Shown here: in pieces, positions 1-64,000 of the stretch
How positions within the stretch are numbered: position 1 is the stretch's first letter
Layout of the letters: the number at the start of each line of letters is the position of its first letter
Assembly: GCA_002968845.1 (NCBI GenBank)
Contig: PVBG01000001.1
Span: 186,001-250,000, forward strand
Reading direction: 5' to 3'
Source of the DNA: Neorhizobium tomejilense
GTDB taxonomy: Bacteria > Pseudomonadota > Alphaproteobacteria > Rhizobiales > Rhizobiaceae
Length of the DNA stretch: 64,000 bases
Position numbers and translations under genes: made by a program
Notes under the pieces: model-generated
Database searches by the model: none
What the model saw: only the letters and a program-made list of their open reading frames with translations
Told to the model about the DNA's origin: nothing

Positions 1-208
1 TCTATGAATTGCTTCGACCGGGAGGAGGCCTCGATTTCCGCCGAGCCGTCGAGGCGAGGTTCGAGAACCGGGCTGTTGGGAGGAGATGGCGGGAGGAGAC
101 CGCTGACCCTCAATTGCATGAGACATCTTGAGACGATGCATATCGTATCCCGAACCGGCTTTGCCGGCGGGCGGCATGCAGGAGAGCAACCGAGGGAAGG
201 TTAAGACA
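1..208. other. Leader region before ligM, no convincing gene
   Basis: This stretch contains several purine-rich GGGAGGAG runs and a short open frame at 4-204 with no recognisable protein features. It probably holds the promoter and untranslated leader of the O-demethylase gene that starts at 209, and possibly the tail of whatever lies before the window. No clear -35/-10 pair could be chosen. Confidence 0.4.
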
Positions 209-1615
209 ATGCCGAAGAATCTGACCCAGATCCTGAAAGAAAAGGGCAATACTGTCGAGATGCTGCGCAATTCGCGCATCGGCATGTATATCTATCCGGT
301 CGTCGCACCGGAGTTTTCGAACTGGCGCACCGAGCAGATGGCATGGCGCCATTCGGCGGTCCTGTTCGACCAGTCCCACCACATGGACGAACTGATCGTC
401 GAAGGCCCGGACGCGTCCAGGTTCCTCGAAAGCCTGGCGATCAACAGCTTTGCCAATTTCGGCGTCGATCGCGCCAAGCACTATGTTCCGGTGACGCCTG
501 CCGGACACGTCATCGGCGACATGATCATCTTCCGCGAGCGTGACGACAAGTTCGTGCTCGTCGGCCGTGCGCCGACCGCCAACTGGCTGCGCTACAACGC
601 TTCGCTCGGCAAGCATGACGTCAAGCTCACCCACGACCCGCGTTCGCCTTCGCGCCCGGACGGCAAGGAAGTCAATCGCGTTCACTACCGCTTCCAGATC
701 CAGGGTCCGGACGCTCCGAAGATCTTTGAAAAGATGAATGGCGGCCCGATCCCCGACATCAAGTTCTTCCATGTCGACTGGATCAATATCGGCTCCAAGA
801 AGGTCCAGGCCCTGCGCCACGGCATGGCCGGCGCGCCCGGTCTCGAAGTTTGGGGACCCTATGCCGAAAAGGACGAGGTCCGCGAGATCATCGTCAAGGC
901 CGCCAGGGATGCCGGCGTCGACCTCTACCTCGTCGGTGCGCGCGCATACTCGACCAACACGCTGGAATCCGGCTGGATTCCCTCGCCGCTGCCGGGCATC
1001 TACACCGGCGCCGAATTGCAGGGTTATCGCGACTGGCTGACGGAAGACAGCTACGAAGCGACCGGCTCGATCGGCGGCAGCCTCGTCTCCGACAATATCG
1101 AAGACTATTACGTCAATCCGTACGAACTCGGTTACGGCATCTACATCAAGTTCGACCACGACTTCGTCGGCCGCGAGGCGCTGGAAAAGATGAAGGGTCA
1201 GCCGCAGCGCAAGAAGGTCACCTTCGAGTGGAACGCGGAAGACGTGATGAAGGTCATCGCCTCGAACTTCGTACCCGGCGGCGAGGCCTACAAGTGGATC
1301 GACCTGCCGCAGCCGAACTACGCATCTTCGAGCGCCGACAGGATCATGCATGGCGACAAGGTCGTCGGCATGTCGATGTTCAACGGCTACAGCTACAACG
1401 AACGCTGCATGCTGTCGCTCGGCGTCGTCGATGCGGATGTCCAGGAAGGCGACGTCCTGACGTTGATCTGGGGCGAACCGAATGGTGGAACCGGCAAGAC
1501 CTCGATCGAAAAGGGCCACAAACAGGCCGAAATCCGCGTCCGCGTCTCGCCAACCCCCTACGCCGCCGAAGCCCGCGAAAACTATGCCGAAAGCTGGCGC
1601 ACCAAGAAGGTCTGA
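209..1615 (+). CDS. ligM: Tetrahydrofolate-dependent aryl O-demethylase (LigM/DesA type, GcvT fold)
   Basis: 468-residue protein of the GcvT/aminomethyltransferase fold. Sphingobium LigM and DesA in this family move the methyl group of vanillate, 3-O-methylgallate or syringate to tetrahydrofolate in the cytoplasm. The N-terminal run GNTVEMLRNS, then YPVVAPEFSNWRTEQ, LFDQSHHM, the central RHGMAGAPGLE and the later NTLESGWIPSPLP and NIEDYYVNPYE are all typical of the LigM branch, and the length is close to LigM's 471. The frame extends upstream to 128, but ATG 209 has a GGGAAGG ribosome site at the right distance and gives the family N-terminus. Vanillate versus syringate preference cannot be decided. 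No folate-recycling genes (ligH, metF) are nearby, so general C1 metabolism would have to take the methyl group. Confidence 0.85.
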   Translation: MPKNLTQILKEKGNTVEMLRNSRIGMYIYPVVAPEFSNWRTEQMAWRHSAVLFDQSHHMDELIVEGPDASRFLESLAINSFANFGVDRAKHYVPVTPAGHVIGDMIIFRERDDKFVLVGRAPTANWLRYNASLGKHDVKLTHDPRSPSRPDGKEVNRVHYRFQIQGPDAPKIFEKMNGGPIPDIKFFHVDWINIGSKKVQALRHGMAGAPGLEVWGPYAEKDEVREIIVKAARDAGVDLYLVGARAYSTNTLESGWIPSPLPGIYTGAELQGYRDWLTEDSYEATGSIGGSLVSDNIEDYYVNPYELGYGIYIKFDHDFVGREALEKMKGQPQRKKVTFEWNAEDVMKVIASNFVPGGEAYKWIDLPQPNYASSSADRIMHGDKVVGMSMFNGYSYNERCMLSLGVVDADVQEGDVLTLIWGEPNGGTGKTSIEKGHKQAEIRVRVSPTPYAAEARENYAESWRTKKV

Positions 1616-1640
1616 TGTCCCTCCCAGGATGTTGTACGAG

Positions 1641-1664
1641 AACGGCGCCTCCGGGCGCCGTTTT
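1641..1664 (+). terminator. Rho-independent terminator after ligM
   Basis: A 9-bp perfect GC-rich stem (AACGGCGCC / GGCGCCGTT, loop TCCG) begins 25 bases after the ligM stop and is followed by TTGCGTTTTGG. It can serve ligM and, read backwards, the convergent dehydrogenase gene that ends at 1703. Confidence 0.75.
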
Positions 1665-1702
1665 GCGTTTTGGGGCGACGGGAGGGACAGTTGCCCCTGT
1701 TT

Positions 1703-3091
1703 TTAGCCTGCATCCCCCATCTTGCCCGGGTTCATGATCCCCAGGGGATCGAGTGCTGCCTTGATCTTCTTCATCACGTCCACCGCCTTGCCGTGTTCGC
1801 GGCGCATGAATTTGAGCTTGGCGATGCCGATGCCGTGTTCGCCGCTGGCCGTGCCGCCGACGGCGAGCGCCCGTTCGACGACGCGGTCGGCCATCTCGTC
1901 GGCTTCCTTAAGATGCTCCGGATTGTTCGGATCGATCAGGTAGGCGGTGTGGAAATTGCCGTCGCCGACATGGCCGATGATCTGGCCCGTCAGCGAGGAG
2001 GCGTCGATATCGGCGCGCGCTGCGACTATGCTTTCGGCAAGCCTGGAGATCGGCACGCAGATATCGCCGGTATAGAGTTCAAAGCCCGGAATGATCGCCT
2101 TGGTCGCCCAGAAAAGGTCATGGCGGGCCTGCCAGAGTTTTGCCCGCTCGTCGGCATCGGCTGTCCAGCGGAAGGAGATTGCATTGTGGCCCCTGGTGAT
2201 CTCTTCGACCAGCTTTGCCTGTTCCTCGACCCAGGCGGACGTGCCGTGGAATTCGAAAAACAGCGTCGGGGCGACCGGCATGTCCAGCTTGGAATAGTTG
2301 TTGACGCCGGCGATCGCCACTTCGTCCAGAAACTCCACGCGGGCGACCGGAATACCATATTGCACCGCCTCGATCACCGCTTCCACGGCATTGGCGACAG
2401 TCGGGAAAGGGCAGAAGGCAACCGACACGGCTTCCGGGATCGGATGCAGGCGGACGGTGAGTTCGGTAATCACGCCAAGCGTGCCTTCGGAGCCGACGAA
2501 GAGATGCGTCAGGTCGTAGCCCGATGAGGATTTCCTGGCCCGCGAGCCGGTCTGGATTGCCTCGCCATCGGGTGTCACTACCCGGAGGGCCAGCACGTTT
2601 TCGCGCATCGTGCCGTAGCGGACCGAAGTGGTGCCGCTGCCGCGCGTCGACGCCATGCCGCCGATCGAGGCGTCGGCACCCGGATCGACAGAGAACATTA
2701 GGCCGGTTTCGCGCAGGTCCACGTTGAGCTGCTTGCGGGTGACGCCGGGCTGGACGACGGCCAGCAGGTCCTCGGGCCGGATTTCGAGGATCCTGTTCAT
2801 CTCGCGGGTATCGAGCGAGATGCCGCCGCGGATCGGGATCGTATGGCCTTCCATCGAGGACCCCGCACCGAAGGGCACGACCGGTACGCCATGCGCAGCA
2901 CAGGCAGAAACGATCGCCCGGACCTCTTCTTCGGTGCGTGGAAAGGCGACGGCATCGGGCAGGCGAGGGGTGAGCCGCGACGTGTCGTGGCTGTGATGCT
3001 CTCGGACGGAAGCCGAGGTCACCAGCCTGTCGCCGATAATGCCTTTGAGTTTCGCAATCGCCTGACCGACCGGCGTGACGAGATCATCCAT
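1703..3091 (-). CDS. FAD-linked 2-hydroxyacid dehydrogenase (GlcD / D-lactate dehydrogenase family)
   Basis: 462-residue flavoprotein of the VAO/PCMH fold, which oxidises 2-hydroxyacids (glycolate, D-lactate, D-2-hydroxyglutarate, D-mandelate) to 2-oxoacids. The FAD domain covers roughly residues 35-215, with VPFGAGSSMEGH and VDPGADASIGGMASTRGSGT. The C-terminal FAD-oxidase cap carries IIGHVGDGNFH and GEHGIGIAKL, and the product ends with the usual ALDPLGIMNPGKM. The start at 3091 follows an AGGGAGGAAG ribosome site; the eight codons upstream of it are probably not translated. It converges on ligM and is followed on the opposite strand by a TRAP importer and a benzoylformate-decarboxylase homologue, so an aryl-2-hydroxyacid such as a mandelate is an attractive but unproven substrate. 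Confidence 0.8.
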   Translation of the reverse strand: MDDLVTPVGQAIAKLKGIIGDRLVTSASVREHHSHDTSRLTPRLPDAVAFPRTEEEVRAIVSACAAHGVPVVPFGAGSSMEGHTIPIRGGISLDTREMNRILEIRPEDLLAVVQPGVTRKQLNVDLRETGLMFSVDPGADASIGGMASTRGSGTTSVRYGTMRENVLALRVVTPDGEAIQTGSRARKSSSGYDLTHLFVGSEGTLGVITELTVRLHPIPEAVSVAFCPFPTVANAVEAVIEAVQYGIPVARVEFLDEVAIAGVNNYSKLDMPVAPTLFFEFHGTSAWVEEQAKLVEEITRGHNAISFRWTADADERAKLWQARHDLFWATKAIIPGFELYTGDICVPISRLAESIVAARADIDASSLTGQIIGHVGDGNFHTAYLIDPNNPEHLKEADEMADRVVERALAVGGTASGEHGIGIAKLKFMRREHGKAVDVMKKIKAALDPLGIMNPGKMGDAG

Positions 3092-3541
3092 TTTTCTTCC
3101 TCCCTGATGCCGCAATGATGACTTGAATAATCGTGCCCAGGGCTCGATCCGGTGTACGGATGCAAAGCAACCAGGGCCGGAAATCCTGGCGCGTCCCGGC
3201 GTTTCCGCGAACGGTTTTGGACGCCGATACCGTATCCCAACCGATCGGCCGGCAGCTTCTACCGGCCGAACATTCCCTCCTTCAGATCAGGGTCTCCCAG
3301 CCCCGCCTTGTTACCCCATTCTTCCTGCCGTGTATGCATGAAGCGCTGCCGTGACATTCTAGACGGTTTGAACCAAGGTTGAAGTGCCTATCGGAAAAAT
3401 CTCAGGAGCCCTGACTTTTTGTATCCCAAAGCGAAATGGAAGCTTGTCGTTTCAGCCTGGATGTGTTGAAATTCGAACGTTCGGGTAGGCGATGTCGGGA
3501 GGACGGCGTCACCTTGGGAGACCGGGCATGGGAGGAAATCG
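3092..3541. other. Intergenic region upstream of the TRAP operon
   Basis: About 450 bases without a supportable gene. It holds the promoter of the minus-strand dehydrogenase and probably the start of the plus-strand TRAP transcript. Two short inverted repeats stand out: AACCAAGGTT at 3371-3380 and the perfect palindrome CGAACGTTCG at 3474-3483, the latter about 60 bases before the small frame at 3542. Either could be an operator, but no regulator gene is adjacent. Confidence 0.35.
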
Positions 3542-3721
3542 ATGTATACACAGATGGCCGAGACAGTTGCATCTGCCACAGACATGGCGGGTTCGGTTTC
3601 GGCTGCTGAGATGACGAGGGGCTGCGCCGCTGCCGACCTTTCGCCGGCCGTTTTTATGGGCGCCGCAATTGCGTCTCTTCACGGAATTTCCAACGACTTT
3701 GTCGATCCGCCCGGGGCTTGA
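3542..3721 (+). CDS. Possible small protein upstream of the TRAP importer
   Basis: A 59-codon frame whose ATG is preceded by a strong GGGAGGAAATCG ribosome site. The product is small, alanine-rich, contains a single cysteine and has no recognised domain or clear signal peptide; it ends in DFVDPPGA. It stops 88 bases before dctP and could be a leader peptide or small partner of the TRAP operon. Against it, third codon positions are less GC-rich than in the neighbours and the strong ribosome site could be chance. No function is proposed. Confidence 0.35.
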   Translation: MYTQMAETVASATDMAGSVSAAEMTRGCAAADLSPAVFMGAAIASLHGISNDFVDPPGA

Positions 3722-3809
3722 ACTCTCTTGGTGGGTTGACCGCGATATTCGCTGGTCGCAGCGGGGAGGGAGCCCCGCCGGCCTCTGATCTCAAAGGGAG
3801 GAGAAACAC

Positions 3810-4829
3810 ATGAAACTGAAGGCATTGCTCGCTTCGGCCTGCCTCGCGGCGCTGATTGCACCCGCTCACGCCGCCGACGTAGAACTGACATTGTCGCACT
3901 GGGTACCCGCCACCCATGCGCTGCAGCCGGGCGGGATGGAGCCTTGGGCGAAATCGATCAAGGAAGCGTCCGGCGGGCGCATCAACATCACCATATACCC
4001 CGCCTCTCAGCTCGGCGCCGCACCCGATCATTACGACATGGCGCGCGACGGTATCGTCGATATCGGCTTCATCAATCCGGGTTATCAGCCGGGGCGTTTC
4101 CCGATCATCGCGGCGGGCGAAATTCCCTTCCTGATCGCCAATGCCAAGGGCGGGTCGCGGGCGCTCGACGAATGGTATGGGCAGTACGCCCAGAAGGAAA
4201 TGAAGGACGTCTACGTCTGCATGGTGCATCTGCATGACCCGGGGACGCTGCACGGCGTCAAGGGACCGATCCAGGTTCCTGCGGACCTGAAGGGCAAGAA
4301 CATTCGCCCCGCGCACGCGACCATGGCCCGCATGGTGAGCTCACTCGGCGCCGCATCGGTGCAGGTGCCGGCGGGCGAAATGCGCGAACTGATCTCCAAG
4401 GGAGGTGCCGACATGACCGCCTCGCCCTGGAACTCGATCTATACGTTCGGTCTGCAGGACGTGACCAAGCATCATCTCGACCTGCCGTTTTATGCCACGA
4501 CCTTCGCCTTCGTGATGAACAAGGCCAAGATCGACGGGCTTTCCGCCGCCGACCGTAAGGTGATCGACGATCACTGCACACCCGAATGGGCCGAGAAAAT
4601 GGCCAGCAAGTGGGCCGATGCGGAAGCGGCCGGGCGCCAGAAGATGATCGATGCGGGCGGCCACACCCTCTACAAGCCGACACCGGATGAGGTGGGCCTC
4701 TGGAAAAAGGCGACAGGTTCGCTGCAAGGCGAATGGGAGACCGCAGCCACCAAGGCCGGCATAGACGCGAAGGCGGCCTGGGCGAGCCTGCAAGAGACGC
4801 TCAAGAAATACGGCGCCGACGTGAAATAG
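3810..4829 (+). CDS. dctP: TRAP transporter substrate-binding protein (DctP family)
   Basis: 339-residue periplasmic receptor of a tripartite ATP-independent importer. Residues 1-21 form a Sec signal peptide ending in PAHA before ADVELTLSHWVPATH, the usual first strand of DctP proteins. NIRPAHATMARMVSSLGA sits in the region that usually carries the conserved arginine binding an organic acid carboxylate, followed by the family hinge (PAGEMRELISKGGADMTAS). The start follows AAAGGGAGGAG. It leads a dctPQM set. The ligand cannot be read from sequence; the neighbouring decarboxylase and demethylase suggest an aromatic or hydroxy acid. Confidence 0.88.
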   Translation: MKLKALLASACLAALIAPAHAADVELTLSHWVPATHALQPGGMEPWAKSIKEASGGRINITIYPASQLGAAPDHYDMARDGIVDIGFINPGYQPGRFPIIAAGEIPFLIANAKGGSRALDEWYGQYAQKEMKDVYVCMVHLHDPGTLHGVKGPIQVPADLKGKNIRPAHATMARMVSSLGAASVQVPAGEMRELISKGGADMTASPWNSIYTFGLQDVTKHHLDLPFYATTFAFVMNKAKIDGLSAADRKVIDDHCTPEWAEKMASKWADAEAAGRQKMIDAGGHTLYKPTPDEVGLWKKATGSLQGEWETAATKAGIDAKAAWASLQETLKKYGADVK

Positions 4830-4903
4830 CGCGTGCAGGACCATTCGCAGGCGGGTGCTGTCGCGGCGCCCGCCCTTTTCCATCTGTTCATCGAGTGCTG
4901 TCC

Positions 4904-5404
4904 ATGAACCGCTATCTGGAACGCTTCAGCGACGTGGTCGATCTTGTGGCAGGCATCCTGCTGGGGCTGTGTACCATCCTGATCGTCGCTTCCACCGTTG
5001 GCCGCTATGTCCTGGCGTGGCCGATCCCCGACTCCTTCGATATTTCGCGCTATCTGATCGGCGCCTGCATCATGTGGGGCCTGGCGTCGCTCGGTTATCG
5101 CGGGGGGCACATTGCGGTCGACCTGCTCTACGAGCCTATGGGTCAGCGGGGGCGCCGCATCCTCAATTTCATCGCCTGGGCGCTGCTCCTCGTCTTCACG
5201 GCCATGCTCGCCTACATGATGTTCTTCCGCCTCGCCAGCGCCTATCGGAGCAATGAAGCGACGTTCGATCTGCGCATCCCCGTCTGGCCATTGATCGGAC
5301 TGATCTGGCTCGGCTGCGCATCGGCCGTCGTCACCACCGCGATCTCGCCTTTCGTTCGGCGCGAACCTGAAGATATCGATCCGCTTGAGGGCCATGGCGT
5401 ATGA
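4904..5404 (+). CDS. dctQ: TRAP transporter small permease (DctQ family)
   Basis: 166-residue inner-membrane protein with four predicted hydrophobic segments (around residues 14-36, 47-67, 86-108 and 124-145), the layout of DctQ subunits that pair with the large permease. ATG 4904 starts the family-like MNRYLERFSDVVDLVAG; the frame is open further upstream to 4733, but that stretch overlaps dctP and is not protein-like. No strong ribosome site precedes it. Its stop overlaps the dctM start as ATGA, which implies translational coupling. Confidence 0.85.
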   Translation: MNRYLERFSDVVDLVAGILLGLCTILIVASTVGRYVLAWPIPDSFDISRYLIGACIMWGLASLGYRGGHIAVDLLYEPMGQRGRRILNFIAWALLLVFTAMLAYMMFFRLASAYRSNEATFDLRIPVWPLIGLIWLGCASAVVTTAISPFVRREPEDIDPLEGHGV

Positions 5405-6696
5405 ATACCGCTGATCTCGTCGCTATCGGCGGCTTTGTCGCCATGTTCGTGCTCATGGGCCTGCGCGTTCCGCTCGGCGTTTCGATGGGGCTGGTCGGCA
5501 TATTCGGCTTTGCCGCCATGCGCGGCATGTCGCCGGCGCTCAACCTGCTGACGACATCGCCGATCCGCGTCATTACCGACTTCAACCTGACGCTCGTGCC
5601 GTTCTTTATCCTGATGGGTGCCTTTGCCACCAATTCCGGCATGTCGCGGGAATTGTTCAGGACGGGCAATGCCTGGCTCGGACAGTTCCGGGGAGGGCTC
5701 GCCCTCTCCACGATCGGCGCCTGTGCCGGATTTGCGGCGATTTGCGGCAGTTCGATTGCGACCGCCGCGACAATGACCCGGATCGCGCTGCCCGAGATGC
5801 GCAAGGCGAAATACGCCGATGCCACCTCGACCGGCGTTATCGCCGCGGGCGGCACGCTCGGCATTCTGATCCCGCCTTCGGTGATCATGGTCGTCTACGC
5901 CTTTCTGACGGAGACGGATGTCGCGCAGCTGCTGATGGCCGGCATAATCCCCGGCATCATGGCGACCTTCATGTACATGGCGACGGTGCTGATCGCCCAC
6001 GGCAAGCGGTTGCCGCCCGGAAAGCCGTTTGAGCTGAGGGAAGCTCTCGCATCGCTTCGGGACGTCTGGGCCGTCATGCTTCTTTTCATCTCCGTCATCG
6101 GGGTCATCTATCTCGGTATCGCAACCGCGACGGAAGCGGCGGCGGTCGGCGCATTGATGACCATGGTCATCGGCTTGCTGCGCGGCCGGCTAAACTATCG
6201 GTCCATCATGGCGAGCCTCGTGGAGTCGCTCCGGACGTCGGTTTCGCTGTTCAGCGTGCTGATCGGCGCCATCCTGTTCGGCTATTTCCTGGCGATCACC
6301 CAGTCGCCGCAGAAGCTGACGGCACTGCTGGTAGGAATGGATCTCGGGCCATATGGGACGCTGACGCTGATCCTGGTCATTTTCCTGATCGCCGGGGCTT
6401 TGATGGACGAGATGGCGATGATCATCCTGCTCGTGCCGATCGTCTTCCCGGTCATCAGCCATCTTGGCTTCGACCCCGTCTGGTTCGGCATCATCATCGT
6501 CGTCGCCTGCCAGCTCGGCATGATCATGCCGCCTGTCGGCATCAATGTCTTCGTGATCAATTCGATTGCGAAGGACGTGAAGATCACCACGATCTACGGC
6601 GGCGTCATGCCTTTCATTCTCAACGATATCATCCGGCTTTTCCTGCTGGTGGCGTTCCCGGTGATCTCGCTCTGGCTGCCGCAAACGATGAGATAA
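5401..6696 (+). CDS. dctM: TRAP transporter large permease (DctM family)
   Basis: 431-residue polytopic protein, normal length for DctM, the sodium-coupled channel subunit. About a dozen hydrophobic helices are visible. Family stretches include VPFFILMGAFATNSGMSRELF, AAICGSSIATAATMTRIALPEM, GTLGILIPPSVIMVVYAFLTE and GMIMPPVGINVFVI. It overlaps dctQ by four bases and is followed five bases later by the DUF3237 gene, so the four are probably one transcript ending at the terminator near 7184. Confidence 0.9.
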   Translation: MNTADLVAIGGFVAMFVLMGLRVPLGVSMGLVGIFGFAAMRGMSPALNLLTTSPIRVITDFNLTLVPFFILMGAFATNSGMSRELFRTGNAWLGQFRGGLALSTIGACAGFAAICGSSIATAATMTRIALPEMRKAKYADATSTGVIAAGGTLGILIPPSVIMVVYAFLTETDVAQLLMAGIIPGIMATFMYMATVLIAHGKRLPPGKPFELREALASLRDVWAVMLLFISVIGVIYLGIATATEAAAVGALMTMVIGLLRGRLNYRSIMASLVESLRTSVSLFSVLIGAILFGYFLAITQSPQKLTALLVGMDLGPYGTLTLILVIFLIAGALMDEMAMIILLVPIVFPVISHLGFDPVWFGIIIVVACQLGMIMPPVGINVFVINSIAKDVKITTIYGGVMPFILNDIIRLFLLVAFPVISLWLPQTMR

Positions 6697-6701
6697 CACA
6701 C

Positions 6702-7160
6702 ATGATGGCACCGAGCCTCAGACAGCTTTGCGAAATCCGCGCCGAACTCGGCACGCCGATCGAAAAGGGAGGCGGCCCGGGCGGCCGCTGGCGGATCATC
6801 CCGATCATCGGCGGCGTGGTCGAAGGGGAGCGCCTTTCCGGGCGCGTCCTCAATCTCGGCGCGGACTGGCAGAGTGTCTATGATACCGGTTATGCGGAAC
6901 TCGACACCCGTTACGTGATCGAGACCCATGACGGGGCGATGATCGACATCCGCAATTTCGGTTTCCGGCACGGGCCGCCGGACGTGCTGGCGAAGCTGGC
7001 GAAGGGCGAGGCGGTCGATCCGGCGCTCTATTACATGCGCACGACGCCGCGCTTGCAGACCGGCGATCCGAGATACGCCTGGCTCAACCACACCATGTTC
7101 ATCGGCACCGGCGAGCGCTTGGCAAATGCCGTCAGGATCGGCGTTTTCGAAGTACTCTGA
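6702..7160 (+). CDS. DUF3237 (UPF0311) family protein
   Basis: 152-residue cytoplasmic protein resembling the DUF3237 family: the GRWRIIPIIGGVVEGERLSGRVLNLGADWQ opening, then DTRYVIETHDGAMIDIRNFG, and YYMRTTPRLQTGDPRYAWLNHTMFIGTG near the end. These are small beta-barrel proteins of unknown biochemical role that often sit beside catabolic genes. Here it is the last gene of the TRAP operon, five bases after dctM. Two adjacent ATG codons (6702 and 6705) are possible starts. Confidence 0.75.
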   Translation: MMAPSLRQLCEIRAELGTPIEKGGGPGGRWRIIPIIGGVVEGERLSGRVLNLGADWQSVYDTGYAELDTRYVIETHDGAMIDIRNFGFRHGPPDVLAKLAKGEAVDPALYYMRTTPRLQTGDPRYAWLNHTMFIGTGERLANAVRIGVFEVL

Positions 7161-7183
7161 TCCACCAGACATTTCGAAACAAG

Positions 7184-7214
7184 AAGGCCGCCGGATCATG
7201 AACCCGGCGGCCTT
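7184..7214. terminator. Bidirectional terminator between convergent genes
   Basis: An 11-bp stem (AAGGCCGCCGG / CCGGCGGCCTT) with a 9-base loop, followed by TCTGTTT on the plus strand and preceded by AAACAAG, so it is usable on both strands. It separates the TRAP/DUF3237 operon from the decarboxylase-dehydrogenase gene that ends at 7235. Confidence 0.8.
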
Positions 7215-7234
7215 TCTGTTTGGACTCTATGGTC

Positions 7235-10200
7235 TCAGGCCATGTGGATCGTCTTGACCTCGAAGTAGTTTTCGAGGCCTTCGGGACCACCCTCGCGGCC
7301 GATGCCGGACTGCTTGAACCCGCCGAACGGGTGGTGGATGTCGACGATCATGCCGTTGACCGTCACGCTGCCGGTCCGCATGCGGCGGGCAAAGGCATAA
7401 CCACGCTCCGGATCGGAGCTGAAGACCGCGCCGGACAGGCCGTAGGTGCTGTCGTTGGCGATCTTTGCCGCTTCGTCATCGTCCTTGTAGCTGATGATCG
7501 AGACAACCGGGCCGAAGATTTCTTCCTGGGCGATCTTCATGTCCATCGTCACGTCGGTGAAGACGGTCGGTTCAATGAAGTAACCGCGGTCGAAGCCCTT
7601 CGGACGCCCGCCGCCGCAGGCAACCGTCGCACCGCCTGCACGGCCGGCAGCGATGTAGCCTTCGACGCGGGCAAGCTGGCGGGCCATGGTGAGCGGGCCC
7701 ATCTGGGTGGTTGGATCGGCCGGGTCGCCGACCTTGATGTTCTTCACCGCACCGACATAGAGGTCGATGAATTCCTGTTTGCGGGATTCCGGCACCAGGA
7801 TACGGGTCAGCGAGAAGCAGACCTGGCCGGTGATCGGCATGGAATAGACCATCAGCGCCGGCAGGGCCTTGGCGAAGTCGGCATCGTCCAGAAGCACGGC
7901 CGCGGACTTGCCGCCGAGTTCGAGGCTGACGCGGGCGAGGCGGTCGGCGCAGGCGGCGGCGATGGTCTTACCGGCAATGGTCGAGCCGGTGAACGACACC
8001 TTGTCGATACCCTGGTGGCGGACGAGGTAATCGCCGCCTTCGCGGCCGGCCGGAACGAGGTTGAAGACGCCCTTGGGCAGCCCGGCCTTTTCGATGCATT
8101 CGGCCAGAAGATAGGCATCCAGTGGGGTTTCCGGCGAGGGCTTGGCGACAATCGTGCAGCCGGCGGCAAGCGCTGCCGAGACCTTGTAGTTGAGGAGCAC
8201 CATCGGCGCGTTCCACGGCGTGATCGCGGCGCAGACGCCGACTGGCTCGCGCACGACACGGACTTCGCCGCCATCGGCGCGCTTGCGCTGATCGACGAAC
8301 TCGTCGTTCTCGATCAGGCCTGCATAATAGTTGTAGAGGCCGGGGTTCTGGCCGACGAGCTTCTTGGTCAGGAAGATCGGCGCACCGACCTGGGTGGTCC
8401 AGGCATTGGCAATCTCGTCGAGGCGGGCGGTCAGGAGGTCCGCGACCTTGCGCAGATAACCGGCACGTTCCTTGAAGGTCATACGCGGCCACGGGCCATT
8501 GTCGAAGGCGTCGCGGGCGGCGGCAACGGCCTTGTCGATATCGGCGTTGCTGGCTTCGGGATAGCTCATCAGCACTTCTTCGGTCACCGGCGAGATGACG
8601 TCGAGCTTGTTGGTGCCGAGCGGGGCGACCCATTCACCGCCGATGAAGAACTTTTCGGGAGTTTTCAGGACCTGTTCGTTTCTGACAGCGACATTCATTT
8701 CAGTCTCCTCCTCGGATAGAATGATTTCCAAAAGCCGCGGCCCCTTCATCTTGAGAAGGTCCCGCAGGCATGACGACAGTTCGTCGCCCTTTTCGCAGCG
8801 AACGGCCTTGCAGCCCTGCGCTTTGGCGATTTGCACGAAATCCATGTGGCCGATGTCGACACCGTCGATGCGGCCGGAGCCACTCCGCTCGGCAATCGCC
8901 TTCAGCACCTTGTAGCCGCCGTTATTGAGGATGACGATCAGCAGATCGGCATCGTATTCGACGGCGGACCAGATCGACTGGATGGAATAGAGGCTCGATC
9001 CGTCGCCGATGACGGCGATGACCGGTTGTTCCGGCCTGGTCAGGGCCGCACCGACCGAGCCGGGCAGGGCATAACCGAGCCCACCGCTGGCGGTGGCGAA
9101 AAAGCCGCCGGGCCGTTCGATGGGGAAGAAATCGTGTAGCGCGTCACGGCCGCTTGGGGCTTCCTCGAAGACGATGCTGTCAGGCGAGCGAACGTCGGCG
9201 AGCGTCTGGTAGAAAAATTCCTGGGTGATGCCCTTCGGTGTTTTCAGGCGCGGAATGGTGCGGGCCGGTCCGCTCGTTCGCTGCGGACGGCAGCGCAGGC
9301 GGTAGACGAGGCTTTCGGTGGCGGCGCGCAGGTTCGAGACCATCGCGTTGCCGACGATCGCGCTCGCGGCCTGGGCCGGGTCGTCGGTGATCAGCCACAG
9401 TTCCGCACCTTGCGGGATATCCGGGCCGGAGCCGGCGAAATGATAGGTGAAGGCCGGCGCGCCGAGGACCAGCACGAGATCGGCGCCATGCAGGCAATTG
9501 GCGAGCTTCGGCTGGAAGGCCGGCAGGAAGCCGGCAAACAGCGGATGACGCTCCGGAAAGCTGCAGCGCGACGAAAGCGGGCTTACCCACACCTTCGCCT
9601 GCAGGATTTCGGCCAGCCGTACCGTGGCGTCCCAGGCATTGTCGATATCGACGCCCGGTCCGACAACGAGCACCGGCTCCTTGGCATCGTTCAGCTGGCG
9701 GGCGAGATCGTCGATCGCCGAGGCAGGGGCGCTGATCACCGTTTCCACGTCGCGGATGGCGATCGGCGCTGCCTGCGCCTGCCAGTCGCTCAGGGGCACC
9801 GACACCATAACCGGTCCGCGGGGTGCCTGCATCGCCATATAATAGGCGCGGGCGATCGCTGCCGGCACGTCTTCGGCGCGGGCCGGTTCGCAGGCCCATT
9901 TCACATAGGGCTTCGGAAACTCTGTCGGGTTTTCGGCGAACAGGAACGGGTCGTGGGGGAGCAGTTCGCGGCTCTGCTGACCGGTGGTGATGATCAGCGG
10001 TGCGCGGTTACGATAGGCCGTGTAGATATTGCCGAGCGCATGGCCGAGGCCGGCGGCGGAATGCAGGTTGACGAAGGCCGGCTTGCGGCTCGTCTGCGCG
10101 TAGGCGTCGGCCATCGCAACAACGATCGATTCCTGCAGGCCGAGCACGTAGGAAAAATCTTCAGGCACGTTGACGAACATCGGCAGTTCGGTGGAGCCCG

Positions 10201-10318
10201 GGTTGCCGAAAATGCGGTCGATGCCCTTCTGCCTCAGAAAGTCGAAAACCGCCTCACTTACGGTCTGTCCACGCAGCTTCGTGCTGCTGGACAGGAAATC
10301 CAGCGACATCTTGTTCAT
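7235..10318 (-). CDS. Benzoylformate decarboxylase - aldehyde dehydrogenase fusion
   Basis: 1027-residue in-frame fusion of two complete enzymes. Residues 1-540 are a ThDP decarboxylase like MdlC: FGNPGSTELP (activating Glu), NLHSAAGLGHALG, SFPERHPLF (active-site His region) and the ThDP loop GDGSS...NNGGY. It would convert an arylglyoxylate to an aryl aldehyde. Residues 541-1027 are a full NAD(P) aldehyde dehydrogenase: TPWNAPM, FTGSTIAG, LELGGK with Glu800, GQVC with Cys834, and EEIFGPV. There is no linker between them. At the junction the codons for Glu-Glu-Glu-Thr (GAGGAGGAGACT) form an excellent ribosome site seven bases before the Met541 codon (8698), so the dehydrogenase may also be made alone. 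The usual order is two genes (mdlC, mdlD); loss of a stop codon or a sequence error are both possible. The first start has GGGAGGAGG upstream. The divergent LysR gene is the likely regulator. Confidence 0.88.
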   Translation of the reverse strand: MNKMSLDFLSSSTKLRGQTVSEAVFDFLRQKGIDRIFGNPGSTELPMFVNVPEDFSYVLGLQESIVVAMADAYAQTSRKPAFVNLHSAAGLGHALGNIYTAYRNRAPLIITTGQQSRELLPHDPFLFAENPTEFPKPYVKWACEPARAEDVPAAIARAYYMAMQAPRGPVMVSVPLSDWQAQAAPIAIRDVETVISAPASAIDDLARQLNDAKEPVLVVGPGVDIDNAWDATVRLAEILQAKVWVSPLSSRCSFPERHPLFAGFLPAFQPKLANCLHGADLVLVLGAPAFTYHFAGSGPDIPQGAELWLITDDPAQAASAIVGNAMVSNLRAATESLVYRLRCRPQRTSGPARTIPRLKTPKGITQEFFYQTLADVRSPDSIVFEEAPSGRDALHDFFPIERPGGFFATASGGLGYALPGSVGAALTRPEQPVIAVIGDGSSLYSIQSIWSAVEYDADLLIVILNNGGYKVLKAIAERSGSGRIDGVDIGHMDFVQIAKAQGCKAVRCEKGDELSSCLRDLLKMKGPRLLEIILSEEETEMNVAVRNEQVLKTPEKFFIGGEWVAPLGTNKLDVISPVTEEVLMSYPEASNADIDKAVAAARDAFDNGPWPRMTFKERAGYLRKVADLLTARLDEIANAWTTQVGAPIFLTKKLVGQNPGLYNYYAGLIENDEFVDQRKRADGGEVRVVREPVGVCAAITPWNAPMVLLNYKVSAALAAGCTIVAKPSPETPLDAYLLAECIEKAGLPKGVFNLVPAGREGGDYLVRHQGIDKVSFTGSTIAGKTIAAACADRLARVSLELGGKSAAVLLDDADFAKALPALMVYSMPITGQVCFSLTRILVPESRKQEFIDLYVGAVKNIKVGDPADPTTQMGPLTMARQLARVEGYIAAGRAGGATVACGGGRPKGFDRGYFIEPTVFTDVTMDMKIAQEEIFGPVVSIISYKDDDEAAKIANDSTYGLSGAVFSSDPERGYAFARRMRTGSVTVNGMIVDIHHPFGGFKQSGIGREGGPEGLENYFEVKTIHMA

Positions 10319-10403
10319 AGCTTCGAGGCCTCCTCCCGGCCTTCAGGGCTCCCACCCTGAGCGCATGTCTTGTCGTGGGAAGTGTCGCAGATAGCGCCCT
10401 CTC

Positions 10404-10424
10404 TTGGAATTGAAGAATTTCCAA
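10404..10424. promoter_or_regulatory. Candidate LysR operator between the fusion gene and lysR
   Basis: Inverted repeat TTGGAA-N9-TTCCAA contains the T-N11-A core expected of LysR-type boxes. It lies 20 bases before the LysR start and about 86 bases before the divergent fusion gene, a normal position for an autoregulated activator site. Confidence 0.6.
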
Positions 10425-10443
10425 TAATCCATTACATCAAGGC

Positions 10444-11355
10444 ATGACTTTGGATGTGCGCTCGGCTCAAATCGTTCTGGAATGCGCGCGGCGCGGTAGC
10501 CTCGGCGCGGCCGCCACCGCCTTGAACATGACGCAGCCAGCGATCACACGCATGCTGAAGCGGCTGGAGGACAGCTACGGCGTTCCCCTGTTCGAGCGCA
10601 CGACGCGCGGCGTGGTGCCGACTGTCTTCGGTGACGCCCTGCTTCCCTATGCCAAACTGGTCGTTTCCGAGATCGGCAATGCGACCGACGTGATCCAGCA
10701 GATGCGCGGCGCGAGCCGCGGCGTGGTGCGGATCGGCGGGGTGGCGAGCGTCGTTGGCGGTTTCATCATCGCGGTGATCGGCGAAATGCGCAAACAGCAT
10801 CCGGAGGTGCAGTACCAGGTCATCGAGGACCTGGAAGACCGGGTGCTGGAAGGGCTGAAGGGCGGAACGATCGATATCGCGATTTCGCCGGAGCCTTATC
10901 TGGACGACGATATCATCATGGCGACGCCTGACATCATGCACGACACGGTGTCGGTTTTTGCAAGGTCCGATCATCCGATCCTCAGCCGAGAGCATGTAGC
11001 GCTTGCCGAGGCGGCTGGCTTCGACTGGGCGATGCCTCCACCGGGAACACCGACGGTCAGGGAGTGGCAGCGGCGGTTCCACGACAATGCGCTGGAGCCG
11101 AACGCGCCGTCGATCGTCTCCCGCTCGGTGCCGGTTCTGAAAGCCGCGGTTCTCTCGGAAGCTATGTTCTGCTGGATGCCGCTGCCCCTGGTGCGCGAGG
11201 AGGTGGAACGGGGCGACATGGCACGCGTCAACGTGCCCGAACTCGACTGGCAGCGGACGTTCCGCGTCTACCGCCGCAAGAAGGGCCTGATGACGCCGCC
11301 GACGGTCAACCTGCTGCAATGCATTCGCCGCATCAGCGAGACCTGGTCGATGTAA
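10444..11355 (+). CDS. LysR-family transcriptional regulator
   Basis: 303-residue regulator. The N-terminal winged helix-turn-helix (residues 1-60) has the LysR pattern RRGSLGAAATALNMTQPAITRMLKRLE and LFERTTRG; the effector domain follows from about residue 90 with the two-lobed periplasmic-binding-like fold. It is transcribed away from the decarboxylase-dehydrogenase gene with 125 bases between the starts, so it most likely controls that gene in response to an aromatic acid. Only a weak AAGG stands directly before the ATG. Confidence 0.85.
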   Translation: MTLDVRSAQIVLECARRGSLGAAATALNMTQPAITRMLKRLEDSYGVPLFERTTRGVVPTVFGDALLPYAKLVVSEIGNATDVIQQMRGASRGVVRIGGVASVVGGFIIAVIGEMRKQHPEVQYQVIEDLEDRVLEGLKGGTIDIAISPEPYLDDDIIMATPDIMHDTVSVFARSDHPILSREHVALAEAAGFDWAMPPPGTPTVREWQRRFHDNALEPNAPSIVSRSVPVLKAAVLSEAMFCWMPLPLVREEVERGDMARVNVPELDWQRTFRVYRRKKGLMTPPTVNLLQCIRRISETWSM

Positions 11356-11375
11356 AGGGCAGGGCGGTTTAGGCT

Positions 11376-11561
11376 CTACCTCTGCTTGGCACCTGCGCTC
11401 TTGCCGTCCGAACTCTTCGATCTTTCCTCAAAACGGTCGGCTCCCTTGGCGAGGTCCGATCCCTTCTGAGCTTCGACCTTCTTCTCTTCCTTGCGGGTGC
11501 TCTGCTTCAGACCACGTGCGGATTCCCGACCCTTTTCGGTCGGAGCCTGTTCGATACCCAT
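11376..11561 (-). CDS. Small, highly charged hypothetical protein
   Basis: 61-residue protein that is very rich in Lys, Glu, Arg, Ser and Gln, with no hydrophobic core, so it is probably disordered or a single charged helix. The ATG at 11561 has a strong GGAGGAGAAATC ribosome site; the longer frame reaching 11747 overlaps the allophanate hydrolase gene and is not protein-like. It lies 100 bases after that gene on the same strand and may be its last operon member or independent. No function is recognised. Confidence 0.55.
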   Translation of the reverse strand: MGIEQAPTEKGRESARGLKQSTRKEEKKVEAQKGSDLAKGADRFEERSKSSDGKSAGAKQR

Positions 11562-11661
11562 GATTTCTCCTCCAGCGCCTGATTGGCGCAGCAGTCGAAC
11601 GGGCGGCGCGTGAAGGCGTTCCCGCACATGCGCATCTTTTCCGGATCTGCGTCCCGTGTGA

Positions 11662-13500
11662 TCAGCCGACGTTGCCGACCCGCGGCAGCGACGCGAACTC
11701 CTTGAGATAGGCCCGCCAGCCGCCATAGGCGGTGATGTCGAGCGCACCCTGAAGTGCGAACGGTTCGGCGAGAAATCCCTTGGCCGAGGTGCCGTCCGAC
11801 AATGTGACGGTGCCGATGCCGAGCGGGGGCGGGATCGCCGCGACGAACAGGCCGAAACCCGTCGGCGTCAGTTTCCAGACCTCGACGTCGATCTCGCCGC
11901 CTTCGCCTTCGGCGACGCGGACCATGCCGGGCTTCGGCGGCACCGTGCCGGCCAGCGCATAGAGCCTGTAAGCGGCGGAGGTTTTCGCGACCCTGGAGAA
12001 GGTGCCGTCGAGATCGGTAAGCTGATGGTTGAGCGGCATGCCGGATAGGTGCGCACCGACCACGATGACGTCGATCAGCTCGTCGCTGGCGATTGCGACA
12101 GGCGTTTCGGATGGCGCGGGAAGCGGCCAGCCGGTGGCGCCGAGCGAAAGGCCGCTCGCCTGGTGAAGGTCTCGGGCGACGGAGGCGGTAAGGCTGTCGC
12201 GGCCGAAGGGGGCGAGCAGCGTGACGCTCGCCGGCAGGCCGTCGGCGCGGGTGCCGGTCGGCACGGCGATGCCGCACATGTCAGCCAAGTTGACGAAGTT
12301 CGTATAGGTGCCGAGCCGCGAGTTTTCCCGGATCGGCTCGGCATCCAGGTCGGCACGGGTGTAGTGGGTCGGCGCGGTCGGGACGCAGAAAAGGTCGACG
12401 GAGGCGATCAGCGGCGCCAGCGTTCTCTTCAGGGCCTGCAGCGCATAGAGACCCTTGAAGGCATCGGCTGCGGAGAGTGATTTAGCACCGCCATAGATTT
12501 TTCGCGTTACTGGGTGGAAGCTTTCTTCCCTGGTGTCGAAGAACGGTTTTACCGCCGCATAACGCTCGGCCACCCAGGCGCCTTCGTAGAGCAGGTTGGC
12601 GACCTTGTAGAAATCGCCGAAGGGCACTTCGACGATCCGATGTCCGAGCCTTGCGAGCATTGATACGGCATCGCCATAGGCCGCCTCCATGACAGTATCG
12701 CCGAAGAATTGCAGGTCGGCCTTGGCGGGCACGCCGATCGTCAGCGCCGGCGGCGACCAGCCGAAGCCGGTCACCGGAACAGCTCTCGAATAGGCATCGG
12801 TCTCATCGTATTTCGCGGCGACGGAGAACACTTTCCAGGCATCGTCCGCGGTCAGTGCGAAGATCGAGACGCAGTCGAGCGTGCGGCAGGCGGGAATGAC
12901 GCCTGTGGTCGACAGCGCGCCGACGCTCGGCTTCAGCCCGACAATGTTATTCAGCCCGGCCGGGATGCGCCCTGAGCCGGCGGTATCGGTGCCGAGCGCG
13001 AAGCTGACGATGCCCTGCGCGGTGGCGACCGCCGAACCGGACGATGAGCCGCCCGGCACGAGCCTCGCGTCGATGGCATTTTTGGGGATCGGGTAGGGCG
13101 AACGGACACCGACCAGACCGGTTGCGAACTGGTCGAGATTGGTCTTGCCGATGACCAAAGCGCCGGCTGCCTTGAGCAGGCCGATCACAGTCGCGTCCTT
13201 CTCGGGCATGTAGGCATAGTCCGGGCAGGCGGCCGTGGTCGGCATGCCGGCGACGTCGATATTGTCCTTCACCGCGAAGGGAATGCCGAAGAGCGGTTTC
13301 GCTGGATCAAAGGCGCCAAGGCTTGCGGCTTCCGCCAGCGCCGTCTCCCTGTCGGCCAGGTGGATGAAGATGCCGGGATCATCGACCTCGGCGATCCGCG
13401 CGAAAACCGCCTCGACGATCTGCGCGACACTGCCGCCATCCTGGTAGAACGCGTGAAGCGAGGCGATGTCGAAGGCGGGCGTCTGTTCCGGCAAGCTCAT
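11662..13500 (-). CDS. atzF: Allophanate hydrolase (AtzF type)
   Basis: 612-residue enzyme, the normal size for AtzF, which splits allophanate into 2 NH3 and 2 CO2. Residues 1 to about 460 are an amidase-signature domain with the Ser-cisSer-Lys set: Lys in FAVKDNIDV and serines in PGGSSSGSAVA, then TDTAGSGRIPAG. The C-terminal about 150 residues (from DELIDVIVVGAHLSGMPLNHQL, ending in GALDITAYGGWRAYL) are the extra domain of true allophanate hydrolases that removes the carboxylate. ATG 13500 overlaps the upstream cupin gene by four bases; the longer frame to 13539 is less likely. It completes the biuret to allophanate to ammonia route of this operon. Confidence 0.88.
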   Translation of the reverse strand: MSLPEQTPAFDIASLHAFYQDGGSVAQIVEAVFARIAEVDDPGIFIHLADRETALAEAASLGAFDPAKPLFGIPFAVKDNIDVAGMPTTAACPDYAYMPEKDATVIGLLKAAGALVIGKTNLDQFATGLVGVRSPYPIPKNAIDARLVPGGSSSGSAVATAQGIVSFALGTDTAGSGRIPAGLNNIVGLKPSVGALSTTGVIPACRTLDCVSIFALTADDAWKVFSVAAKYDETDAYSRAVPVTGFGWSPPALTIGVPAKADLQFFGDTVMEAAYGDAVSMLARLGHRIVEVPFGDFYKVANLLYEGAWVAERYAAVKPFFDTREESFHPVTRKIYGGAKSLSAADAFKGLYALQALKRTLAPLIASVDLFCVPTAPTHYTRADLDAEPIRENSRLGTYTNFVNLADMCGIAVPTGTRADGLPASVTLLAPFGRDSLTASVARDLHQASGLSLGATGWPLPAPSETPVAIASDELIDVIVVGAHLSGMPLNHQLTDLDGTFSRVAKTSAAYRLYALAGTVPPKPGMVRVAEGEGGEIDVEVWKLTPTGFGLFVAAIPPPLGIGTVTLSDGTSAKGFLAEPFALQGALDITAYGGWRAYLKEFASLPRVGNVG

Positions 13501-13850
13501 GCCATTTCCTCTTCCAGTATTGTCACCGGCCGGTCCCACTGGATAAGGACGACGCAGCCGGTATCGCTCCAGACGGAGTGTTCGGTGCCGGGCGCATTGA
13601 CGATATAGCTGCCGCGACCGTAGTCGCCGGCCTCGTCGGATTGCACGCCCTCGAGCACCAGGATGGTTTCGAGGCCTTCATGGCGATGGCGGGGAACGCC
13701 GGCGCCGGCCTCGTATTTCAGCAGCGCCACGCCCGGCTGGTCGCCTTCGAAGGGGCGGATCCAGTGGATCGTGACCTCGTCGCGGAAGGGCTCGAATTCC
13801 AAGTCTTTCCATCCACCTAGCGTCAGAAGTTCGCGGGTTGATTCAGGCAT
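13497..13850 (-). CDS. Cupin-domain protein (ChrR-like)
   Basis: 117-residue single cupin barrel. The metal-binding motifs are visible: PRHRHEGLETILVLEG (two His and a Glu) and the second motif around NAPGTEHSVWS (His). It resembles the cupin of ChrR but lacks the anti-sigma zinc part, so it is probably a small metal-dependent enzyme or ligand-binding protein. It overlaps genes on both sides (eight bases with the hydrolase before it, four with allophanate hydrolase after), which implies tight co-translation. Its step in ureide breakdown is unknown. Confidence 0.7.
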   Translation of the reverse strand: MPESTRELLTLGGWKDLEFEPFRDEVTIHWIRPFEGDQPGVALLKYEAGAGVPRHRHEGLETILVLEGVQSDEAGDYGRGSYIVNAPGTEHSVWSDTGCVVLIQWDRPVTILEEEMA

Positions 13851-14538
13851 TGGTGATCCCCTTTGGCGCGATCCCTTCCAGAATGTCGTCCACATGGGCG
13901 GTCCAGCCGACGATGGCGCCCTGGGCGCGGATCATGGCGATGGCCGCCGCCTTGAACTCCGGAAAATAGCTTTCGGTCGCCTCTTCGGCGAGCAGGCATT
14001 CGTAGCCGCGGTCGTTCGCCTCGCGCATCGTTGTCTGGACGCAGACTTCCGTCGTCACGCCGGCAAAGACGAGCTGGCTGATGCCTTTCGCCTTCAGCAC
14101 GTCACTCAGTTCGGTGGCGTAGAAGGCGCCCTTGCCGGGCTTTTCGATCACCACCTCGCCACCGATCGGCGCGAGTTCGGAGATGATCGCCGTACCCGGT
14201 TCGCCTGAAATCAGCACCCGACCCATGGGGCCGACATCACCGATCCTGAGCGTTGGATTGCCGCGGTCGCGCTTGGCGGGCGGCAGGTCGGAAAGGTCCG
14301 GCTTGTGGCACTCCATGGTGTGGATGACCGGCAGGCCGGCATCGCGAAAACCCTGGATCAAGCGTTTGACGTCCGGCACGATCTTGGTGATGCGGCCGAC
14401 ATCGTTACCGAGGCTGGCGCCAAAACCGCCAGGTTCGGCGAAATCGCGCTGCATATCGATGACGATGAGCGCCAGCGCACCTGGTTTCGCCGGGAAAGCG
14501 AAGGGTTCTGCCTTGATCTCGATTATCCCCTCGGCCAT
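13843..14538 (-). CDS. Isochorismatase-fold amidohydrolase, second copy (biuret/triuret-type)
   Basis: 231-residue cysteine hydrolase. The triad is intact: Asp in VIDMQRDF, Lys in EKPGKGAFYAT, Cys in TTEVCVQTT, plus the family [13 protein letters not shown]. It is clearly a paralogue of the biuret hydrolase at 17145-17849 but diverged in the first 60 residues and around the substrate pocket. Known members of this family hydrolyse biuret (BiuH), triuret (TrtA) and ureidoacrylate (RutB). The overlap with both neighbours places it in the cyanurate/biuret operon; a triuret or carboxybiuret substrate is possible but unproven. Confidence 0.75.
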   Translation of the reverse strand: MAEGIIEIKAEPFAFPAKPGALALIVIDMQRDFAEPGGFGASLGNDVGRITKIVPDVKRLIQGFRDAGLPVIHTMECHKPDLSDLPPAKRDRGNPTLRIGDVGPMGRVLISGEPGTAIISELAPIGGEVVIEKPGKGAFYATELSDVLKAKGISQLVFAGVTTEVCVQTTMREANDRGYECLLAEEATESYFPEFKAAAIAMIRAQGAIVGWTAHVDDILEGIAPKGITNA

Positions 14539-16088
14539 CAGTGATGCCCCGCCATATGGGCGCCGATGACGCCGATATCGGCGGCGCGGATCGGTGTTTC
14601 GTAGACCAGCTTACCCTCCGAGATCACCATGATGCGGTCCGACATTTCCAGCAGTTCGTCGAGATCTTCCGAGAGCAGCAGCACGGCGGTGCCCGAATTG
14701 CGGGCCCGCATGATGCGGGCGCGGATTTCGGCGACGGCTGAGAAATCCAGGCCGAAACAGGGGTTGGAGACGATCAGCAGGTCGACATCGCCGGTCAGCT
14801 CACGAGCGAGCACGGCGCGCTGGACGTTGCCTCCGGACAGTGCCGCGATCGGCGATGACGAGGAAGCGGTCTTCACCTTGAAATCGGAAATCAGCAACGA
14901 GGCACGTTTCTTCATCTCGCCCTTGTTCAGCCAGATCGCATCCTTGCCGTCGCCCTTGAGGTCGAAGGTGCGGAAGGCAAGGTTTTCGCTGACCGTCATT
15001 TTTGGCGCGCAGGCGTTCTGGAGGGGTTCTTCGGGGATGAAGCGGACGTTGTTCCTGCGGGTTTCTGGGCGGGTCGCGCCATAGGCTTCGCCGTTGACGG
15101 TCACCGTGCCTCGGTCGGTCGGGCGCTGGCCGGCGAGGATTTCGGTCAGCTCCTTCTGGCCGTTGCCGGAAATGCCGGCGATGCCGACGATCTCGCCGGA
15201 TCGGACCGTCAAGTTGTCGATCTCGATCGTCTTCAGGCCGGATCGGTCCGGCGCCTTGACCTGTTCGACCTTCAATACCGATTTCGCGGCTTCCGGCACC
15301 GGCAGGCGGCTGTCGAGTTCTGCAAGCTTGACGTCGCCGATCATCATTCCCGCCATGTCGGAGGTGGAAAGTTCGCTGACCTTGCCGGTGCCGACCAGCC
15401 TGCCGCGGCGCAGGATCGACACGGCATCGGCGAACTTCGTCACCTCGTGGAACTTGTGGCTGATCATCAGCACCGTCAGTTCGCCGCGCTCGGTCATGCC
15501 GCGCACGATGCCGAGCATCTCGTCGGCTTCGGCCGGCGTCAGCACGGAGGTCGGTTCGTCGAGCACGAGGAAGGAACGGCCGAGATAGAGCTGCTTGACG
15601 ATCTCCAGCTTCTGCTTCTCGCCGGCCGCCAGCTCGCTCACCGGCCGTTCGAGCGGGATCTGGAACGGCATGCGCTGCATGAAGGCGGCAAGATCCTTGC
15701 GCTCCTTCGCCCAGTTGATCACCGAGGGCACGGAGGTGCGGCTGATCACCAGGTTTTCGGCGCCGGTCAGCGAGGGGACGAGCGTGAAGTGCTGGTAGAC
15801 CATGCCGAGCCCGTAAGTGGCGGCATCCTTGGGCGAGGCGACCGAGACTTCCCGGCCGTCGACCGAGAGCGAGCCCGCAGTCGCGTGGTAGAAGCCCATG
15901 ATGCATTTGACGAGCGTCGACTTGCCGGCGCCGTTTTCCCCGAGCAGAGCATGGAACGAACCGGCGGGCACGCTGATCGAGACGTTGTCGAGCGCGGTGA
16001 AGGAACCGAACCGCATGGTCATGCCGAGCGTTTCGATGCCGACCGCCTTGCCGGCCTGGGGTAGGGGCGTATCGCGGACGATGCTCAC
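14538..16088 (-). CDS. ABC importer ATPase with two nucleotide-binding domains (BMP/nucleoside type)
   Basis: 516-residue fused ATPase. The first domain (about 20-245) has Walker A GENGAGKST, a shortened signature in ELAAGEKQKLEIVKQL and Walker B LVLDEPTSVLT. The second (about 275-510) has a degenerate A loop (GISGNGQKE) and signature LSGGNVQRAVLARE, as is usual for YufO/RbsA-type proteins. It belongs with the two permeases and BmpA-like receptor upstream, although hydrolase genes separate them. GTG 16088 follows AAAGGAG. The gene order suggests cyanurate, barbiturate or a related ureide as cargo. Confidence 0.88.
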   Translation of the reverse strand: MSIVRDTPLPQAGKAVGIETLGMTMRFGSFTALDNVSISVPAGSFHALLGENGAGKSTLVKCIMGFYHATAGSLSVDGREVSVASPKDAATYGLGMVYQHFTLVPSLTGAENLVISRTSVPSVINWAKERKDLAAFMQRMPFQIPLERPVSELAAGEKQKLEIVKQLYLGRSFLVLDEPTSVLTPAEADEMLGIVRGMTERGELTVLMISHKFHEVTKFADAVSILRRGRLVGTGKVSELSTSDMAGMMIGDVKLAELDSRLPVPEAAKSVLKVEQVKAPDRSGLKTIEIDNLTVRSGEIVGIAGISGNGQKELTEILAGQRPTDRGTVTVNGEAYGATRPETRRNNVRFIPEEPLQNACAPKMTVSENLAFRTFDLKGDGKDAIWLNKGEMKKRASLLISDFKVKTASSSSPIAALSGGNVQRAVLARELTGDVDLLIVSNPCFGLDFSAVAEIRARIMRARNSGTAVLLLSEDLDELLEMSDRIMVISEGKLVYETPIRAADIGVIGAHMAGHH

Positions 16089-16089
16089 T

Positions 16090-17145
16090 TCAAGTCTCCT
16101 TTTCGACGATAATAGCGACGGGGCCGCCGCCGGGTGGTCCCTGATGCTCGGCGCCGCCCGAGACGTAGAGGTCGGTCATGCCGAAAACGCCCGCGAGAAC
16201 GCCGCCGACGAAAGCGCGGGCGTGGCGCGTGCCGGAAATGTCGGAATCGTCCAGCATCGTATGGCGCTTGCCGCCGATCTTGCCGGAAGGGTCCGGCTCG
16301 GCCTTGGCGAGAACCGCTGCAAGGCGGCTGTTTTCCGGCAAGCGTTCACGCGCCCGGCGGACTGAACATGCGTCGATCGCGTTTTCCATGACGGCATGAT
16401 CGATCGCGAACGGGCCGGACCACTGGGAGCTCATGCCGAGGACGATGATCTCGTGGTCGATCAGTTCGACACCGGCCGATGTCGAGGCGCAAGTCGAGAA
16501 GAGGTCAAAACGGATACCGATATCGGCATCGGCGATTTCCGCTTCATCGACCTCGCCGAGCGCCACCGCGACGCCGAGCGCGGAGGCGCCGCGCGACAGG
16601 CCCATCGACTTCAGCGTGTCGCGGGTCGCGACGGTGGCGCCCGCGGCCTCCGCCTCGGAGATCCGGCGCGACGTCAGCAGCGGGCATTTGATCTGGACGA
16701 AATGCACATCCGCCGGGTCGTCGATACCGGCATCCCGCATTGCCGCCCTGACCCCGTCGGTGACGAGCAGAACCTGTTGCCGGCGTCCGAGATGATGGGT
16801 GGGCAGAACGGGTGTGCGGGAGGCACCGATTGCAAGCGCTCGTTCGCCGGGCGCTTCCACAGTTTCGCGGGTAAAGATCGTCCAGTGCGGCGAAAGCGCG
16901 CCTTCGGTTCCACCCGACATGACGGTTGAAACCCCATCGACACCATGCCTGTGGAACAGGTCCTCGAAGCTGCGGGTCGCATATCCACGGCTGAAATCGT
17001 TGACGCAGCCGTTGCCTTCGGTCTTGCCGAGCACCGCCACGACGTTCTTCGCCGCAAGGCCGCCCGCAAACAGCGCCTCGACGCCGGCGACATCGTCCGG
17101 GCCGTCGGCGGGTATGCGATAGACGTGGGCACGCAGCGAAGGCAT
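16090..17145 (-). CDS. atzD: Cyanuric acid hydrolase / barbiturase family enzyme
   Basis: 351-residue ring-opening amidohydrolase of the unusual three-fold AtzD/TrzD/barbiturase family. The three pseudo-repeats and their Ser-Lys pairs can be followed: Lys in VLGKTEGNG with Ser in MSGGTEGALSPH; Lys in VQIKCPLLT with Ser in SRGASALGVAVALGE; Lys in SGKIGGKRHTMLDDS with Ser in YVSGGAEHQGPPGG. Cyanuric acid hydrolase makes carboxybiuret, which decarboxylates to biuret; barbiturase makes ureidomalonate. Biuret hydrolase directly upstream and allophanate hydrolase in the same operon favour cyanuric acid. Start 17145 is chosen because the frame further upstream overlaps biuH and is not protein-like; it overlaps the biuH stop by one base. 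Confidence 0.88.
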   Translation of the reverse strand: MPSLRAHVYRIPADGPDDVAGVEALFAGGLAAKNVVAVLGKTEGNGCVNDFSRGYATRSFEDLFHRHGVDGVSTVMSGGTEGALSPHWTIFTRETVEAPGERALAIGASRTPVLPTHHLGRRQQVLLVTDGVRAAMRDAGIDDPADVHFVQIKCPLLTSRRISEAEAAGATVATRDTLKSMGLSRGASALGVAVALGEVDEAEIADADIGIRFDLFSTCASTSAGVELIDHEIIVLGMSSQWSGPFAIDHAVMENAIDACSVRRARERLPENSRLAAVLAKAEPDPSGKIGGKRHTMLDDSDISGTRHARAFVGGVLAGVFGMTDLYVSGGAEHQGPPGGGPVAIIVEKET

Positions 17146-17849
17146 CAGGGCAGGGCCTTCACGAGTGCTTCGGAATTGGAGACGGAGCCGAAGACGCCGC
17201 CCTGCATCTTGACCATCTTGATGGCGGCGAGGTGATTGCCGTAGTCGGTGGCGCCGCAGCAGTCCTCGAGCATCAGGCATTCGAAGCCGCGGTCGTTCGC
17301 CTCGCGCATCGTGGTCGAGACGCAGACATCGGTGGTGATGCCGGTCAGCACGATGTTCTCGATGCGCTTCTGGTTGAGGATGAGTTCGAGATCGGTGGCG
17401 CAGAACGAGCCCTTGCCCGGCTTGTCGATGATGACTTCGCCTTCGATCGGATAGAGTTCCGGGATTATGTCCCAGCCGGGTTCGCCACGGGTGAGGATGC
17501 GGCCGCAAGGGCCGGGATCGCCGATGCCCGCGCCGATGCGCTGCGAGCGCCAGCGTTTGTTGGCCGGCAGGTCGGCGAGGTCGGGGCGGTGGCCTTCACG
17601 GGTGTGGATGATGTGGTATCCCTTGGCCCGCATGGCGGCGAGCACGCGTTTGATCGGCTCGATCGGCGCCTGCACCAGGGCTAAGTCGTAACCCATGTGG
17701 TCGACATAACCGCCCTTGCCGCAGAAATCGGTCTGCATGTCGATGATGATGAGGGCGGTGTTCTGAGGTCTCAGATCGCCGTTATAGGGCCAGGCATAGG
17801 GATCGGCGTCGATATAATGCCCTTTGGTTTCAACCATCGCGTCCATCAT
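17145..17849 (-). CDS. biuH: Biuret amidohydrolase
   Basis: 234-residue isochorismatase-like cysteine hydrolase that converts biuret to allophanate and ammonia. The triad is Asp in [10 protein letters not shown], Lys in [11 protein letters not shown] and Cys in [17 protein letters not shown]. The long stretches around [23 protein letters not shown] and [18 protein letters not shown] match what I remember of the characterised Rhizobium leguminosarum enzyme very closely. It sits between formamidase and cyanuric acid hydrolase, exactly where the pathway needs it. Met1 (17849) and Met2 (17846) are both possible; the spacing to AGGAGA slightly favours 17846. Confidence 0.88.
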
Positions 17850-17857
17850 TGTCTCTC

Positions 17858-18874
17858 CTATTCGCCAGCCAGCTTGAACGTCTCGCCATAAGACCGCACG
17901 GGTTTGTCGAAGCCGCAGGAGGTGCCGTCGGTGACCTTCACCGCGTCCTCCCAGGGCAGCCTGTATTTTCCGGCGATCAGATCGTGCATGTAGGTGTAGG
18001 GCGCATCGCCGGCGCCGCCTGCGACCGCGACGTAACCGCGATGGCCGAACTGGTAGATGTTGTTCTCGACGCCCCAGCCGAGCCGGGCCTCGCGCACCAG
18101 GTCGGGGCGCACTTCGGCGGTGATGATCTCGTTGACGCGGCCGGACGTGCCATGGGCGATGATCGTGCCGTCGAAATTGCAGACCATGCCTTCGCCCATC
18201 GAATCGAACGTGCCGTCAGAGCCGCACATGCACACGCTCGCCGTCACCATCAGATTGCAGAAGGCGTTCGACTGGTTGGTGAATTTCCAGCTTTCGCGGA
18301 TCGGCGCGGTGTAGCCCGCGGTGCGGATCATGATCTCGGCGCCCTTGTAGGCGCATTCGCGGGCCATTTCCGGAAACATGCCGTCGTGGCAGATGATCAG
18401 GGCGAGTTTTGCGCCCTTCGGTCCGTCGATCACCGGAATGCCGAAATCGCCCGGCTCCCAAGGTTCTACAGGCACCCAGGGGTGCATCTTGCGGTAATAG
18501 AGCTTCAGGTCGCCGTTGTCGTCGATGACGATGCCGGAATTGTAGGGCATGCCGCCGGGATTGAGCTCCATGATCGAGAAGCAACCCCAGATGCTGTTTT
18601 CCTTGCAGGCCTTCCGGAACGCTGCGACTTCAGGGCCGTCCAGCGTGCACATGATCTCCGGATTGATATCCATGGAAAGCCCGTGCAGCGCGTATTCGGG
18701 AAAGACGACGAGATCCATGCCTGGCTGGTTGCGCCGGGCCTTGGCGACGACATCGACGATCACCTGCGTCTGCCGGGCGAGGTCTGCCCTGGTGACAGTC
18801 ACCGGAAGCTGGAGCTGGACGAGGCCGATACCGACGCCGTGCTCCGATTTGTTGAGGCCGCCGAGCCCGTTCAT
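17858..18874 (-). CDS. amiF: Formamidase (AmiF family, nitrilase superfamily)
   Basis: 338-residue nitrilase-superfamily amidase. The catalytic set is visible as Glu in [10 protein letters not shown], Lys in [14 protein letters not shown] and Cys in [13 protein letters not shown], and [20 protein letters not shown] is typical of AmiF, which hydrolyses formamide to formate and ammonia; the length equals the Helicobacter and Bacillus enzymes. Start 18874 follows AAGGGAG. It lies eight bases upstream of biuH and 12 after the permease. How formamide or another short amide arises in this pathway is unclear, so a larger amide substrate should be kept in mind. Confidence 0.82.
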
Positions 18875-18886
18875 GACCGATCTCCC

Positions 18887-19813
18887 TTATTTCGTCAGCG
18901 ACAGCGCGCCTGGCGCACCGGCAAGCGAGCGTGTGGGCGAGGAGGTCGCGATCAGGATGATGAGGGTGAGCACGTAAGGTGCCGCGTAAAACAGGTAATA
19001 ACCTTGCGTGACGCCGACCGATTGCAGGGCAGGCCCAAGTGCGCCGGCACCGCCGAACAGCAGCGCGGCAAGGAAACAGCCGATCGGGTTCCAGCGGGCG
19101 AAGATCACCAGCGCCACGGCCATCAACCCTTGCCCGGAGGAAATGCCCTCGTTCCAGGAGCCGGGATAATAGAGCGACAGATAGGCGCCGCCGATCGCGG
19201 CCAGCGATCCACCGGCGGCAGTCGCCAGCAGCCGCACCCGGTCCGGGCTGATGCCCATGGCGCGGGCTGCATCGGTGCTGTCGCCGACGACGCGGAGGAT
19301 CAAGCCGATGCGGGTGTTCTTGAAGGCCCAGAACAGGAAGAGGGCCAGCGCAGCGCCGATGAAGAACAGCACGTTGATGTTGAGCGCCGCCTGAACCTGC
19401 GGCACCGCCGACCAGCCGCCGAGCGGAATGGAGGGCAGTTTTGGCGCCACCGGCTGGATGAAGGATTTTCCGAGGAAGAAGGCGAGGCCCAGGCCGAACT
19501 GCATCATCGCAATGCCGATGGCGATATCGTTGACCTTGGGCCATTTGCAGATCCAGCCGTGGATCGTGCCGAACATGGCGCCGGTCGCCATCGCCGCCAG
19601 CACGCCCAAGGTCGGCGAACCGGTCATCACAGCCACCGCATAGGCGGTCATAGCGCCGAAAACGAGCGTGCCTTCGAGCCCGAGATTGATGCGGCCGGAA
19701 CGCTCGGTGATCGTCTCCCCGAGCGAGACGAAGATGAAGGGGGTGGAGACGCGGATGGCGCCTGCGAAGATCGCCAGCGGCACGCCCCAGAGGCCGATAC
19801 CTGTGTCTTCCAT
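18887..19813 (-). CDS. ABC importer permease (BMP/nucleoside type), second subunit
   Basis: 308-residue inner-membrane protein with eight to nine hydrophobic helices. ETITERSGRINLGLEGTLVFGA near residues 33-54 is the hallmark of YufQ-type permeases, and SSGQGLMAVALVIFARWNPIG forms the cytoplasmic ATPase-coupling loop. ATG 19813 overlaps the stop of the first permease by one base. The longer frame to 20296 lies inside that gene and is spurious. It pairs with 19813-20943. Confidence 0.87.
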   Translation of the reverse strand: MEDTGIGLWGVPLAIFAGAIRVSTPFIFVSLGETITERSGRINLGLEGTLVFGAMTAYAVAVMTGSPTLGVLAAMATGAMFGTIHGWICKWPKVNDIAIGIAMMQFGLGLAFFLGKSFIQPVAPKLPSIPLGGWSAVPQVQAALNINVLFFIGAALALFLFWAFKNTRIGLILRVVGDSTDAARAMGISPDRVRLLATAAGGSLAAIGGAYLSLYYPGSWNEGISSGQGLMAVALVIFARWNPIGCFLAALLFGGAGALGPALQSVGVTQGYYLFYAAPYVLTLIILIATSSPTRSLAGAPGALSLTK

Positions 19814-20943
19814 CAGAGGCTCCTTTTCCAGAGGTCGGGATTGAAGATCTTGAAGCGGCCGTAAAAGGTCTCGCAGAAGAGGATGACGATGAAGAGCGTG
19901 CCCTGCAGCACCAGAACCGTCGCATCCGGAAGCCCCATGCGCCGCTGGATCAGGCCGCCCGATGCGGCGATGCCGCCGAGCAGGATAGCGACCGGGATGA
20001 TCGCCAGCGGATTGTGGCGCGCCAGGAAGGCGACGAGGATGCCGGTATAACCGTAGCCGGCGGCGAGCGACGCGTTGGCGCTGCCCTGAACCGCCGCGAC
20101 CTCGATCATGCCGGCGAGGCCGGCGAAACCGCCGGCAATGGCGGTGAAACCGACGATCAGCTTGCCGACCGGCAGACCTTGGATCTGCGCGGCGCGGACG
20201 TTGCCGCCGGCGATGCGGGCGGCGAAGCCGAAGCTGGTGATCTCGATCAGCACCCAGGAGAGGATGCAGGCGACGACGCCGATGACCAGGCCCCAATGCA
20301 CGTCCATGCCGGGGATCTGGCCGAGCATGTATTCTTTCGGCAGAGGTTTGGTGGAGGGCTTGTTGAGGCTGGCCGGGTCACGCAGCAGCCCTTCGACGAA
20401 CTGGTTCATCAGAGCAATCGCGATATAGGCCAGAAGCAGCGAGGAGATCGTTTCGTTGACGCCGCGATAGTGGCGCAGGAAACCGGCAAAGCCGATCCAG
20501 ATGCCGCCGACGACCATGGCGGCGAAACCCATGAAGATGAACAGCACGATCGGCGGCACCACGCCGACGAAGGGCATGGCGCTGGCCGCCGCCGCGACGC
20601 CTCCCAGCACGACCGCGCCTTCCGCGCCGATGATGACGAGCCCGAGGCGTGCCGGCAGCGCGACGCAGAGCGCGGTGAGCAGCAGCGGTGCGGCCCGGGA
20701 AAGGCTGTTCTGGATCGAGAACCAGCTTGCGAAACCGCCCGTGTACATGAGCTGGAAAAGGGTGACCGGCGACTTGCCGATCGCCAGGATGAAGAGGGAG
20801 AAAAGCGCCAGGCCGATCAGGATCGCCACGAGCCCGATCGCCACGGGTTCAGCCCGTCGCGCCAGCCATTCGAGGACGGGGCGCAGCGAAGCACCGCTCC
20901 CCGTTGCTATCGATAGTCCCGGATCGTTCGCTTCGACCGTCAT
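19813..20943 (-). CDS. ABC importer permease (BMP/nucleoside type), first subunit
   Basis: 376-residue permease of the YufP type, with about nine helices and the conserved LSRAAPLLLTALCVALPARLGL...IIGAEGAV segment and the GVNETISSLLLAYIA coupling region. The start has AGGAGAAGCGCC before the ATG. It is the second gene of the operon, 23 bases after the receptor gene. Confidence 0.87.
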   Translation of the reverse strand: MTVEANDPGLSIATGSGASLRPVLEWLARRAEPVAIGLVAILIGLALFSLFILAIGKSPVTLFQLMYTGGFASWFSIQNSLSRAAPLLLTALCVALPARLGLVIIGAEGAVVLGGVAAAASAMPFVGVVPPIVLFIFMGFAAMVVGGIWIGFAGFLRHYRGVNETISSLLLAYIAIALMNQFVEGLLRDPASLNKPSTKPLPKEYMLGQIPGMDVHWGLVIGVVACILSWVLIEITSFGFAARIAGGNVRAAQIQGLPVGKLIVGFTAIAGGFAGLAGMIEVAAVQGSANASLAAGYGYTGILVAFLARHNPLAIIPVAILLGGIAASGGLIQRRMGLPDATVLVLQGTLFIVILFCETFYGRFKIFNPDLWKRSL

Positions 20944-20966
20944 GGCGCTTCTCCTTCACCTCGAGA

Positions 20967-22094
20967 TCAGGACGTGGACCCGACGACGCCCTCGACCAGG
21001 TAACCCATGCTTTCGAGCTCGATCGCATCCTCGGCAAACGACTTGCCGGCGGTGACGACGACATTGCCCTTGTTATCCTTGATCGGGCCCTTGAAGACCG
21101 AGAACTTGCCGGTCATGATTTCGGCAAGCGTCGCCTCGAACTTCTTGCGGCCTTCGGCGGAGACGGCGGGTCCGAGCGGGCTCATCTTGACGAAGCCGTC
21201 CTTCAGGCCGCCGCGGACGAAATTGCCGAGCTTGCCGCCGCTCTGGGCCGCCTTGATGAAGTTCGTGTAGACATTGCCCCAGGCCCATTCGGCGCCGGTC
21301 AGGTACTTGTCCTTGGCAAGCGCGCTCTGGTCGGCATGGTAACCGCAGACGAAGGCGCCGCGACGGGCGGCGGTCTCGACGACCACCTTTGGGCTGTCGA
21401 CATGGCAGGTGATGACGTCGGCGCCCTGGTCGACCAGCGCGTTGGTGGCTTCGGCCTCCTTGACGGCGAGCGACCATTCACCGGTGAAGATCACCTGGCA
21501 GGTGATGGTCGGATCGACCGAACGGGCGCCGAGCAGGAAGGAATTGATGTTCTGGACCACCTGGGGGATAGGCTTCGCCGCAACGAAGCCGATCTTCTTG
21601 CTCTTGGTCGCGTAAGCCGCGGCAATGCCGTTCAGATACTGGCCCTGGCCGATATAGCCGAAATAGGACCCGGTATTCATCGGGTTCTTGCCCTCGGTCC
21701 AGAGGCCGCCGCAATGGCGGAACTGCACCTTCGGGTATTTTGCGGCCATCGCCAGCATATGGGGGTCGAAATACCCAAACGAGGTCGGGAAGAGCAGGGT
21801 GGCGCCGTCGAGGTTGATCATCGACTCCATGGTCTTCTGGACATCGACGGTTTCCGGAACGTTTTCCTCTTCGACCAGCGTGATGCCCGGCATCTTCTTG
21901 ATGACGGCCGCGCCCTCGGCGTGCGCCTGGTTGTAGCCATAGTCGTCCTTCGGGCCGACATAGATGAAGCCGACGGTCAGCGCCGTCTGCGCCATGGCCT
22001 GCGAGCCGATCAGGCCGGGGACGGCACCAGCAGCCAGGCCGGCGGCGGAAGCCTGGAGGAAATTGCGGCGGTTCATGGGAAGGAGTTTGGTCAT
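20967..22094 (-). CDS. BMP-family ABC substrate-binding protein with Tat signal
   Basis: 375-residue periplasmic receptor of the BmpA/Med family that binds nucleosides, nucleobases and similar rings. The N-terminus holds a twin-arginine signal (NRRNFLQASAAG, hydrophobic to AMAQ) and the mature part starts with LTVGFIYVGPKDDYGYNQAHAEG. ATG 22094 is chosen because AAGGAG lies seven bases before it; the frame runs further to 22148 through the promoter region. As first gene of the operon it probably determines the imported ureide. It strongly resembles receptors linked to pyrimidine or cyanurate catabolism, but the ligand is not defined. Confidence 0.87.
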   Translation of the reverse strand: MTKLLPMNRRNFLQASAAGLAAGAVPGLIGSQAMAQTALTVGFIYVGPKDDYGYNQAHAEGAAVIKKMPGITLVEEENVPETVDVQKTMESMINLDGATLLFPTSFGYFDPHMLAMAAKYPKVQFRHCGGLWTEGKNPMNTGSYFGYIGQGQYLNGIAAAYATKSKKIGFVAAKPIPQVVQNINSFLLGARSVDPTITCQVIFTGEWSLAVKEAEATNALVDQGADVITCHVDSPKVVVETAARRGAFVCGYHADQSALAKDKYLTGAEWAWGNVYTNFIKAAQSGGKLGNFVRGGLKDGFVKMSPLGPAVSAEGRKKFEATLAEIMTGKFSVFKGPIKDNKGNVVVTAGKSFAEDAIELESMGYLVEGVVGSTS

Positions 22095-22433
22095 CGGCAT
22101 GCTCCTTGCGGCTCTGGGCCGGTTTCGAACGGGTACAGTAAAGTGCATGCAATGTGCGTGCCAGAAATCAAGCCATTGTTACTAAACAGAAATTTTACAA
22201 CTAAAAAACTCCGCAATGAAAAGTGCATACAGATTCATCGCGTTTTCGCTTAAGAAATAATCAATAGTTATTATTTGTTCAGCAATCCGCCGGAGAGGCA
22301 ATACGGCAATCACCGGTGGCGCCTTTCCGACATCGGAAAGCTTAAAGTTACCGTGATGTTGGCGGCGATATTTGACTTATGGAGTCCGGAACGGCATCTG
22401 TATGCAAATTGTAAGGTCAAGTAGAATCGTCCC
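22095..22433. promoter_or_regulatory. Divergent control region with three TGYATRCA boxes
   Basis: 339 bases between the receptor gene and gntR with no gene and a marked AT-rich centre (about 22150-22285). Three related octamers occur: TGCATGCA at 22144-22151, TGCATACA at 22224-22231 and TGTATGCA at 22399-22406; the last two are reverse complements. GntR regulators of the FCD group often bind TGTATACA-like palindromes, so these are good candidates for sites of the adjacent regulator on both promoters. Confidence 0.6.
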
Positions 22434-23108
22434 GTGAAGCAGGCCAGGCGCAGAGAAGTCATCCGTACCGGAACCACCGTCGAACAGATGGTGCGGGCGA
22501 TTGCCGACATGATTGTCACGGGCACCCTCCTGCCGGGCGAGAAGCTCGACGAGATCTCGCTCGCCTCACGCTTCGAGGTTTCTCGAACCCCGGTGCGCGA
22601 GGCCCTGCGCGAACTCGGTGCCATGGGGCTTGTGGGGCGCGAGCCGAACCGCAGCGCCGTCGTCACCAACGTCACCGAGACCCATCTCCACTCGATGTTC
22701 GAGGCGATGGCCGAGCTCGAAGGTATTTGCGCGCGGCTCTCGGCCGAGCGGATGACGGTGGACGAGCGGCGGGCGCTGGAGCTCGACCACCGCGGCTCGA
22801 TGCGGCTGGTGCATTCAGGCGCGGAAGAGGAATACGCCGCGCACAATACCGAATTCCACACAAGGCTTTATCGCGGCGCCCATAACGACCACGTCTTCGA
22901 AATGGTGACCCAGACGCGGGCGCGGCTCGCTCCTTTCCGCCGGGCGCAATTCCGCCTGCCGGGACGCCTTGCGAAATCCTACGAGGAACACGACCAGATC
23001 GTCATGGCGATCATGCGCGCCGACGCAGTCGCGGCGGGGCAGGCCGCCTATTCGCATGTGGCAATCGTCAGCGATGCCAGCGCGGTGTTTGCGACTGCCG
23101 GGGAGTAG
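22434..23108 (+). CDS. GntR-family regulator (FadR/FCD subgroup)
   Basis: 224-residue regulator. Residues 10-75 hold the GntR winged helix (GTLLPGEKLDEISLASRFEVSRTPVREALREL...GLVGREPNRSAVV); residues 85-215 form the all-helical FCD ligand domain with metal-ligand positions in FHTRLYRGAHND and SYEEHDQI and a final AAYSHVAI. It is divergent to the cyanurate/biuret operon and probably represses it until a ureide is present. The start is GTG 22434, with no clear ribosome site. Confidence 0.85.
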   Translation: MKQARRREVIRTGTTVEQMVRAIADMIVTGTLLPGEKLDEISLASRFEVSRTPVREALRELGAMGLVGREPNRSAVVTNVTETHLHSMFEAMAELEGICARLSAERMTVDERRALELDHRGSMRLVHSGAEEEYAAHNTEFHTRLYRGAHNDHVFEMVTQTRARLAPFRRAQFRLPGRLAKSYEEHDQIVMAIMRADAVAAGQAAYSHVAIVSDASAVFATAGE

Positions 23109-23160
23109 GTGGCAGGTCTTTTTTCAAAGCAGCACTGATCGATGCGGCAGATCTCGGAAA

Positions 23161-24603
23161 TTACCGTCCCGCCGAACGCGCCGAGACAAACACCTGCGGC
23201 TCGTAGGCAAAATCCTTGTCGAAGGGGTAGGTCGGCCTCGGCTTGCGGTGGCGTTCCAGGCGCTCGACGAACTGGTCGACGACGCCCGGCGACAGGGCCA
23301 TCAGGTTCGGGTTTGCGATCGGTGCCAGTTCGGGTGAGAGATAGCCCGACTTCACGACGATGATCTTGGCGCCGTTCGGATCGAGGCCGAGGCGGGTGAA
23401 ATCGGCGATGTAGTGGTAGGGGCGCCGCTTCGCCGAAAGGACCAGTTCGATGCCGCCGATCGCGACGACCGCCTGCCGGTCGGCGAGGTCTGTCGTCTCG
23501 TGGAGGAACTGGACCTTGACCTTCGCCTTGACCGGCTTGCTGCCGATCGTATCCAGCGAAGCACCGATCGAAAGGTCGAGTTCGGCGCCGACGCCGGCGG
23601 CGTAGCAGGCCTCCGTCGCCGCCTTGTCGGCGATGCCGGCGAAGATGACGCCGGTTGCCTTTTTCGCGATCAGGTCGGCCAGCACTTCGGCACGATCACC
23701 GACGCCGCCGCCGGTCGGGTTGTCGCCGGATTCAGCAAGAACCACCGGAGCAGTCTTGGCGGCGATCGCCTTGTCGACGCAATCCTCAATCGAACCGGTC
23801 TCGCAGCCGAACACGAATTTTCTGCGCGCATCCCAATAGGCTTTTGCGACACGCCTGGCCTCGCGCTCAAGGACAGCGCGGTCGGTGCCGGTCATGATCG
23901 CGGCGGCGGTGGCGCGCGGTTCGTCGGCCCAGACGTAACCGACCATCAGCGAGGCATCCCAGACGCCGTCGATCGCGTCGATTTCCGGCATCATCTCGTA
24001 GAGGCTTTTGGCCGGCTCATCGACGGTCGAGGTGCGCTCGCCCGGCAGCACGACCGGGATCGGCGCCCAGAGCAGCACCGGCTTGACGCCTGTCTTCAGG
24101 CTTTCGACCAGCATTTTCACCGAGCGACGCATCGTCTCCTCGACATCGATATGCGGCGCGGTGCGGTAGGTGGAATACATGTCGAGCGCATCGATGATCC
24201 GCTGGCTGACATTGCCGTGCAGGTCGTAGCTGGCCGAGACCGTGCAATCCGGGCCGACCAGATCGCGGGCGGCGGTGATCCAGTCGCCCTCGGCATCCTC
24301 CATGCCCTGAACATACATGGCGCCGTGCATGGCGAGGTAGAGGCCGTCGAGCGGCAGCAACGGTTTCAGCCGGTCGAGGAATTCGGCCTTGAAGCGCTCG
24401 TAGGTGGAGCGGGAGACCGGGCCGCCGGCAATGGCGCGGCAATGGATGGTCGGCAGAAATTCGGCGTCGTAATCCTTGAGGAAGGCGAAATAGGGCGCTG
24501 CCGTCAGCTCCTCGCCGCGCACGACGCGAAAGTCCTTTTCCTCGTTGAGAACCGGATTGTAGGTGCTGCATTCGATATGGATGCCGCCGACAGCGATACG
24601 CAT
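23161..24603 (-). CDS. mlrC: MlrC-type metallopeptidase (M81 / microcystinase C family)
   Basis: 480-residue protein of the M81 family named after MlrC, which hydrolyses linear microcystin peptides containing D- and beta-amino acids. Family landmarks are GGIHIECSTYNP at the start, LDGLYLAMHGAMYVQGMEDAEGDW, SASYDLHGNVSQR, and SGDNPTGGGVGDRAEVL; His and Asp in these runs are probable zinc ligands. It is eight bases after the ROK regulator on the same strand and opposite a peptide-type ABC importer. A role in processing unusual peptides, such as cell-wall fragments, is inference. Confidence 0.85.
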   Translation of the reverse strand: MRIAVGGIHIECSTYNPVLNEEKDFRVVRGEELTAAPYFAFLKDYDAEFLPTIHCRAIAGGPVSRSTYERFKAEFLDRLKPLLPLDGLYLAMHGAMYVQGMEDAEGDWITAARDLVGPDCTVSASYDLHGNVSQRIIDALDMYSTYRTAPHIDVEETMRRSVKMLVESLKTGVKPVLLWAPIPVVLPGERTSTVDEPAKSLYEMMPEIDAIDGVWDASLMVGYVWADEPRATAAAIMTGTDRAVLEREARRVAKAYWDARRKFVFGCETGSIEDCVDKAIAAKTAPVVLAESGDNPTGGGVGDRAEVLADLIAKKATGVIFAGIADKAATEACYAAGVGAELDLSIGASLDTIGSKPVKAKVKVQFLHETTDLADRQAVVAIGGIELVLSAKRRPYHYIADFTRLGLDPNGAKIIVVKSGYLSPELAPIANPNLMALSPGVVDQFVERLERHRKPRPTYPFDKDFAYEPQVFVSARSAGR

Positions 24604-24611
24604 GGGAAACC

Positions 24612-25790
24612 TCAGTTGGAGTTGGGGCCGATCAGGAAATTATGGGCTGCGATGCTGGCGGCACCTCGCGCCCAGACATCGCCATCAACACGCTTGATGC
24701 GGATCGGCGTCTGGCCGGCGTAACGCGGCAGCACGTTGGTTTCGATCGCCTGGTTGACCACCGTGCCGAACAGGCCGTCGAACGAGCCTTCGACATGGGT
24801 GATCAGGATCAGGCCGGGGTCGTTGATCTGGATGAGGTTGGCGATCGCCAGCCCGAGCGCCGAGCCGGCGCGGTGCAGGATGCGGATCGCGGCGGCGTTG
24901 CCGGTCGATGCTTCATATTCGATATCCGACAGAGAGGTGCATTCGAGGCCCTCGGCGCGCGACATTTCCTTGATCGCCTTCATCGACGAGACGGTGTCGA
25001 GGCAGCCGCGCTTGCCGCAGCGGCAGGGGGAACCGCCAGGCTCGATGGTGCAATGGGCGATTTCGCCGGCGCCGCCGTGATTGCCGCGATAGAGCTTGCC
25101 GTCGATGAAATGAGCACAGCCGATGCCGTCGCCGAGAGAGACGACGCTGAAACTCTGGATTTCGCGGGCGCTACCAAACAGTTTTTCGCTGACGGCGACC
25201 GCCTTTGCGTCGTTCTCGATGAAGGTTTCGACGCCGGAGCGTTCGCGGATGATCTTTGCGAGTGGCACGTCCTGCCAGCCAAGCAAGGTGGACTGCACGC
25301 AATTGGCCTGGGATTCATCGACGAAACCGGACAGGGCGACGCCGATGCCCGAAAGCTTTTCCTTCGCGTCCGGATGGGCTTGGAGAAGGCTCGGCAGGCC
25401 TTCGGTGATCGCTTCGGCGATGACATGCGGGTCGCGCGACAGCGGCATCGACTGGCGGGCGATGATCTTGCCGTTGAGGTCGCTGAGGATCATCGGCGCC
25501 GGGTCTTCGAGCAGAGAGATGCCGACAAAGAAGGCGCATTCCGGATGCAGGTCGAGCCTCACCGACGGCCGGCCCTGGCCGTAGACCGTCTCCGTCTCGT
25601 GCAGCACCCCAAGGTCGATCAGGTCGCGGGCAATGCCGCTCATTGCCGCTTTGCTGAGGCCTAGCAGGTTCGCCATCTCGGTCCGGCTGAGCGGGCCGGA
25701 CTCGCTGATGACGCGCACAAGCTGGCGCTGGGAGGAGGTGAGCAAAGCGTTCAAAGCGGCTGTTTTCTGTTTGTGAAGGTGGGTTGACAC
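24612..25790 (-). CDS. ROK-family transcriptional repressor (NagC/Mlc type)
   Basis: 392-residue regulator with an N-terminal winged helix (about 15-75: SGPLSRTEMANLLGLSKAAMSGIARDLIDLGVL) and a ROK sugar-binding domain. The ROK zinc motif is complete (GEIAHCTIEPGG with CRCGKRGCLDT), but the N-terminal phosphate loop is VGISLLEDP rather than DxGxT, so it should bind but not phosphorylate a sugar. The start appears to be GTG 25790. A GTTCA-N5-TGAAC repeat lies just upstream, between it and the divergent peptide-importer genes, which it presumably controls. Confidence 0.85.
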   Translation of the reverse strand: MSTHLHKQKTAALNALLTSSQRQLVRVISESGPLSRTEMANLLGLSKAAMSGIARDLIDLGVLHETETVYGQGRPSVRLDLHPECAFFVGISLLEDPAPMILSDLNGKIIARQSMPLSRDPHVIAEAITEGLPSLLQAHPDAKEKLSGIGVALSGFVDESQANCVQSTLLGWQDVPLAKIIRERSGVETFIENDAKAVAVSEKLFGSAREIQSFSVVSLGDGIGCAHFIDGKLYRGNHGGAGEIAHCTIEPGGSPCRCGKRGCLDTVSSMKAIKEMSRAEGLECTSLSDIEYEASTGNAAAIRILHRAGSALGLAIANLIQINDPGLILITHVEGSFDGLFGTVVNQAIETNVLPRYAGQTPIRIKRVDGDVWARGAASIAAHNFLIGPNSN

Positions 25791-25793
25791 TAA

Positions 25794-25808
25794 GTTCAGA
25801 AAATGAAC
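25794..25808. promoter_or_regulatory. Candidate ROK-repressor operator
   Basis: Perfect inverted repeat GTTCA-GAAAA-TGAAC placed four bases before the start codon of the ROK gene and about 80 bases before the importer gene, in an AT-rich divergent promoter region. The position suits autorepression plus control of the importer operon. Confidence 0.5.
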
Positions 25809-25889
25809 AAATCAACGCCAATAAATTATAAAAATGATCTAAGGCGGCAACGACCGCCCTCGTGTCAACAAAACCAAGGGTGAACGACC

Positions 25890-27425
25890 ATGACCATGTT
25901 CCTGAAAAGTCGCCATTTCGCGCTCGCCTGCGCGGTTGCGGGCAGCCTCGTGTTTCCTGTCGCAGCGAGTGCCGCAACGCTCAACGTGATGCAGACCGAA
26001 GCTCCGCGTTCCATGGATCCGGGCGACCAGACCGCGACCTATACCGCGGCCCTGCTCGACCCGATGTATGAAGGCCTCGTCAAGCGCGATCCCGACCTGT
26101 CGCTGAAGCCCGCGCTTGCCACCGAATGGTCGGCAGACGCTTCCGGTCTGGTCTGGACCTTCAAGCTGCGTCCGGGCGTAAAATTCCATGACGGCACGGC
26201 CTTCGACGCCGACGCCGTGGTCAAGAATTTTGCCCGCCACCTCGATACCAAGCGCGGCCTCGCCGCCAGCGGCCGGCTGCGGACCTTCCTCGAAGGTGTC
26301 ACCGCCGTCGACCCGACGACCGTCCAGTTCAAGCTGAAGACGCAGTATCCGGCCTTCCTCGCGCTACTCACGACCGGTCCCTGCCTGATGGTCAGCCCGA
26401 CCGCGGATGCCGCCGGCACGGTCGGCTCCAAGGCCGTCGGCACCGGTCCCTATAAGCTGCAGGAATACAAGTCCGGCGAATACGTGCTGCAGGCCAAGAA
26501 CACCGACTGGTGGGGCGGCGCGCCGAAGGGCGAGGACCAGATCAAGTGGAGCTGGACCGGCGAGCCTTCCGTCATGAACATGGCCCTGCAGACGGGCGAC
26601 GCCGACGTCATCAACCCGTTCCCGGCCGCCTTTGCCGCGCAGGTCAAGGCAAACCCCGAGATGAAGCTCTCGACGACCGACGGTTCGGCCGTGTTCTGGG
26701 TCTCGCTCAACACCAAGCTGAAGCCGCTCGACGACGTTCGCGTCCGTCAGGCGCTGAACTATGCGACCGACCACGAGGGCATCGTCAAGGCGTTCATGAA
26801 CGGTTATGCGACGCCGGCGAACTCGCCGCTCGCACCGGTCACCCCCGGTTACGACAAGTCGCTGAACCCATATCCGTACAATATCGAGAAGGCCAAGCAA
26901 CTCCTGAAGGAAGCCGGTTACCCGGATGGCTTTGCCATGTCGACTATCGTGCAGGAGCAGGAATCGCGCATCGGCGAACTGCTGCAGGCGATGTGGGCCA
27001 AGGCCGGCGTCAAGCTGGACGTGCGCAAGATGGAAGGCGGCGTCTGGTCGAAGGCGGCTTTCCAGGATCCGGCAGGCAAGGAAAAGGACAATATCGGTTC
27101 GTCGATCGCTTCATGGTCTTCCGGCGTCAACGGCGCCGACTTGCAGTTCCGTCCGCTCTATTACTCGAAGAGCGCTTCACCGGCCGGCGCCAACCTCGGC
27201 TTCTTCACGGACGCCAAGCTTGACGAACTGATCGACAAGGCCGCATCGACGCTCGACGAAAAGGCGCGCAACGCCATCTATGTCGACGCCCAGAGACAGG
27301 TGAACGATCAGGCTCCGCATGTTCTGCTCTATACCAAGCAGGACCTGTTTGCGACGCGCGCCAGCGTCAAGGGTGCCTGGGTCATCCCAGGCGGGCTGAT
27401 CGTCGTGAAGGACGCCAAGAAGTAA
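25890..27425 (+). CDS. ABC peptide/oligosaccharide substrate-binding protein (family 5)
   Basis: 511-residue periplasmic receptor of the DppA/OppA class. The signal peptide covers about residues 1-28 (cut after AASA). The mature protein shows EAPRSMDPGDQTATYTAALLDPMYEGLVKRD, WTFKLRPGVKFHDGTAFDADAVV, and the usual VRQALNYATDHEGIV. An AAGGG site lies nine bases before ATG 25890. It starts an operon with two permeases, a ROK kinase and CutC. Ligands of this family include di- and oligopeptides, muropeptides and some sugars; the kinase and ROK repressor hint at a sugar-containing ligand. Confidence 0.87.
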   Translation: MTMFLKSRHFALACAVAGSLVFPVAASAATLNVMQTEAPRSMDPGDQTATYTAALLDPMYEGLVKRDPDLSLKPALATEWSADASGLVWTFKLRPGVKFHDGTAFDADAVVKNFARHLDTKRGLAASGRLRTFLEGVTAVDPTTVQFKLKTQYPAFLALLTTGPCLMVSPTADAAGTVGSKAVGTGPYKLQEYKSGEYVLQAKNTDWWGGAPKGEDQIKWSWTGEPSVMNMALQTGDADVINPFPAAFAAQVKANPEMKLSTTDGSAVFWVSLNTKLKPLDDVRVRQALNYATDHEGIVKAFMNGYATPANSPLAPVTPGYDKSLNPYPYNIEKAKQLLKEAGYPDGFAMSTIVQEQESRIGELLQAMWAKAGVKLDVRKMEGGVWSKAAFQDPAGKEKDNIGSSIASWSSGVNGADLQFRPLYYSKSASPAGANLGFFTDAKLDELIDKAASTLDEKARNAIYVDAQRQVNDQAPHVLLYTKQDLFATRASVKGAWVIPGGLIVVKDAKK

Positions 27426-27435
27426 TATCAACAGT

Positions 27436-27470
27436 ACGGCGGATGGAGAAATCCGTCCGCCGTTTCCTTT
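27436..27470 (+). terminator. Attenuating hairpin between receptor and permease genes
   Basis: GC-rich stem ACGGCGGA / TCCGCCGT with a 12-base loop that contains further pairing, followed by TTCCTTTT. It lies 10 bases after the receptor stop and 43 before the permease start. Such hairpins usually let most transcripts stop after the abundant binding protein while some continue. Confidence 0.7.
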
Positions 27471-27512
27471 TATGAAACATGGGGCCGGGAAAACGGGCTC
27501 CAGGACAGGCGC

Positions 27513-28433
27513 ATGAAAGCCTATATCCTCAAGAAATTGCTGGCTCTGCCGTTGATCCTGGTCGGCGTTTCGCTGCTGGTCTTCGTGGCGATCCGCGCTC
27601 TGCCGGGTGATCCGGCGCGGCTGATGGCCGGACCCGAGGCGACCCAGGAGGCGGTCGACAACATGACTGTCCGGCTTGGCCTCGACCGCAGCCTGCCGGC
27701 GCAATATGCCTCGTTTGCCTATGGGGCGGTGAGGGGCGATCTCGGTACGTCGATCAAGTCCAAACTGCCGGTCGTCGCCGAAATCGGCGAGCGCCTGCCG
27801 TTCACCATCGGGCTGGCGATCACCGCCTATCTGATCGCCATCGGCATCGGCGTGCCGGCCGGCATGATCGCGGCGATCTACCGGCATGGCTGGCCGGACC
27901 AGTTCGTCATGATTCTTGCGATTGCCGGCGCCTCGATCGCCAATTTCTGGCTCGCGCTGATGGCGATGAATACGTTTTCCGTGCATCTCGGCTGGCTGCC
28001 GCTGCTTGGCGCCAGTTCGTGGAAAAGTTTCATTCTGCCATCGATCACGCTTGCGGTGCTGCCGACGGCCGTCATCGCCCGTATGACGCGCTCCAGCATG
28101 ATCGAGGTGATGAGCCAGGATTATATCCGCACCGCCTATGCCAAGGGTGTCCTGCCGAGAAACATCTACTGGAGCCATGCGCTGCGCAACGCGCTCATCC
28201 CGATCATCACCATCGTGGGATTGAATTTCGGCAGCCTGATGGGCGGCGCTGTCGTGACCGAATCGGTCTTCAACTGGCCGGGTATCGGACGGTTTCTGGT
28301 CGATGCGGTGCGCTACCGGGATTATCCGGTCATCCAGGGCGTGACGCTGGTGGCGGTCACCGGCGTGGTGATGACGAACTTTCTCGCCGAGCTGTTGATC
28401 GCCGTCCTCAACCCGAAGATAAGGTTCGACTGA
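27513..28433 (+). CDS. ABC peptide-importer permease (DppB type)
   Basis: 306-residue inner-membrane protein. The first helix (residues 8-30) is followed by the DppB-type RALPGDPARLMAG and the paired G-LGLDRSLPAQY motif; the EAA-like coupling loop is YIRTAYAKGVLPRNIYWSHALRNALIPIITIVG. Its stop overlaps the next permease start as TGATG. The operon has no ATPase gene, so a shared ATPase from elsewhere must power it. Confidence 0.88.
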   Translation: MKAYILKKLLALPLILVGVSLLVFVAIRALPGDPARLMAGPEATQEAVDNMTVRLGLDRSLPAQYASFAYGAVRGDLGTSIKSKLPVVAEIGERLPFTIGLAITAYLIAIGIGVPAGMIAAIYRHGWPDQFVMILAIAGASIANFWLALMAMNTFSVHLGWLPLLGASSWKSFILPSITLAVLPTAVIARMTRSSMIEVMSQDYIRTAYAKGVLPRNIYWSHALRNALIPIITIVGLNFGSLMGGAVVTESVFNWPGIGRFLVDAVRYRDYPVIQGVTLVAVTGVVMTNFLAELLIAVLNPKIRFD

Positions 28434-29299
28434 TGGCGTCCGTTGACACCGATATCGCGTCGCGGCGCCCTGCCGTTATCCGGGGACTGCGCTGGATGGC
28501 GACCCATCGCAGCATCACGCTCGGTGGCCTGCTGATCGGCGTCATCGTTCTTGCGGCCATCTGCGCGCCGCTGATCGCACCCGCCGATCCCTATATGCAG
28601 GATCTGCTAGCGACCATGGAACCGCCGTCGCTGGCGCATCCGTTCGGCACCGACGACAACGGTCGCGACATCTTCGCCCGGGTCATCTTCGGGGCGCGCA
28701 TCTCACTGCTTGAAGTGGTCCTGGCCGTAGGGCTGGCGGTGCTGGTCGGCGTGCCGCTCGGCATCCTGTCGGGCATGAGCGGCCGGTATGTCGACCAGGC
28801 GATCATGTGGACGATGGACATCCTGTTTGCCTTTCCGGGCATCGTGCTCGCCATCCTGATCGTCAGCGTGCTCGGCACCAGCCTGATCAACCTTTTGATC
28901 GCCATTGCCATTTTCTCCGTGCCGGTCTACGCCCGGCTCAGCCGAAACCTGACGCTGGGCCTGAAGCGCATGGACTATGTCGAAGCCGCCATCTCGCTCG
29001 GCATCTCGCGCCGCCGCATCATGAGCCATTACATCCTGCGCAACGCGATCGGGCCGATCATCGTGCAGTCGACGCTGACCGCCGGCACGGTCATCCTGTC
29101 GGCCGCAAGCCTGTCGTTCCTCGGCCTTGGCGCCCAGCCGCCGCTTCCCGAGTGGGGCGCTATGATGAGCGACGGCCGCAACTATCTTGGCCTCAACATC
29201 TGGATGTCGCTGTTTCCGGGGCTGGCGATCATGATCACCGTGCTCGGCTTCAACATTCTCGGCGACGGTCTTCGCGACCTTCTGGATCCGCGCAAATGA
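28433..29299 (+). CDS. ABC peptide-importer permease (DppC type)
   Basis: 288-residue partner permease with the DppC order: soluble N-terminus, helix 1, then LAHPFGTDDNGRDIFARVIFGARISL, and the coupling loop DYVEAAISLGISRRRIMSHYILRNAIGPIIVQ, ending in GDGLRDLLDPRK. Start 28433 shares a base with the stop of the preceding gene; the open frame upstream to 28019 is inside that gene. Its stop overlaps the ROK kinase start (ATGA). Confidence 0.88.
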   Translation: MASVDTDIASRRPAVIRGLRWMATHRSITLGGLLIGVIVLAAICAPLIAPADPYMQDLLATMEPPSLAHPFGTDDNGRDIFARVIFGARISLLEVVLAVGLAVLVGVPLGILSGMSGRYVDQAIMWTMDILFAFPGIVLAILIVSVLGTSLINLLIAIAIFSVPVYARLSRNLTLGLKRMDYVEAAISLGISRRRIMSHYILRNAIGPIIVQSTLTAGTVILSAASLSFLGLGAQPPLPEWGAMMSDGRNYLGLNIWMSLFPGLAIMITVLGFNILGDGLRDLLDPRK

Positions 29300-30315
29300 G
29301 CATCGCCGCCACACCCCGCACGACAGGCCAGCCAGCAATTGACAGCGTGGGGCCGGCAAAACCGGTCTTCTGCGTCGATATCGGTGGGTCGTTCATGAAA
29401 TTCGCGGCCTCGCCGGCGCCGGGCGCGCTTGTTCCGCTCGACAAGGTTGCGACGCCCGCTGCCAATTGGGACGATCTTGCGGCCTCCCTCGCGACGCTTA
29501 TCGAGCGCAATGCGCAGGCGGGTGATCCGGCTTCGCCGCTGGCGCTGTCGATTGCCGGCCTCATCGATCCTCGGACCGGGGTTGCCACCTCGGCCAATAT
29601 TCCCTGCATTACCGGAAGGCGGATCGGCGACGAACTTTCGGTCATCCTCGGACGGCCGGTGCTGGCCGCAAACGATGCGGACTGTCTGACGCTCGCCGAG
29701 GCCAACGAGGGGGTAGGGCGAGGCCATGCGGTCGTCTTCTGCGCCATCATGGGCACCGGCATCGGCGGCGGCCTTGCGATTGATGGGCGGCTGGTGCGCG
29801 GGGCCGGCGGGGTCACCGGCGAGTGGGGCCATGGCCCGATCCTCAACACGACGGTCGAGATCGGCGGCGAGACGCTGCATATCCCGCGCTTCTCCTGCGG
29901 CTGTGGCCAGTCCGGCTGCGTCGACACGATCGGCGGGGCACGCGGCATCGAGCGGCTGCATCATTTCCTGCATGGCTGCGAGGAGACCAGCTACCGGATA
30001 CTCGAGGACTGGCAGGCGGACGAGGCGAGGGCGGCAAAGACCGTCGCCGTCTATCTCGAACTGATCGCCGATCCGCTGGCGCTGTCGGTCAATGTCACCG
30101 GCGCCTCGATCGTGCCGGTCGGCGGCGGGCTTGCCTCGGTCACGCCCCTCATCGATGCGCTCGACCGGGCGGTGCGCAAGCGTATCCTCAACCGTTTCGA
30201 TCACCCGCTGGTGACACCGGCGCTCCGGCTGGAGGATGGCGGGCTGGTCGGGGCCGCCGTGCTCGGCCATCAAAGCGCCGGCTACGGTCGCGAGAGTGCC
30301 GTTCAAGGTCATTAA
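29296..30315 (+). CDS. ROK-family sugar kinase
   Basis: 339-residue kinase-type ROK protein. It has the ATP phosphate loop FCVDIGGSFMKF, catalytic Asp in AANDADCLTLAEA, the MGTGIGGGLAIDGRLVRGAGG loop, EWGHGPI, and the zinc motif FSCGCGQSGCVDTIGGARGIE. Unlike the regulator at 24612 it has no DNA-binding domain and keeps the phosphate loop, so it is likely an active hexose or amino-sugar kinase (glucokinase, ManNAc or GlcNAc kinase class). Translational overlap with the importer permease suggests it phosphorylates a sugar released from the imported compound. Confidence 0.83.
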   Translation: MSIAATPRTTGQPAIDSVGPAKPVFCVDIGGSFMKFAASPAPGALVPLDKVATPAANWDDLAASLATLIERNAQAGDPASPLALSIAGLIDPRTGVATSANIPCITGRRIGDELSVILGRPVLAANDADCLTLAEANEGVGRGHAVVFCAIMGTGIGGGLAIDGRLVRGAGGVTGEWGHGPILNTTVEIGGETLHIPRFSCGCGQSGCVDTIGGARGIERLHHFLHGCEETSYRILEDWQADEARAAKTVAVYLELIADPLALSVNVTGASIVPVGGGLASVTPLIDALDRAVRKRILNRFDHPLVTPALRLEDGGLVGAAVLGHQSAGYGRESAVQGH

Positions 30316-30372
30316 AGCGCCTTTCAGCGGCGCCTGCTGTTACAAGAGTGCCGGTCATCAAGGAGACTGATC

Positions 30373-31110
30373 CTGTCCATCCTGCTCGAAGTCTGCGTCG
30401 ATAGTCCCGAAGGTCTGGCGGCTGCCATCGCCGGCGGCGCAAACCGCATCGAACTCTGCGCGGCACTCGATGTCGGCGGACTGACGCCGCCGCCGGGCAT
30501 GATCGCGCTTGCCGCCAAGGCGCCGGTCCCGGTCTATGCGATCATCCGGCCCCGCGCTGGAAGCTTCGTCTACGACGTCGACAACGAGGCAGCGATGATG
30601 GCCGATATCGATGCGGTTCGGGCGGCGGGCCTTGCAGGCGTGGTGATTGGCGCGAGCCGGCCGGACATGACACTCGACATGGGCTTGCTCAAGCGGCTGA
30701 TAGAGCATGCGCGGGGGCTGGGCGTGACGCTTCACCGCGCCTTCGATCTGGTGCCCGATCCGTTCGAGGCCCTGGAACAGGCGGTCGCACTCGGCGTCGA
30801 ACGCATCCTGACCTCCGGCCTCAAGGTCAATGGGCCGGACGGGACCGAGATGTTGAAGATGCTGGCGGAGCGGGCTGGGGACAGGGTTTCGATCATGCCC
30901 GGCGGCGGCATCAATCTCGCGACCGTCGAGCGGGTGGTGCGCGAAACCGGCGTGCATGAGGTCCACAGTTCCTGCCGCCGGACCGTCGGAAGCAGGGACG
31001 AACGCGCGATTGCCTTCGGTTTCCAGGCGCCTGTTTCCCATGAGACGAGCAGCGAGATCGTTCGGCAGATGCGCGGTTTGCTCGATGAATTGGAGGTAGT
31101 GCGGGACTGA
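30373..31110 (+). CDS. cutC: CutC family protein, apparently from a CTG start
   Basis: 245-residue TIM-barrel protein of the CutC family (named for copper homeostasis, exact function unsettled). The conserved N-terminus is present in frame: SILLEVCVDSPEGLAAAIAGG, RIELCAALDVGGLTPPPG, then IIRPRAGSFVY, LHRAFDLVPDPFEALEQ, ILTSG and VHEVHSS. No ATG, GTG or TTG exists in this frame between the stop at 30313 and ATG 30499, which would remove the first 42 conserved residues. AAGGAGA at 30359-30365 is correctly spaced for CTG 30373, so a non-AUG start (CTG 30373, or less likely CTG 30367 or ATC 30370) is proposed. It is the last gene of the importer/kinase operon. Confidence 0.78.
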   Translation: MSILLEVCVDSPEGLAAAIAGGANRIELCAALDVGGLTPPPGMIALAAKAPVPVYAIIRPRAGSFVYDVDNEAAMMADIDAVRAAGLAGVVIGASRPDMTLDMGLLKRLIEHARGLGVTLHRAFDLVPDPFEALEQAVALGVERILTSGLKVNGPDGTEMLKMLAERAGDRVSIMPGGGINLATVERVVRETGVHEVHSSCRRTVGSRDERAIAFGFQAPVSHETSSEIVRQMRGLLDELEVVRD

Positions 31111-31117
31111 CGCTCAG

Positions 31118-31139
31118 GTGTCTGCCGGTCGGCAGGCAC
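31118..31139 (+). terminator. Hairpin after cutC, weak terminator
   Basis: 10-bp stem with one wobble pair (GTGTCTGCCG / CGGCAGGCAC) and a two-base loop, eight bases after the cutC stop. No T-tract follows, so it is more likely an mRNA 3' end stabiliser or Rho-associated site than an intrinsic terminator. Confidence 0.4.
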
Positions 31140-31284
31140 GACTTTGCGGCAGGCCGCCGGGGGACGACGACCTGCCGCTCAGCCATGAGGGAGGATGTTA
31201 CGAAATTGAGGAGATAGGCACTTCCATGGTCAGCGGACGGCCGCCACCGTCCGCTCATGCACTGCTATGCACTTTCATTCACTG

Positions 31285-31935
31285 TCATGCGCAGAGGCTG
31301 CGGAGTGCTTCGTGCTTCTTGATTTCGATGCAACGAATGCTCCGCAGTTTGATAAGGCCGGCCGTCCGGAGTTTTGCGAAAACGCGCGACACCGTTTCGA
31401 TCGTCAGGCCTAAATAGTCGGCTATATCAAGCCGGGTCATGGGTATGTCGAAATATTCGAGCCCGCCCTGGCGTTCCGCCATGTCGACGAGGAAGCCGGC
31501 GATCCGTTCCACCGCCGTCTGGCGGCCGATCATCATGATATGTTCCTGGGCGCGCAGCATGCCGCGCAGCGCCAGAGACAGCAGTTCCGGCAAGGCTTGG
31601 TCGTTGACGGTGCGGCTGATGGCGCGCAAGCCCGTCGGGGCGATGGCTTCGGCGAAGAAACTATGGGTCCGGTCAGCCTCGAACCCGAAAGTTTCTCCAG
31701 CCAGATGGAAAGCGATGACCTGCCTCCTTCCGTCCGACAACAGGCGGTGGATCCGCACGGCACCGAATTCGACGTGATAGAATGTTCCTGCCTTGTCGCC
31801 GGGGGCGTAGATTTCGGCACCGGCATTGAAGGTCGTCACGGTATTGGCCCGGAAGAGACCCGCGGCCTGGGGTGCGATCACGATCTGGCTCTTGGTGAGC
31901 TCCAACTTCGTGGCATGAGCGGCTGCGGTGTGCAT
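31285..31935 (-). CDS. fixK: FixK, Crp/Fnr-family regulator without iron-sulfur cysteines
   Basis: 216-residue activator of microaerobic genes. The cyclic-nucleotide-like barrel (about 30-140) contains VEFGAVRIHRLLSDGRRQVIAFHLAGETFGFEA and HSFFAEAI, closely matching rhizobial FixK; the C-terminal helix-turn-helix is MTRLDIADYLGLTIETVSRVFAKL. The Fnr N-terminal cysteines are absent, so it senses oxygen only through FixLJ-controlled synthesis. GTG 31941 is open, but ATG 31935 has AAGGGGAG at better spacing. A FixJ-like box lies about 80 bases upstream. Likely targets such as fixNOQP are outside this window. Confidence 0.88.
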   Translation of the reverse strand: MHTAAAHATKLELTKSQIVIAPQAAGLFRANTVTTFNAGAEIYAPGDKAGTFYHVEFGAVRIHRLLSDGRRQVIAFHLAGETFGFEADRTHSFFAEAIAPTGLRAISRTVNDQALPELLSLALRGMLRAQEHIMMIGRQTAVERIAGFLVDMAERQGGLEYFDIPMTRLDIADYLGLTIETVSRVFAKLRTAGLIKLRSIRCIEIKKHEALRSLCA

Positions 31936-32014
31936 GTTCACGTCTCCCCTTGCTGTAGTCTCAAGATGACAGAAGACGTGCAGGGGAAAAATTGGGTTGT
32001 ATCACTAGGGGGAT

Positions 32015-32022
32015 TTACGTAG
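32015..32022. promoter_or_regulatory. Candidate FixJ-binding box upstream of fixK
   Basis: TTACGTAG matches the published FixJ consensus GTAMGTAG at seven of eight positions and lies about 80 bases before the fixK start, consistent with the usual -69 to -44 location if the leader is short. The flanking TTTACGTAGG gives a partial palindrome. Confidence 0.55.
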
Positions 32023-32052
32023 GGGCGGGCGGCAGGACAGCTTCGATCCGGC

Positions 32053-32454
32053 TCAGGCCGTGAGCGCAAGGTTCTTGACGAGACCCAGAAGATCGGCGCC
32101 GTTGAACGGCTTGGCGAGACTCAGGACCGGGCCGATCTCGCCTTCGATGGGTGGAGACATGCCGTCGGTGAGCAGGATCACGGCCTGACCCGACTGGAGC
32201 AGGCGCTGCAGGATATCGCTCGAGGAGCGCAGTACCTGGTCGTCGATGATCATGCAAAGCGTCGGATCGAGCATGGCGCCGCTCTTGCGCCAGGATTCAT
32301 GGGCCTCGACCCGGTAGCCCTCTACCTCGAGTGCGAATGTCAACGACTGCCTGAGACCGAGATCGGGCGCGATGACGACTATGCTTCTCGCTTGTGATAA
32401 CACCAAACTTCCCGCGCGGGTGGGGGCAGCCGGAGAGCCGCTCAAATCAGACAT
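32053..32454 (-). CDS. Orphan single-domain receiver protein in the fix cluster
   Basis: 133-residue protein (116 if it starts at GTG 32403) consisting of one receiver-like domain with no output domain. The probable phospho-acceptor Asp is in LCMIIDDQVL, Thr in VILLTDG and Lys in SLAKPFNGADLL; the N-terminal acidic pair is reduced to one Asp in VIAPDLGLRQS, so phosphorylation may be weak. It lies between fixJ and fixK on the same strand and is probably a FixL phosphate sink, adaptor or feedback element. It is not FixT-like in size or sequence. A degenerate FixK box precedes it. The shorter start fits that box better. Confidence 0.7.
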   Translation of the reverse strand: MSDLSGSPAAPTRAGSLVLSQARSIVVIAPDLGLRQSLTFALEVEGYRVEAHESWRKSGAMLDPTLCMIIDDQVLRSSSDILQRLLQSGQAVILLTDGMSPPIEGEIGPVLSLAKPFNGADLLGLVKNLALTA

Positions 32455-32480
32455 CTAGGGCCTGCGCGGGGAGTAGCGCT

Positions 32481-32494
32481 TTGCGATAGATCAA
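32481..32494. promoter_or_regulatory. Degenerate FixK/Fnr box before the receiver gene
   Basis: Read on the minus strand this is TTGAT-CTAT-CGCAA, a full left half-site and a partial right one of the TTGAY-N4-RTCAA anaerobox. Its centre is about 84 bases before GTG 32403, which allows a -41.5 activator position if that start is used, but only 33 bases before ATG 32454. Confidence 0.45.
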
Positions 32495-32518
32495 GAAATT
32501 CCAATATTTTTCCGCCGT

Positions 32519-33139
32519 TCAATGGGGGCCGAAACCGGCGGCGATCGCCATGCGAACGAGTTGCGGCAGGCTTTTCGCCTTCATCTTGGCCATGACGTTG
32601 GCGCGATGCACCTCGACGGTGCGGGGGCTTATGTCGAGATCGTAGGCGATCGACTTGTTCGGCAGACCGGCAACCACGGCCGCCAGCACCTGCCTCTCCC
32701 GGTCGCTCAGGCTTTCAAGCCGCGTCTGAACCTCGGCCAGGTCGTCCGTATCGAGCATTTTGTCGGACAGCAACTCGGCCGCCCGCTGGATCGCTTCGAT
32801 GATGACCGTGTCGCCGAACGGTTTTTCGATGAAGTCGACGGCGCCTGCCTTCATCGCCTCCACCGCCATCGGCACGTCGCCGTGGCCGGTGATGACGATC
32901 GAAGGAATGCCGGTCCGGCTGGTTGTCAGCTTGCGGATCAGCTCGACGCCGGTCATGTCCGGCATCCTGAGGTCGGTGACCAGAACGCCGTTTCGCACGC
33001 TCGGCGCGAACTGCAGGAAGGACGAGGCGGTTTCATGCATGCGCACGGCAAAGCCGTTCATGGTCAGCATGAAGGCAAGGGACTTTCTGACCGGCTCCTC
33101 GTCGTCGACGATATGGATCGTGTAGTCACCCGTCTGCAT
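32519..33139 (-). CDS. fixJ: FixJ, oxygen-responsive response regulator
   Basis: 206-residue two-domain regulator activated by FixL under low oxygen. The receiver (1-122) has [22 protein letters not shown], the phospho-acceptor Asp56 in [13 protein letters not shown] (Asp54 in Sinorhizobium, which is two residues shorter at the start), [28 protein letters not shown]. The LuxR-type helix-turn-helix (140-206) reads [46 protein letters not shown] 33139 follows AAGGAGGAACGCGAG and overlaps the fixL 3' end by 14 bases. The frame to 33199 is inside fixL and is rejected. Confidence 0.93.
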
Positions 33140-34643
33140 TCTCGCGTTCCTCCTTGTCGATCGGGAGTGTGAAACGGAACGTCGCTCCTCCGGCCTCATT
33201 GCGCGTCACCGTCATCTCGCCGCCATGCGCTTCGACGATACGCTTGGAAATCGAAAGCCCTATCCCCATTCCGCCGGCCTTGGTGGTGACGAAAGGTTTG
33301 AAAAGCTGCCCGGCGATCTCTTCGGGAATGCCGGGGCCGGTATCCTGGACGATCACCTGGATCATGTCTTCGTCCTCCTGCAGGGTTCGGATGACCAGTT
33401 CCCGCCGCGGGCTGTCGCGCATCGCCTCGATGGCGTTGCGCATCAGGTTGGTGAGCACCTGCTGGACCTGAATGCGATCGACGGTGACCATTTCCGGTCC
33501 TTGCGCGAACTCGAAAATCGCCCGGACACCTTTTTCGCGCGAACCGACCAGTGCCAGGGCGCCGGCCTCTTCTACCAGGCGCCGGATGTTCTCCGGCGCC
33601 TTTTCAGTCTCGCCCTTGGTCACGAATTCGCGGAGGTGCTTGATGATCCGGCCTGCTCTGAGCGACTGATGCGCCGTTTCCTCCAGAGCTTCGCGCATGC
33701 GCACCGCCACGGCTTCGTCCATGTCGCGCAGAAGGCGTGCGCAACCGTGCACATAGTTGGCGATCGCCGAGAGGGGCTGATTCAGTTCGTGGGCGAGGGT
33801 GGATGCCATTTCACCCATTTCATTAAGGCGGGCGAGCCGTGCGAGCTCTCCCTGGATCTCCTGCAGGCGTGCAGCCGATTCCTCGCGTTCGGTCAGGTCG
33901 CGCACGAAGCCGGTGAAGAAGGTTTCCCCGCCGGTATGGGTCTCGCCGACAGCAAGCTTCATCGGGAAGGTCGAGCCGTCCTTGCGCCGCCCGACGACCA
34001 CGCGGTCCATGCCGATGATCCGCTTCTCGCCGGTCCTCAGATACCTTTCCATATAGCCGTCGTGTTCGCGGCGGTAGGGTTCCGGCATCAGCATGCGCAG
34101 GTTCTGGCCGACCACCTCTTCTTCGCTGTAGCCGAACTGGCGAATTGCAGCGGCGTTGAAGGAGACGATCGTCCCGTCCCTTGTGCTGACGATGCTGGCA
34201 TCGAGAACGGTGTCGAGGACGGAGCGAAGATGGGCTTCGCGGGAATCAGCCTTCGCCTGGGCTTTTCCGATCGCCTTGCGGGCGGAATGAAGGATTTCGC
34301 CGAGCAGCGCGATCACCACGCCAATGACGCTGAGCATGGCCATTTCCGAAAAAACGGCTCCCCGCGGCGTCAACTCCTTGATGATGTAGCCTGCCAGAAC
34401 GGAAAGGGCCACCGCGAAAAGCGAGGCCCGCAGGCCACCGATAAGGGCGGCGACCAGGATCGGCGGAATGAAGAACGTGAAAGGTGCCCTTTCATCGAGG
34501 ACGCCATGCAGCGAAATGCGCAGCCCGAACGCGATCAGCACGCCGACGGTCGCAATGACATAAACCTCGGCGGGGGAAAACCGACGGCTCAAGAAAGATT
34601 GAATATAGTCATCCTTCTTTTCGGCGAACGTCTTGGAAGCCAT
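33126..34643 (-). CDS. fixL: FixL, heme-PAS oxygen-sensor histidine kinase
   Basis: 505-residue membrane kinase, the same length as Sinorhizobium FixL. Four hydrophobic segments occupy about residues 25-118. The heme PAS domain (about 135-255) has proximal His194 in [13 protein letters not shown] and the gating Arg region [24 protein letters not shown]. The phospho-acceptor is His285 in [19 protein letters not shown], and the ATPase domain shows [17 protein letters not shown] and [19 protein letters not shown]. Oxygen bound to heme inhibits the kinase; when oxygen falls, phosphate passes to FixJ, which induces fixK. It heads the fixLJ pair with overlapping reading frames. Confidence 0.94.
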
Positions 34644-34894
34644 GATGCCTACCCGAAGCCGATCGTCTGCAGGAGGAACCCCATTCCTGTGTGCATCTGA
34701 AACCTGACAGCCTATCCTCGAATTCGTTCTAGCATGCGCGCGGATGCGGCGTCCAACGGCCGAAGCGGTTGTAGCTTAAAAAGCATATACTTTTGCGCGT
34801 TTATTTGTGCCGAGGTGTGGGCGGATGCCGGCACGAATGAAGCGGCGACGGTGCGCCGCTTCCGCCTATGCAACGACCCGCTGGGCCAAAGGGT

Positions 34895-35875
34895 TCACTG
34901 CTGCGGGATATTGGCGACCTTGACGTAGCCGGCCCAGGCCGCGACCTCCTTCTTGAGGTACTCCTGACCTTCTTCCGGCGTCGAGACGAACACGTCGCCG
35001 CCCTGGTCGGTCACGAACTTCCTGACGTCTTCCTGGCCGAGGACCTGCCTGGTCCAGCCATTGATCTTGGTGACGATATCCTTCGGGGTCGCCGAGGGAA
35101 CCATCATCGCGAACCAGCCGACCTGGTCCACCGGATAACCGGCTTCGGTCATGGTCGGAACGTCGGGAGCGCCCGGAATGCGCTTCGCGGAGCTGACTGC
35201 CAACAGGCGGTAGCGGCCTTCGCGGAGCTGCGACAGGGAGAAGACCGGATCCTGGGCGGCAAAGGCCATGGCACCGCTCATGATGTCGTTCATGGAATCG
35301 GCACTGCTCTTATAGGCGACCTCGACCGTTTCGAGGCCGGCTTCCTGTTTGTAGATGGCTGCCAGCACCTTGCCCGACGTGTTGTTGACGGCATAGCTCG
35401 CGTTCGAGCCTTCCTTCTTCAGGTATTCGGTCAATTCCTTCATGGTCTTGATCGGGCTCGATACCGGAACAGCGATCATGTGCGGTTGCTTGTTGACGGT
35501 GGCCGCGACCTGCAGGTCCTTCACCACGTCGAACGGCGGCGTCTTGAACATGTGCATGTTGCCGGCAACGGCGCTGCCGGTGTGGAAGAAGATCGTGTAG
35601 CCGTCCGGCTTGGAGCGCGTGACGTACTGTCCGGCAATGTTGCCGCCGGCGCCGGGTTTGTTTTCGACGATGATGGTGGCGCCCGAGACCTTGGCGATCT
35701 TCTCGGCGAAAAAGCGGACGATAACGTCGGCGCCGCTGCCGGCCGGGAACGCGCAGATCATGCTGATGGTCTGATTTGGATAATCCGTCTGGGCCGCGGC
35801 CGGCGAAAGGCCGAGGGCGCTGCCCGCAACGGCGACCGATGCGGCAAGCATGAAACGACGAGTGACAGTCTGCAT
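34895..35875 (-). CDS. Bug/TctC-family substrate-binding protein with Tat-like signal
   Basis: 326-residue periplasmic receptor of the tripartite tricarboxylate (TTT) class. The export signal TRRFMLAASVAVAGSALG has a twin arginine and ends near PAAAQ; the mature part begins YPNQTISMICAFPAGSGADVIVRFFAEK, followed by VENKPGAGGNIAGQYVTRSKPDGYT, the hallmark of Bug proteins. ATG 35875 follows GGGAGGAATTTC. No TctA/TctB membrane genes are adjacent, which is common for orphan Bug receptors. It is divergent to a UbiD decarboxylase gene, so an aromatic or unsaturated carboxylate is a reasonable ligand guess. Confidence 0.88.
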   Translation of the reverse strand: MQTVTRRFMLAASVAVAGSALGLSPAAAQTDYPNQTISMICAFPAGSGADVIVRFFAEKIAKVSGATIIVENKPGAGGNIAGQYVTRSKPDGYTIFFHTGSAVAGNMHMFKTPPFDVVKDLQVAATVNKQPHMIAVPVSSPIKTMKELTEYLKKEGSNASYAVNNTSGKVLAAIYKQEAGLETVEVAYKSSADSMNDIMSGAMAFAAQDPVFSLSQLREGRYRLLAVSSAKRIPGAPDVPTMTEAGYPVDQVGWFAMMVPSATPKDIVTKINGWTRQVLGQEDVRKFVTDQGGDVFVSTPEEGQEYLKKEVAAWAGYVKVANIPQQ

Positions 35876-35945
35876 GAAATTCCTCCCATGGATGACCAGG
35901 TCTCGCAGTCGACGCCGGTCGGCCACACCTCCCCGATGCGACCTG

Positions 35946-35980
35946 ATACAACATTGTATAATTATATTTGATTTAATCAA
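35946..35980. promoter_or_regulatory. Two palindromes in the tctC/ubiD divergent promoter
   Basis: ATACAA-CA-TTGTAT at 35946-35959 and the perfect 13-mer TTGATTTAATCAA at 35968-35980 sit in an AT-rich stretch midway between the two start codons. Their symmetry and place suggest binding sites for a regulator, GntR-like for the first, but no regulator gene adjoins. Confidence 0.5.
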
Positions 35981-36032
35981 CTGATCTGACTAGAAAACGT
36001 CCTACGCAGAACGCGTTTTCGGGAGAGGAAGA

Positions 36033-37574
36033 ATGACCGCCAATACGACAACTCAATCCGCCGCCGCGCTTGATCTCGACCGTTTCCGGTTGAAGAATTT
36101 CGTCGAGAGCCTGAGCGCCGACGAGCTCGAGATCCGCGAGGAGAAGGTCGATCTGGCCGATGTCGCGGCGATCCTTCAGAACAACCCGAAGGCCGTCTGG
36201 TTCAAAAATGCAGGTCCCGAAGGCCAGCAGTTGATCGGCAACGTGGTCGGCAGCCGTTCGCGTCTCGCAAAGGCTTTCGGCGTGCCCGCCGGCGACGTGG
36301 CGCTCGAGATGCGCCGCCGCCTGTCGCTAAAGCCGGAACTGGTGAAGCTTTCCGGTGACGAGGCGCCCGTGCAGCAGGTCGTGCTGTCCGGCACGGACGC
36401 GGACCTCCTCAAGCTGCCGGTCCACGTGCAGCACGCGCTCGATGGCGCGCCCTACATTTCCGCTACGATCGACTATACGATCGACCCGAAGGACGGCCGC
36501 TACAATTGCGGCATGCGCCGGCTGATGTTGCGCGGCCCGCAGGAAGCCGGTGTCGACCTGATTGCGCCGAGCGACCTGCGCGTCATGTACATGGCCGCTT
36601 CCGAGCGGGGCGAGCGGCTGAACGTTGCCTATGTGGTCGGCTGCCACCCGATCGACATGGTGTCGGCCACCATGAAGGAGCCGGTCGACGAACTGGAACT
36701 GATCTCCTCCCTTCGTGGCGCACCGCTGCCGGTGGTCAAATGCGTCACCAACGACATCATGGTCCCGGCCGACGCGGAAATGGTCATCGAGGGCTATTTC
36801 GACGAGCGCGGTTACGTGGAGAAGGAGGGCCCCTACGGCGAATATCTCGGCTATTACGGCGTCGTGAAGACCAATCCGGTCTTCCATGTCACGGCCATCA
36901 CCCACCGCAGGGACGCGCTGTTCCAGACCGCGACCATCAGCGGCAATCGCATGGATTTCACCGATACCTCCAACCTCGAAGCGCTGCGTATGGAGATGAA
37001 CGTCTGGAAGACGCTCCGCGACGTGGTGCGCCAGCCGGTCGCCGTCTATGCGCCGGTCGCGGCCGGCGGCTCGATGAGCATGCGCTTCTCCATCCGCCAG
37101 ACCTATCCGGGCGAGGCCCGTTCGGCACTCTATGCGGTTCTCGGCGCCGTCGGCGTCAAGAACGTCTTCGTCGTCGATCCGGATATCGACATCTTCGACG
37201 ACAGCCAGATGGAATGGGCATTTGGTACCCGCTTCCAGGCCGACCGGGATCTGGTGATCGCCACCGGCGTCCGGCTGTCGCCGCTCGATCCGTCGCTTCA
37301 CGGCTCCCGCTCCGGCGCCAAGGCCGGCTATGACCTGACCTGGCCGATGCAGCATGCCCAGAGCTGGGAGCTCGTCACGCCGCGGGCTCCGTCCTATCCC
37401 GGCAATCGTTTCCCGTCGCTCGAAGCGGCTTTGAAGGATGGCGCCAAACATTTCGAGGAGTTGATGGCCGCCGTCGGCAGCCGCGATGGCCGCGAGGTCG
37501 TCCGCGAACTCGACACCTTCCGCTCCAAGGGGCTGGAGCGCGACGAGCGCGGCCGTTACTATCTTCCCCGATAG
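36033..37574 (+). CDS. UbiD-family prenyl-FMN decarboxylase
   Basis: 513-residue enzyme of the UbiD superfamily, which uses prenylated FMN to (de)carboxylate aromatic or alpha,beta-unsaturated acids. The family pattern is present: LPVHVQHALDGAPYISATIDYTIDP, YNCGMRRLMLRG, the conserved catalytic Glu in EKEGPYGEYLGYYG, then VFHVTAITHRRDALFQTATISG. A separate UbiX flavin prenyltransferase is not in the window and must come from elsewhere. AGAGGAAGA precedes the ATG. The pairing with an orphan aromatic-acid-type receptor suggests a catabolic role rather than ubiquinone synthesis. A good terminator follows. Confidence 0.87.
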   Translation: MTANTTTQSAAALDLDRFRLKNFVESLSADELEIREEKVDLADVAAILQNNPKAVWFKNAGPEGQQLIGNVVGSRSRLAKAFGVPAGDVALEMRRRLSLKPELVKLSGDEAPVQQVVLSGTDADLLKLPVHVQHALDGAPYISATIDYTIDPKDGRYNCGMRRLMLRGPQEAGVDLIAPSDLRVMYMAASERGERLNVAYVVGCHPIDMVSATMKEPVDELELISSLRGAPLPVVKCVTNDIMVPADAEMVIEGYFDERGYVEKEGPYGEYLGYYGVVKTNPVFHVTAITHRRDALFQTATISGNRMDFTDTSNLEALRMEMNVWKTLRDVVRQPVAVYAPVAAGGSMSMRFSIRQTYPGEARSALYAVLGAVGVKNVFVVDPDIDIFDDSQMEWAFGTRFQADRDLVIATGVRLSPLDPSLHGSRSGAKAGYDLTWPMQHAQSWELVTPRAPSYPGNRFPSLEAALKDGAKHFEELMAAVGSRDGREVVRELDTFRSKGLERDERGRYYLPR

Positions 37575-37612
37575 GATGATCCATTTCGGGACATTGTGCC
37601 TTACCGAAGCAG

Positions 37613-37641
37613 CCTTCCGGATGTAAATCCGGGAGGTTTTT
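37613..37641 (+). terminator. Rho-independent terminator after ubiD-like gene
   Basis: 10-bp stem CCTTCCGGAT / ATCCGGGAGG with one wobble pair, a four-base GTAA loop and five T residues, 39 bases after the stop codon. This is one of the clearest terminators in the window. Confidence 0.85.
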
Positions 37642-37791
37642 CATTTTAAGTCGAGAAAGCCCTCTTACATCGTGCCGAACGGGCGAGGACCCCGTCAAAC
37701 ACCATTCATTTCTTGGGGGCGCCCCGTTATGCTTTCTCTAATGGATGGATTTCTATGGTAGTCCTACTACCCGCCCTCCTCTGGAGCAGAG

Positions 37792-39975
37792 ATGTCTTAC
37801 GCCGACAGCATCGATATTGCGGAGCGCAGACGGCTCGACGCTCTGGCGAACTACCGCATTGCGGGCTCCGGGCCTGAAAACCGCTTCGACCGAATCTGCC
37901 GTTTTGCCTCCGAGCTTTTTTCCACGCGCATGGCTTTCGTGACGCTGATCGAAGAGGATCGGCAATGGTTCAAGGCCTGTTCGGGTCTCGATATCCAGGA
38001 GACCGACCGATCCGAATCCTTTTGTGATCACACGATCCGCACGGACGATGTTCTGGTGGTGTCCGACGCCCGGCTCGATGCGCGGTTCTCCGGCCTGCCG
38101 ATCGTCACCGGCGAACCATTCATCCGGTTTTATGCCGGTGCGCCGCTGATCTCGCCGGACGGTTTCCGGCTCGGAGCGCTGTGCATCGCCGATACGCAGG
38201 TGCGAGAAAGTTTCTCCGAGCGGGAAAGGCGAACGCTCGCCGGCCTTGCCGCCATGGTCATGGAGCACATGGAATTGCGTCGGGAGGGCATACCGCAGGC
38301 GACGGCTGCCAACTTTGCGGATGCCACCGATCTCTCGCTGATTACCGTCGATCCCACCGGCCGCGTCGAGTTCGTCAACCAGGCGGCGCTCGATATGTTC
38401 GGTTTCAGCCGGGAGGAGATGGTCGGCGGCTCGCTCGACCTTATCGTGCCCGAACGGTTCCGAGCCGCTCACAATGCCGGTCTCGCGCGCGTGGCCGCGG
38501 GCGGCAGTTCCATGCTCAAGGGCAAGACCGTCGAGATTTCGGCATGCCGCAAGGACGGCTCGGAGTTCCCGGTCGAGATGGCGCTTTCGATCTGGCACGA
38601 TCAGCGCGGCGTCGGCGTGGGCGCCATCATCAAGGACATATCCGAACGCCGCGACCGCGACGTCCGGCTCCTGAGGCTGGCAAGCCAGGATACGCTCACC
38701 GGCTTGTGCAACCGGCCTCGTTTCGAAGACCTTTTGCGCGAGGAATTGGCGCGCAACCGGCCGCTCGCCGTGCTGCTGTTCGACCTTGATGGGTTCAAGG
38801 ACGTCAACGATCGCCTGGGGCACGGCATCGGCGATTCCCTGCTGCAGGCGATCGGTGTCAGATTGCCGGCCGTCCTCGACCGTAACGTCACGGTCTCCCG
38901 GTTTGGCGGCGACGAGTTTGCCATTCTCATTCCCGGAACCGGGGATCCTCTCGTCGCCCAGAAAACCGCAAATGCGGTCATTGAGGCTTTCAAGATACCG
39001 TTCGAGGTTGCCGGGCACACGTTCCGCGTCGGGGCGAGCGTCGGCTTTTCGCTTGCGCCGAACCATGGTTCCGATTCCGAGGAGCTCATCGCCAGTGCCG
39101 ACTTCGCGCTCTACCGGGCCAAGCAGGCCGGCGGCCGGGTCGTGCGCATGTTCGAACAGTCGATGCGCAACGAAACCCTGGCGAAGCGAATGCTGCGGGA
39201 CGAATTGCTGCGGGCGCTGAACAAGAACGAGTTGGTGCTGCACTACCAGCCGCAGGTGACGCTCGACACCGGGGAGGTATTCGGCGTCGAGGCGCTCATC
39301 CGCTGGCAGCATCCGGAGCGCGGGCTCCTGTCGCCGGCGGCCTTTCTCCCGGCTCTGGAGCAGAGTTCGATCGCACTCGACGTGGGCTTCTGGGTGCTGG
39401 ACGAAGCGGGCCGCCAGATGGCCGCCTGGGATGCGGCGGGGTATCCACCGATCAAGATGGGCATCAATCTGTTTCCAGCGCAGGTCCGGGCCGGCGATCT
39501 GGCGCGCAGCGTCGTGGACCTGATCGCACGCTACGCGCTCGATCCGCGTTTCCTCGAGATCGAGATCACCGAAACGGTCACGCTCAACGACGACGACCAG
39601 TCGCTCGAATCGATCCAGGCATTGCGTGAACTCGGCGTCGGCATCGCCTTCGACGATTTCGGTACGGGCTATGCCTCGCTCGGTTCGCTGCAGCGCTATC
39701 CGCTGACGACGCTCAAGATCGACATGGGGTTCGTGCGCGATCTCCTGACCAAGCCGCGCGATGCCGCCATTACCCGGGCGCTGATCGCGCTCAGCAGGGA
39801 ACTGGGGTTGAAGACGATTGCCGAAGGCATCGAGACCGAGGAGCAGGAGGCGGCGCTTCGCCTGATGGGCTGCGAGGCGGGGCAGGGCTATCGTTACGGC
39901 AAGGCGATGCCGGCCGACGAGGTCGCCCGGCTTTTCGTCCAACCGGTGGAAAGGCAGCGGATCCGGATCAAGTAA
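37792..39975 (+). CDS. GAF-PAS-GGDEF-EAL cyclic-di-GMP signalling protein
   Basis: 727-residue cytoplasmic protein without membrane segments. Domains in order: GAF (about 22-165), PAS (about 178-293), GGDEF (about 305-465) and EAL (about 475-720). The cyclase signature is intact (RFGGDEFAIL, 372-376), as is the phosphodiesterase one: EAL at 500-502, DDFGTGYASL and EGIETEEQ. It may therefore both make and degrade c-di-GMP, with GAF and PAS inputs deciding. CSGLDIQETDRSESFCDHTIRT in the GAF domain is typical of this subgroup. It stands alone between terminator-bounded genes; GGAG precedes the ATG. Confidence 0.9.
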   Translation: MSYADSIDIAERRRLDALANYRIAGSGPENRFDRICRFASELFSTRMAFVTLIEEDRQWFKACSGLDIQETDRSESFCDHTIRTDDVLVVSDARLDARFSGLPIVTGEPFIRFYAGAPLISPDGFRLGALCIADTQVRESFSERERRTLAGLAAMVMEHMELRREGIPQATAANFADATDLSLITVDPTGRVEFVNQAALDMFGFSREEMVGGSLDLIVPERFRAAHNAGLARVAAGGSSMLKGKTVEISACRKDGSEFPVEMALSIWHDQRGVGVGAIIKDISERRDRDVRLLRLASQDTLTGLCNRPRFEDLLREELARNRPLAVLLFDLDGFKDVNDRLGHGIGDSLLQAIGVRLPAVLDRNVTVSRFGGDEFAILIPGTGDPLVAQKTANAVIEAFKIPFEVAGHTFRVGASVGFSLAPNHGSDSEELIASADFALYRAKQAGGRVVRMFEQSMRNETLAKRMLRDELLRALNKNELVLHYQPQVTLDTGEVFGVEALIRWQHPERGLLSPAAFLPALEQSSIALDVGFWVLDEAGRQMAAWDAAGYPPIKMGINLFPAQVRAGDLARSVVDLIARYALDPRFLEIEITETVTLNDDDQSLESIQALRELGVGIAFDDFGTGYASLGSLQRYPLTTLKIDMGFVRDLLTKPRDAAITRALIALSRELGLKTIAEGIETEEQEAALRLMGCEAGQGYRYGKAMPADEVARLFVQPVERQRIRIK

Positions 39976-40122
39976 TCCGCCTTGATCCCGCACAGGGCGG
40001 TGCCGGAACCGCGAGCAAAATCGGGGCGTTAGATGTCTTTTAGCGTATTGCGATAATCCCGTGGGAGATTTCCTGACCCCTCCTGATTTCAATTGTCAAT
40101 ATTAGCGGAAGCCCTATAACCT

Positions 40123-43107
40123 GTGATGCATTGGCATCAGGGACGGCGCATGTTCAGACTGACGGAGCTTTCCGAAATCGATCTGAATCAGTTGTTTAAT
40201 CTCTCACCCAATCCCTATGTCATACTCGACCGGGAATTGCGGCTTGTCGGAATGAACGACGCTTATCTGGCGGTGACGGGGCGCAGCCGTGAAGAGCTTG
40301 TCGACCGTACCATGTTCGATGCGTTTCCAAGCGAACCGGATTCTGTCCCGGGCCGGCTGCTGCGCCAGTCCTTCGCCAAGGTCCTCTCCACCGCCGAGGT
40401 GGATCACCTGCCGCTCATCCCCTATCCGATCCCAGGTCCCGATGGAGAGCTCGAGGATCGTTACTGGAGCGCAACCCATACGCCGATCAAGGACGAGGCG
40501 GGGCGGCTGATCTTCATCCTGCAGCATACGGTGGACGTGACCGAACTTCACCTGCTGCGCAGCCGATCCGCGGGAGACGGCGTCCTCAAGGTCCATACGG
40601 ATCTGATGCGCCGGGCCGATGCGGTCCAGGGGCAGAATGCCGCGCTCGGCGAGGAGCGGGAATATCTGCGCATGCTGTTCGAACAGGCGCCCGGCTTCAT
40701 TGCCGTGCTGCGTGGCCCGGAGCATATTTTCTCGATCGTCAACAGGTCGTACCGGACGATTGTCGGCCGCGAGGACCTGATCGGCAAGACTGTGCGCGAG
40801 GCTTTGCCGGATGTCGCCAGCCAGGGTGTCTACGAGCTGCTCGACGAGGTTTACCGGACCGGTACGCCCTATAGCGCCTATGGCGCGCGCGTCGTTTTCC
40901 AGTCCTCCGAAAACGCTGAGCCGGAAGAACGCTTTCTCGATTTCGTCTATCAGCCGATCCGCGATCACGACGGGATGGTCGATGGCATTTTCGTGCAGGG
41001 CCAGGACGTCACGGAGCTTCGCCGTGCACAGGAGGCGGCCCGCGAAAACGAGGACCGTTTCAGGACGCTTGCCCAGTCCTTGCCGACACATGTGTGGACG
41101 GCGACGCCGGATGGCCGGATGCAATGGTGCAACGACCAGATCTTCACCTATAGCGGCCTGGAGTCCTTCTATTTCGACAGGGAGCGGCGCTCCGAGATGC
41201 TCCATCCGGACGATTCGCCCCGGATTGCCGCCGCTTGGGGCGAGGCCTTGCGCACCGGAAGCCGGCTGGAGACGGAAATACGTCTTCGCCGCCACGACGG
41301 CGTCTATCGCTGGTTCATCAGCCGCGCGGTGCCGATCAAGAATGCCGAGGGCGAGATCACCCTCTGGGTTGCCACCAATACCGATATCGATGAGCAGAAG
41401 AAGACAGAATCGGAGCTTTCCAGCCTCGCCGAAACCCTCGGCCACCGCGTCGAGGAAAGAACGATCGAGCTCGAGCGGACGCAGGAAGTGCTTCGCCAGA
41501 GCCAGAAGATGGAGGCGATCGGCAATCTCGCAGGGGGCATCGCCCACGATTTCAACAATCTCCTGCAGGTGATCACCGGCAATCTCCAGCTTCTCGGCCG
41601 GGAATTCGCGGGCAACGAAGTGGCCGAAAGGCGGTTGAACAGCGCGCTTGCAGGGGCTTCGCGCGGCGCCCGGCTTGCCTCGCAGCTTCTCGCCTTCGGC
41701 CGCCGCCAGCCGCTTTCGCCGAAGGTGATCAATCTGAGCCGCCTGATCCGCGAGATGGATCATCTCCTGAGGCGCAGCCTCGGCGAGGCGATCGAGATCG
41801 ACACGATCGTCGGCGGCGGGCTTTGGAATACGCTTGTTGATCCGAGCAATGTCGAGAATGCGCTCCTCAACCTCGCGATCAATGCACGCGATGCGATGAA
41901 CGGGCAGGGCAAGCTGACGATCGAACTCGGTAACGCCTATCTCGACGACGAATATGCGCGCCACACGTTCGACATCGAGTCGGGCCAATACGTGATGCTC
42001 GCGGTCACCGATACCGGTACGGGCATGACGGCCGACATTCTGAGCAAGGTCTTCGACCCCTTCTTCACCACCAAGCCGGAGGGCAAGGGCACAGGGCTCG
42101 GCCTGTCGATGGTCTACGGCTTCGTCAAGCAGTCTGGCGGCCATATCCGGATCTACAGCGAGCCGGGAAACGGCACCACGGTGCGGATATATCTTCCGCG
42201 ATCGATGGAGGACGAGGATGTGGTCGCCGAAAATACCGGTGGCGCTGCCCTCGGCGGAAACGAGACGATCCTGGTCGTCGAGGACGACGAAGCGGTGCGG
42301 GAAATCACCGTCAGCCTGCTTGCGGAACTGGGGTACCGGGTCCTGCGGGCCAAGGATGCCGACAGCGGGCTTGCGATCATCGAAAGCGGCGTGCCGATCG
42401 TCTGCCTGTTCACGGACGTGGTGATGCCGGGGCGGCTGAAGAGCAGCGATCTCGCCAAAAGGGCCAAGGAGCGGCTGCCGCATCTCGGCGTGCTGTTCAC
42501 CTCGGGCTACACCGAAAATTCGATCGTCCATGGTGGGCGGCTCGACCCGGGCGTCAATCTCCTGAGCAAGCCCTATACGCGGGAGGCGCTCGCCCGAAAA
42601 ATCCGCCAGGTGATCGATCAGAGCCGGCAGGCTCCACAGCCGCGCTTGCCGGAAAGTCCTTCCGAGGCAAGTTTGGCCGATGCAAGTTTGGCCGAGGCAG
42701 CTTCGGCCAAGCCTGCCGTCGAACAACCATCGGCGCCGGATCTGCCGATCTCCGTTCTGCTGGTGGAGGACGAGGCGCTGATCCGCATCTCGACCGCCGA
42801 TTTCCTGCAGGATGCGGGCATGACCGTGATCGAGGCCGGATCGGCTGCCGAAGCGCTTGCCGCGGCGGGCAGCGATCCGATCGACATCCTCGTCACCGAC
42901 GTCCATCTGCCTGAAATGAGCGGCTTGCAGCTCGCCTTGAAATTGCGAGAAACGGTTGCCGACCTGCCGGTGATTTTCGCGACCGGCGACCGCAACGTGC
43001 CGGGATCGGAGACGCTCGGCAATACCGCGCTGATTACCAAGCCCTATGACTACGAGCTGCTGACGACCCGCATCCGGGCAATGGTGACGCTGCGCTCGGG
43101 CGGGTGA
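40123..43107 (+). CDS. Hybrid sensor histidine kinase: three PAS, kinase core, two receivers
   Basis: 994-residue soluble protein. Three PAS domains (about 20-140, 185-300, 312-435) precede a short coiled coil and the kinase core, with phospho-acceptor His475 in GGIAHDFNNLLQVITGNLQLL and ATPase boxes NLAINARDAM, DTGTGM and GKGTGLGLSMVYGFVKQSGG. Two receivers follow: Asp765 in CLFTDVVMPG and Asp926 in ILVTDVHLPEMSG. The Ala/Ser-rich linker between them contains a threefold 15-base tandem repeat. There is no output domain, so phosphate probably passes to a separate partner. ATG 40123 and 40150 are both possible starts; neither has a strong ribosome site. Confidence 0.9.
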   Translation: MMHWHQGRRMFRLTELSEIDLNQLFNLSPNPYVILDRELRLVGMNDAYLAVTGRSREELVDRTMFDAFPSEPDSVPGRLLRQSFAKVLSTAEVDHLPLIPYPIPGPDGELEDRYWSATHTPIKDEAGRLIFILQHTVDVTELHLLRSRSAGDGVLKVHTDLMRRADAVQGQNAALGEEREYLRMLFEQAPGFIAVLRGPEHIFSIVNRSYRTIVGREDLIGKTVREALPDVASQGVYELLDEVYRTGTPYSAYGARVVFQSSENAEPEERFLDFVYQPIRDHDGMVDGIFVQGQDVTELRRAQEAARENEDRFRTLAQSLPTHVWTATPDGRMQWCNDQIFTYSGLESFYFDRERRSEMLHPDDSPRIAAAWGEALRTGSRLETEIRLRRHDGVYRWFISRAVPIKNAEGEITLWVATNTDIDEQKKTESELSSLAETLGHRVEERTIELERTQEVLRQSQKMEAIGNLAGGIAHDFNNLLQVITGNLQLLGREFAGNEVAERRLNSALAGASRGARLASQLLAFGRRQPLSPKVINLSRLIREMDHLLRRSLGEAIEIDTIVGGGLWNTLVDPSNVENALLNLAINARDAMNGQGKLTIELGNAYLDDEYARHTFDIESGQYVMLAVTDTGTGMTADILSKVFDPFFTTKPEGKGTGLGLSMVYGFVKQSGGHIRIYSEPGNGTTVRIYLPRSMEDEDVVAENTGGAALGGNETILVVEDDEAVREITVSLLAELGYRVLRAKDADSGLAIIESGVPIVCLFTDVVMPGRLKSSDLAKRAKERLPHLGVLFTSGYTENSIVHGGRLDPGVNLLSKPYTREALARKIRQVIDQSRQAPQPRLPESPSEASLADASLAEAASAKPAVEQPSAPDLPISVLLVEDEALIRISTADFLQDAGMTVIEAGSAAEALAAAGSDPIDILVTDVHLPEMSGLQLALKLRETVADLPVIFATGDRNVPGSETLGNTALITKPYDYELLTTRIRAMVTLRSGG
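42667..42711 (+). repeat. 15-bp tandem repeat in the inter-receiver linker
   Basis: Three in-frame copies of a 15-base unit: GCAAGTTTGGCCGAT, GCAAGTTTGGCCGAG and the diverged GCAGCTTCGGCCAAG. They encode the ASLAD/ASLAE/AASAK part of the flexible linker between the two receivers of the hybrid kinase. Slippage here could change linker length in steps of five residues without breaking the frame. Confidence 0.75.
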
Positions 43108-43133
43108 TCCGTATTATCTCCGACGCCTTGCCG

Positions 43134-43619
43134 CTATTCATCTTTCAAGCCTGCGGCCACTTCGGTCTTGCGCAGCAGCCAGAGGACGATGATGCCGGCG
43201 CCGGTCGCTGTCACCGCGACGATCCACATGCCGAGGCCGACGCATAGGCCGATCGCGCCAGACAGCCACATGCTGGCGCCGGTGGTGAGGCCCTTCACAT
43301 CGCCGCGCATCTGGAAGACGACGCCGGCGGCGAGAAAAGCGATGCCGGCGGTAACGGCTTCGATGAGACGGATCGGGTCGATCTGGACCGTATCGGGGCG
43401 GTTTCCGAATTCATGCATGATCTGCAGACCGGCGAGGGTGAACACGGCGGATGCGAGGCCAATCAGCATGTTGGTGCGCAGGCCGGCGGAATTGTTGCGG
43501 AACTCGCGTTCCAGGCCGATCAAGCCGCAGAGGAGTGTTGCGCCGACCAGCCTCACCAGAAGCACTTCGATCGCAACGGGTGCCTCGTGGGAAAACTCTT
43601 CCGCGAGAACGTTGAGCAT
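43134..43619 (-). CDS. mgtC: MgtC/SapB-family membrane protein
   Basis: 161-residue inner-membrane protein with four to five helices. The family motif LLCGLIGLEREFRNNSAGLRTNMLIGLASAVFTLAG spans residues 29-65, followed by GIAFLAAGVVFQMRGDVKGLTTGASMWLSGAIGL. The long cytoplasmic C-terminal domain of virulence-type MgtC is missing, as in many environmental homologues. Members influence survival at low magnesium and the membrane ATP synthase. It lies 96 bases after the sugar isomerase gene on the same strand, but a link is not obvious. Confidence 0.85.
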   Translation of the reverse strand: MLNVLAEEFSHEAPVAIEVLLVRLVGATLLCGLIGLEREFRNNSAGLRTNMLIGLASAVFTLAGLQIMHEFGNRPDTVQIDPIRLIEAVTAGIAFLAAGVVFQMRGDVKGLTTGASMWLSGAIGLCVGLGMWIVAVTATGAGIIVLWLLRKTEVAAGLKDE

Positions 43620-43715
43620 GGTTCACCATATCCCGATGTTACAACTATGTGACACGGGAAACTGATGCAGGCATGGATGGTTCCGTCACCGCTGGGTGAC
43701 GTTGAGTGGCATGCT

Positions 43716-44972
43716 TCAGATACGCCCCTCGGCCTCGACGATGACCTTCGTCAGACTGCCGTTTGCGGGGAATAGCGGAATGAGGCAGGCCTGCAGGGCA
43801 TGGTAGATATCGCCCTTGCCGGGGAAGAGGGTGTGGGCCGGGACGAGATCCTCGGTCAGTTCCTCGTGCCAGCCGCCGTTTTTGTGATCGATGAAACGGT
43901 TGGCGATCGTACCCCAGATCCGCCGATAGCTGTCCTCGTAGAAATCGTCGGCCGGCAGGTGCTCGTTGAGGAAATGCGCGGCACCGGCTGCCTCGCACAT
44001 CGGCCACCAGAGCTTGTTGGTCTTGGCGGGTTTGTCGTTCCAGTCGAGCGTGTAGAAGAAGCCGCCCTTCTCCTTGTCCCAACCCAGTGACATGGACTGG
44101 ATAAACAGCGATTTCGCCGCATCCGGCATCCAGCCGTGTTTCTTGTCCCCGAGTGTCCAGAGCTGCAGCAGGAGGCGCGACCATTCCAGCCAATGGCCCG
44201 GCGTGGTGCCGGCGGGGCGGAACATTTCGTCAGGGTGATAATAGTCCTTGTCGATCGTCCATTCCGGATCGAAATGTTCGGCGACCCGGAACCCGACGCT
44301 GCCGGCGGAGCGGCGGATGACGAGGTCGGCGATGCTTTCCGCCTTGTCGAGATAGGCCTTCTCGCCGGTCGCTTCGAAAGCGGCCATCAGCGCTTCGGTG
44401 AGGTGCATGTTGGAATTCTGGCCGCGATAGCTGCCGCCGTCGATCGGCGACCAGTCGCGGGCGAATTCTTCCGCGATCGCGCCATGGCGCGGTTCCCAGA
44501 ACCTGGTTTCCAGAACCTCGCTTATGTCGGCAAGCATCTGGTCGGCGAGAGGGTGGCCGGCGACCTTTGCCGAGGAGGCGGCGAGTAGCACGAAGGCGTG
44601 GCCGTAACCCTGCTTGGCCGAATCGGCTGCGCCGTCATCGTTGACCTGCCAGAAATAACCGCCATATTCGCTATCGCGATGGCGCTCCCAGAGAGTGCGC
44701 ATGCCGTGGTCGATGATATCGCCGGAGCCTGGCCGGCCGAGCAGGTAGCCGATCGAGAAACAATGGACCATACGCGCCGAGGCATGGATGCCCCGCGTCG
44801 GATTGGCGCCGCCGAGGGCCAAGCCCTGGTCGTCGAGATCGAAGAAGCCGCCCTTTGGGTTCATCGCCCGGTACTGGAAAAAATCGAAGAGCCCGTCGGC
44901 CTCGTTCAGGAGCCAGCGACGATGATAGGGAAGGCTCGCCCACTTGGCTTCTGTCTGACCGGTGTCGCTCAT
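43716..44972 (-). CDS. AGE-family aldose-ketose isomerase (YihS/mannose isomerase like)
   Basis: 418-residue (alpha/alpha)6-barrel enzyme of the N-acylglucosamine 2-epimerase superfamily. The runs HASARMVHCFSIGYLLGRPG, QNSNMHLTEALMAAFEATG, AEHFDPEWTIDKDYYHP and FRPAGTTPGHWLEWSRLLL follow E. coli YihS closely, including the catalytic His positions and the C-terminal GKGDIYHALQACLIPLFP. YihS isomerises sulfoquinovose, and also mannose/fructose or lyxose/xylulose. No other sulfosugar gene is nearby, so a neutral sugar substrate is equally possible. Start 44972 (MSDTGQTEAKW) is preferred over 45002, which lacks a ribosome site; GAGG precedes it. Confidence 0.8.
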   Translation of the reverse strand: MSDTGQTEAKWASLPYHRRWLLNEADGLFDFFQYRAMNPKGGFFDLDDQGLALGGANPTRGIHASARMVHCFSIGYLLGRPGSGDIIDHGMRTLWERHRDSEYGGYFWQVNDDGAADSAKQGYGHAFVLLAASSAKVAGHPLADQMLADISEVLETRFWEPRHGAIAEEFARDWSPIDGGSYRGQNSNMHLTEALMAAFEATGEKAYLDKAESIADLVIRRSAGSVGFRVAEHFDPEWTIDKDYYHPDEMFRPAGTTPGHWLEWSRLLLQLWTLGDKKHGWMPDAAKSLFIQSMSLGWDKEKGGFFYTLDWNDKPAKTNKLWWPMCEAAGAAHFLNEHLPADDFYEDSYRRIWGTIANRFIDHKNGGWHEELTEDLVPAHTLFPGKGDIYHALQACLIPLFPANGSLTKVIVEAEGRI

Positions 44973-45084
44973 GAAAACCTCGGAATCGCTACGGCGGCGC
45001 ATTGGGATCAGAACGCCTATAACGCCCGGCCGGTTTCATGTCATCGACTATTCTATATCGCACGACATGCTGGTTATATATTGA

Positions 45085-45102
45085 CATAAACATATCTTTA
45101 TG
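45085..45102. promoter_or_regulatory. ArsR/SahR-like palindrome in the metH promoter
   Basis: CATAAACATATCTTTATG is an 18-bp near-perfect palindrome (eight of nine pairs) lying directly on a TTGACA -35-like hexamer (45081-45086), 40 bases before the metH start. SahR, an ArsR-type sensor of S-adenosylhomocysteine, controls metH in many proteobacteria through a palindrome of this kind, so it may be the binding protein here. The ATG at 45100 lies inside the palindrome, which argues against it as the metH start. Confidence 0.6.
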
Positions 45103-45141
45103 CGGTTATTGAGCCATCCGGAAATGATGAAGGGCAGTGCC

Positions 45142-48100
45142 ATGTTCGACGAACTCTTTGGTCCCGAAGCCGCCGCGCGCGATGGCGCGGAGATTCTCTC
45201 GGCACTCAAGGCCGCGGCTCGTGAGCGCATCCTCATCCTCGACGGTGCGATGGGCACCGAAATCCAGGGTCTGGGTTTCGACGAAGGCCATTTCCGCGGC
45301 GAGCGATTTGCCGGATGCGCCTGCCACCAGCAGGGCAACAACGACCTTCTGATTCTCTCGCAGCCGCAGGCGGTCGAGGAAATCCATTATCGCTACGCCA
45401 AGGCCGGCGCCGATATCATCGAGACCAATACGTTCTCGTCGACCCGCATCGCCCAGGCCGACTATCAGATGGAGAACGCCGTCTACGACCTGAACCGTGA
45501 CGGCGCGCGGCTAGCCCGGCGGGCGGCGTTGAGGGCACAGAAGGAAGACGGTCGCCGCCGTTTCGTGGCCGGCGCCATCGGCCCGACCAACCGGACGGCC
45601 TCGATCTCGCCCGACGTCAACAATCCCGGTTACCGGGCGGTGACATTCGACGACCTGCGGCTAGCCTACGGCGAACAGCTCGACGGGCTGATCGACGGCG
45701 GCGCCGACATCATCCTGATCGAGACGATCTTCGATACGCTCAACGCCAAGGCCGCGATCTTCGCCTGCGCCGAGCGTTTCGAGGCGAAGGGCATCCGCCT
45801 GCCGGTGATGATCTCCGGCACGATCACCGACCTTTCCGGCCGCACGCTGTCGGGCCAGACGCCGTCGGCCTTCTGGTCCTCCATCCGTCATTCGAAGCCC
45901 TTCACCGTCGGCCTCAACTGCGCGCTCGGCGCCGATGCAATGCGGCCGCACCTGCAGGAACTCTCGGGCGTCGCCGACACCTTCATCTCCGCCTATCCGA
46001 ATGCCGGCCTGCCGAATTCGTTCGGCGGTTACGACGAGTCGCCGGATGACATGGCCCGCCAGATCGAAGGATTTGCGGCGGAGGGCCTGGTCAACGTCGT
46101 CGGCGGCTGCTGCGGATCGACACCGGAGCATATCCGCGCGATTGCCGAAGCGGTCGCGCCGCACAAGCCGCGCGAAGTGCCGGAACACCGGCCGTTCATG
46201 TCGCTTGCGGGCCTCGAACCCTTCGAGTTCACCAAGGACGTGCCGTTCGTCAATGTCGGCGAGCGCACCAACGTCACCGGTTCGGCCAAATTCCGCAAGC
46301 TGATCACCGCCGGGGATTTTACCGCGGCGCTAGCGATTGCCCGCGACCAGGTGGAAAACGGTGCCTCGGTCATCGACATCAACATGGACGAAGGCCTGAT
46401 CGATTCGCAGCGGGCGATGGTTGAATTCGTCAACCTGATCGCCGCAGAGCCGGATATCGCCCGGGTGCCGATCATGCTCGACTCGTCCAAGTTCGAGATC
46501 ATGGAAGCGGGCCTGAAATGCGTGCAGGGCAAGCCGGTCGTCAACTCGATCTCGATGAAGGAGGGCGAGGAGAAGTTCATCGCCCAGGCCAAGCTGCTGC
46601 GCAATTACGGCGCGGCCGTCGTGGTCATGGCCTTCGACGAACAGGGCCAGGCCGACACCTACGAGCGAAAGGTGACGATCTGCGAACGCGCCTATAAGCT
46701 TTTGACCGAAGAGGCGGATTTCCCGCCGGAAGACATCATCTTCGACCCGAACATCTTTGCGGTGGCCACGGGTATCGAAGAGCATAACAGCTACGGTCTA
46801 GCCTTCATCCAGGCCACGAAGACCATCCGCGAGCGCATGCCGCTCGTGCATATTTCAGGCGGCGTTTCGAACCTCTCCTTCTCGTTCCGCGGCAACGAGC
46901 CGGTGCGCGAGGCGATGCATGCGGTGTTCCTCTATCACGCCATCCAGGCGGGCATGGACATGGGCATCGTCAATGCCGGCCAGCTGGCGATCTACGAGAA
47001 CATCGATCCGGAACTACGCGAGGCCTGCGAGGACGTCGTCCTCAACCGCCGCGACGACGCGACCGAACGGATGCTCGATATCGCCGAACGCTATCGTGGG
47101 ACCGGAGCCAAGGAAGCCAAGGAGAGAGATCTGGCCTGGCGCGAATGGCCTGTGGAGAAGCGCCTGTCGCATGCGCTCGTCAACGGCATCAACGAGTTCA
47201 TCGAGGGCGATACCGAAGAGGCGCGCCAGAATGCGGAGCGGCCTCTGCATGTGATCGAGGGCCCGCTGATGGCCGGCATGAACGTGGTCGGCGACCTGTT
47301 CGGCTCGGGCAAGATGTTCCTGCCGCAGGTGGTGAAATCCGCCCGCGTGATGAAGCAGGCCGTGGCCGTGCTTCTGCCCTATATGGAAGAAGAGAAGCGT
47401 CTCAACGGCGGCGACCAGAAAAAGTCCGCCGGCAAGGTGCTGATGGCGACCGTCAAGGGCGACGTCCATGATATCGGCAAGAACATCGTCGGGGTCGTGC
47501 TCGCCTGCAACAATTACGAGATCATCGATCTCGGCGTGATGGTGCCGGCGACCAAGATCCTGGAAACGGCGATTGCCGAAAAGGTCGATATCATCGGGCT
47601 TTCCGGCCTGATCACTCCGTCGCTCGACGAGATGGCGCATGTGGCTTCGGAAATGGAGCGCCAGGGTTTCGACATTCCGCTGCTGATCGGCGGCGCGACG
47701 ACCAGCCGCGTGCACACCGCGGTCAAGATCCACCCGCGCTACAATCGCGGCCAGGCGATCTACGTGACGGATGCCAGCCGCGCGGTCGGCGTCGTATCCG
47801 CGCTTCTGTCCGAAGACGGAAAGCCGAGCTACATCAGCACGGTTCAGGCGGAATATGCGAAGGTGGCCGCCGCTCATGCCCGCTCGGAGGCTGAAAAGAC
47901 GCGTCTCCCGATCGCTCGCGCGCGCGCCAATGCCGAAAAGATCGATTGGTCGTCCTATCACCCCAAGAAGCCGCAGTTCACCGGCACCAAGGTGTTCGAG
48001 ACCTACGATCTCGCGGAACTGGCGAAATACATCGACTGGACCCCGTTCTTCCAGACCTGGGAGCTGAAGGGACGTTTCCCGGCGATCCTCGAAGACGAGA

Positions 48101-48915
48101 AGCAGGGCGAGGCGGCACGCCAGCTTTATGCGGACGCCCAAGCGATGCTCGACAAGATCATTGCGGAAAAATGGTTCCGGCCGCGGGCGGTGATCGGCTT
48201 CTGGCCGGCCAATACGGTGGGAGACGATATTCGCGTCTACACGGATGAAAACCGCAACGAGGAACTAGCGACCTTCTTCACGTTGCGTCAGCAGCTTTCG
48301 AAGCGGGACGGCCGGCCGAACGTGGCGCTGTCGGATTTCGTCGCACCTGCCGCGACCGGCCTGGAAGACTATGTCGGCGGTTTCGTCGTCACGGCCGGCA
48401 TCGAGGAAGTGGCGATCGCCGAGCGGTTCGAACGGGCGAACGACGATTATTCCTCGATCCTCGTCAAGGCGCTTGCCGACCGCTTCGCGGAAGCCTTCGC
48501 CGAATGCATGCACGAGCAGGTCCGCAAGGAATTCTGGGGTTATGCGCCCGACGAGACGTTTTCGGCGGAAGAGCTGATCACCGAGGCGTATCACGGCATC
48601 CGCCCGGCGCCGGGTTATCCGGCCCAGCCCGACCATACGGAAAAGGCAACGCTGTTCCGGCTGCTCGACGCGGAAGAGGCGACCGGCGTCGTCTTGACGG
48701 AAAGCTACGCGATGTGGCCCGGCTCGTCGGTCTCCGGCCTCTATATCGGCCATCCGGCATCCTATTATTTCGGCGTCGCCAAGATCGAGCGCGACCAGGT
48801 CGAGGACTATGCCAAGCGCAAGGGCATGTCGATCGAGGAGATCGAGCGTTGGCTCGGTCCGGTCCTCAACTATGTGCCGACGTCCGGCCAGGATGCGGTG
48901 GACGACGCGGCCTGA
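45142..48915 (+). CDS. metH: Methionine synthase, cobalamin-dependent
   Basis: 1257-residue four-module enzyme that methylates homocysteine with 5-methyl-tetrahydrofolate through cobalamin. Module 1 (about 20-340) has [11 protein letters not shown] and zinc cysteines in GLNCALGAD and [13 protein letters not shown]. The pterin module (about 365-625) has [17 protein letters not shown]. The B12 module has [20 protein letters not shown] with the cobalt ligand His776. The reactivation domain ends the protein, with [17 protein letters not shown] for S-adenosylmethionine. ATG 45142 has AAGGG upstream; the earlier ATG at 45100 lies in an operator-like palindrome. Control by S-adenosylhomocysteine level is suggested by that palindrome. 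Confidence 0.95.
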
Positions 48916-48929
48916 GATGGCTCAAAGGC

Positions 48930-48957
48930 AAAACGGCATCCGCGAGGATGCCGTTTT
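48930..48957. terminator. Bidirectional terminator after metH
   Basis: Perfect 12-bp stem AAAACGGCATCC / GGATGCCGTTTT with GCGA loop, 14 bases after the metH stop and 28 before the end of the convergent ABC ATPase gene. The A and T runs make it usable in both directions. Confidence 0.9.
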
Positions 48958-48984
48958 CGTCTGCGGACCGTCCGTCCTCCGCAG

Positions 48985-50046
48985 TCAGTCGCGGATGATC
49001 AGGAAGTCGTGGGCGTTGAAGCGCAGCGTCAGGGTTTCGCCCGACTGTGGCAGGACCGCGTCCGGCGAATTGAACATGTCGAAGGAAATCTGGTTTCCGC
49101 CGACATCGAGCTTGGTGCGAATGACCGAGCCCAGGAAATGCGAGGAGAGGACCTGGCCGGTGAGCGACGTGTCGCCCTTGGCATTTTCCAGGAGCGAACC
49201 GGCTTCCGGGCGCAGCGCGATCGACAGCTTGTCGCCGCCCTTCAGCGCGCCGATCGATTCCCTCAGCCTGATAGTATTTTCGCCGACCTTGACGGTGTTG
49301 GCCGCCGGATCGACGACGGTCGCCTCGATGATGTTGAGCGTGCCGACGAAGGAGGCGACGAAACGGGTGGTCGGACGATTGTAGATTTCCGACGGCGTGC
49401 CGATCTGGTCGGCGCGGCCGGCATTCATGACGACGACTCGGTCGGAGATCGACAGGGCCTCTTCCTGGTCGTGCGTGACGAAGACGGTGGTGATGCCGAG
49501 CTGGCGCTGGATTTCACGGATCTCCTCGCGCAATGAAACACGGATCTTGGCGTCGAGCGCCGACAACGGCTCGTCGAGCAGCAGGACCTGCGGCTTCGGC
49601 GCAAGCGCGCGGGCGAGCGCCACGCGCTGCTGCTGGCCGCCGGACATCTGGTAAGGATAGCGGTCGGCCAGATGGTCGAGGCTGATCAGCTTCAGCATTT
49701 CCTTGACGCGTGTTTCGATCTCCGTCTTGGACTTGCCGGCAACCTTCAAACCGAAGGCGACGTTGTCGAAGACGTTCATGTTCGGAAACAGCGCATAGGC
49801 CTGGAATACCATGCCGATATTGCGCTGATTGGTCTTCAGCGCGTTCTGGTTCCGGCCGTTGATCGAGATCGCACCGTCGCTCGGGCTTTCGAACCCGGCG
49901 ATCATGCGCAGCACGGTCGTCTTGCCGCAGCCCGAGGGTCCGAGAAAGGAGACGAACTCGCCCTTCTCGATGGACATGTTGAAGTCCTTGACGACCTGCG
50001 TCGGGCCGAAACTCTTCTTGATACTTTCGAGAACGAGGAACGACAT
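48985..50046 (-). CDS. ABC importer ATPase (PotA/FbpC type)
   Basis: 353-residue ATPase with one nucleotide domain (1-235: Walker A GPSGCGKTT, signature MSGGQQQRVALARAL, Walker B LLLDEPLSALDAK) and a C-terminal TOBE regulatory part. It matches polyamine, iron and 2-aminoethylphosphonate importer ATPases. An in-frame TTG lies one codon before ATG 50046, but the AAGGAATTTTG site favours the ATG. It is the last gene of the RpiR-receptor-permease-permease-ATPase operon. Confidence 0.88.
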   Translation of the reverse strand: MSFLVLESIKKSFGPTQVVKDFNMSIEKGEFVSFLGPSGCGKTTVLRMIAGFESPSDGAISINGRNQNALKTNQRNIGMVFQAYALFPNMNVFDNVAFGLKVAGKSKTEIETRVKEMLKLISLDHLADRYPYQMSGGQQQRVALARALAPKPQVLLLDEPLSALDAKIRVSLREEIREIQRQLGITTVFVTHDQEEALSISDRVVVMNAGRADQIGTPSEIYNRPTTRFVASFVGTLNIIEATVVDPAANTVKVGENTIRLRESIGALKGGDKLSIALRPEAGSLLENAKGDTSLTGQVLSSHFLGSVIRTKLDVGGNQISFDMFNSPDAVLPQSGETLTLRFNAHDFLIIRD

Positions 50047-50055
50047 CAAAATTCC

Positions 50056-50844
50056 TTAAGGCCTGGCCGGCGACAATTTGCCGAAGCGGGAAACGAGCTG
50101 GATCAGACCCATCGAGAGCCAGGTGATCGCAAACGCAATGACCGCCAGGGCCGAAGGCTCGTAAGCCTTGTTGGCGCCGACGAGCTGGAGATAGGGGCCG
50201 AAGGCCGGACGGTTGAGAAGGGCCGCCATGGTGAATTCGCCCATGACGATCGCAAACGTGATGAAGGCGCCGGAGAGCACGCCGGACATGACGTTCGGGA
50301 AAATGCAGCGGAACATGATCGTCGGCCATTTGGCGCCGAGAATTTCCGCCGCCTCCGTCAGCGTCCGTACGTCGATGGTCCGCATCGCGGTATCGACCGA
50401 ACGGTACATGTAGGGAAGTGCCAGGGTCACGTAGGAGAAGGTCAGCAGGATGTTGGTGCCCTGCGTCGAGCCGGTGAACGGGATCCAGGATGAGGAATTG
50501 TAGAGACGCAGGTAACCGAACACGATGACGATCGCCGGAATGACGAGCGGCAGCAGCGTGATGAATTCGACGACCGGCCGCATCTGCGGCAGGCGCAGCC
50601 GGACCCAATAGGCGGTCGGCACGATGAGGAACATGCCGACGACGATCGTCACCAGCGCCATCAGCATCGAGAAGCCGAAGGTGGCGCGGAACTGAGCGTC
50701 CGTAAACACCGACTGGTAGGCATCGAAGGAATAGACGCCGCGCCGCATGCGCAGCGAGAACTCGAACGTGCCGATCAGCGGCACGAGGAAATAGATGGCG
50801 CCGATGGCGATCGCGATCCAGGCGAAGATCTTGTGCGCCTTCAT
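50056..50844 (-). CDS. ABC importer permease (PotC type)
   Basis: 262-residue permease with six helices; the coupling loop is DVRTLTEAAEILGAKWPTIMFRCIFPNVMSGVLSGAFITFAIVMGEF, as in PotC/PhnV-type subunits. ATG 50844 overlaps the stop of the preceding permease as ATGA and is preferred to the GTG nine bases upstream. It stops nine bases before the ATPase start. Confidence 0.85.
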   Translation of the reverse strand: MKAHKIFAWIAIAIGAIYFLVPLIGTFEFSLRMRRGVYSFDAYQSVFTDAQFRATFGFSMLMALVTIVVGMFLIVPTAYWVRLRLPQMRPVVEFITLLPLVIPAIVIVFGYLRLYNSSSWIPFTGSTQGTNILLTFSYVTLALPYMYRSVDTAMRTIDVRTLTEAAEILGAKWPTIMFRCIFPNVMSGVLSGAFITFAIVMGEFTMAALLNRPAFGPYLQLVGANKAYEPSALAVIAFAITWLSMGLIQLVSRFGKLSPARP

Positions 50845-51716
50845 TTCTGCCACCGTTCGGCGCGGCTGCGCAGCCAGATGTAGAGAATGTTGGAAATGCC
50901 GGTGATGACGATCATGCCGAGGGCCAGGGCATAACCGAGATTGGGGTTATGCAGCACGTCGCCGCGGATCTGGGCGTAGAGCAGGATCGGCACGATGTTG
51001 AGCGAGGCACCGGTCAGCGCAAAGGCGGTCGCAATCGCGCCGAAGGCGTTGGCGAAAAGCAGGAGCGTGGCGCCCATCAGGCTCGGCCAGAGGATCGGCA
51101 GCACGACCATGCGCCAGTATTGCCACGTGGACGCGCCAAGGATCTCGGACGCCTCGCGCCACTCCTTCTTCAATCCGTCCAGCGCCGGCGTCAGGATCAG
51201 CACCATCAGCGGGATCTGGAAGAACATGTAGGTGATCGTCAGGCCGAAGAAGGAGAGGAGGTTGAAGCCCGTCGAATAGAGATTGAAGCCGAACCAGTCC
51301 CGCATGAAGATCGTGACCAACCCGGTCCGACCAAGTGTCGCCAGGAAGGCGAAGGCTAGCGGCACGCCGGCGAAGTTCGAGGCGACGCCTGAAAAGGTCA
51401 GCAGGCTGGAGCGGATCCAGGACGGCACGCCGCCGAGCACGACTGCCCAGGCGAGGAAAAAGCCGATCAACGCGCCACCCAGCGCAGAGGCGACGGATAC
51501 CCGGATGCTGATCCAGTAGGCGCTCAGGATGGAAGGCGAAAAGAGATCGACCATGTTCTGAAACGTGAATTCGCCGGCCGGATTGAAGAAGGCGCCGACG
51601 ATCAGATAGAGCGTCGGAACAATCAGGAAGGCGAGTGCGAATACCATGAACGGCACGATGCCGAGCCAGTCGATGACTGTCCGGCGATCGATGAATGACG
51701 TGGAAGCGGTGGTCAT
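50841..51716 (-). CDS. ABC importer permease (PotB type)
   Basis: 291-residue permease with six main helices. The opening VIDWLGIVPFMVFALAFLIVPTLYLIVGAF and the coupling segment KKEWREASEILGASTWQYWRMVVLPILWPSLMGA are typical of PotB/FbpB-like partners. It follows the receptor gene by 72 bases and overlaps the second permease by four. Confidence 0.85.
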   Translation of the reverse strand: MTTASTSFIDRRTVIDWLGIVPFMVFALAFLIVPTLYLIVGAFFNPAGEFTFQNMVDLFSPSILSAYWISIRVSVASALGGALIGFFLAWAVVLGGVPSWIRSSLLTFSGVASNFAGVPLAFAFLATLGRTGLVTIFMRDWFGFNLYSTGFNLLSFFGLTITYMFFQIPLMVLILTPALDGLKKEWREASEILGASTWQYWRMVVLPILWPSLMGATLLLFANAFGAIATAFALTGASLNIVPILLYAQIRGDVLHNPNLGYALALGMIVITGISNILYIWLRSRAERWQK

Positions 51717-51788
51717 GAATGCTGGCCATCCAGGGAGAACGGGAAAGCTCCCGCGCCGGGGCGGCGCGGGAGCTCAGTCTTGTTCCGA

Positions 51789-52895
51789 TTACTTTGCGAC
51801 GTTGGCGCCGACTACGCTATCCCATTTCTTGGTAATGGTTTCCTTGGCGGCAGCCTGCTGGGCGAGCGTCGGGAATACGGCCTTCTCATAGGCCGCTGCC
51901 GGGGGCAGGGCGTCGAGCAGGTTCTTCGGGATCTTGTTGTTCTTGGCAAGATCGTTGAAGCGGATCGGGTGGCAATATCCCTTCAGCCAGCCGAGCTGAC
52001 CTTCGTCGGAATAGAGGTATTCCATCCACAGCTTCGCAGCGTTCGGATGCGGAGCGAAGGCGGAGATCGCCTGGACATAGACGCCTGCAACGACGCCGCT
52101 TGCCGGAACCACGACTTCGAAGGGCGGGTTGCCCTTCAGGCTCTGGCCCCAGGACAGGGCATTATAGTCCCAGGCGATGATGATCGGCGTGGTGCCCTGC
52201 GCGAACGGCGCGGCCTTGCCGGTCACCGGAACGAAGTTGCCCTTCTTGTTGAGTTCGGCGAAGAACTTCAGGCCTTCGTCGCCGGCCTTGGCGGAGTCGC
52301 CCTTGGCGCCGGAAAGGCCGGCAGCGAAAACGCCCTGGACGGCCTGGTTGGCGCTGCGCGGGTCGCCGGCGAGCGCGACGGCATTGGCGTAGTCGGACTT
52401 CAGAAGATCAGGCCAGTCCTTCGGCGACGTCTTGACGAGGTCCTTGTTCACCAGGAAGGCCAGGACGCCGTAATAGTCGCCGTACCAGTAGCCGTCTGCA
52501 TCCTTGGCGTCGGCCGGGATCGAATCCCAGGTGGAGACCTTGTAGGGCTGGATCAGGCCTTCAGTCTTGGCGGACGGGCCGAACGACAGGCCGACGTCGA
52601 TGACGTCGGGAGCTTGCGGGCCCTTGTTGCCCTTGTTGGCCTTGATCGCTTCGATTTCGTCACCCGAACCGGCATCCGGGTTGAGTTCGTTGACTTCGAG
52701 GCCGTACTTCGCCTTGAAGCCCGCGATGACGTCGCCGTAACCGCACCAGCTATGGGGCAGGGCGATCGTGGTCAGCGTGCCTTCCTTCTTGGCGGCTGCG
52801 ATCAGCTCGGCGCTCGGCTCGGCGGCTGCGATGGCGGTGGAGGCGATGACGATGGCGGTCGTCAGGGAAAGAAGACGTTGGGTCTTGTTGAGCAA
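51789..52895 (-). CDS. ABC substrate-binding protein (PotD/FbpA-like)
   Basis: 368-residue periplasmic receptor with signal peptide to about residue 25 (IVIASTAIAAA). The mature part has the family-1 pattern ELIAAAKKEGTLTTIALPHSWCGYGDVIAGFKAKYGLEVNELNPDAGSGDEIEAI, and DGYWYGDYYGVLAFLVNKD. The start is TTG 52895, supported by AGGAGG five bases upstream. Ligands in this group include ferric iron, polyamines, thiamine and phosphonates; the typical tyrosine pair of iron receptors is not evident, so an organic cation or acid is more likely. The upstream RpiR gene is the likely regulator. Confidence 0.85.
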   Translation of the reverse strand: MLNKTQRLLSLTTAIVIASTAIAAAEPSAELIAAAKKEGTLTTIALPHSWCGYGDVIAGFKAKYGLEVNELNPDAGSGDEIEAIKANKGNKGPQAPDVIDVGLSFGPSAKTEGLIQPYKVSTWDSIPADAKDADGYWYGDYYGVLAFLVNKDLVKTSPKDWPDLLKSDYANAVALAGDPRSANQAVQGVFAAGLSGAKGDSAKAGDEGLKFFAELNKKGNFVPVTGKAAPFAQGTTPIIIAWDYNALSWGQSLKGNPPFEVVVPASGVVAGVYVQAISAFAPHPNAAKLWMEYLYSDEGQLGWLKGYCHPIRFNDLAKNNKIPKNLLDALPPAAAYEKAVFPTLAQQAAAKETITKKWDSVVGANVAK

Positions 52896-53037
52896 GGTAT
52901 CCTCCTAGGGGTTCAGGTAGTCCGGATCGTTTCGGCGCGACTCGTAGAGCCAGTTCATGTATCGTATGTGACAGCCCGGAGGATGAGTGTTTGCTCATAA
53001 ACCCCCGGATTGCCGGCATATTTCTTGAGCCCGACAA

Positions 53038-53928
53038 TCAGTCGGGACGGCTCTGGCGGCCCGGCCGGCGGAACAGCATCGTCCGCTCGAAAAGACCTTC
53101 CAGAGAGTTCATGCGTTCGCGGGTCTCCTCCCAGGTCGCGCTCTGGACCGCCTCGATCAGCGCCTCGACCACGAAGAGAGTAATGACGGAGCTGTCCCAA
53201 GCCGAGGGTGCCTCGATCCGCACCTTGAACGTATGCTGCGCATGTTTGGCAACGGGCGAGGCCCAGACGTCGGTCAGCAAGATGATGACGACGCCGTTGG
53301 CACGTGCGGCCTCCGCCAGCGTCGCCATCTCCTGCTCGTAGCGGCGGATGTCGAAGATCACCAACACGTCGCCGGCGCTCATGTTGAGGACATGCTGCGG
53401 CCAGGAACTGGAGTTGGTGGAGATCAAGGTCGTCCTGGGACGGATGACCTGCATATGCGTAAAGAAGTATTCGGCCAGCGCCCCCGTGATGCGGCCGCCG
53501 ACGAAATAGATGTTGCGGTCGCGATCACGCAGAAGTGCTGCCGCACCCTCAAAGGTCGTGGTGTCGAGAGCCGAAAGCGTATCGCGCAGATTGGCGGTGA
53601 TCGCGTCGGCGAAACGGTTGAGGATGTGCGTGCCCGGCGCATTGGACGCCCAGCGGTCATGCTTGGCGATCGGGTTGGAGAGCGTCGCCTCGAGCTCCTG
53701 GTGCAGATGCGACTGGAATTCCGGATAACCCTTGTAGCCGAGCTTCTGCACCATGCGCGCGACCGTCGGCGTGGAAACGCCCGCGTTCTCCGCGATCACA
53801 GTGATGCTGCCGAGCCCTGACACCGGATAGTTCTCCAATAGGCTGTCCGCCAACTGTTTTTCCGCGCGCGTCAGGCTGTCGTAGCGAACACGAATGACAT
53901 CCGATACGGTGCGTGCAGTTGGTGGCAC
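53038..53928 (-). CDS. RpiR/MurR-family transcriptional regulator
   Basis: 296-residue regulator. The N-terminal helix-turn-helix (1-80) contains LTRAEKQLADSLLENYP and ENAGVSTPTVARMVQKLGYKGYPEFQ; the SIS domain (about 125-260) includes NIYFVGGRITGALAEYFFTHMQVIRP and NMSAGDVLVIFDIRRYEQEM. SIS domains bind phosphosugars, although many RpiR members in rhizobia control amino-acid or polyamine importers. It precedes the PotA-type importer genes (gap 142 bases) and is divergent to the gamma-glutamyl-amine operon, so it may control either. The start seems to be GTG 53928. Confidence 0.83.
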   Translation of the reverse strand: MPPTARTVSDVIRVRYDSLTRAEKQLADSLLENYPVSGLGSITVIAENAGVSTPTVARMVQKLGYKGYPEFQSHLHQELEATLSNPIAKHDRWASNAPGTHILNRFADAITANLRDTLSALDTTTFEGAAALLRDRDRNIYFVGGRITGALAEYFFTHMQVIRPRTTLISTNSSSWPQHVLNMSAGDVLVIFDIRRYEQEMATLAEAARANGVVIILLTDVWASPVAKHAQHTFKVRIEAPSAWDSSVITLFVVEALIEAVQSATWEETRERMNSLEGLFERTMLFRRPGRQSRPD

Positions 53929-54098
53929 TAAAGCTGTTCCCTCCGGTCTTCGCCGGTTGTCGAAAGATTAACAATCGTTTCTACGGAGAAGTCAACGGTG
54001 CGTTTGAAGAGAAATTTTCAGAATCACGTTGACGGCGGCCGGAAAGTGAAGAATTCTCTTCTTAATCCAATTTAAACGATTTTTCCCGGAACGCGTTC

Positions 54099-54875
54099 AT
54101 GCTGGTCCAGTCGGAATTCTTCTCGGAGGCGGATGGCGAGCCCGTTGCCGTGGACAATGCGGGCGGCCGGGGAGAGGTGCTTCTCGTCTGCGAGCATGCC
54201 TCGAGACGCCTGCCGGAGCGTTACGGCGATCTCGGGCTCTCGAAGGATGCGCTTGCCTCGCATATCGCCTGGGATCCGGGTGCACTTGCCGTCTCCCGGC
54301 TGATGTCGAAGAGCCTCGACGCGACGCTGATCCACCAGCGGTTTTCTCGGCTCCTCTACGACTGCAACCGGCCGCCGGATTCGCCTGCCGCCATGCGTGA
54401 CGTGTCCGAGATCTTCCGGATACCCGGCAACGAGAACCTGTCGGAGGCAGAGAAATCGCGCCGGACCACGGCACTCTACCTGCCGTTCCACGGCCGCATC
54501 CGCGAAGAGATCGCGGCACGGCGGGCGAGGGGGCTGCAGACGGTGCTCGTCACCATTCACAGCTTTACGCCGGTCTATTTCGGCAAGGAGCGGCCCGTCG
54601 AGATCGGCGTGCTTCACGATACAGACAGTCGGCTTGCCGACCGGATGCTGCAGGCCGCATCCGACACGCATCTCTATCGCGTCGAGCGCAACGAGCCTTA
54701 CGGGCCGGCGGACGGCGTAACACATACACTGGAAGTCCACGCCCTGCCGGCGGGGCTTCTCAACGTCATGATCGAAATCAGGAACGATCTCATAACAGAC
54801 GAAACCGGCCAGGGGGTCGTGGCCGATTTCTTGACAGGATTGCTGCGGGAAAGCCTCGCAGACATCCAAAGATAA
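54099..54875 (+). CDS. N-formylglutamate amidohydrolase family protein
   Basis: 258-residue zinc amidohydrolase of the HutG/N-formylglutamate deformylase fold. Metal-binding and active-site runs are LLVCEHASRRLPERYG, HIAWDPGALAVSRLMS, LYDCNRPPDSP, TIHSFTPVYFG and EIGVLHDTDSRLADRML. No histidine-utilisation genes adjoin. Its place at the head of an operon with a gamma-glutamyl synthetase, aldehyde and alcohol dehydrogenases suggests it hydrolyses a gamma- or N-acylated glutamate intermediate, releasing glutamate at the end of the pathway. The ribosome site is weak. Confidence 0.8.
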   Translation: MLVQSEFFSEADGEPVAVDNAGGRGEVLLVCEHASRRLPERYGDLGLSKDALASHIAWDPGALAVSRLMSKSLDATLIHQRFSRLLYDCNRPPDSPAAMRDVSEIFRIPGNENLSEAEKSRRTTALYLPFHGRIREEIAARRARGLQTVLVTIHSFTPVYFGKERPVEIGVLHDTDSRLADRMLQAASDTHLYRVERNEPYGPADGVTHTLEVHALPAGLLNVMIEIRNDLITDETGQGVVADFLTGLLRESLADIQR

Positions 54876-54976
54876 GACCCGGGGAGCAGCAGCTCGCATG
54901 CCCGCGGTCGATCGCCGCGGGAAGGACAAACCGGATGGCCGCGATGGCGCGGTCTTTCTGCCAACAGGGGGAAGTC

Positions 54977-56527
54977 ATGTCCGATTATACCGAAGGCGAC
55001 AAAAAGCAGGATACCCATATCCTGCATTCCATGGGCTATGCACAGGAACTCGAGCGTCGCATGAGCTCGTTTTCCAACTTCGCAATTTCGTTTTCCATCA
55101 TTTGCATTCTCTCCGGCGGCATCAATTCGCTGGGCCAGGCGACTGCCGGCGCCGGCGGCGCGGCGATCGGCATCGGCTGGCCGCTCGGCTGCCTGATTTC
55201 CGGGATCTTCGCGCTCGGGCTCGCGCAGATCGGTTCGGCCTATCCGACGGCGGGCGGCCTCTATCACTGGGGATCGATCCTCGGCAACCGCTTTACCGGC
55301 TGGCTTTCCGCCTGGCTCAACCTGCTCGGCCTCGTCACCGTGCTCGGCGCCATTAATGTCGGGACATTCTATTTCTTCTTCGGCGCCTTCGGGCCGACTT
55401 TCGGCATCGAGGACACGCTGACGCACCGCGTGGTTTTCGTTGCCATCATCACCGGGCTGCAGGCCGGCATCAATCATTTCGGCATAGGCCTGACCGCGAA
55501 ACTCACCGACTTTTCCGGCTATCTGATCTTTGCGACCGCGATCCTGCTTACAATCGCATGCCTTATCGCAGCCCCCGGCTTCGATTTCGCGCGGCTCTTC
55601 ACTTTCGCCAACTATACCGGCACGGAGGGGGCGGCGCTGGTCTGGCCGACGAGCGTTTCCGGCTTGATGGCATTCCTTCTCGGCCTGCTCCTGCCGATCT
55701 ACACGATCACCGGTTATGATGCCTCGGCCCATACATCCGAGGAAACCGTCAAGGCGGCGGAATCCGTGCCGCGCGGCATGATCTCGGCCGTCCTGTGGTC
55801 CGCCTTGTTCGGCTACATGATGCTGTGCGCGTTCGTACTGATGATCCCCAACATGGACGATGCGGCCAAGCAGGGCTGGAACGTATTCTTCTGGGCGATG
55901 GACGCGCAGATGAACCCGACCGTGAAGAGCATCCTGTATTTCCTGATCTTCATCTCGCAGCTGCTTTGCGGCCTGGCTACCGTCACGTCGGTATCGCGAA
56001 TGATCTTCGCCTTCGCGCGCGACAAGGGCCTGCCTGCGTCGTCGGTGCTCGCCAAGGTCAGCCCAAAACACCGTTCGCCCGTCGCGGCGATCTGGACCGG
56101 CTCCATCCTCGCAGTCCTGTTCGTCTGGTTTACCTCGGCGATCACCATTGCCGGCACGCCGGCCTATTCGATCGTCGTCTCCTGCACGGTCATCTTCCTG
56201 TTCCTTTCCTTCGCCCTGCCGATCGCGCTCGGGCTGTTCACGATCGGCACGGCGAAATGGCCGAAAATGGGACCCTGGAACATGGGTATTCCGGTCTACA
56301 GGCTGGTTGCAGTCCTGGCGATCATCTCGATGATCGTCATCTTCTTCATCGGCATTCAGCCGCCGAACGACTGGGCGCTCGAAATCACCGTCGGCTTCCT
56401 GGTGCTGACCGGAATCGTCTGGTTCGCCTTCGAGAACCGGCGCTTCATGGGACCGCCGATCGGCGATGCCATCGCCAAGCGGCAGGCCGAGATCGCTGCT
56501 GCGGAAGCGGCTGTCGGAGAAAAGTAA
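54977..56527 (+). CDS. APC-superfamily amino acid/amine permease
   Basis: 516-residue permease with about twelve helices. The cytoplasmic N-terminus ends in GYAQELERRMSSFSNFAISFSIICILSGG, the start of helix 1 in the GABA/choline-permease-like APC branch; YPTAGGLYHWGSIL and GYDASAHTSEETVKAAESVPRGM are also characteristic. Such proteins import amino acids, polyamines or ethanolamine by proton symport. ATG 54977 follows GGGGAAG; the frame to 54935 is less likely. It lies between the amidohydrolase and the gamma-glutamyl synthetase and probably imports the amine that they process. Confidence 0.87.
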   Translation: MSDYTEGDKKQDTHILHSMGYAQELERRMSSFSNFAISFSIICILSGGINSLGQATAGAGGAAIGIGWPLGCLISGIFALGLAQIGSAYPTAGGLYHWGSILGNRFTGWLSAWLNLLGLVTVLGAINVGTFYFFFGAFGPTFGIEDTLTHRVVFVAIITGLQAGINHFGIGLTAKLTDFSGYLIFATAILLTIACLIAAPGFDFARLFTFANYTGTEGAALVWPTSVSGLMAFLLGLLLPIYTITGYDASAHTSEETVKAAESVPRGMISAVLWSALFGYMMLCAFVLMIPNMDDAAKQGWNVFFWAMDAQMNPTVKSILYFLIFISQLLCGLATVTSVSRMIFAFARDKGLPASSVLAKVSPKHRSPVAAIWTGSILAVLFVWFTSAITIAGTPAYSIVVSCTVIFLFLSFALPIALGLFTIGTAKWPKMGPWNMGIPVYRLVAVLAIISMIVIFFIGIQPPNDWALEITVGFLVLTGIVWFAFENRRFMGPPIGDAIAKRQAEIAAAEAAVGEK

Positions 56528-56559
56528 GCGCGACCGGGCTGACGCCCCCTATGATCCCG

Positions 56560-56588
56560 CCGCCACGACACTCGAGAGGTTGTGGCGG
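56560..56588 (+). terminator. Intra-operon hairpin between permease and synthetase genes
   Basis: 10-bp stem CCGCCACGAC / GTTGTGGCGG (one wobble) with a nine-base loop, followed by TTCACCCTTTTG. It probably attenuates or stabilises transcript ends inside the operon rather than ending it. Confidence 0.5.
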
Positions 56589-56615
56589 TTCACCCTTTTG
56601 AAACGGATGTGAGGC

Positions 56616-57986
56616 ATGACCCCGATTTACTCCTTCGACGATCTGAAACGCGATGTCGCCGACGGTCGCATCGATACGATCATCGCCGCCCAGGTGGACA
56701 TGCAGGGCCGCCTGATGGGCAAGCGGTTCCAGGCGGAATATTTCGTCGAGAGCGCCTATCAGGAAACGCATAGCTGCAATTACCTGCTTGCGACCGATAT
56801 CGAGATGGAGACCATTTCCGGCTACAAGGCGACCAGTTGGGAGCAGGGGTACGGCGACTATACGATGAAGCCGGATCTCGCGACGCTCAGAAAACTGCCC
56901 TGGCTCGAAGGCACCGCGCTGGTCCTCTGCGACGTGCTCGACCACCACACCCATGCGGACGTGCCGCATTCGCCGCGGGCGGTCCTCAAGAGGCAGGTCC
57001 AGCGGCTCGCAGACATGGGCATGTCCGCCTTCATGGCGACCGAACTCGAATTCTTCCTGTTCGACCAGACCTACGACCAGGCCCGCGAAAGCGGCTACCG
57101 CAATCTCAAGCTGGCGAGCGGCTACAACGAGGACTACCACATCTTCCAGACCACCAAGGAAGAGGAGGTGATGCGGGCGATCCGCACCGGCCTGCAGGGC
57201 GCTGGCATTCCCGTCGAGAATTCCAAGGGCGAGGCTTCGGCCGGCCAGGAGGAAATCAACGTTCGTTACGCCGACGCGCTGACCATGGCCGACCGGCACG
57301 TGATCATCAAGAATGCGTGCAAGGAGATCGCATGGGGCAAGGGCAAGGCGATCACCTTCCTCGCCAAGTGGAATTATTCGGCCGCCGGCAGCTCGTCGCA
57401 CATCCACCAGTCCCTGTGGAGTGCCGACGGCAAGACGCCGCTGTTCTTCGACAAGGACAACGAGCACGGCATGTCGGAACTGATGAAACACTATATCGCC
57501 GGGCTGCTCGCCCACGCGAGCGAGATCACTTTCTTCCTGGCGCCCTATATCAATTCCTACAAGCGCTTCATGGCCGGCACGTTCGCGCCGACCAAGGCCG
57601 TCTGGTCGAAGGACAACCGCACCGCCGGCTATCGTCTCTGCGGCGAGGCGTCCAAGGGAATCCGCATCGAATGCCGCGTCGGCGGTTCCGACCTCAACCC
57701 CTATCTCGCCATGGCGGCACTGATTGCCGCCGGTATCGACGGGATCGAGAAGAAGATGGCGCTGGAGCCTGCCTTCGTCGGCGACGCCTATGGCGGCAAG
57801 GGTGTTCGAGAAATCCCGCGAACGCTGCGTGACGCGGTCGAGCTCATGGACGGCTCGGAACTGCTGCGCTCTGCCTTCGGCAACGACGTCATCGACCACT
57901 ATGTCCGCGCCGGCCAGTGGGAACAGGAGGAATACGATCGCCGCGTGACCGATTGGGAGGTGGCACGCGGTTTCGAGAGGGCTTGA
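56616..57986 (+). CDS. Gamma-glutamyl-amine synthetase (glutamine synthetase family, PuuA/IpuC-like)
   Basis: 456-residue member of the glutamine synthetase superfamily, shorter at the N-terminus than GlnA. Conserved metal and substrate runs are ATELEFFLF, KGEASAGQEEINVRYADAL, TFLAKWNYSAAGSSSHIHQSLW, YINSYKRFMAGTFAPTKAVWSKDNRTAGYR and IECRVGGSDLNPYLAMAA. The regulatory adenylylation tyrosine loop of GlnA is not seen. Relatives ligate glutamate to putrescine, isopropylamine, alaninol or ethanolamine. Alcohol and aldehyde dehydrogenases downstream favour an amino alcohol as acceptor; putrescine would need an oxidase of PuuB type, which is absent. Confidence 0.86.
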   Translation: MTPIYSFDDLKRDVADGRIDTIIAAQVDMQGRLMGKRFQAEYFVESAYQETHSCNYLLATDIEMETISGYKATSWEQGYGDYTMKPDLATLRKLPWLEGTALVLCDVLDHHTHADVPHSPRAVLKRQVQRLADMGMSAFMATELEFFLFDQTYDQARESGYRNLKLASGYNEDYHIFQTTKEEEVMRAIRTGLQGAGIPVENSKGEASAGQEEINVRYADALTMADRHVIIKNACKEIAWGKGKAITFLAKWNYSAAGSSSHIHQSLWSADGKTPLFFDKDNEHGMSELMKHYIAGLLAHASEITFFLAPYINSYKRFMAGTFAPTKAVWSKDNRTAGYRLCGEASKGIRIECRVGGSDLNPYLAMAALIAAGIDGIEKKMALEPAFVGDAYGGKGVREIPRTLRDAVELMDGSELLRSAFGNDVIDHYVRAGQWEQEEYDRRVTDWEVARGFERA

Positions 57987-58018
57987 GATAATCGCAACGT
58001 CAGGGTTTTCGTTGTAGT

Positions 58019-58056
58019 TTTTGTCGCATTTTGCTAATGGTTTTGGCACGTTTTGC
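58019..58056 (+). repeat. Direct repeats upstream of the toxin-antitoxin pair
   Basis: Two 16-base copies, TTTTGTCGCATTTTGC (58019-58034) and TTTTGGCACGTTTTGC (58041-58056), agree at 13 positions and are spaced 22 bases apart, two helical turns, on the same face. They end 12 bases before the antitoxin start and are probable autoregulatory sites of its XRE domain. The surrounding T-rich stretch is unlike the GC-rich flanks. Confidence 0.6.
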
Positions 58057-58068
58057 GAGGACTTGGCC

Positions 58069-58539
58069 ATGAGCAAGATCGACAGCAAGTGGTTCTACGA
58101 AAAGCTTGAACAGCAGGGCGCATCGTTGCGCGATATGGCCCGTTTCATGTCGCTGGATCCGAGCGCCATTTCGAGGATGCTGAAGGGTGAACGCAATATG
58201 AGTGCTGAGGAGCAGGATCAGATCGCCGCTTTTCTCGATGTTCGTCTTGAGGAAGTCGCATCCCATAGACGTGGTGAGCCGGCCGGCCTCGGAGAGAAAC
58301 AGCAGGAAGTTTACCTGCACGATCCGGGCCTGACGGTTTCCAATCCTGGCGTGAAGATGTTCACAGAGGCCGACATCATTTACAAGGACGGTAAGCGCTG
58401 GATGGAAGGTCCTGATGGTGAATTGCTTGAGTTGCATCCGGCTTACGGCAGCATGAAGGGGACAATAACTATACCGGACGATCTCGATCTGACTGCGCCC
58501 GCGGATCCTGATTGGGGTAAAGTCTACGAGGATGATTGA
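58069..58539 (+). CDS. XRE-type helix-turn-helix antitoxin
   Basis: 156-residue protein. Residues 5-60 form a Cro/CI helix-turn-helix (KLEQQGASLRDMARFMSLDPSAISRMLKGERNMSAEEQDQIAAFLD); the remaining part, with KMFTEADIIYKDGKRWMEGPDGELLELHPAYGSM, probably neutralises the toxin. ATG 58069 is preferred over the TTG at 58021 because AGGACTT lies before it and the repeats fall upstream. It overlaps the PIN toxin gene by eight bases, the classic toxin-antitoxin layout. Base composition is lower in GC than both flanking catabolic genes, which suggests transfer. Confidence 0.78.
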   Translation: MSKIDSKWFYEKLEQQGASLRDMARFMSLDPSAISRMLKGERNMSAEEQDQIAAFLDVRLEEVASHRRGEPAGLGEKQQEVYLHDPGLTVSNPGVKMFTEADIIYKDGKRWMEGPDGELLELHPAYGSMKGTITIPDDLDLTAPADPDWGKVYEDD

Positions 58540-58948
58540 TCTCTATCTCCTGGATACATGTGCGATTTTATGGATCGTGAAAGGTTCGCCACTCAGTCAA
58601 AATGCCAATGTAGCCTTGAGCCGAAGCCGGGCGGGCCACGGTGCTCTGCATGTTTCTTCGATGTCAGCATGGGAAATTGGAATGCTCATCAGCAAAGGCC
58701 GATTGCCCACAACCAAAAGTGCGACGATACGGTTTCGGGATGCTGTCGACATAATAGGTGCCGAAGTTATCGATGTATCGTTGCCGGCGTTGATCGAGTC
58801 GTCCTTTCTGCCACTTCCTATCCATAACGATCCCACCGACCGTATCCTGATCGCGACCGCCCGGGAGCATGACCTGACCATCATCACGCGCGATCGCGCG
58901 ATCCTTTCCTACGGGATTGCGGGGCATGTCCGCACACTCGAATGCTGA
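58532..58948 (+). CDS. PIN-domain toxin (VapC-like ribonuclease)
   Basis: 138-residue PIN nuclease. The acidic metal site is complete: Asp8 in LLDTCAILW, Glu48 in SAWEIGML, Asp100/Asp103 in HNDPTDRILIATA and Asp121 in IITRD. Such toxins cleave tRNA or rRNA when their antitoxin is degraded. It is translationally coupled to the XRE antitoxin and followed after 19 bases by the aldehyde dehydrogenase gene, so the pair lies inside an amine-catabolic operon. Low GC again points to insertion. An XRE rather than AbrB or RHH partner is less usual for a PIN toxin. Confidence 0.82.
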   Translation: MIDLYLLDTCAILWIVKGSPLSQNANVALSRSRAGHGALHVSSMSAWEIGMLISKGRLPTTKSATIRFRDAVDIIGAEVIDVSLPALIESSFLPLPIHNDPTDRILIATAREHDLTIITRDRAILSYGIAGHVRTLEC

Positions 58949-58967
58949 ATTTCTGGAGTCTGTATCA

Positions 58968-60353
58968 ATGACAATGATCCAATGTATCTCGCCGGTCGAC
59001 GGTTCGGTCTATGCCGAGCGTCCGGCCATGTCGGCGGAAGCGGCCGCCGAAGCTATCGGGCGCGCACGGCATGCGCAGAAGGCGTGGGCGAAGCGGCCGC
59101 TCGAGGGGCGTGTCCAGCTCGTGCTCAAGGGCGTCGCGCGTCTCAACGAGATGGTCGAGGAAGTGGTGCCCGAGCTTGCCTGGATGATGGGCCGGCCGGT
59201 GCGTTATGGCGGGGAGTTCAAGGGGTTCAACGAGCGCTCAAATTACGTCGCCTCGATCGCCGCCGATGCGCTCGCTCCGTTGCGCGTCGAGGACAGCGCC
59301 ACGTTCGAACGTCGCATCGAACGCGAGCCGCATGGGGTCGTGTTCGTCATCGCGCCGTGGAATTATCCCTATATGACGGCGATCAACACCGTCGCGCCGG
59401 CGCTGATGGCCGGCAATGCGGTCGTCATCAAACACGCTTCCCAGACGCTGCTCGTTGGTGAGCGCATGGTGCGCGCCTTTGTCGAGGCCGGCGTTCCGGA
59501 AGACGTCTTCCAGAATATCTTCCTCGACCACGCGACGTCGGCGAAGCTGATTTCCGAGGGCATGTTCAATTTCATCAATTTCACGGGCTCGGTCGAGGGC
59601 GGAAGGTCGATCGAACGCGCCGCTGCCGGCACCTTTAGCGGCATCGGCCTCGAACTCGGCGGCAAGGATCCCGGTTACGTGATGGAGGATGCCGATCTGG
59701 ATGCTGCCGTCGATACGCTGATGGATGGCGCGACCTATAATTCCGGCCAGTGCTGCTGCGGCATCGAGCGTATCTATGTGCACGAATCGCTCTACGACTC
59801 CTTCGTCGAGAAGTCGGTCGCATGGGTGTCGAACTACAAGCTCGGTAACCCGCTCGACAAGGAAACGACGCTCGGACCGATGGCCAACAAGCGCTTTGCC
59901 AAGGTCGTGCGCCAGCAGATCGCCGACGCGGTGGCGAGCGGCGCCAGGGCGCTGGTCGATCCGAAGCTTTTCCCGGCCGACGACGGTGGCGCCTATCTTG
60001 CGCCGCAAGTATTGGTTGACGTCGACCATTCCATGGAGATCATGCGGGAAGAGACGTTCGGCCCGGCTGTCAGCATCATGAAGGTGAAGAGTGACGACGA
60101 GGCGATCGGTTACATGAACGACAGCCGCTACGGACTGACGGCGTCGCTGTGGACGCCGGATGTCGACCGGGCAAACCGGATCGGCAGCCAGCTCGAGACC
60201 GGCACGGTGTTCATGAATCGCGCCGACTATCTCGATCCGGCGCTTGTCTGGACCGGCGTCAAGGAAACCGGGCGAGGCGGTTCGCTCTCCGTCCTCGGTT
60301 TCCACAACCTGACCCGCCCGAAATCCTACCACCTGAAGAAGGTCACGAAATGA
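58968..60353 (+). CDS. NAD(P)-dependent aldehyde dehydrogenase
   Basis: 461-residue aldehyde dehydrogenase. Landmarks: APWNYPYMTAINTVAPALMAGNAVVIKH (cofactor site), FTGSVEGG, catalytic Glu in GLELGGKDPGYV, nucleophilic Cys in NSGQCCCGIERIYV, and EETFGPAVSIM. ATG 58968 with GGAG upstream is preferred; the frame runs back to 58917 through the toxin gene end. The stop overlaps the alcohol dehydrogenase start (ATGA). In the proposed pathway it oxidises the gamma-glutamyl amino-aldehyde to the acid. Confidence 0.87.
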   Translation: MTMIQCISPVDGSVYAERPAMSAEAAAEAIGRARHAQKAWAKRPLEGRVQLVLKGVARLNEMVEEVVPELAWMMGRPVRYGGEFKGFNERSNYVASIAADALAPLRVEDSATFERRIEREPHGVVFVIAPWNYPYMTAINTVAPALMAGNAVVIKHASQTLLVGERMVRAFVEAGVPEDVFQNIFLDHATSAKLISEGMFNFINFTGSVEGGRSIERAAAGTFSGIGLELGGKDPGYVMEDADLDAAVDTLMDGATYNSGQCCCGIERIYVHESLYDSFVEKSVAWVSNYKLGNPLDKETTLGPMANKRFAKVVRQQIADAVASGARALVDPKLFPADDGGAYLAPQVLVDVDHSMEIMREETFGPAVSIMKVKSDDEAIGYMNDSRYGLTASLWTPDVDRANRIGSQLETGTVFMNRADYLDPALVWTGVKETGRGGSLSVLGFHNLTRPKSYHLKKVTK

Positions 60354-61495
60354 ATATCGTCGCGAACTGGAGCTATCCGACCGCCGTCAAACTGGGCCGC
60401 GGACGCATCAAGGAACTGGCGGACGCCTGCAAGACGCTCGGCCTCAGCAAGCCGCTTCTGGTCACCGACCGGGGGCTGGCCTCGATGGCGATCACCGGTC
60501 ACGCGCTCGACGTGCTCGAAGAGGCGGGCCTCGGCCGGGCGATCTTTGCCGACGTCGATCCGAACCCGAACGAGAACAACCTCGAAGCCGGCATCAGGGC
60601 TTACAATGACGGCGGCCATGACGGCGTCGTTGCCTTCGGCGGCGGTTCGGGCCTCGATCTCGGCAAGCTGATCGCCTTCATGGCCGGCCAGACGCGGCCG
60701 GTCTGGGATTTCGAGGATATCGGCGACTGGTGGACCCGCGCCGACGCCTCGAAGATCGCGCCGATCGTCGCCGTGCCGACCACGGCCGGGACCGGTTCGG
60801 AAGTCGGCCGGGCAGGGGTGCTCACCAATTCCGCCACCCATGTGAAGAAGATCATTTTCCACCCGAAACTGCTGCCGGGCGTCGTCATCTGCGATCCGGA
60901 GCTGACGATGGGCATGCCGAAGGCGATCACCGTCGGCACCGGCATGGATGCCTTTGCCCATTGCCTGGAAGCCTATTCCTCGCCCTTCTACCACCCGATG
61001 TCCGGCGGGATCGCGCTCGAAGGCATGCGGCTCGTCAAGGAGTTCCTGCCGCGCGCCTATAGGGACGGGGCGGATCTCGAAGCACGCACCAACATGATGT
61101 CGGCCGCAGCCATGGGGGCGGTCGCCTTCCAGAAGGGGCTCGGCGCCATCCATTCGCTGTCGCATCCGATCGGCGCGGTCTACAACACTCATCACGGCAT
61201 GACCAATGCGGTCGTCATGCCGCCGGTGCTGCGCTTCAATCGGCCGGCGATCGAGGAGAAGATCGCCCGCGCTGCGGCCTATCTCGGCATCGCCGGCGGG
61301 TTCGACGGGTTCTACGACTATGTCCTGTCATTGCGTTCGGAACTCGGCGTGCCCGAAAATCTCACGGCGATGGGGATCAAGCCCGACCGAATCGATGAGC
61401 TGACGGCCATGGCGATGGAGGACCCCAGCTGCGGCGGCAACCCCGTCACCATGACGATGGAGAATACCAAGGCGCTTTTCCTCGCCTGCTTTTAA
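60350..61495 (+). CDS. Iron-containing alcohol dehydrogenase
   Basis: 381-residue group III alcohol dehydrogenase. The nucleotide loop is GGGSGLDLGKLIA, followed by VPTTAGTGSEVGRAGVL; the metal site uses Asp in CDPELTMGMP/GTGMDAFAHCLEAY and His residues in GAIHSLSHPIGAVYNTHHGMTNAV. It starts inside the aldehyde dehydrogenase stop codon and ends the operon before a strong terminator. It probably converts an alcohol, plausibly a gamma-glutamylated amino alcohol, to the aldehyde used by its neighbour. Confidence 0.87.
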   Translation: MNIVANWSYPTAVKLGRGRIKELADACKTLGLSKPLLVTDRGLASMAITGHALDVLEEAGLGRAIFADVDPNPNENNLEAGIRAYNDGGHDGVVAFGGGSGLDLGKLIAFMAGQTRPVWDFEDIGDWWTRADASKIAPIVAVPTTAGTGSEVGRAGVLTNSATHVKKIIFHPKLLPGVVICDPELTMGMPKAITVGTGMDAFAHCLEAYSSPFYHPMSGGIALEGMRLVKEFLPRAYRDGADLEARTNMMSAAAMGAVAFQKGLGAIHSLSHPIGAVYNTHHGMTNAVVMPPVLRFNRPAIEEKIARAAAYLGIAGGFDGFYDYVLSLRSELGVPENLTAMGIKPDRIDELTAMAMEDPSCGGNPVTMTMENTKALFLACF

Positions 61496-61527
61496 GACTT
61501 CCAGACCCCGATGCATCGGCGTCGATC

Positions 61528-61557
61528 AAGCCCGGAAGGCAAAACTTCCGGGCTTTT
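61528..61557 (+). terminator. Rho-independent terminator after the alcohol dehydrogenase
   Basis: Perfect 11-bp stem AAGCCCGGAAG / CTTCCGGGCTT with GCAAAA loop and four T residues in all at its end, 33 bases after the stop codon. It closes the amine operon. Confidence 0.88.
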
Positions 61558-61713
61558 CCGCATTTTAGAGCCAAAAGCTAAATCTCCTGAGTGATATTAA
61601 TGGTGGCTAAATTTGCAATTCGTTAACCATGTTTGGAAAGGATGTGCTTATGACACCATGCTTCCCGGTGTCCTCGTGAGCGATGTGGCTCAAGACTTGT
61701 TCGAGGACCGAAA

Positions 61714-62430
61714 ATGCCAGTAATTTCCTTTGCCAATGCCAAGGGTGGAGCCGGAAAAACGACCGCGGCACTCCTGCTCGCCACCGAACTTGCCCATCAG
61801 GGTTTTCGCGTCACCGTCATCGATGCCGATCCGCAGCGCTGGATCAGCCAATGGTTCGAGACCTCTCGCGCGGTGCGCAACATCGAGGTGGTATCGGAAG
61901 TCACACTCGCATCGCTGCAGTGTCACCTGCGGGAAATGGCATCGCGCACCGACTATTTCATCATCGACCTCGCCGGCGCCCGTGACGCGCTGGTCACCAC
62001 GGCGATCGGCCTTTCCGACCATGTGATGATCCCGGTCCAGGGTTCTGCCATGGACGCCAAGGGTGCGGCGCAGATCCTCGACCTCCTGTCCTACATGAAG
62101 GAGAAGGCCGGCCTGGTGATCCCGCATTCGGTGGTGCTGACGCGGGTGACGTCCATGGTCACCACCAAGGCGCTGCTGACCATCAAAGGGCTTCTGGCAG
62201 CCCGCGGCGTGCATGTCCTCGATACGCCGATCGGCGAACGCATCGCCTTCAAGGAACTCTTCGAGACCGGCGGCACGCTCCACACGCTCGATCAGGCCAA
62301 GGTCAGCAATCTCGACAAGGCGAAGGAAAACGCCCGCTCCTACGCACAGGAAGTCATGCGGCTCATGCCCGTCAAGATCACCCGGTCCGTCGCGTCGCGC
62401 CTCTTCGGATTGAGCCGCTACGCAGCCTGA
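61714..62430 (+). CDS. Orphan ParA/VirC1-like ATPase
   Basis: 238-residue deviant-Walker ATPase of the ParA/MinD group. Walker A is [21 protein letters not shown] (residues 6-26), with the signature Lys11, then [13 protein letters not shown] and [16 protein letters not shown] as A' and B motifs. It resembles VirC1 and stand-alone chromosomal ParA proteins of rhizobia. No parB, parS or virC2 gene adjoins, so it is not a segregation cassette of the usual type. GAGG precedes the ATG and a hairpin follows. Confidence 0.85.
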
Positions 62431-62483
62431 TCACCATTGGACTTCTGTCCATCCCAAGACGTGTGTTCATTCCAAGACGTGGA

Positions 62484-63086
62484 TTAAGAGGCGGTTGGCT
62501 CGAAAGAGCCGACCGCCTTTGCATATGCACTGGCCGCTTGGGTAGCTGCGGCTGCCGTTCCGATCAGTTCGGGCTCTTCCAGATTGGCCGGAACGCTGCG
62601 CGCGGTGACGAAACGGTCGCGCATCTGACGCCAATTCTGCTGGGCGAGGCTGCTGATTTCATTCGGCTGAATTCCGGATGTCGTCAGGATTTCGACTGTC
62701 AGCAGGTCGAATCGATCTTCCGAATGCATATAGCTCCAGCCGATCAGTCTGCTTTGCGGAAGCGACGCGACGAGGACGTGCAGCATCTGCTCGAGCGCGA
62801 TACGTTCGGGAGCACCCAGCAGGACTTCGTCATGGGCGAGCGGTATCGCGATCGTCTTTTCATGATCTTTTTCGGCATGGCGACGGAAACCAGGTGGGCC
62901 GGAATTTTCAAGCATGACCTGGTTACAGACGAAGATGCAACGATTGCAGATCGCCGTGGCTGCCGGACCGGCAATGATCATCTCGACAGTACGGCGGTTT
63001 TCACCGCAAAAGGAGCAGACAGCTCCGTCGTCGCCGCGTCCGAAGAGGAGGGACAGGGCGCCCTTCAGTCTCGTTGGGAAGTCCAT
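62484..63086 (-). CDS. ClpX-type C4 zinc-finger protein
   Basis: 200-residue protein. Residues about 22-60 reproduce the ClpX zinc-binding domain (VCSFCGENRRTVEMIIAGPAATAICNRCIFVCNQV) but no AAA+ ATPase follows; the rest is a roughly 130-residue region with LAHDEVLLGAPERIALEQMLHVLVASLPQSRLIGWSY, of unknown function. It could be a ClpXP adaptor or target-recognition protein. Start 63086 is chosen because the longer frame to 63272 is in the next gene's terminator and end. Its 3' end is shared with the terminator of the convergent ParA gene. Confidence 0.7.
   Translation of the reverse strand: MDFPTRLKGALSLLFGRGDDGAVCSFCGENRRTVEMIIAGPAATAICNRCIFVCNQVMLENSGPPGFRRHAEKDHEKTIAIPLAHDEVLLGAPERIALEQMLHVLVASLPQSRLIGWSYMHSEDRFDLLTVEILTTSGIQPNEISSLAQQNWRQMRDRFVTARSVPANLEEPELIGTAAAATQAASAYAKAVGSFEPTAS
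62489..62520 (+). terminator. Terminator of the ParA gene, inside the 3' end of the convergent gene
   Basis: 13-bp stem AGGCGGTTGGCTC / GAGCCGACCGCCT with one wobble pair, GAAA tetraloop, then TTTGC. It overlaps the last dozen codons of the zinc-finger gene on the other strand, so the hairpin is partly protein-coding. Confidence 0.75.
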
Positions 63087-63163
63087 TCCATCCACCGCCG
63101 ATGTACATTTTTCTCGCGAAAAACTAGGGCTTCTTTTGGCCGAAGCCAGATTGCCAGGCAAAC

Positions 63164-63194
63164 AAAAAGCCGTCGGCAGCGGGTGCCGACGGCT
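63164..63194 (-). terminator. Terminator of the L,D-transpeptidase gene
   Basis: Perfect 11-bp stem AGCCGTCGGCA / TGCCGACGGCT with a four-base loop; on the minus strand it is followed by TTTTGTTT. It lies 20 bases after the stop of the transpeptidase gene. Confidence 0.85.
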
Positions 63195-63213
63195 GATAGG
63201 TTGTGCCGGGATC

Positions 63214-64000
63214 TTACTCGGTGAATTCCACCGTCGTGCCTGGCTTGACCATCTTGGCAAGTTCCCTTGCATCCCAGTTGGTCAGGCGGACGCAGCCGTG
63301 GCTGTTGGTCTTGCCGATCTTGGAAGGTTCCGGCGTGCCGTGGATGCCGTATGTGGGCTTCGAGAGCGCAATCCAGACCGTGCCGACCGGGCCGTTCGGA
63401 CCTGGTGGGATCTGCAGGATCTGGTCGTTATTGCCTTGCTTGAAATTGATCTTCGGATTGTAGGTGTAACCGGGATCGAGCGCTATGCGTTCGACCGTAT
63501 GGGTTCCGGTCGGCGAAGGCGTGTCGGTGGAGCCGATGGTGGCCGGATAGGCGGCGATCAGGCGTCCGTCCGCGCCGTAGGCGAAGACCTGTTTCCTGGC
63601 CTTGTCGGCGAGAATGCGGGTGACCTGACCGGCCTTCGGCTGGCCGGGATTGATCACCTTGATGGTCGAGCCGGGGATGGTGAAATCGACGCCGGGATTG
63701 AGCGCCTTCAGATAGTTCTCGTCCATGTGGAACTGCTCGGCGAGCTTCTCCGTCACGGACATATAGGACATGGCCGGCAGCTGCGACTTGTGGGCATAGT
63801 CTTCCGGGATCGACGCGACGTAGGGACCGGCGGCATCGGCCGGGGTGATCGTGTAGTCGACGATCGGCAGGCCGCCCGAATAGGTCAGCCGCTGCATGAT
63901 GTCTTCGGAATTGTTCGGATCGAGCGTCTCACCGGTCATTTCCTGCCAGGCGGCGATCGCCTTGTTGACGTTGTCGCCGAGATGGCCGTCGATCACGCCG
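63214..64000 (-). CDS. L,D-transpeptidase (YkuD), partial at the window edge
   Basis: C-terminal 262 codons of a periplasmic cell-wall cross-linking enzyme; the gene continues beyond 64000, so its start and signal peptide are not visible. The first residues (VIDGHLGDNVNKAIAAWQEMTG) are the end of a peptidoglycan-binding domain. A LysM-like segment follows (SVTEKLAEQFHMDENYLKALNPGVDF), then the YkuD catalytic domain from about VTRILADKARKQVFAYGADGRL, with the active-site pattern YGIHGT...SHGCVRLTNWDA containing the catalytic His and Cys. These proteins form 3-3 cross-links or attach proteins, and are numerous in Rhizobiales with polar growth. Confidence 0.9.
   Translation of the reverse strand, partial: GVIDGHLGDNVNKAIAAWQEMTGETLDPNNSEDIMQRLTYSGGLPIVDYTITPADAAGPYVASIPEDYAHKSQLPAMSYMSVTEKLAEQFHMDENYLKALNPGVDFTIPGSTIKVINPGQPKAGQVTRILADKARKQVFAYGADGRLIAAYPATIGSTDTPSPTGTHTVERIALDPGYTYNPKINFKQGNNDQILQIPPGPNGPVGTVWIALSKPTYGIHGTPEPSKIGKTNSHGCVRLTNWDARELAKMVKPGTTVEFTE

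Follow-up and report, generated by a model that had tools for sequence, protein, structure and literature searches.

A single uninterrupted gene of Neorhizobium tomejilense encodes a benzoylformate decarboxylase (BFDC) joined to an aldehyde dehydrogenase (ALDH), with a Shine-Dalgarno (SD) sequence and a start codon at the joint. The gene probably specifies both the fusion and a free dehydrogenase, and its likely role is to convert a methoxylated benzoylformate, through a vanillin-type aldehyde, to the acid. The dual output, the channelling and the substrate are inferred. All coordinates refer to the stretch of 64,000 nucleotides of contig PVBG01000001.1 that was analysed (the window). The frame runs on the minus strand from ATG 10318 to the stop codon at 7237-7235 and encodes 1027 amino acids. 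Its parts are the following:

7235..10318, minus strand: fused BFDC-ALDH gene, 1027 codons plus stop
10329..10337, minus strand: Shine-Dalgarno GGGAGGAGG of the first start codon, read from the sequence
8699..10318, minus strand: benzoylformate-decarboxylase-type ThDP enzyme, codons 1-540 (PRK07092 and PDB BFDC matches)
8705..8713, minus strand: internal Shine-Dalgarno GAGGAGGAG, reading Glu536-Glu538 in frame
8696..8698, minus strand: internal start codon ATG (Met541), a column holding only Met or Val and aligned with the starts of ALDH-only genes
7238..8698, minus strand: aldehyde dehydrogenase, codons 541-1027 (PF00171, 531 bits)

A domain scan of the fusion protein placed TPP_enzyme_N, M and C between residues 19 and 532 and Aldedh at residues 563-1024. 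The decarboxylase half scored 680.9 bits against the NCBIfam benzoylformate decarboxylase model PRK07092 (cut-off 493) and matched BFDC entries of the PDB with up to 421 bits; the best PDB match of the dehydrogenase half was 3b4w. All 68 fused protein clusters keep unchanged the residues S42, E63, H86 and H293, whose catalytic roles we take to be those of Ser26, Glu47, His70 and His281 of the P. putida enzyme, as well as C834, E800, N703 and K726, presumably the catalytic residues of the ALDH half. The open frame, the domain scores and the invariant residues agree with the first-pass annotation, which had described two complete halves in one frame with all catalytic positions. It had also supposed that the fusion might be undescribed, and no fused BFDC-ALDH was found in open-access papers queried for the fusion and its chemistry.

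Genes fused without an inner stop were present in 14 of the 200 genomes searched and in 8 of 394 family genomes (own genome included in both counts), and 67 further fused clusters, with 65-93% identity, appeared among the matches listed. The first-pass annotation had named two separate genes with a stop here in all close relatives as what would speak against its reading, and these further clusters show otherwise. A one-base sequencing or assembly error that masks a stop between two ordinary genes had likewise been considered, since TGA occurs in a shifted frame beside ATG 8698. Such an error is excluded, as independent assemblies of 13 further genus members and of 5 more distant family genomes have the same open junction. 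Among the relatives of the dehydrogenase half that were listed, 114 of 120 have no ThDP domain (484-501 amino acids, 73-81% identity).

The DNA at the joint reads TCC GAG GAG GAG ACT GAA followed by ATG AAT, the ATG occupying positions 8698-8696. The SD and the start codon are in frame with the gene and conserved, and therefore both the fused protein and a free dehydrogenase are predicted. With a duplex energy of -11.6 kcal/mol, the SD at Met541 surpasses those of all 20 other in-frame ATGs scored, and this strength was reached at only 4 of the 1020 codon positions of the gene, Met541 itself included. The match is not chance-like, and the strong SD first noticed before ATG 8698 was found to be kept in relatives. 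At 20 of 21 fused DNA loci the SD at Met541 beats that of every other in-frame ATG, and at all 21 the region around the start ranks within the most open 0.6-13% of positions. Locus L051 has a weak SD at the joint, -5.9 kcal/mol. The SD strength is mostly a consequence of the encoded amino acids. It was reached in 0-13% of synonymous shuffles of the 14 genus genes (over 10% in 4 of them) and in 2-89% of shuffles of the 7 other fused genes (over 10% in 6), and these shuffles gave no evidence of codon-level selection for the SD at the seven fused loci outside the genus. Codons 536-540 showed zero synonymous change among the 14 genus sequences. In the same sequences the junction was among the windows of lowest synonymous variation, not the lowest, ranking 14 of 1019, 5 of 1015, 8 of 1011 and 10 of 1007 for windows of 9, 13, 17 and 21 codons.

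The encoded residues could themselves be what is conserved, the fusion being the sole functional product and Glu-Glu-x-x-Met a feature of the protein, perhaps a spacer or a site of protease cleavage, and not a ribosome site. Consistent with this, Glu/Lys537 and Glu/Asp538 are kept as residues in the fused clusters, and 47 of the 68 clusters are 1023-1028 amino acids long. Nonetheless, we consider this explanation improbable. All 14 genus genes use GAG for Glu536-537 and ACT for Thr539, and position 541 is Met in 66 clusters and Val in 2, with Leu or Ile in none, a variation that suits start codons better than side-chain needs. Furthermore, the alignment of the 17 ALDH-only loci extends to position 541 in 14 cases, and each of these has a start codon at that position, preceded by an SD-like sequence (judged by eye). 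In the predicted structure, residues 537-550 form a low-confidence stretch (pLDDT <50) between folded domains; the model thus depicts the joint as a floppy linker, correcting the initial impression that there was none. The pTM of 0.55 means that the relative placement of the domains is not fixed by the model.

The history of the stop codon was approached through the unfused relatives. In seven close BFDC proteins that have a stop of their own, the C-terminus is SEEE, TEEN, SVEE or similar and falls within the same codons as the joint, in keeping with the original suggestion of two genes joined at a lost stop. The unfused BFDC P0249 (62% identity) ends without a Glu run, and several other separate BFDC rows among P0236-P0261 are partial or frame-shifted. 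For 4 separate-gene pairs, the partner ALDH sits on contigs of equal size. DNA of the two-gene form was not found when 296 family and 287 order genomes were searched with two separate BFDCs, all matches over the limit (6 and 1, respectively) being fused genes; it is therefore the equal-size contigs that indicate adjacency for the separate genes. A single fusion event was rejected, as the AU test gave p = 4e-6 for a one-clade origin of the fused forms. The tree used in this test had 53 fused, 7 separate and 4 outgroup rows, with 15 near-duplicate fused rows, separate rows P0246, P0249 and P0250, two outgroup rows and P0082/P0083 omitted by eye. It needs 4 changes between fused and separate forms, starred branches forcing 2 of them, and comes with a warning of long branches; a fuller tree needs 7, at least 4 of them forced. 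The unfused row P0246 lies at zero branch length beside fused rows and may be a sequence error. As the unfused proteins end in the same few codons and the fused forms do not make up a single clade, we conclude that the stop changed more than once and the restart site stayed.

The usual explanation of a gene fusion is that a stop was lost, and the inner start would then be expected to decay. Against this expectation, 68 divergent fused forms have kept it. The ribosome site and Met541 could still be leftovers of recent stop losses, only the fusion protein being made or mattering now. On the tree the fused forms are intermixed with the separate ones, and therefore some fusions may be young, and in 6 of the 7 fused loci outside the genus an SD of the observed strength often follows from the amino acids. 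The behavior of position 541 makes this explanation unlikely. Although it lies within a stretch predicted to be disordered, its entropy is 0.19 bit, against 1.07-2.9 bits for the other columns from 535 to 550 save 538 (0.78). Parsimony counted 2 changes at 541, where 13 other linker columns averaged 19.2 (rough Poisson P 9e-7), and, within a clade of 32 fused rows plus the suspect P0246, one change, to Val, versus an average of 6.8 (P 0.009). Both exceptions among the 68 clusters are Val, for which a GTG codon, if used here, could still start translation.

With the restart site regarded as functional, the following scheme can be drawn. The two-gene form would be an operon whose first gene also provides, in its final codons, the ribosome site for the second. 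Loss of the stop would join the genes, and internal initiation would continue the supply of free dehydrogenase subunits, resulting in an excess of dehydrogenase with which the fused subunits could co-assemble. The linker would tether both enzymes, and the reactive aldehyde would be oxidised close to its site of formation. We further propose, tentatively and at slightly less than an even chance, that evolution repeatedly removed or restored the stop with the ribosome site in the linker codons under selection, that the fused enzyme and free subunits are made in a set ratio and form mixed oligomers trapping the toxic aldehyde, and that such an arrangement evolved on at least one further occasion, with a dehydrogenase of a distant subfamily. 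A further fusion, to a distant ALDH (36-37% identity), is again joined via Lys/Glu-rich residues and a Met. In-frame neighbours on a Nitratireductor plasmid are not fused; they are separate genes, one annotated as acetolactate synthase and the other as ALDH.

The inner start is kept and the stop varies among relatives, and therefore a single family allows the passage from operon to fusion protein to be studied and tested. Should the free product be real, annotation pipelines overlook an enzyme that lies within a fused gene. Work on bacterial N-terminal proteoform pairs describes one gene with two in-frame starts giving a long and a short product, and a stronger SD context at alternative starts of Salmonella (PMC11005335; AerR, PMC6199135). 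In those accounts the short product is a truncated form of the long one, whereas here it is predicted to be a whole second enzyme, and here the stop between the two products is present or absent among relatives.

The neighbouring genes bear on the substrate. The counts given are of the 16 fused loci examined:

128..1615, plus strand: LigM-type vanillate/3-O-methylgallate O-demethylase (NF047885, 695.2 bits, cut-off 580)
1703..3115, minus strand: GlcD-type FAD oxidase, proposed 2-hydroxyacid (mandelate-type) oxidase (PF01565/PF02913; 15/16)
3810..4829, plus strand: TRAP solute-binding protein DctP (PF03480; 16/16)
4904..5404, plus strand: TRAP transporter small permease DctQ, named by its place between DctP and DctM (16/16)
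5401..6696, plus strand: TRAP transporter large permease DctM (profile matches; 16/16)
6702..7160, plus strand: DUF3237 protein (PF11578; 14/16)
10444..11355, plus strand: LysR-family regulator, divergent from the fusion gene (PF00126/PF03466; 16/16)

The oxidase scored 345 bits against the GlcD model, below the cut-off of 567.9. LigM was found near 11 of the 16 fused loci and 6 of the 14 ALDH-only loci examined; in the stretches examined (14-20 kb) it was absent from 5 of the 16 fused loci, and the oxidase from one. In P. putida, mdlABCD carries out mandelate oxidation, then the BFDC step, then aldehyde dehydrogenation, and the order of steps proposed here is the same; mdlC and mdlD are separate genes, unlike the one 1027-codon frame of Neorhizobium. 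The window also resembles the 4-hydroxybenzoylformate cluster of R. jostii RHA1, in which glycolate oxidase, BFDC and vdh are together, as are the GlcD-type oxidase, BFDC and ALDH genes here, and the R. jostii BFDC converts 4-hydroxy-3-methoxybenzoylformate to vanillin (PMC9811514). A plasmid of Rhodococcus sp. USK10 has ALDH, BFDC and GlcD-type oxidase as separate neighbouring genes, with ALDH ~1.7 kb from BFDC and a LysR-like frame between them; identities to the Neorhizobium parts are 39% (BFDC), 50% (ALDH) and 33% (oxidase). The bzfRABCD cluster of Pseudomonas sp. LLC-1 shares a LysR regulator, a BFDC, a dehydrogenase (BzfC) that oxidises vanillin and syringaldehyde, and adjoining vanillate demethylation genes, but its genes are separate with a transporter gene between, uptake is by MFS/porin, and VanAB takes the place of the LigM-type demethylase (PMC7760541).

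The neighbours and the separate-gene counterpart in Rhodococcus thus suggest the conversion of methoxylated mandelate or benzoylformate to a vanillin-type aldehyde and then the acid; the neighbourhood points to a ring-methoxylated substrate and not to plain mandelate. The decarboxylase pocket allows another view. Positions 377, 397, 398, 460 and 464 differ from P. putida BFDC (F397 to A/T, C398 to T, T377 to P, F464 to I/M; the wild-type residues at 460 and 464 are those we assume for the comparison). Val and Ile occupy positions 460 and 464, an arrangement shared with PDB chain 5dgd, whose match scores higher than that of 1bfd (421.2 versus 417.4 bits), and changes of this sort at 460/464 shift BFDC towards aliphatic acids. 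A different 2-oxo acid, plain benzoylformate or an aliphatic one, with LigM an incidental neighbour, as its absence near some fused loci would allow, is therefore conceivable but on the unlikely side. The ALDH-only loci that also have LigM nearby argue against it, and so do the nearest characterised clusters, which handle substituted benzoylformates and vanillin.

On the methoxylated-substrate reading, the gene likely handles reactive vanillin-type aldehydes from plant lignin, and it would offer a natural two-step catalyst for substituted benzoylformates, relevant to lignin-derived aromatics. The pathway would start with TRAP import of a ring-methoxylated mandelate, which the GlcD-type oxidase would oxidise; the fusion would then decarboxylate and oxidise in turn, and LigM would O-demethylate the product towards the protocatechuate route. 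A protocatechuate 3,4-dioxygenase beta match over the cut-off was found in this genome.

The fused gene forms a single open frame:

10318 to 7235, minus strand: BFDC-ALDH fusion gene, 1027 codons plus stop

A domain scan placed three ThDP-enzyme domains within residues 19-532 and an aldehyde dehydrogenase domain at residues 563-1024. The in-frame fusion of a benzoylformate decarboxylase (BFDC) to an aldehyde dehydrogenase (ALDH) read in the first-pass annotation was thus borne out. Against NCBIfam's model for benzoylformate decarboxylase (cut-off 493) the BFDC half scored 680.9 bits, and its solved relatives were BFDC chains (up to 421 bits). Those of the ALDH half were 3b4w and betaine-aldehyde-dehydrogenase-like chains; among the best 25 of 97 NCBIfam rows no ALDH model reached its cut-off, which leaves this half without a named equivalog. 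The catalytic positions of both halves were invariant in 68 fused clusters. Synonymous variation among 14 genus sequences was lowest anywhere in the gene at codons 822-838 (window 7805-7855, minus strand), directly before and around the catalytic Cys834 (synonymous ratio 0.33 over 17 codons). The junction DNA reads TCC GAG GAG GAG ACT GAA ATG AAT. In an AlphaFold2 model from a 58-row alignment (mean pLDDT 85.5, pTM 0.55), residues 537-550 had a pLDDT under 50. The joint had been described as lacking a linker; this was corrected because these residues were modelled as a floppy one, and the fusion is predicted to be two folded enzymes joined by it.

A ribosome site had also been proposed at the joint, and the comparisons supported this prediction. 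Position 541, the putative internal start, was Met in 66 of the 68 fused clusters and Val in two (entropy 0.19 bit), while the other columns of 535-550 ranged from 1.07 to 2.9 bits, save 538 at 0.78. On the BFDC tree it required two changes, whereas 13 other linker columns averaged 19.2; columns 537, 538 and 541, being the site under test, were kept out of that set. In a clade made up of 32 fused rows plus a single suspect unfused one, the figures were 1 and 6.8; the Poisson tests on this position are rough, assuming equal rates per column. The energy of pairing between the Shine-Dalgarno (SD) and anti-SD sequences at Met541 beat that at every other in-frame ATG in 20/21 fused DNA loci, the exception being L051, where one other in-frame ATG equalled or beat it. 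At each of the 21 loci, the 45-base start region fell within the 0.6-13% of positions that were most open. Codons 536-540 showed zero synonymous changes across 14 genus genes, in which windows containing the joint ranked 5th-14th lowest in synonymous variation of about 1000. Outside the genus, 2-89% of synonymous shuffles reached the SD strength seen, so the signal there lies in the encoded residues (Glu-Glu or Lys-Glu) and not in codon choice. Together, these comparisons indicate that the predicted restart site is kept in fused forms.

A sequencing error at the joint had been feared; the same stop-free, full-length frame in 14 of 200 genomes searched, the source genome counted, rules it out. 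At E <= 1e-150, the same genomes held ALDH alone in four and BFDC alone in one. Among 394 family genomes (E <= 1e-200), eight had the gene fused over almost its whole length, 12 had ALDH only, and in two (G1155 and G1076) the fused gene was broken or cut. No further fused genomes appeared in 397 order and 385 class genomes, and the fused form is therefore patchy. Carriers, as tentatively named, include Neorhizobium vignae, N. galegae, N. petrolearium, Xaviernesmea oryzae, Rhizobium terrae and R. populisoli. Among 120 listed of 430 protein database matches, at least 67 more clusters were fused (988-1059 aa, 65-93% identity), with single ones labelled Oricola, Aminobacter, Aquamicrobium, Mesorhizobium, Pseudoruegeria and Pararhodobacter.

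Several separate forms break at the same point. Fourteen of 17 ALDH-only loci aligned as far as position 541, and all 14 had a start codon there (13 ATG, one GTG), preceded by an SD-like sequence as judged by eye. Seven separate BFDC proteins, 67-73% identical to the BFDC half, end at the joint: ...SEEE (P0237), ...TEEN (P0238, P0239, P0243), ...SVEE (P0241), ...TEEGTR (P0236) and ...SKEEGQA (P0240). Four separate BFDC/ALDH pairs came from contigs of equal size, P0238/P0127 (280448, both Chelativorans sp.), P0240/P0234 (5935066, both Beijerinckia), P0241/P0132 (28188) and P0237/P0226 (10852); each ALDH begins MN, and we infer that the two genes are adjacent. When 296 family genomes and 287 order genomes were searched with two separate BFDCs, only fused genes exceeded the limit, which makes two-gene forms rare among the genomes searched. 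Fused and separate forms were intermixed on the BFDC tree (53 fused rows and 11 others, with a long-branch warning), which had four fused/separate changes, two forced by starred branches; a single fused clade was rejected (p 4e-6). A fuller BFDC set needed seven changes, at least four of them forced, and the FastTree tree of the ALDH half (53/68 fused rows, 35 unfused) at least three forced changes.

Neighbourhoods of 14-20 kb were compared in 16 of 20 other fused genomes, scoring neighbours at over 50% identity. LysR, DctM, DctQ and DctP were present in 16/16 loci, a GlcD-type oxidase in 15, DUF3237 in 14 and LigM in 11. In L093 (11547-12001, after orientation) the DUF3237 gene appears split into two frames. 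Of the 17 ALDH-only loci, 14 were compared in like manner: in these none of LysR, DUF3237, DctM, oxidase or BFDC exceeded 50%, but LigM was near the ALDH in six, which links this ALDH with O-demethylation even where BFDC is absent. Members of a formyl-THF deformylase (PurU) cluster occurred in L077, L080 and L081, all LigM-bearing, and L064 and L065 also carry an FMN-dependent 2-hydroxyacid dehydrogenase. In five of six distant fused loci another gene adjoins the GlcD-type oxidase (one member scanned, PRK06154 over cut-off):

L064:16674-18272; L065:10430-12028 and equivalents (after orientation): second ThDP enzyme

Window 11662-18874 (minus strand) holds, in a row, an allophanate hydrolase, a cupin, two isochorismatase-like hydrolases, an ABC ATPase, a ring-hydrolase-like protein (AtzD is our own label) and a nitrilase-like protein, the first two named by HMM scan and the others by eye. 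Most of these genes also adjoin the fusion in 6/10 other genus loci, and the row resembles a cluster for ring-amide (barbiturate/cyanurate-type) breakdown.

On a Rhodococcus sp. USK10 plasmid, an ALDH, a BFDC and a GlcD-type oxidase are neighbours encoded by separate genes. R. jostii RHA1 turns 4-hydroxy-3-methoxybenzoylformate into vanillin with a BFDC, encoded in a cluster with vdh and glycolate oxidase (PMC9811514); BzfC oxidises vanillin and syringaldehyde, with van genes alongside (PMC7760541). A protocatechuate 3,4-dioxygenase beta gene in the source genome scored over cut-off. From the neighbours, this published work and the dioxygenase, the fusion was placed in a methoxylated mandelate/benzoylformate route, in which it probably acts. 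The BFDC pocket carries F397 to A/T and F464 to I/M changes, which would leave space for a ring bearing substituents; Val460 and Ile464 could suit other 2-oxo acids as well.

Fusions of pathway enzymes are commonplace, and some of the BFDC-ALDH fusions among the matches listed are already labelled 'benzoylformate decarboxylase' in protein databases. In-frame internal starts are documented in bacteria (PMC11005335, PMC6199135). The combination, a ribosome site that doubles as linker codons and stays constrained, with a stop present in some relatives and absent in others, was not met in the open-access literature searched and in that sense appears new. In clusters P0082 and P0083 the BFDC (50% and 45% identical to the BFDC half here) is fused to another ALDH subfamily, 36-37% identical to the ALDH half here and 63% to each other; their joint again has Lys/Glu-rich residues and then Met. 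On a Nitratireductor plasmid (L105:1528-4581), acetolactate synthase- and ALDH-annotated genes lie in the same frame with 63 bases between, a layout that may represent another ThDP enzyme/ALDH pair before fusion.
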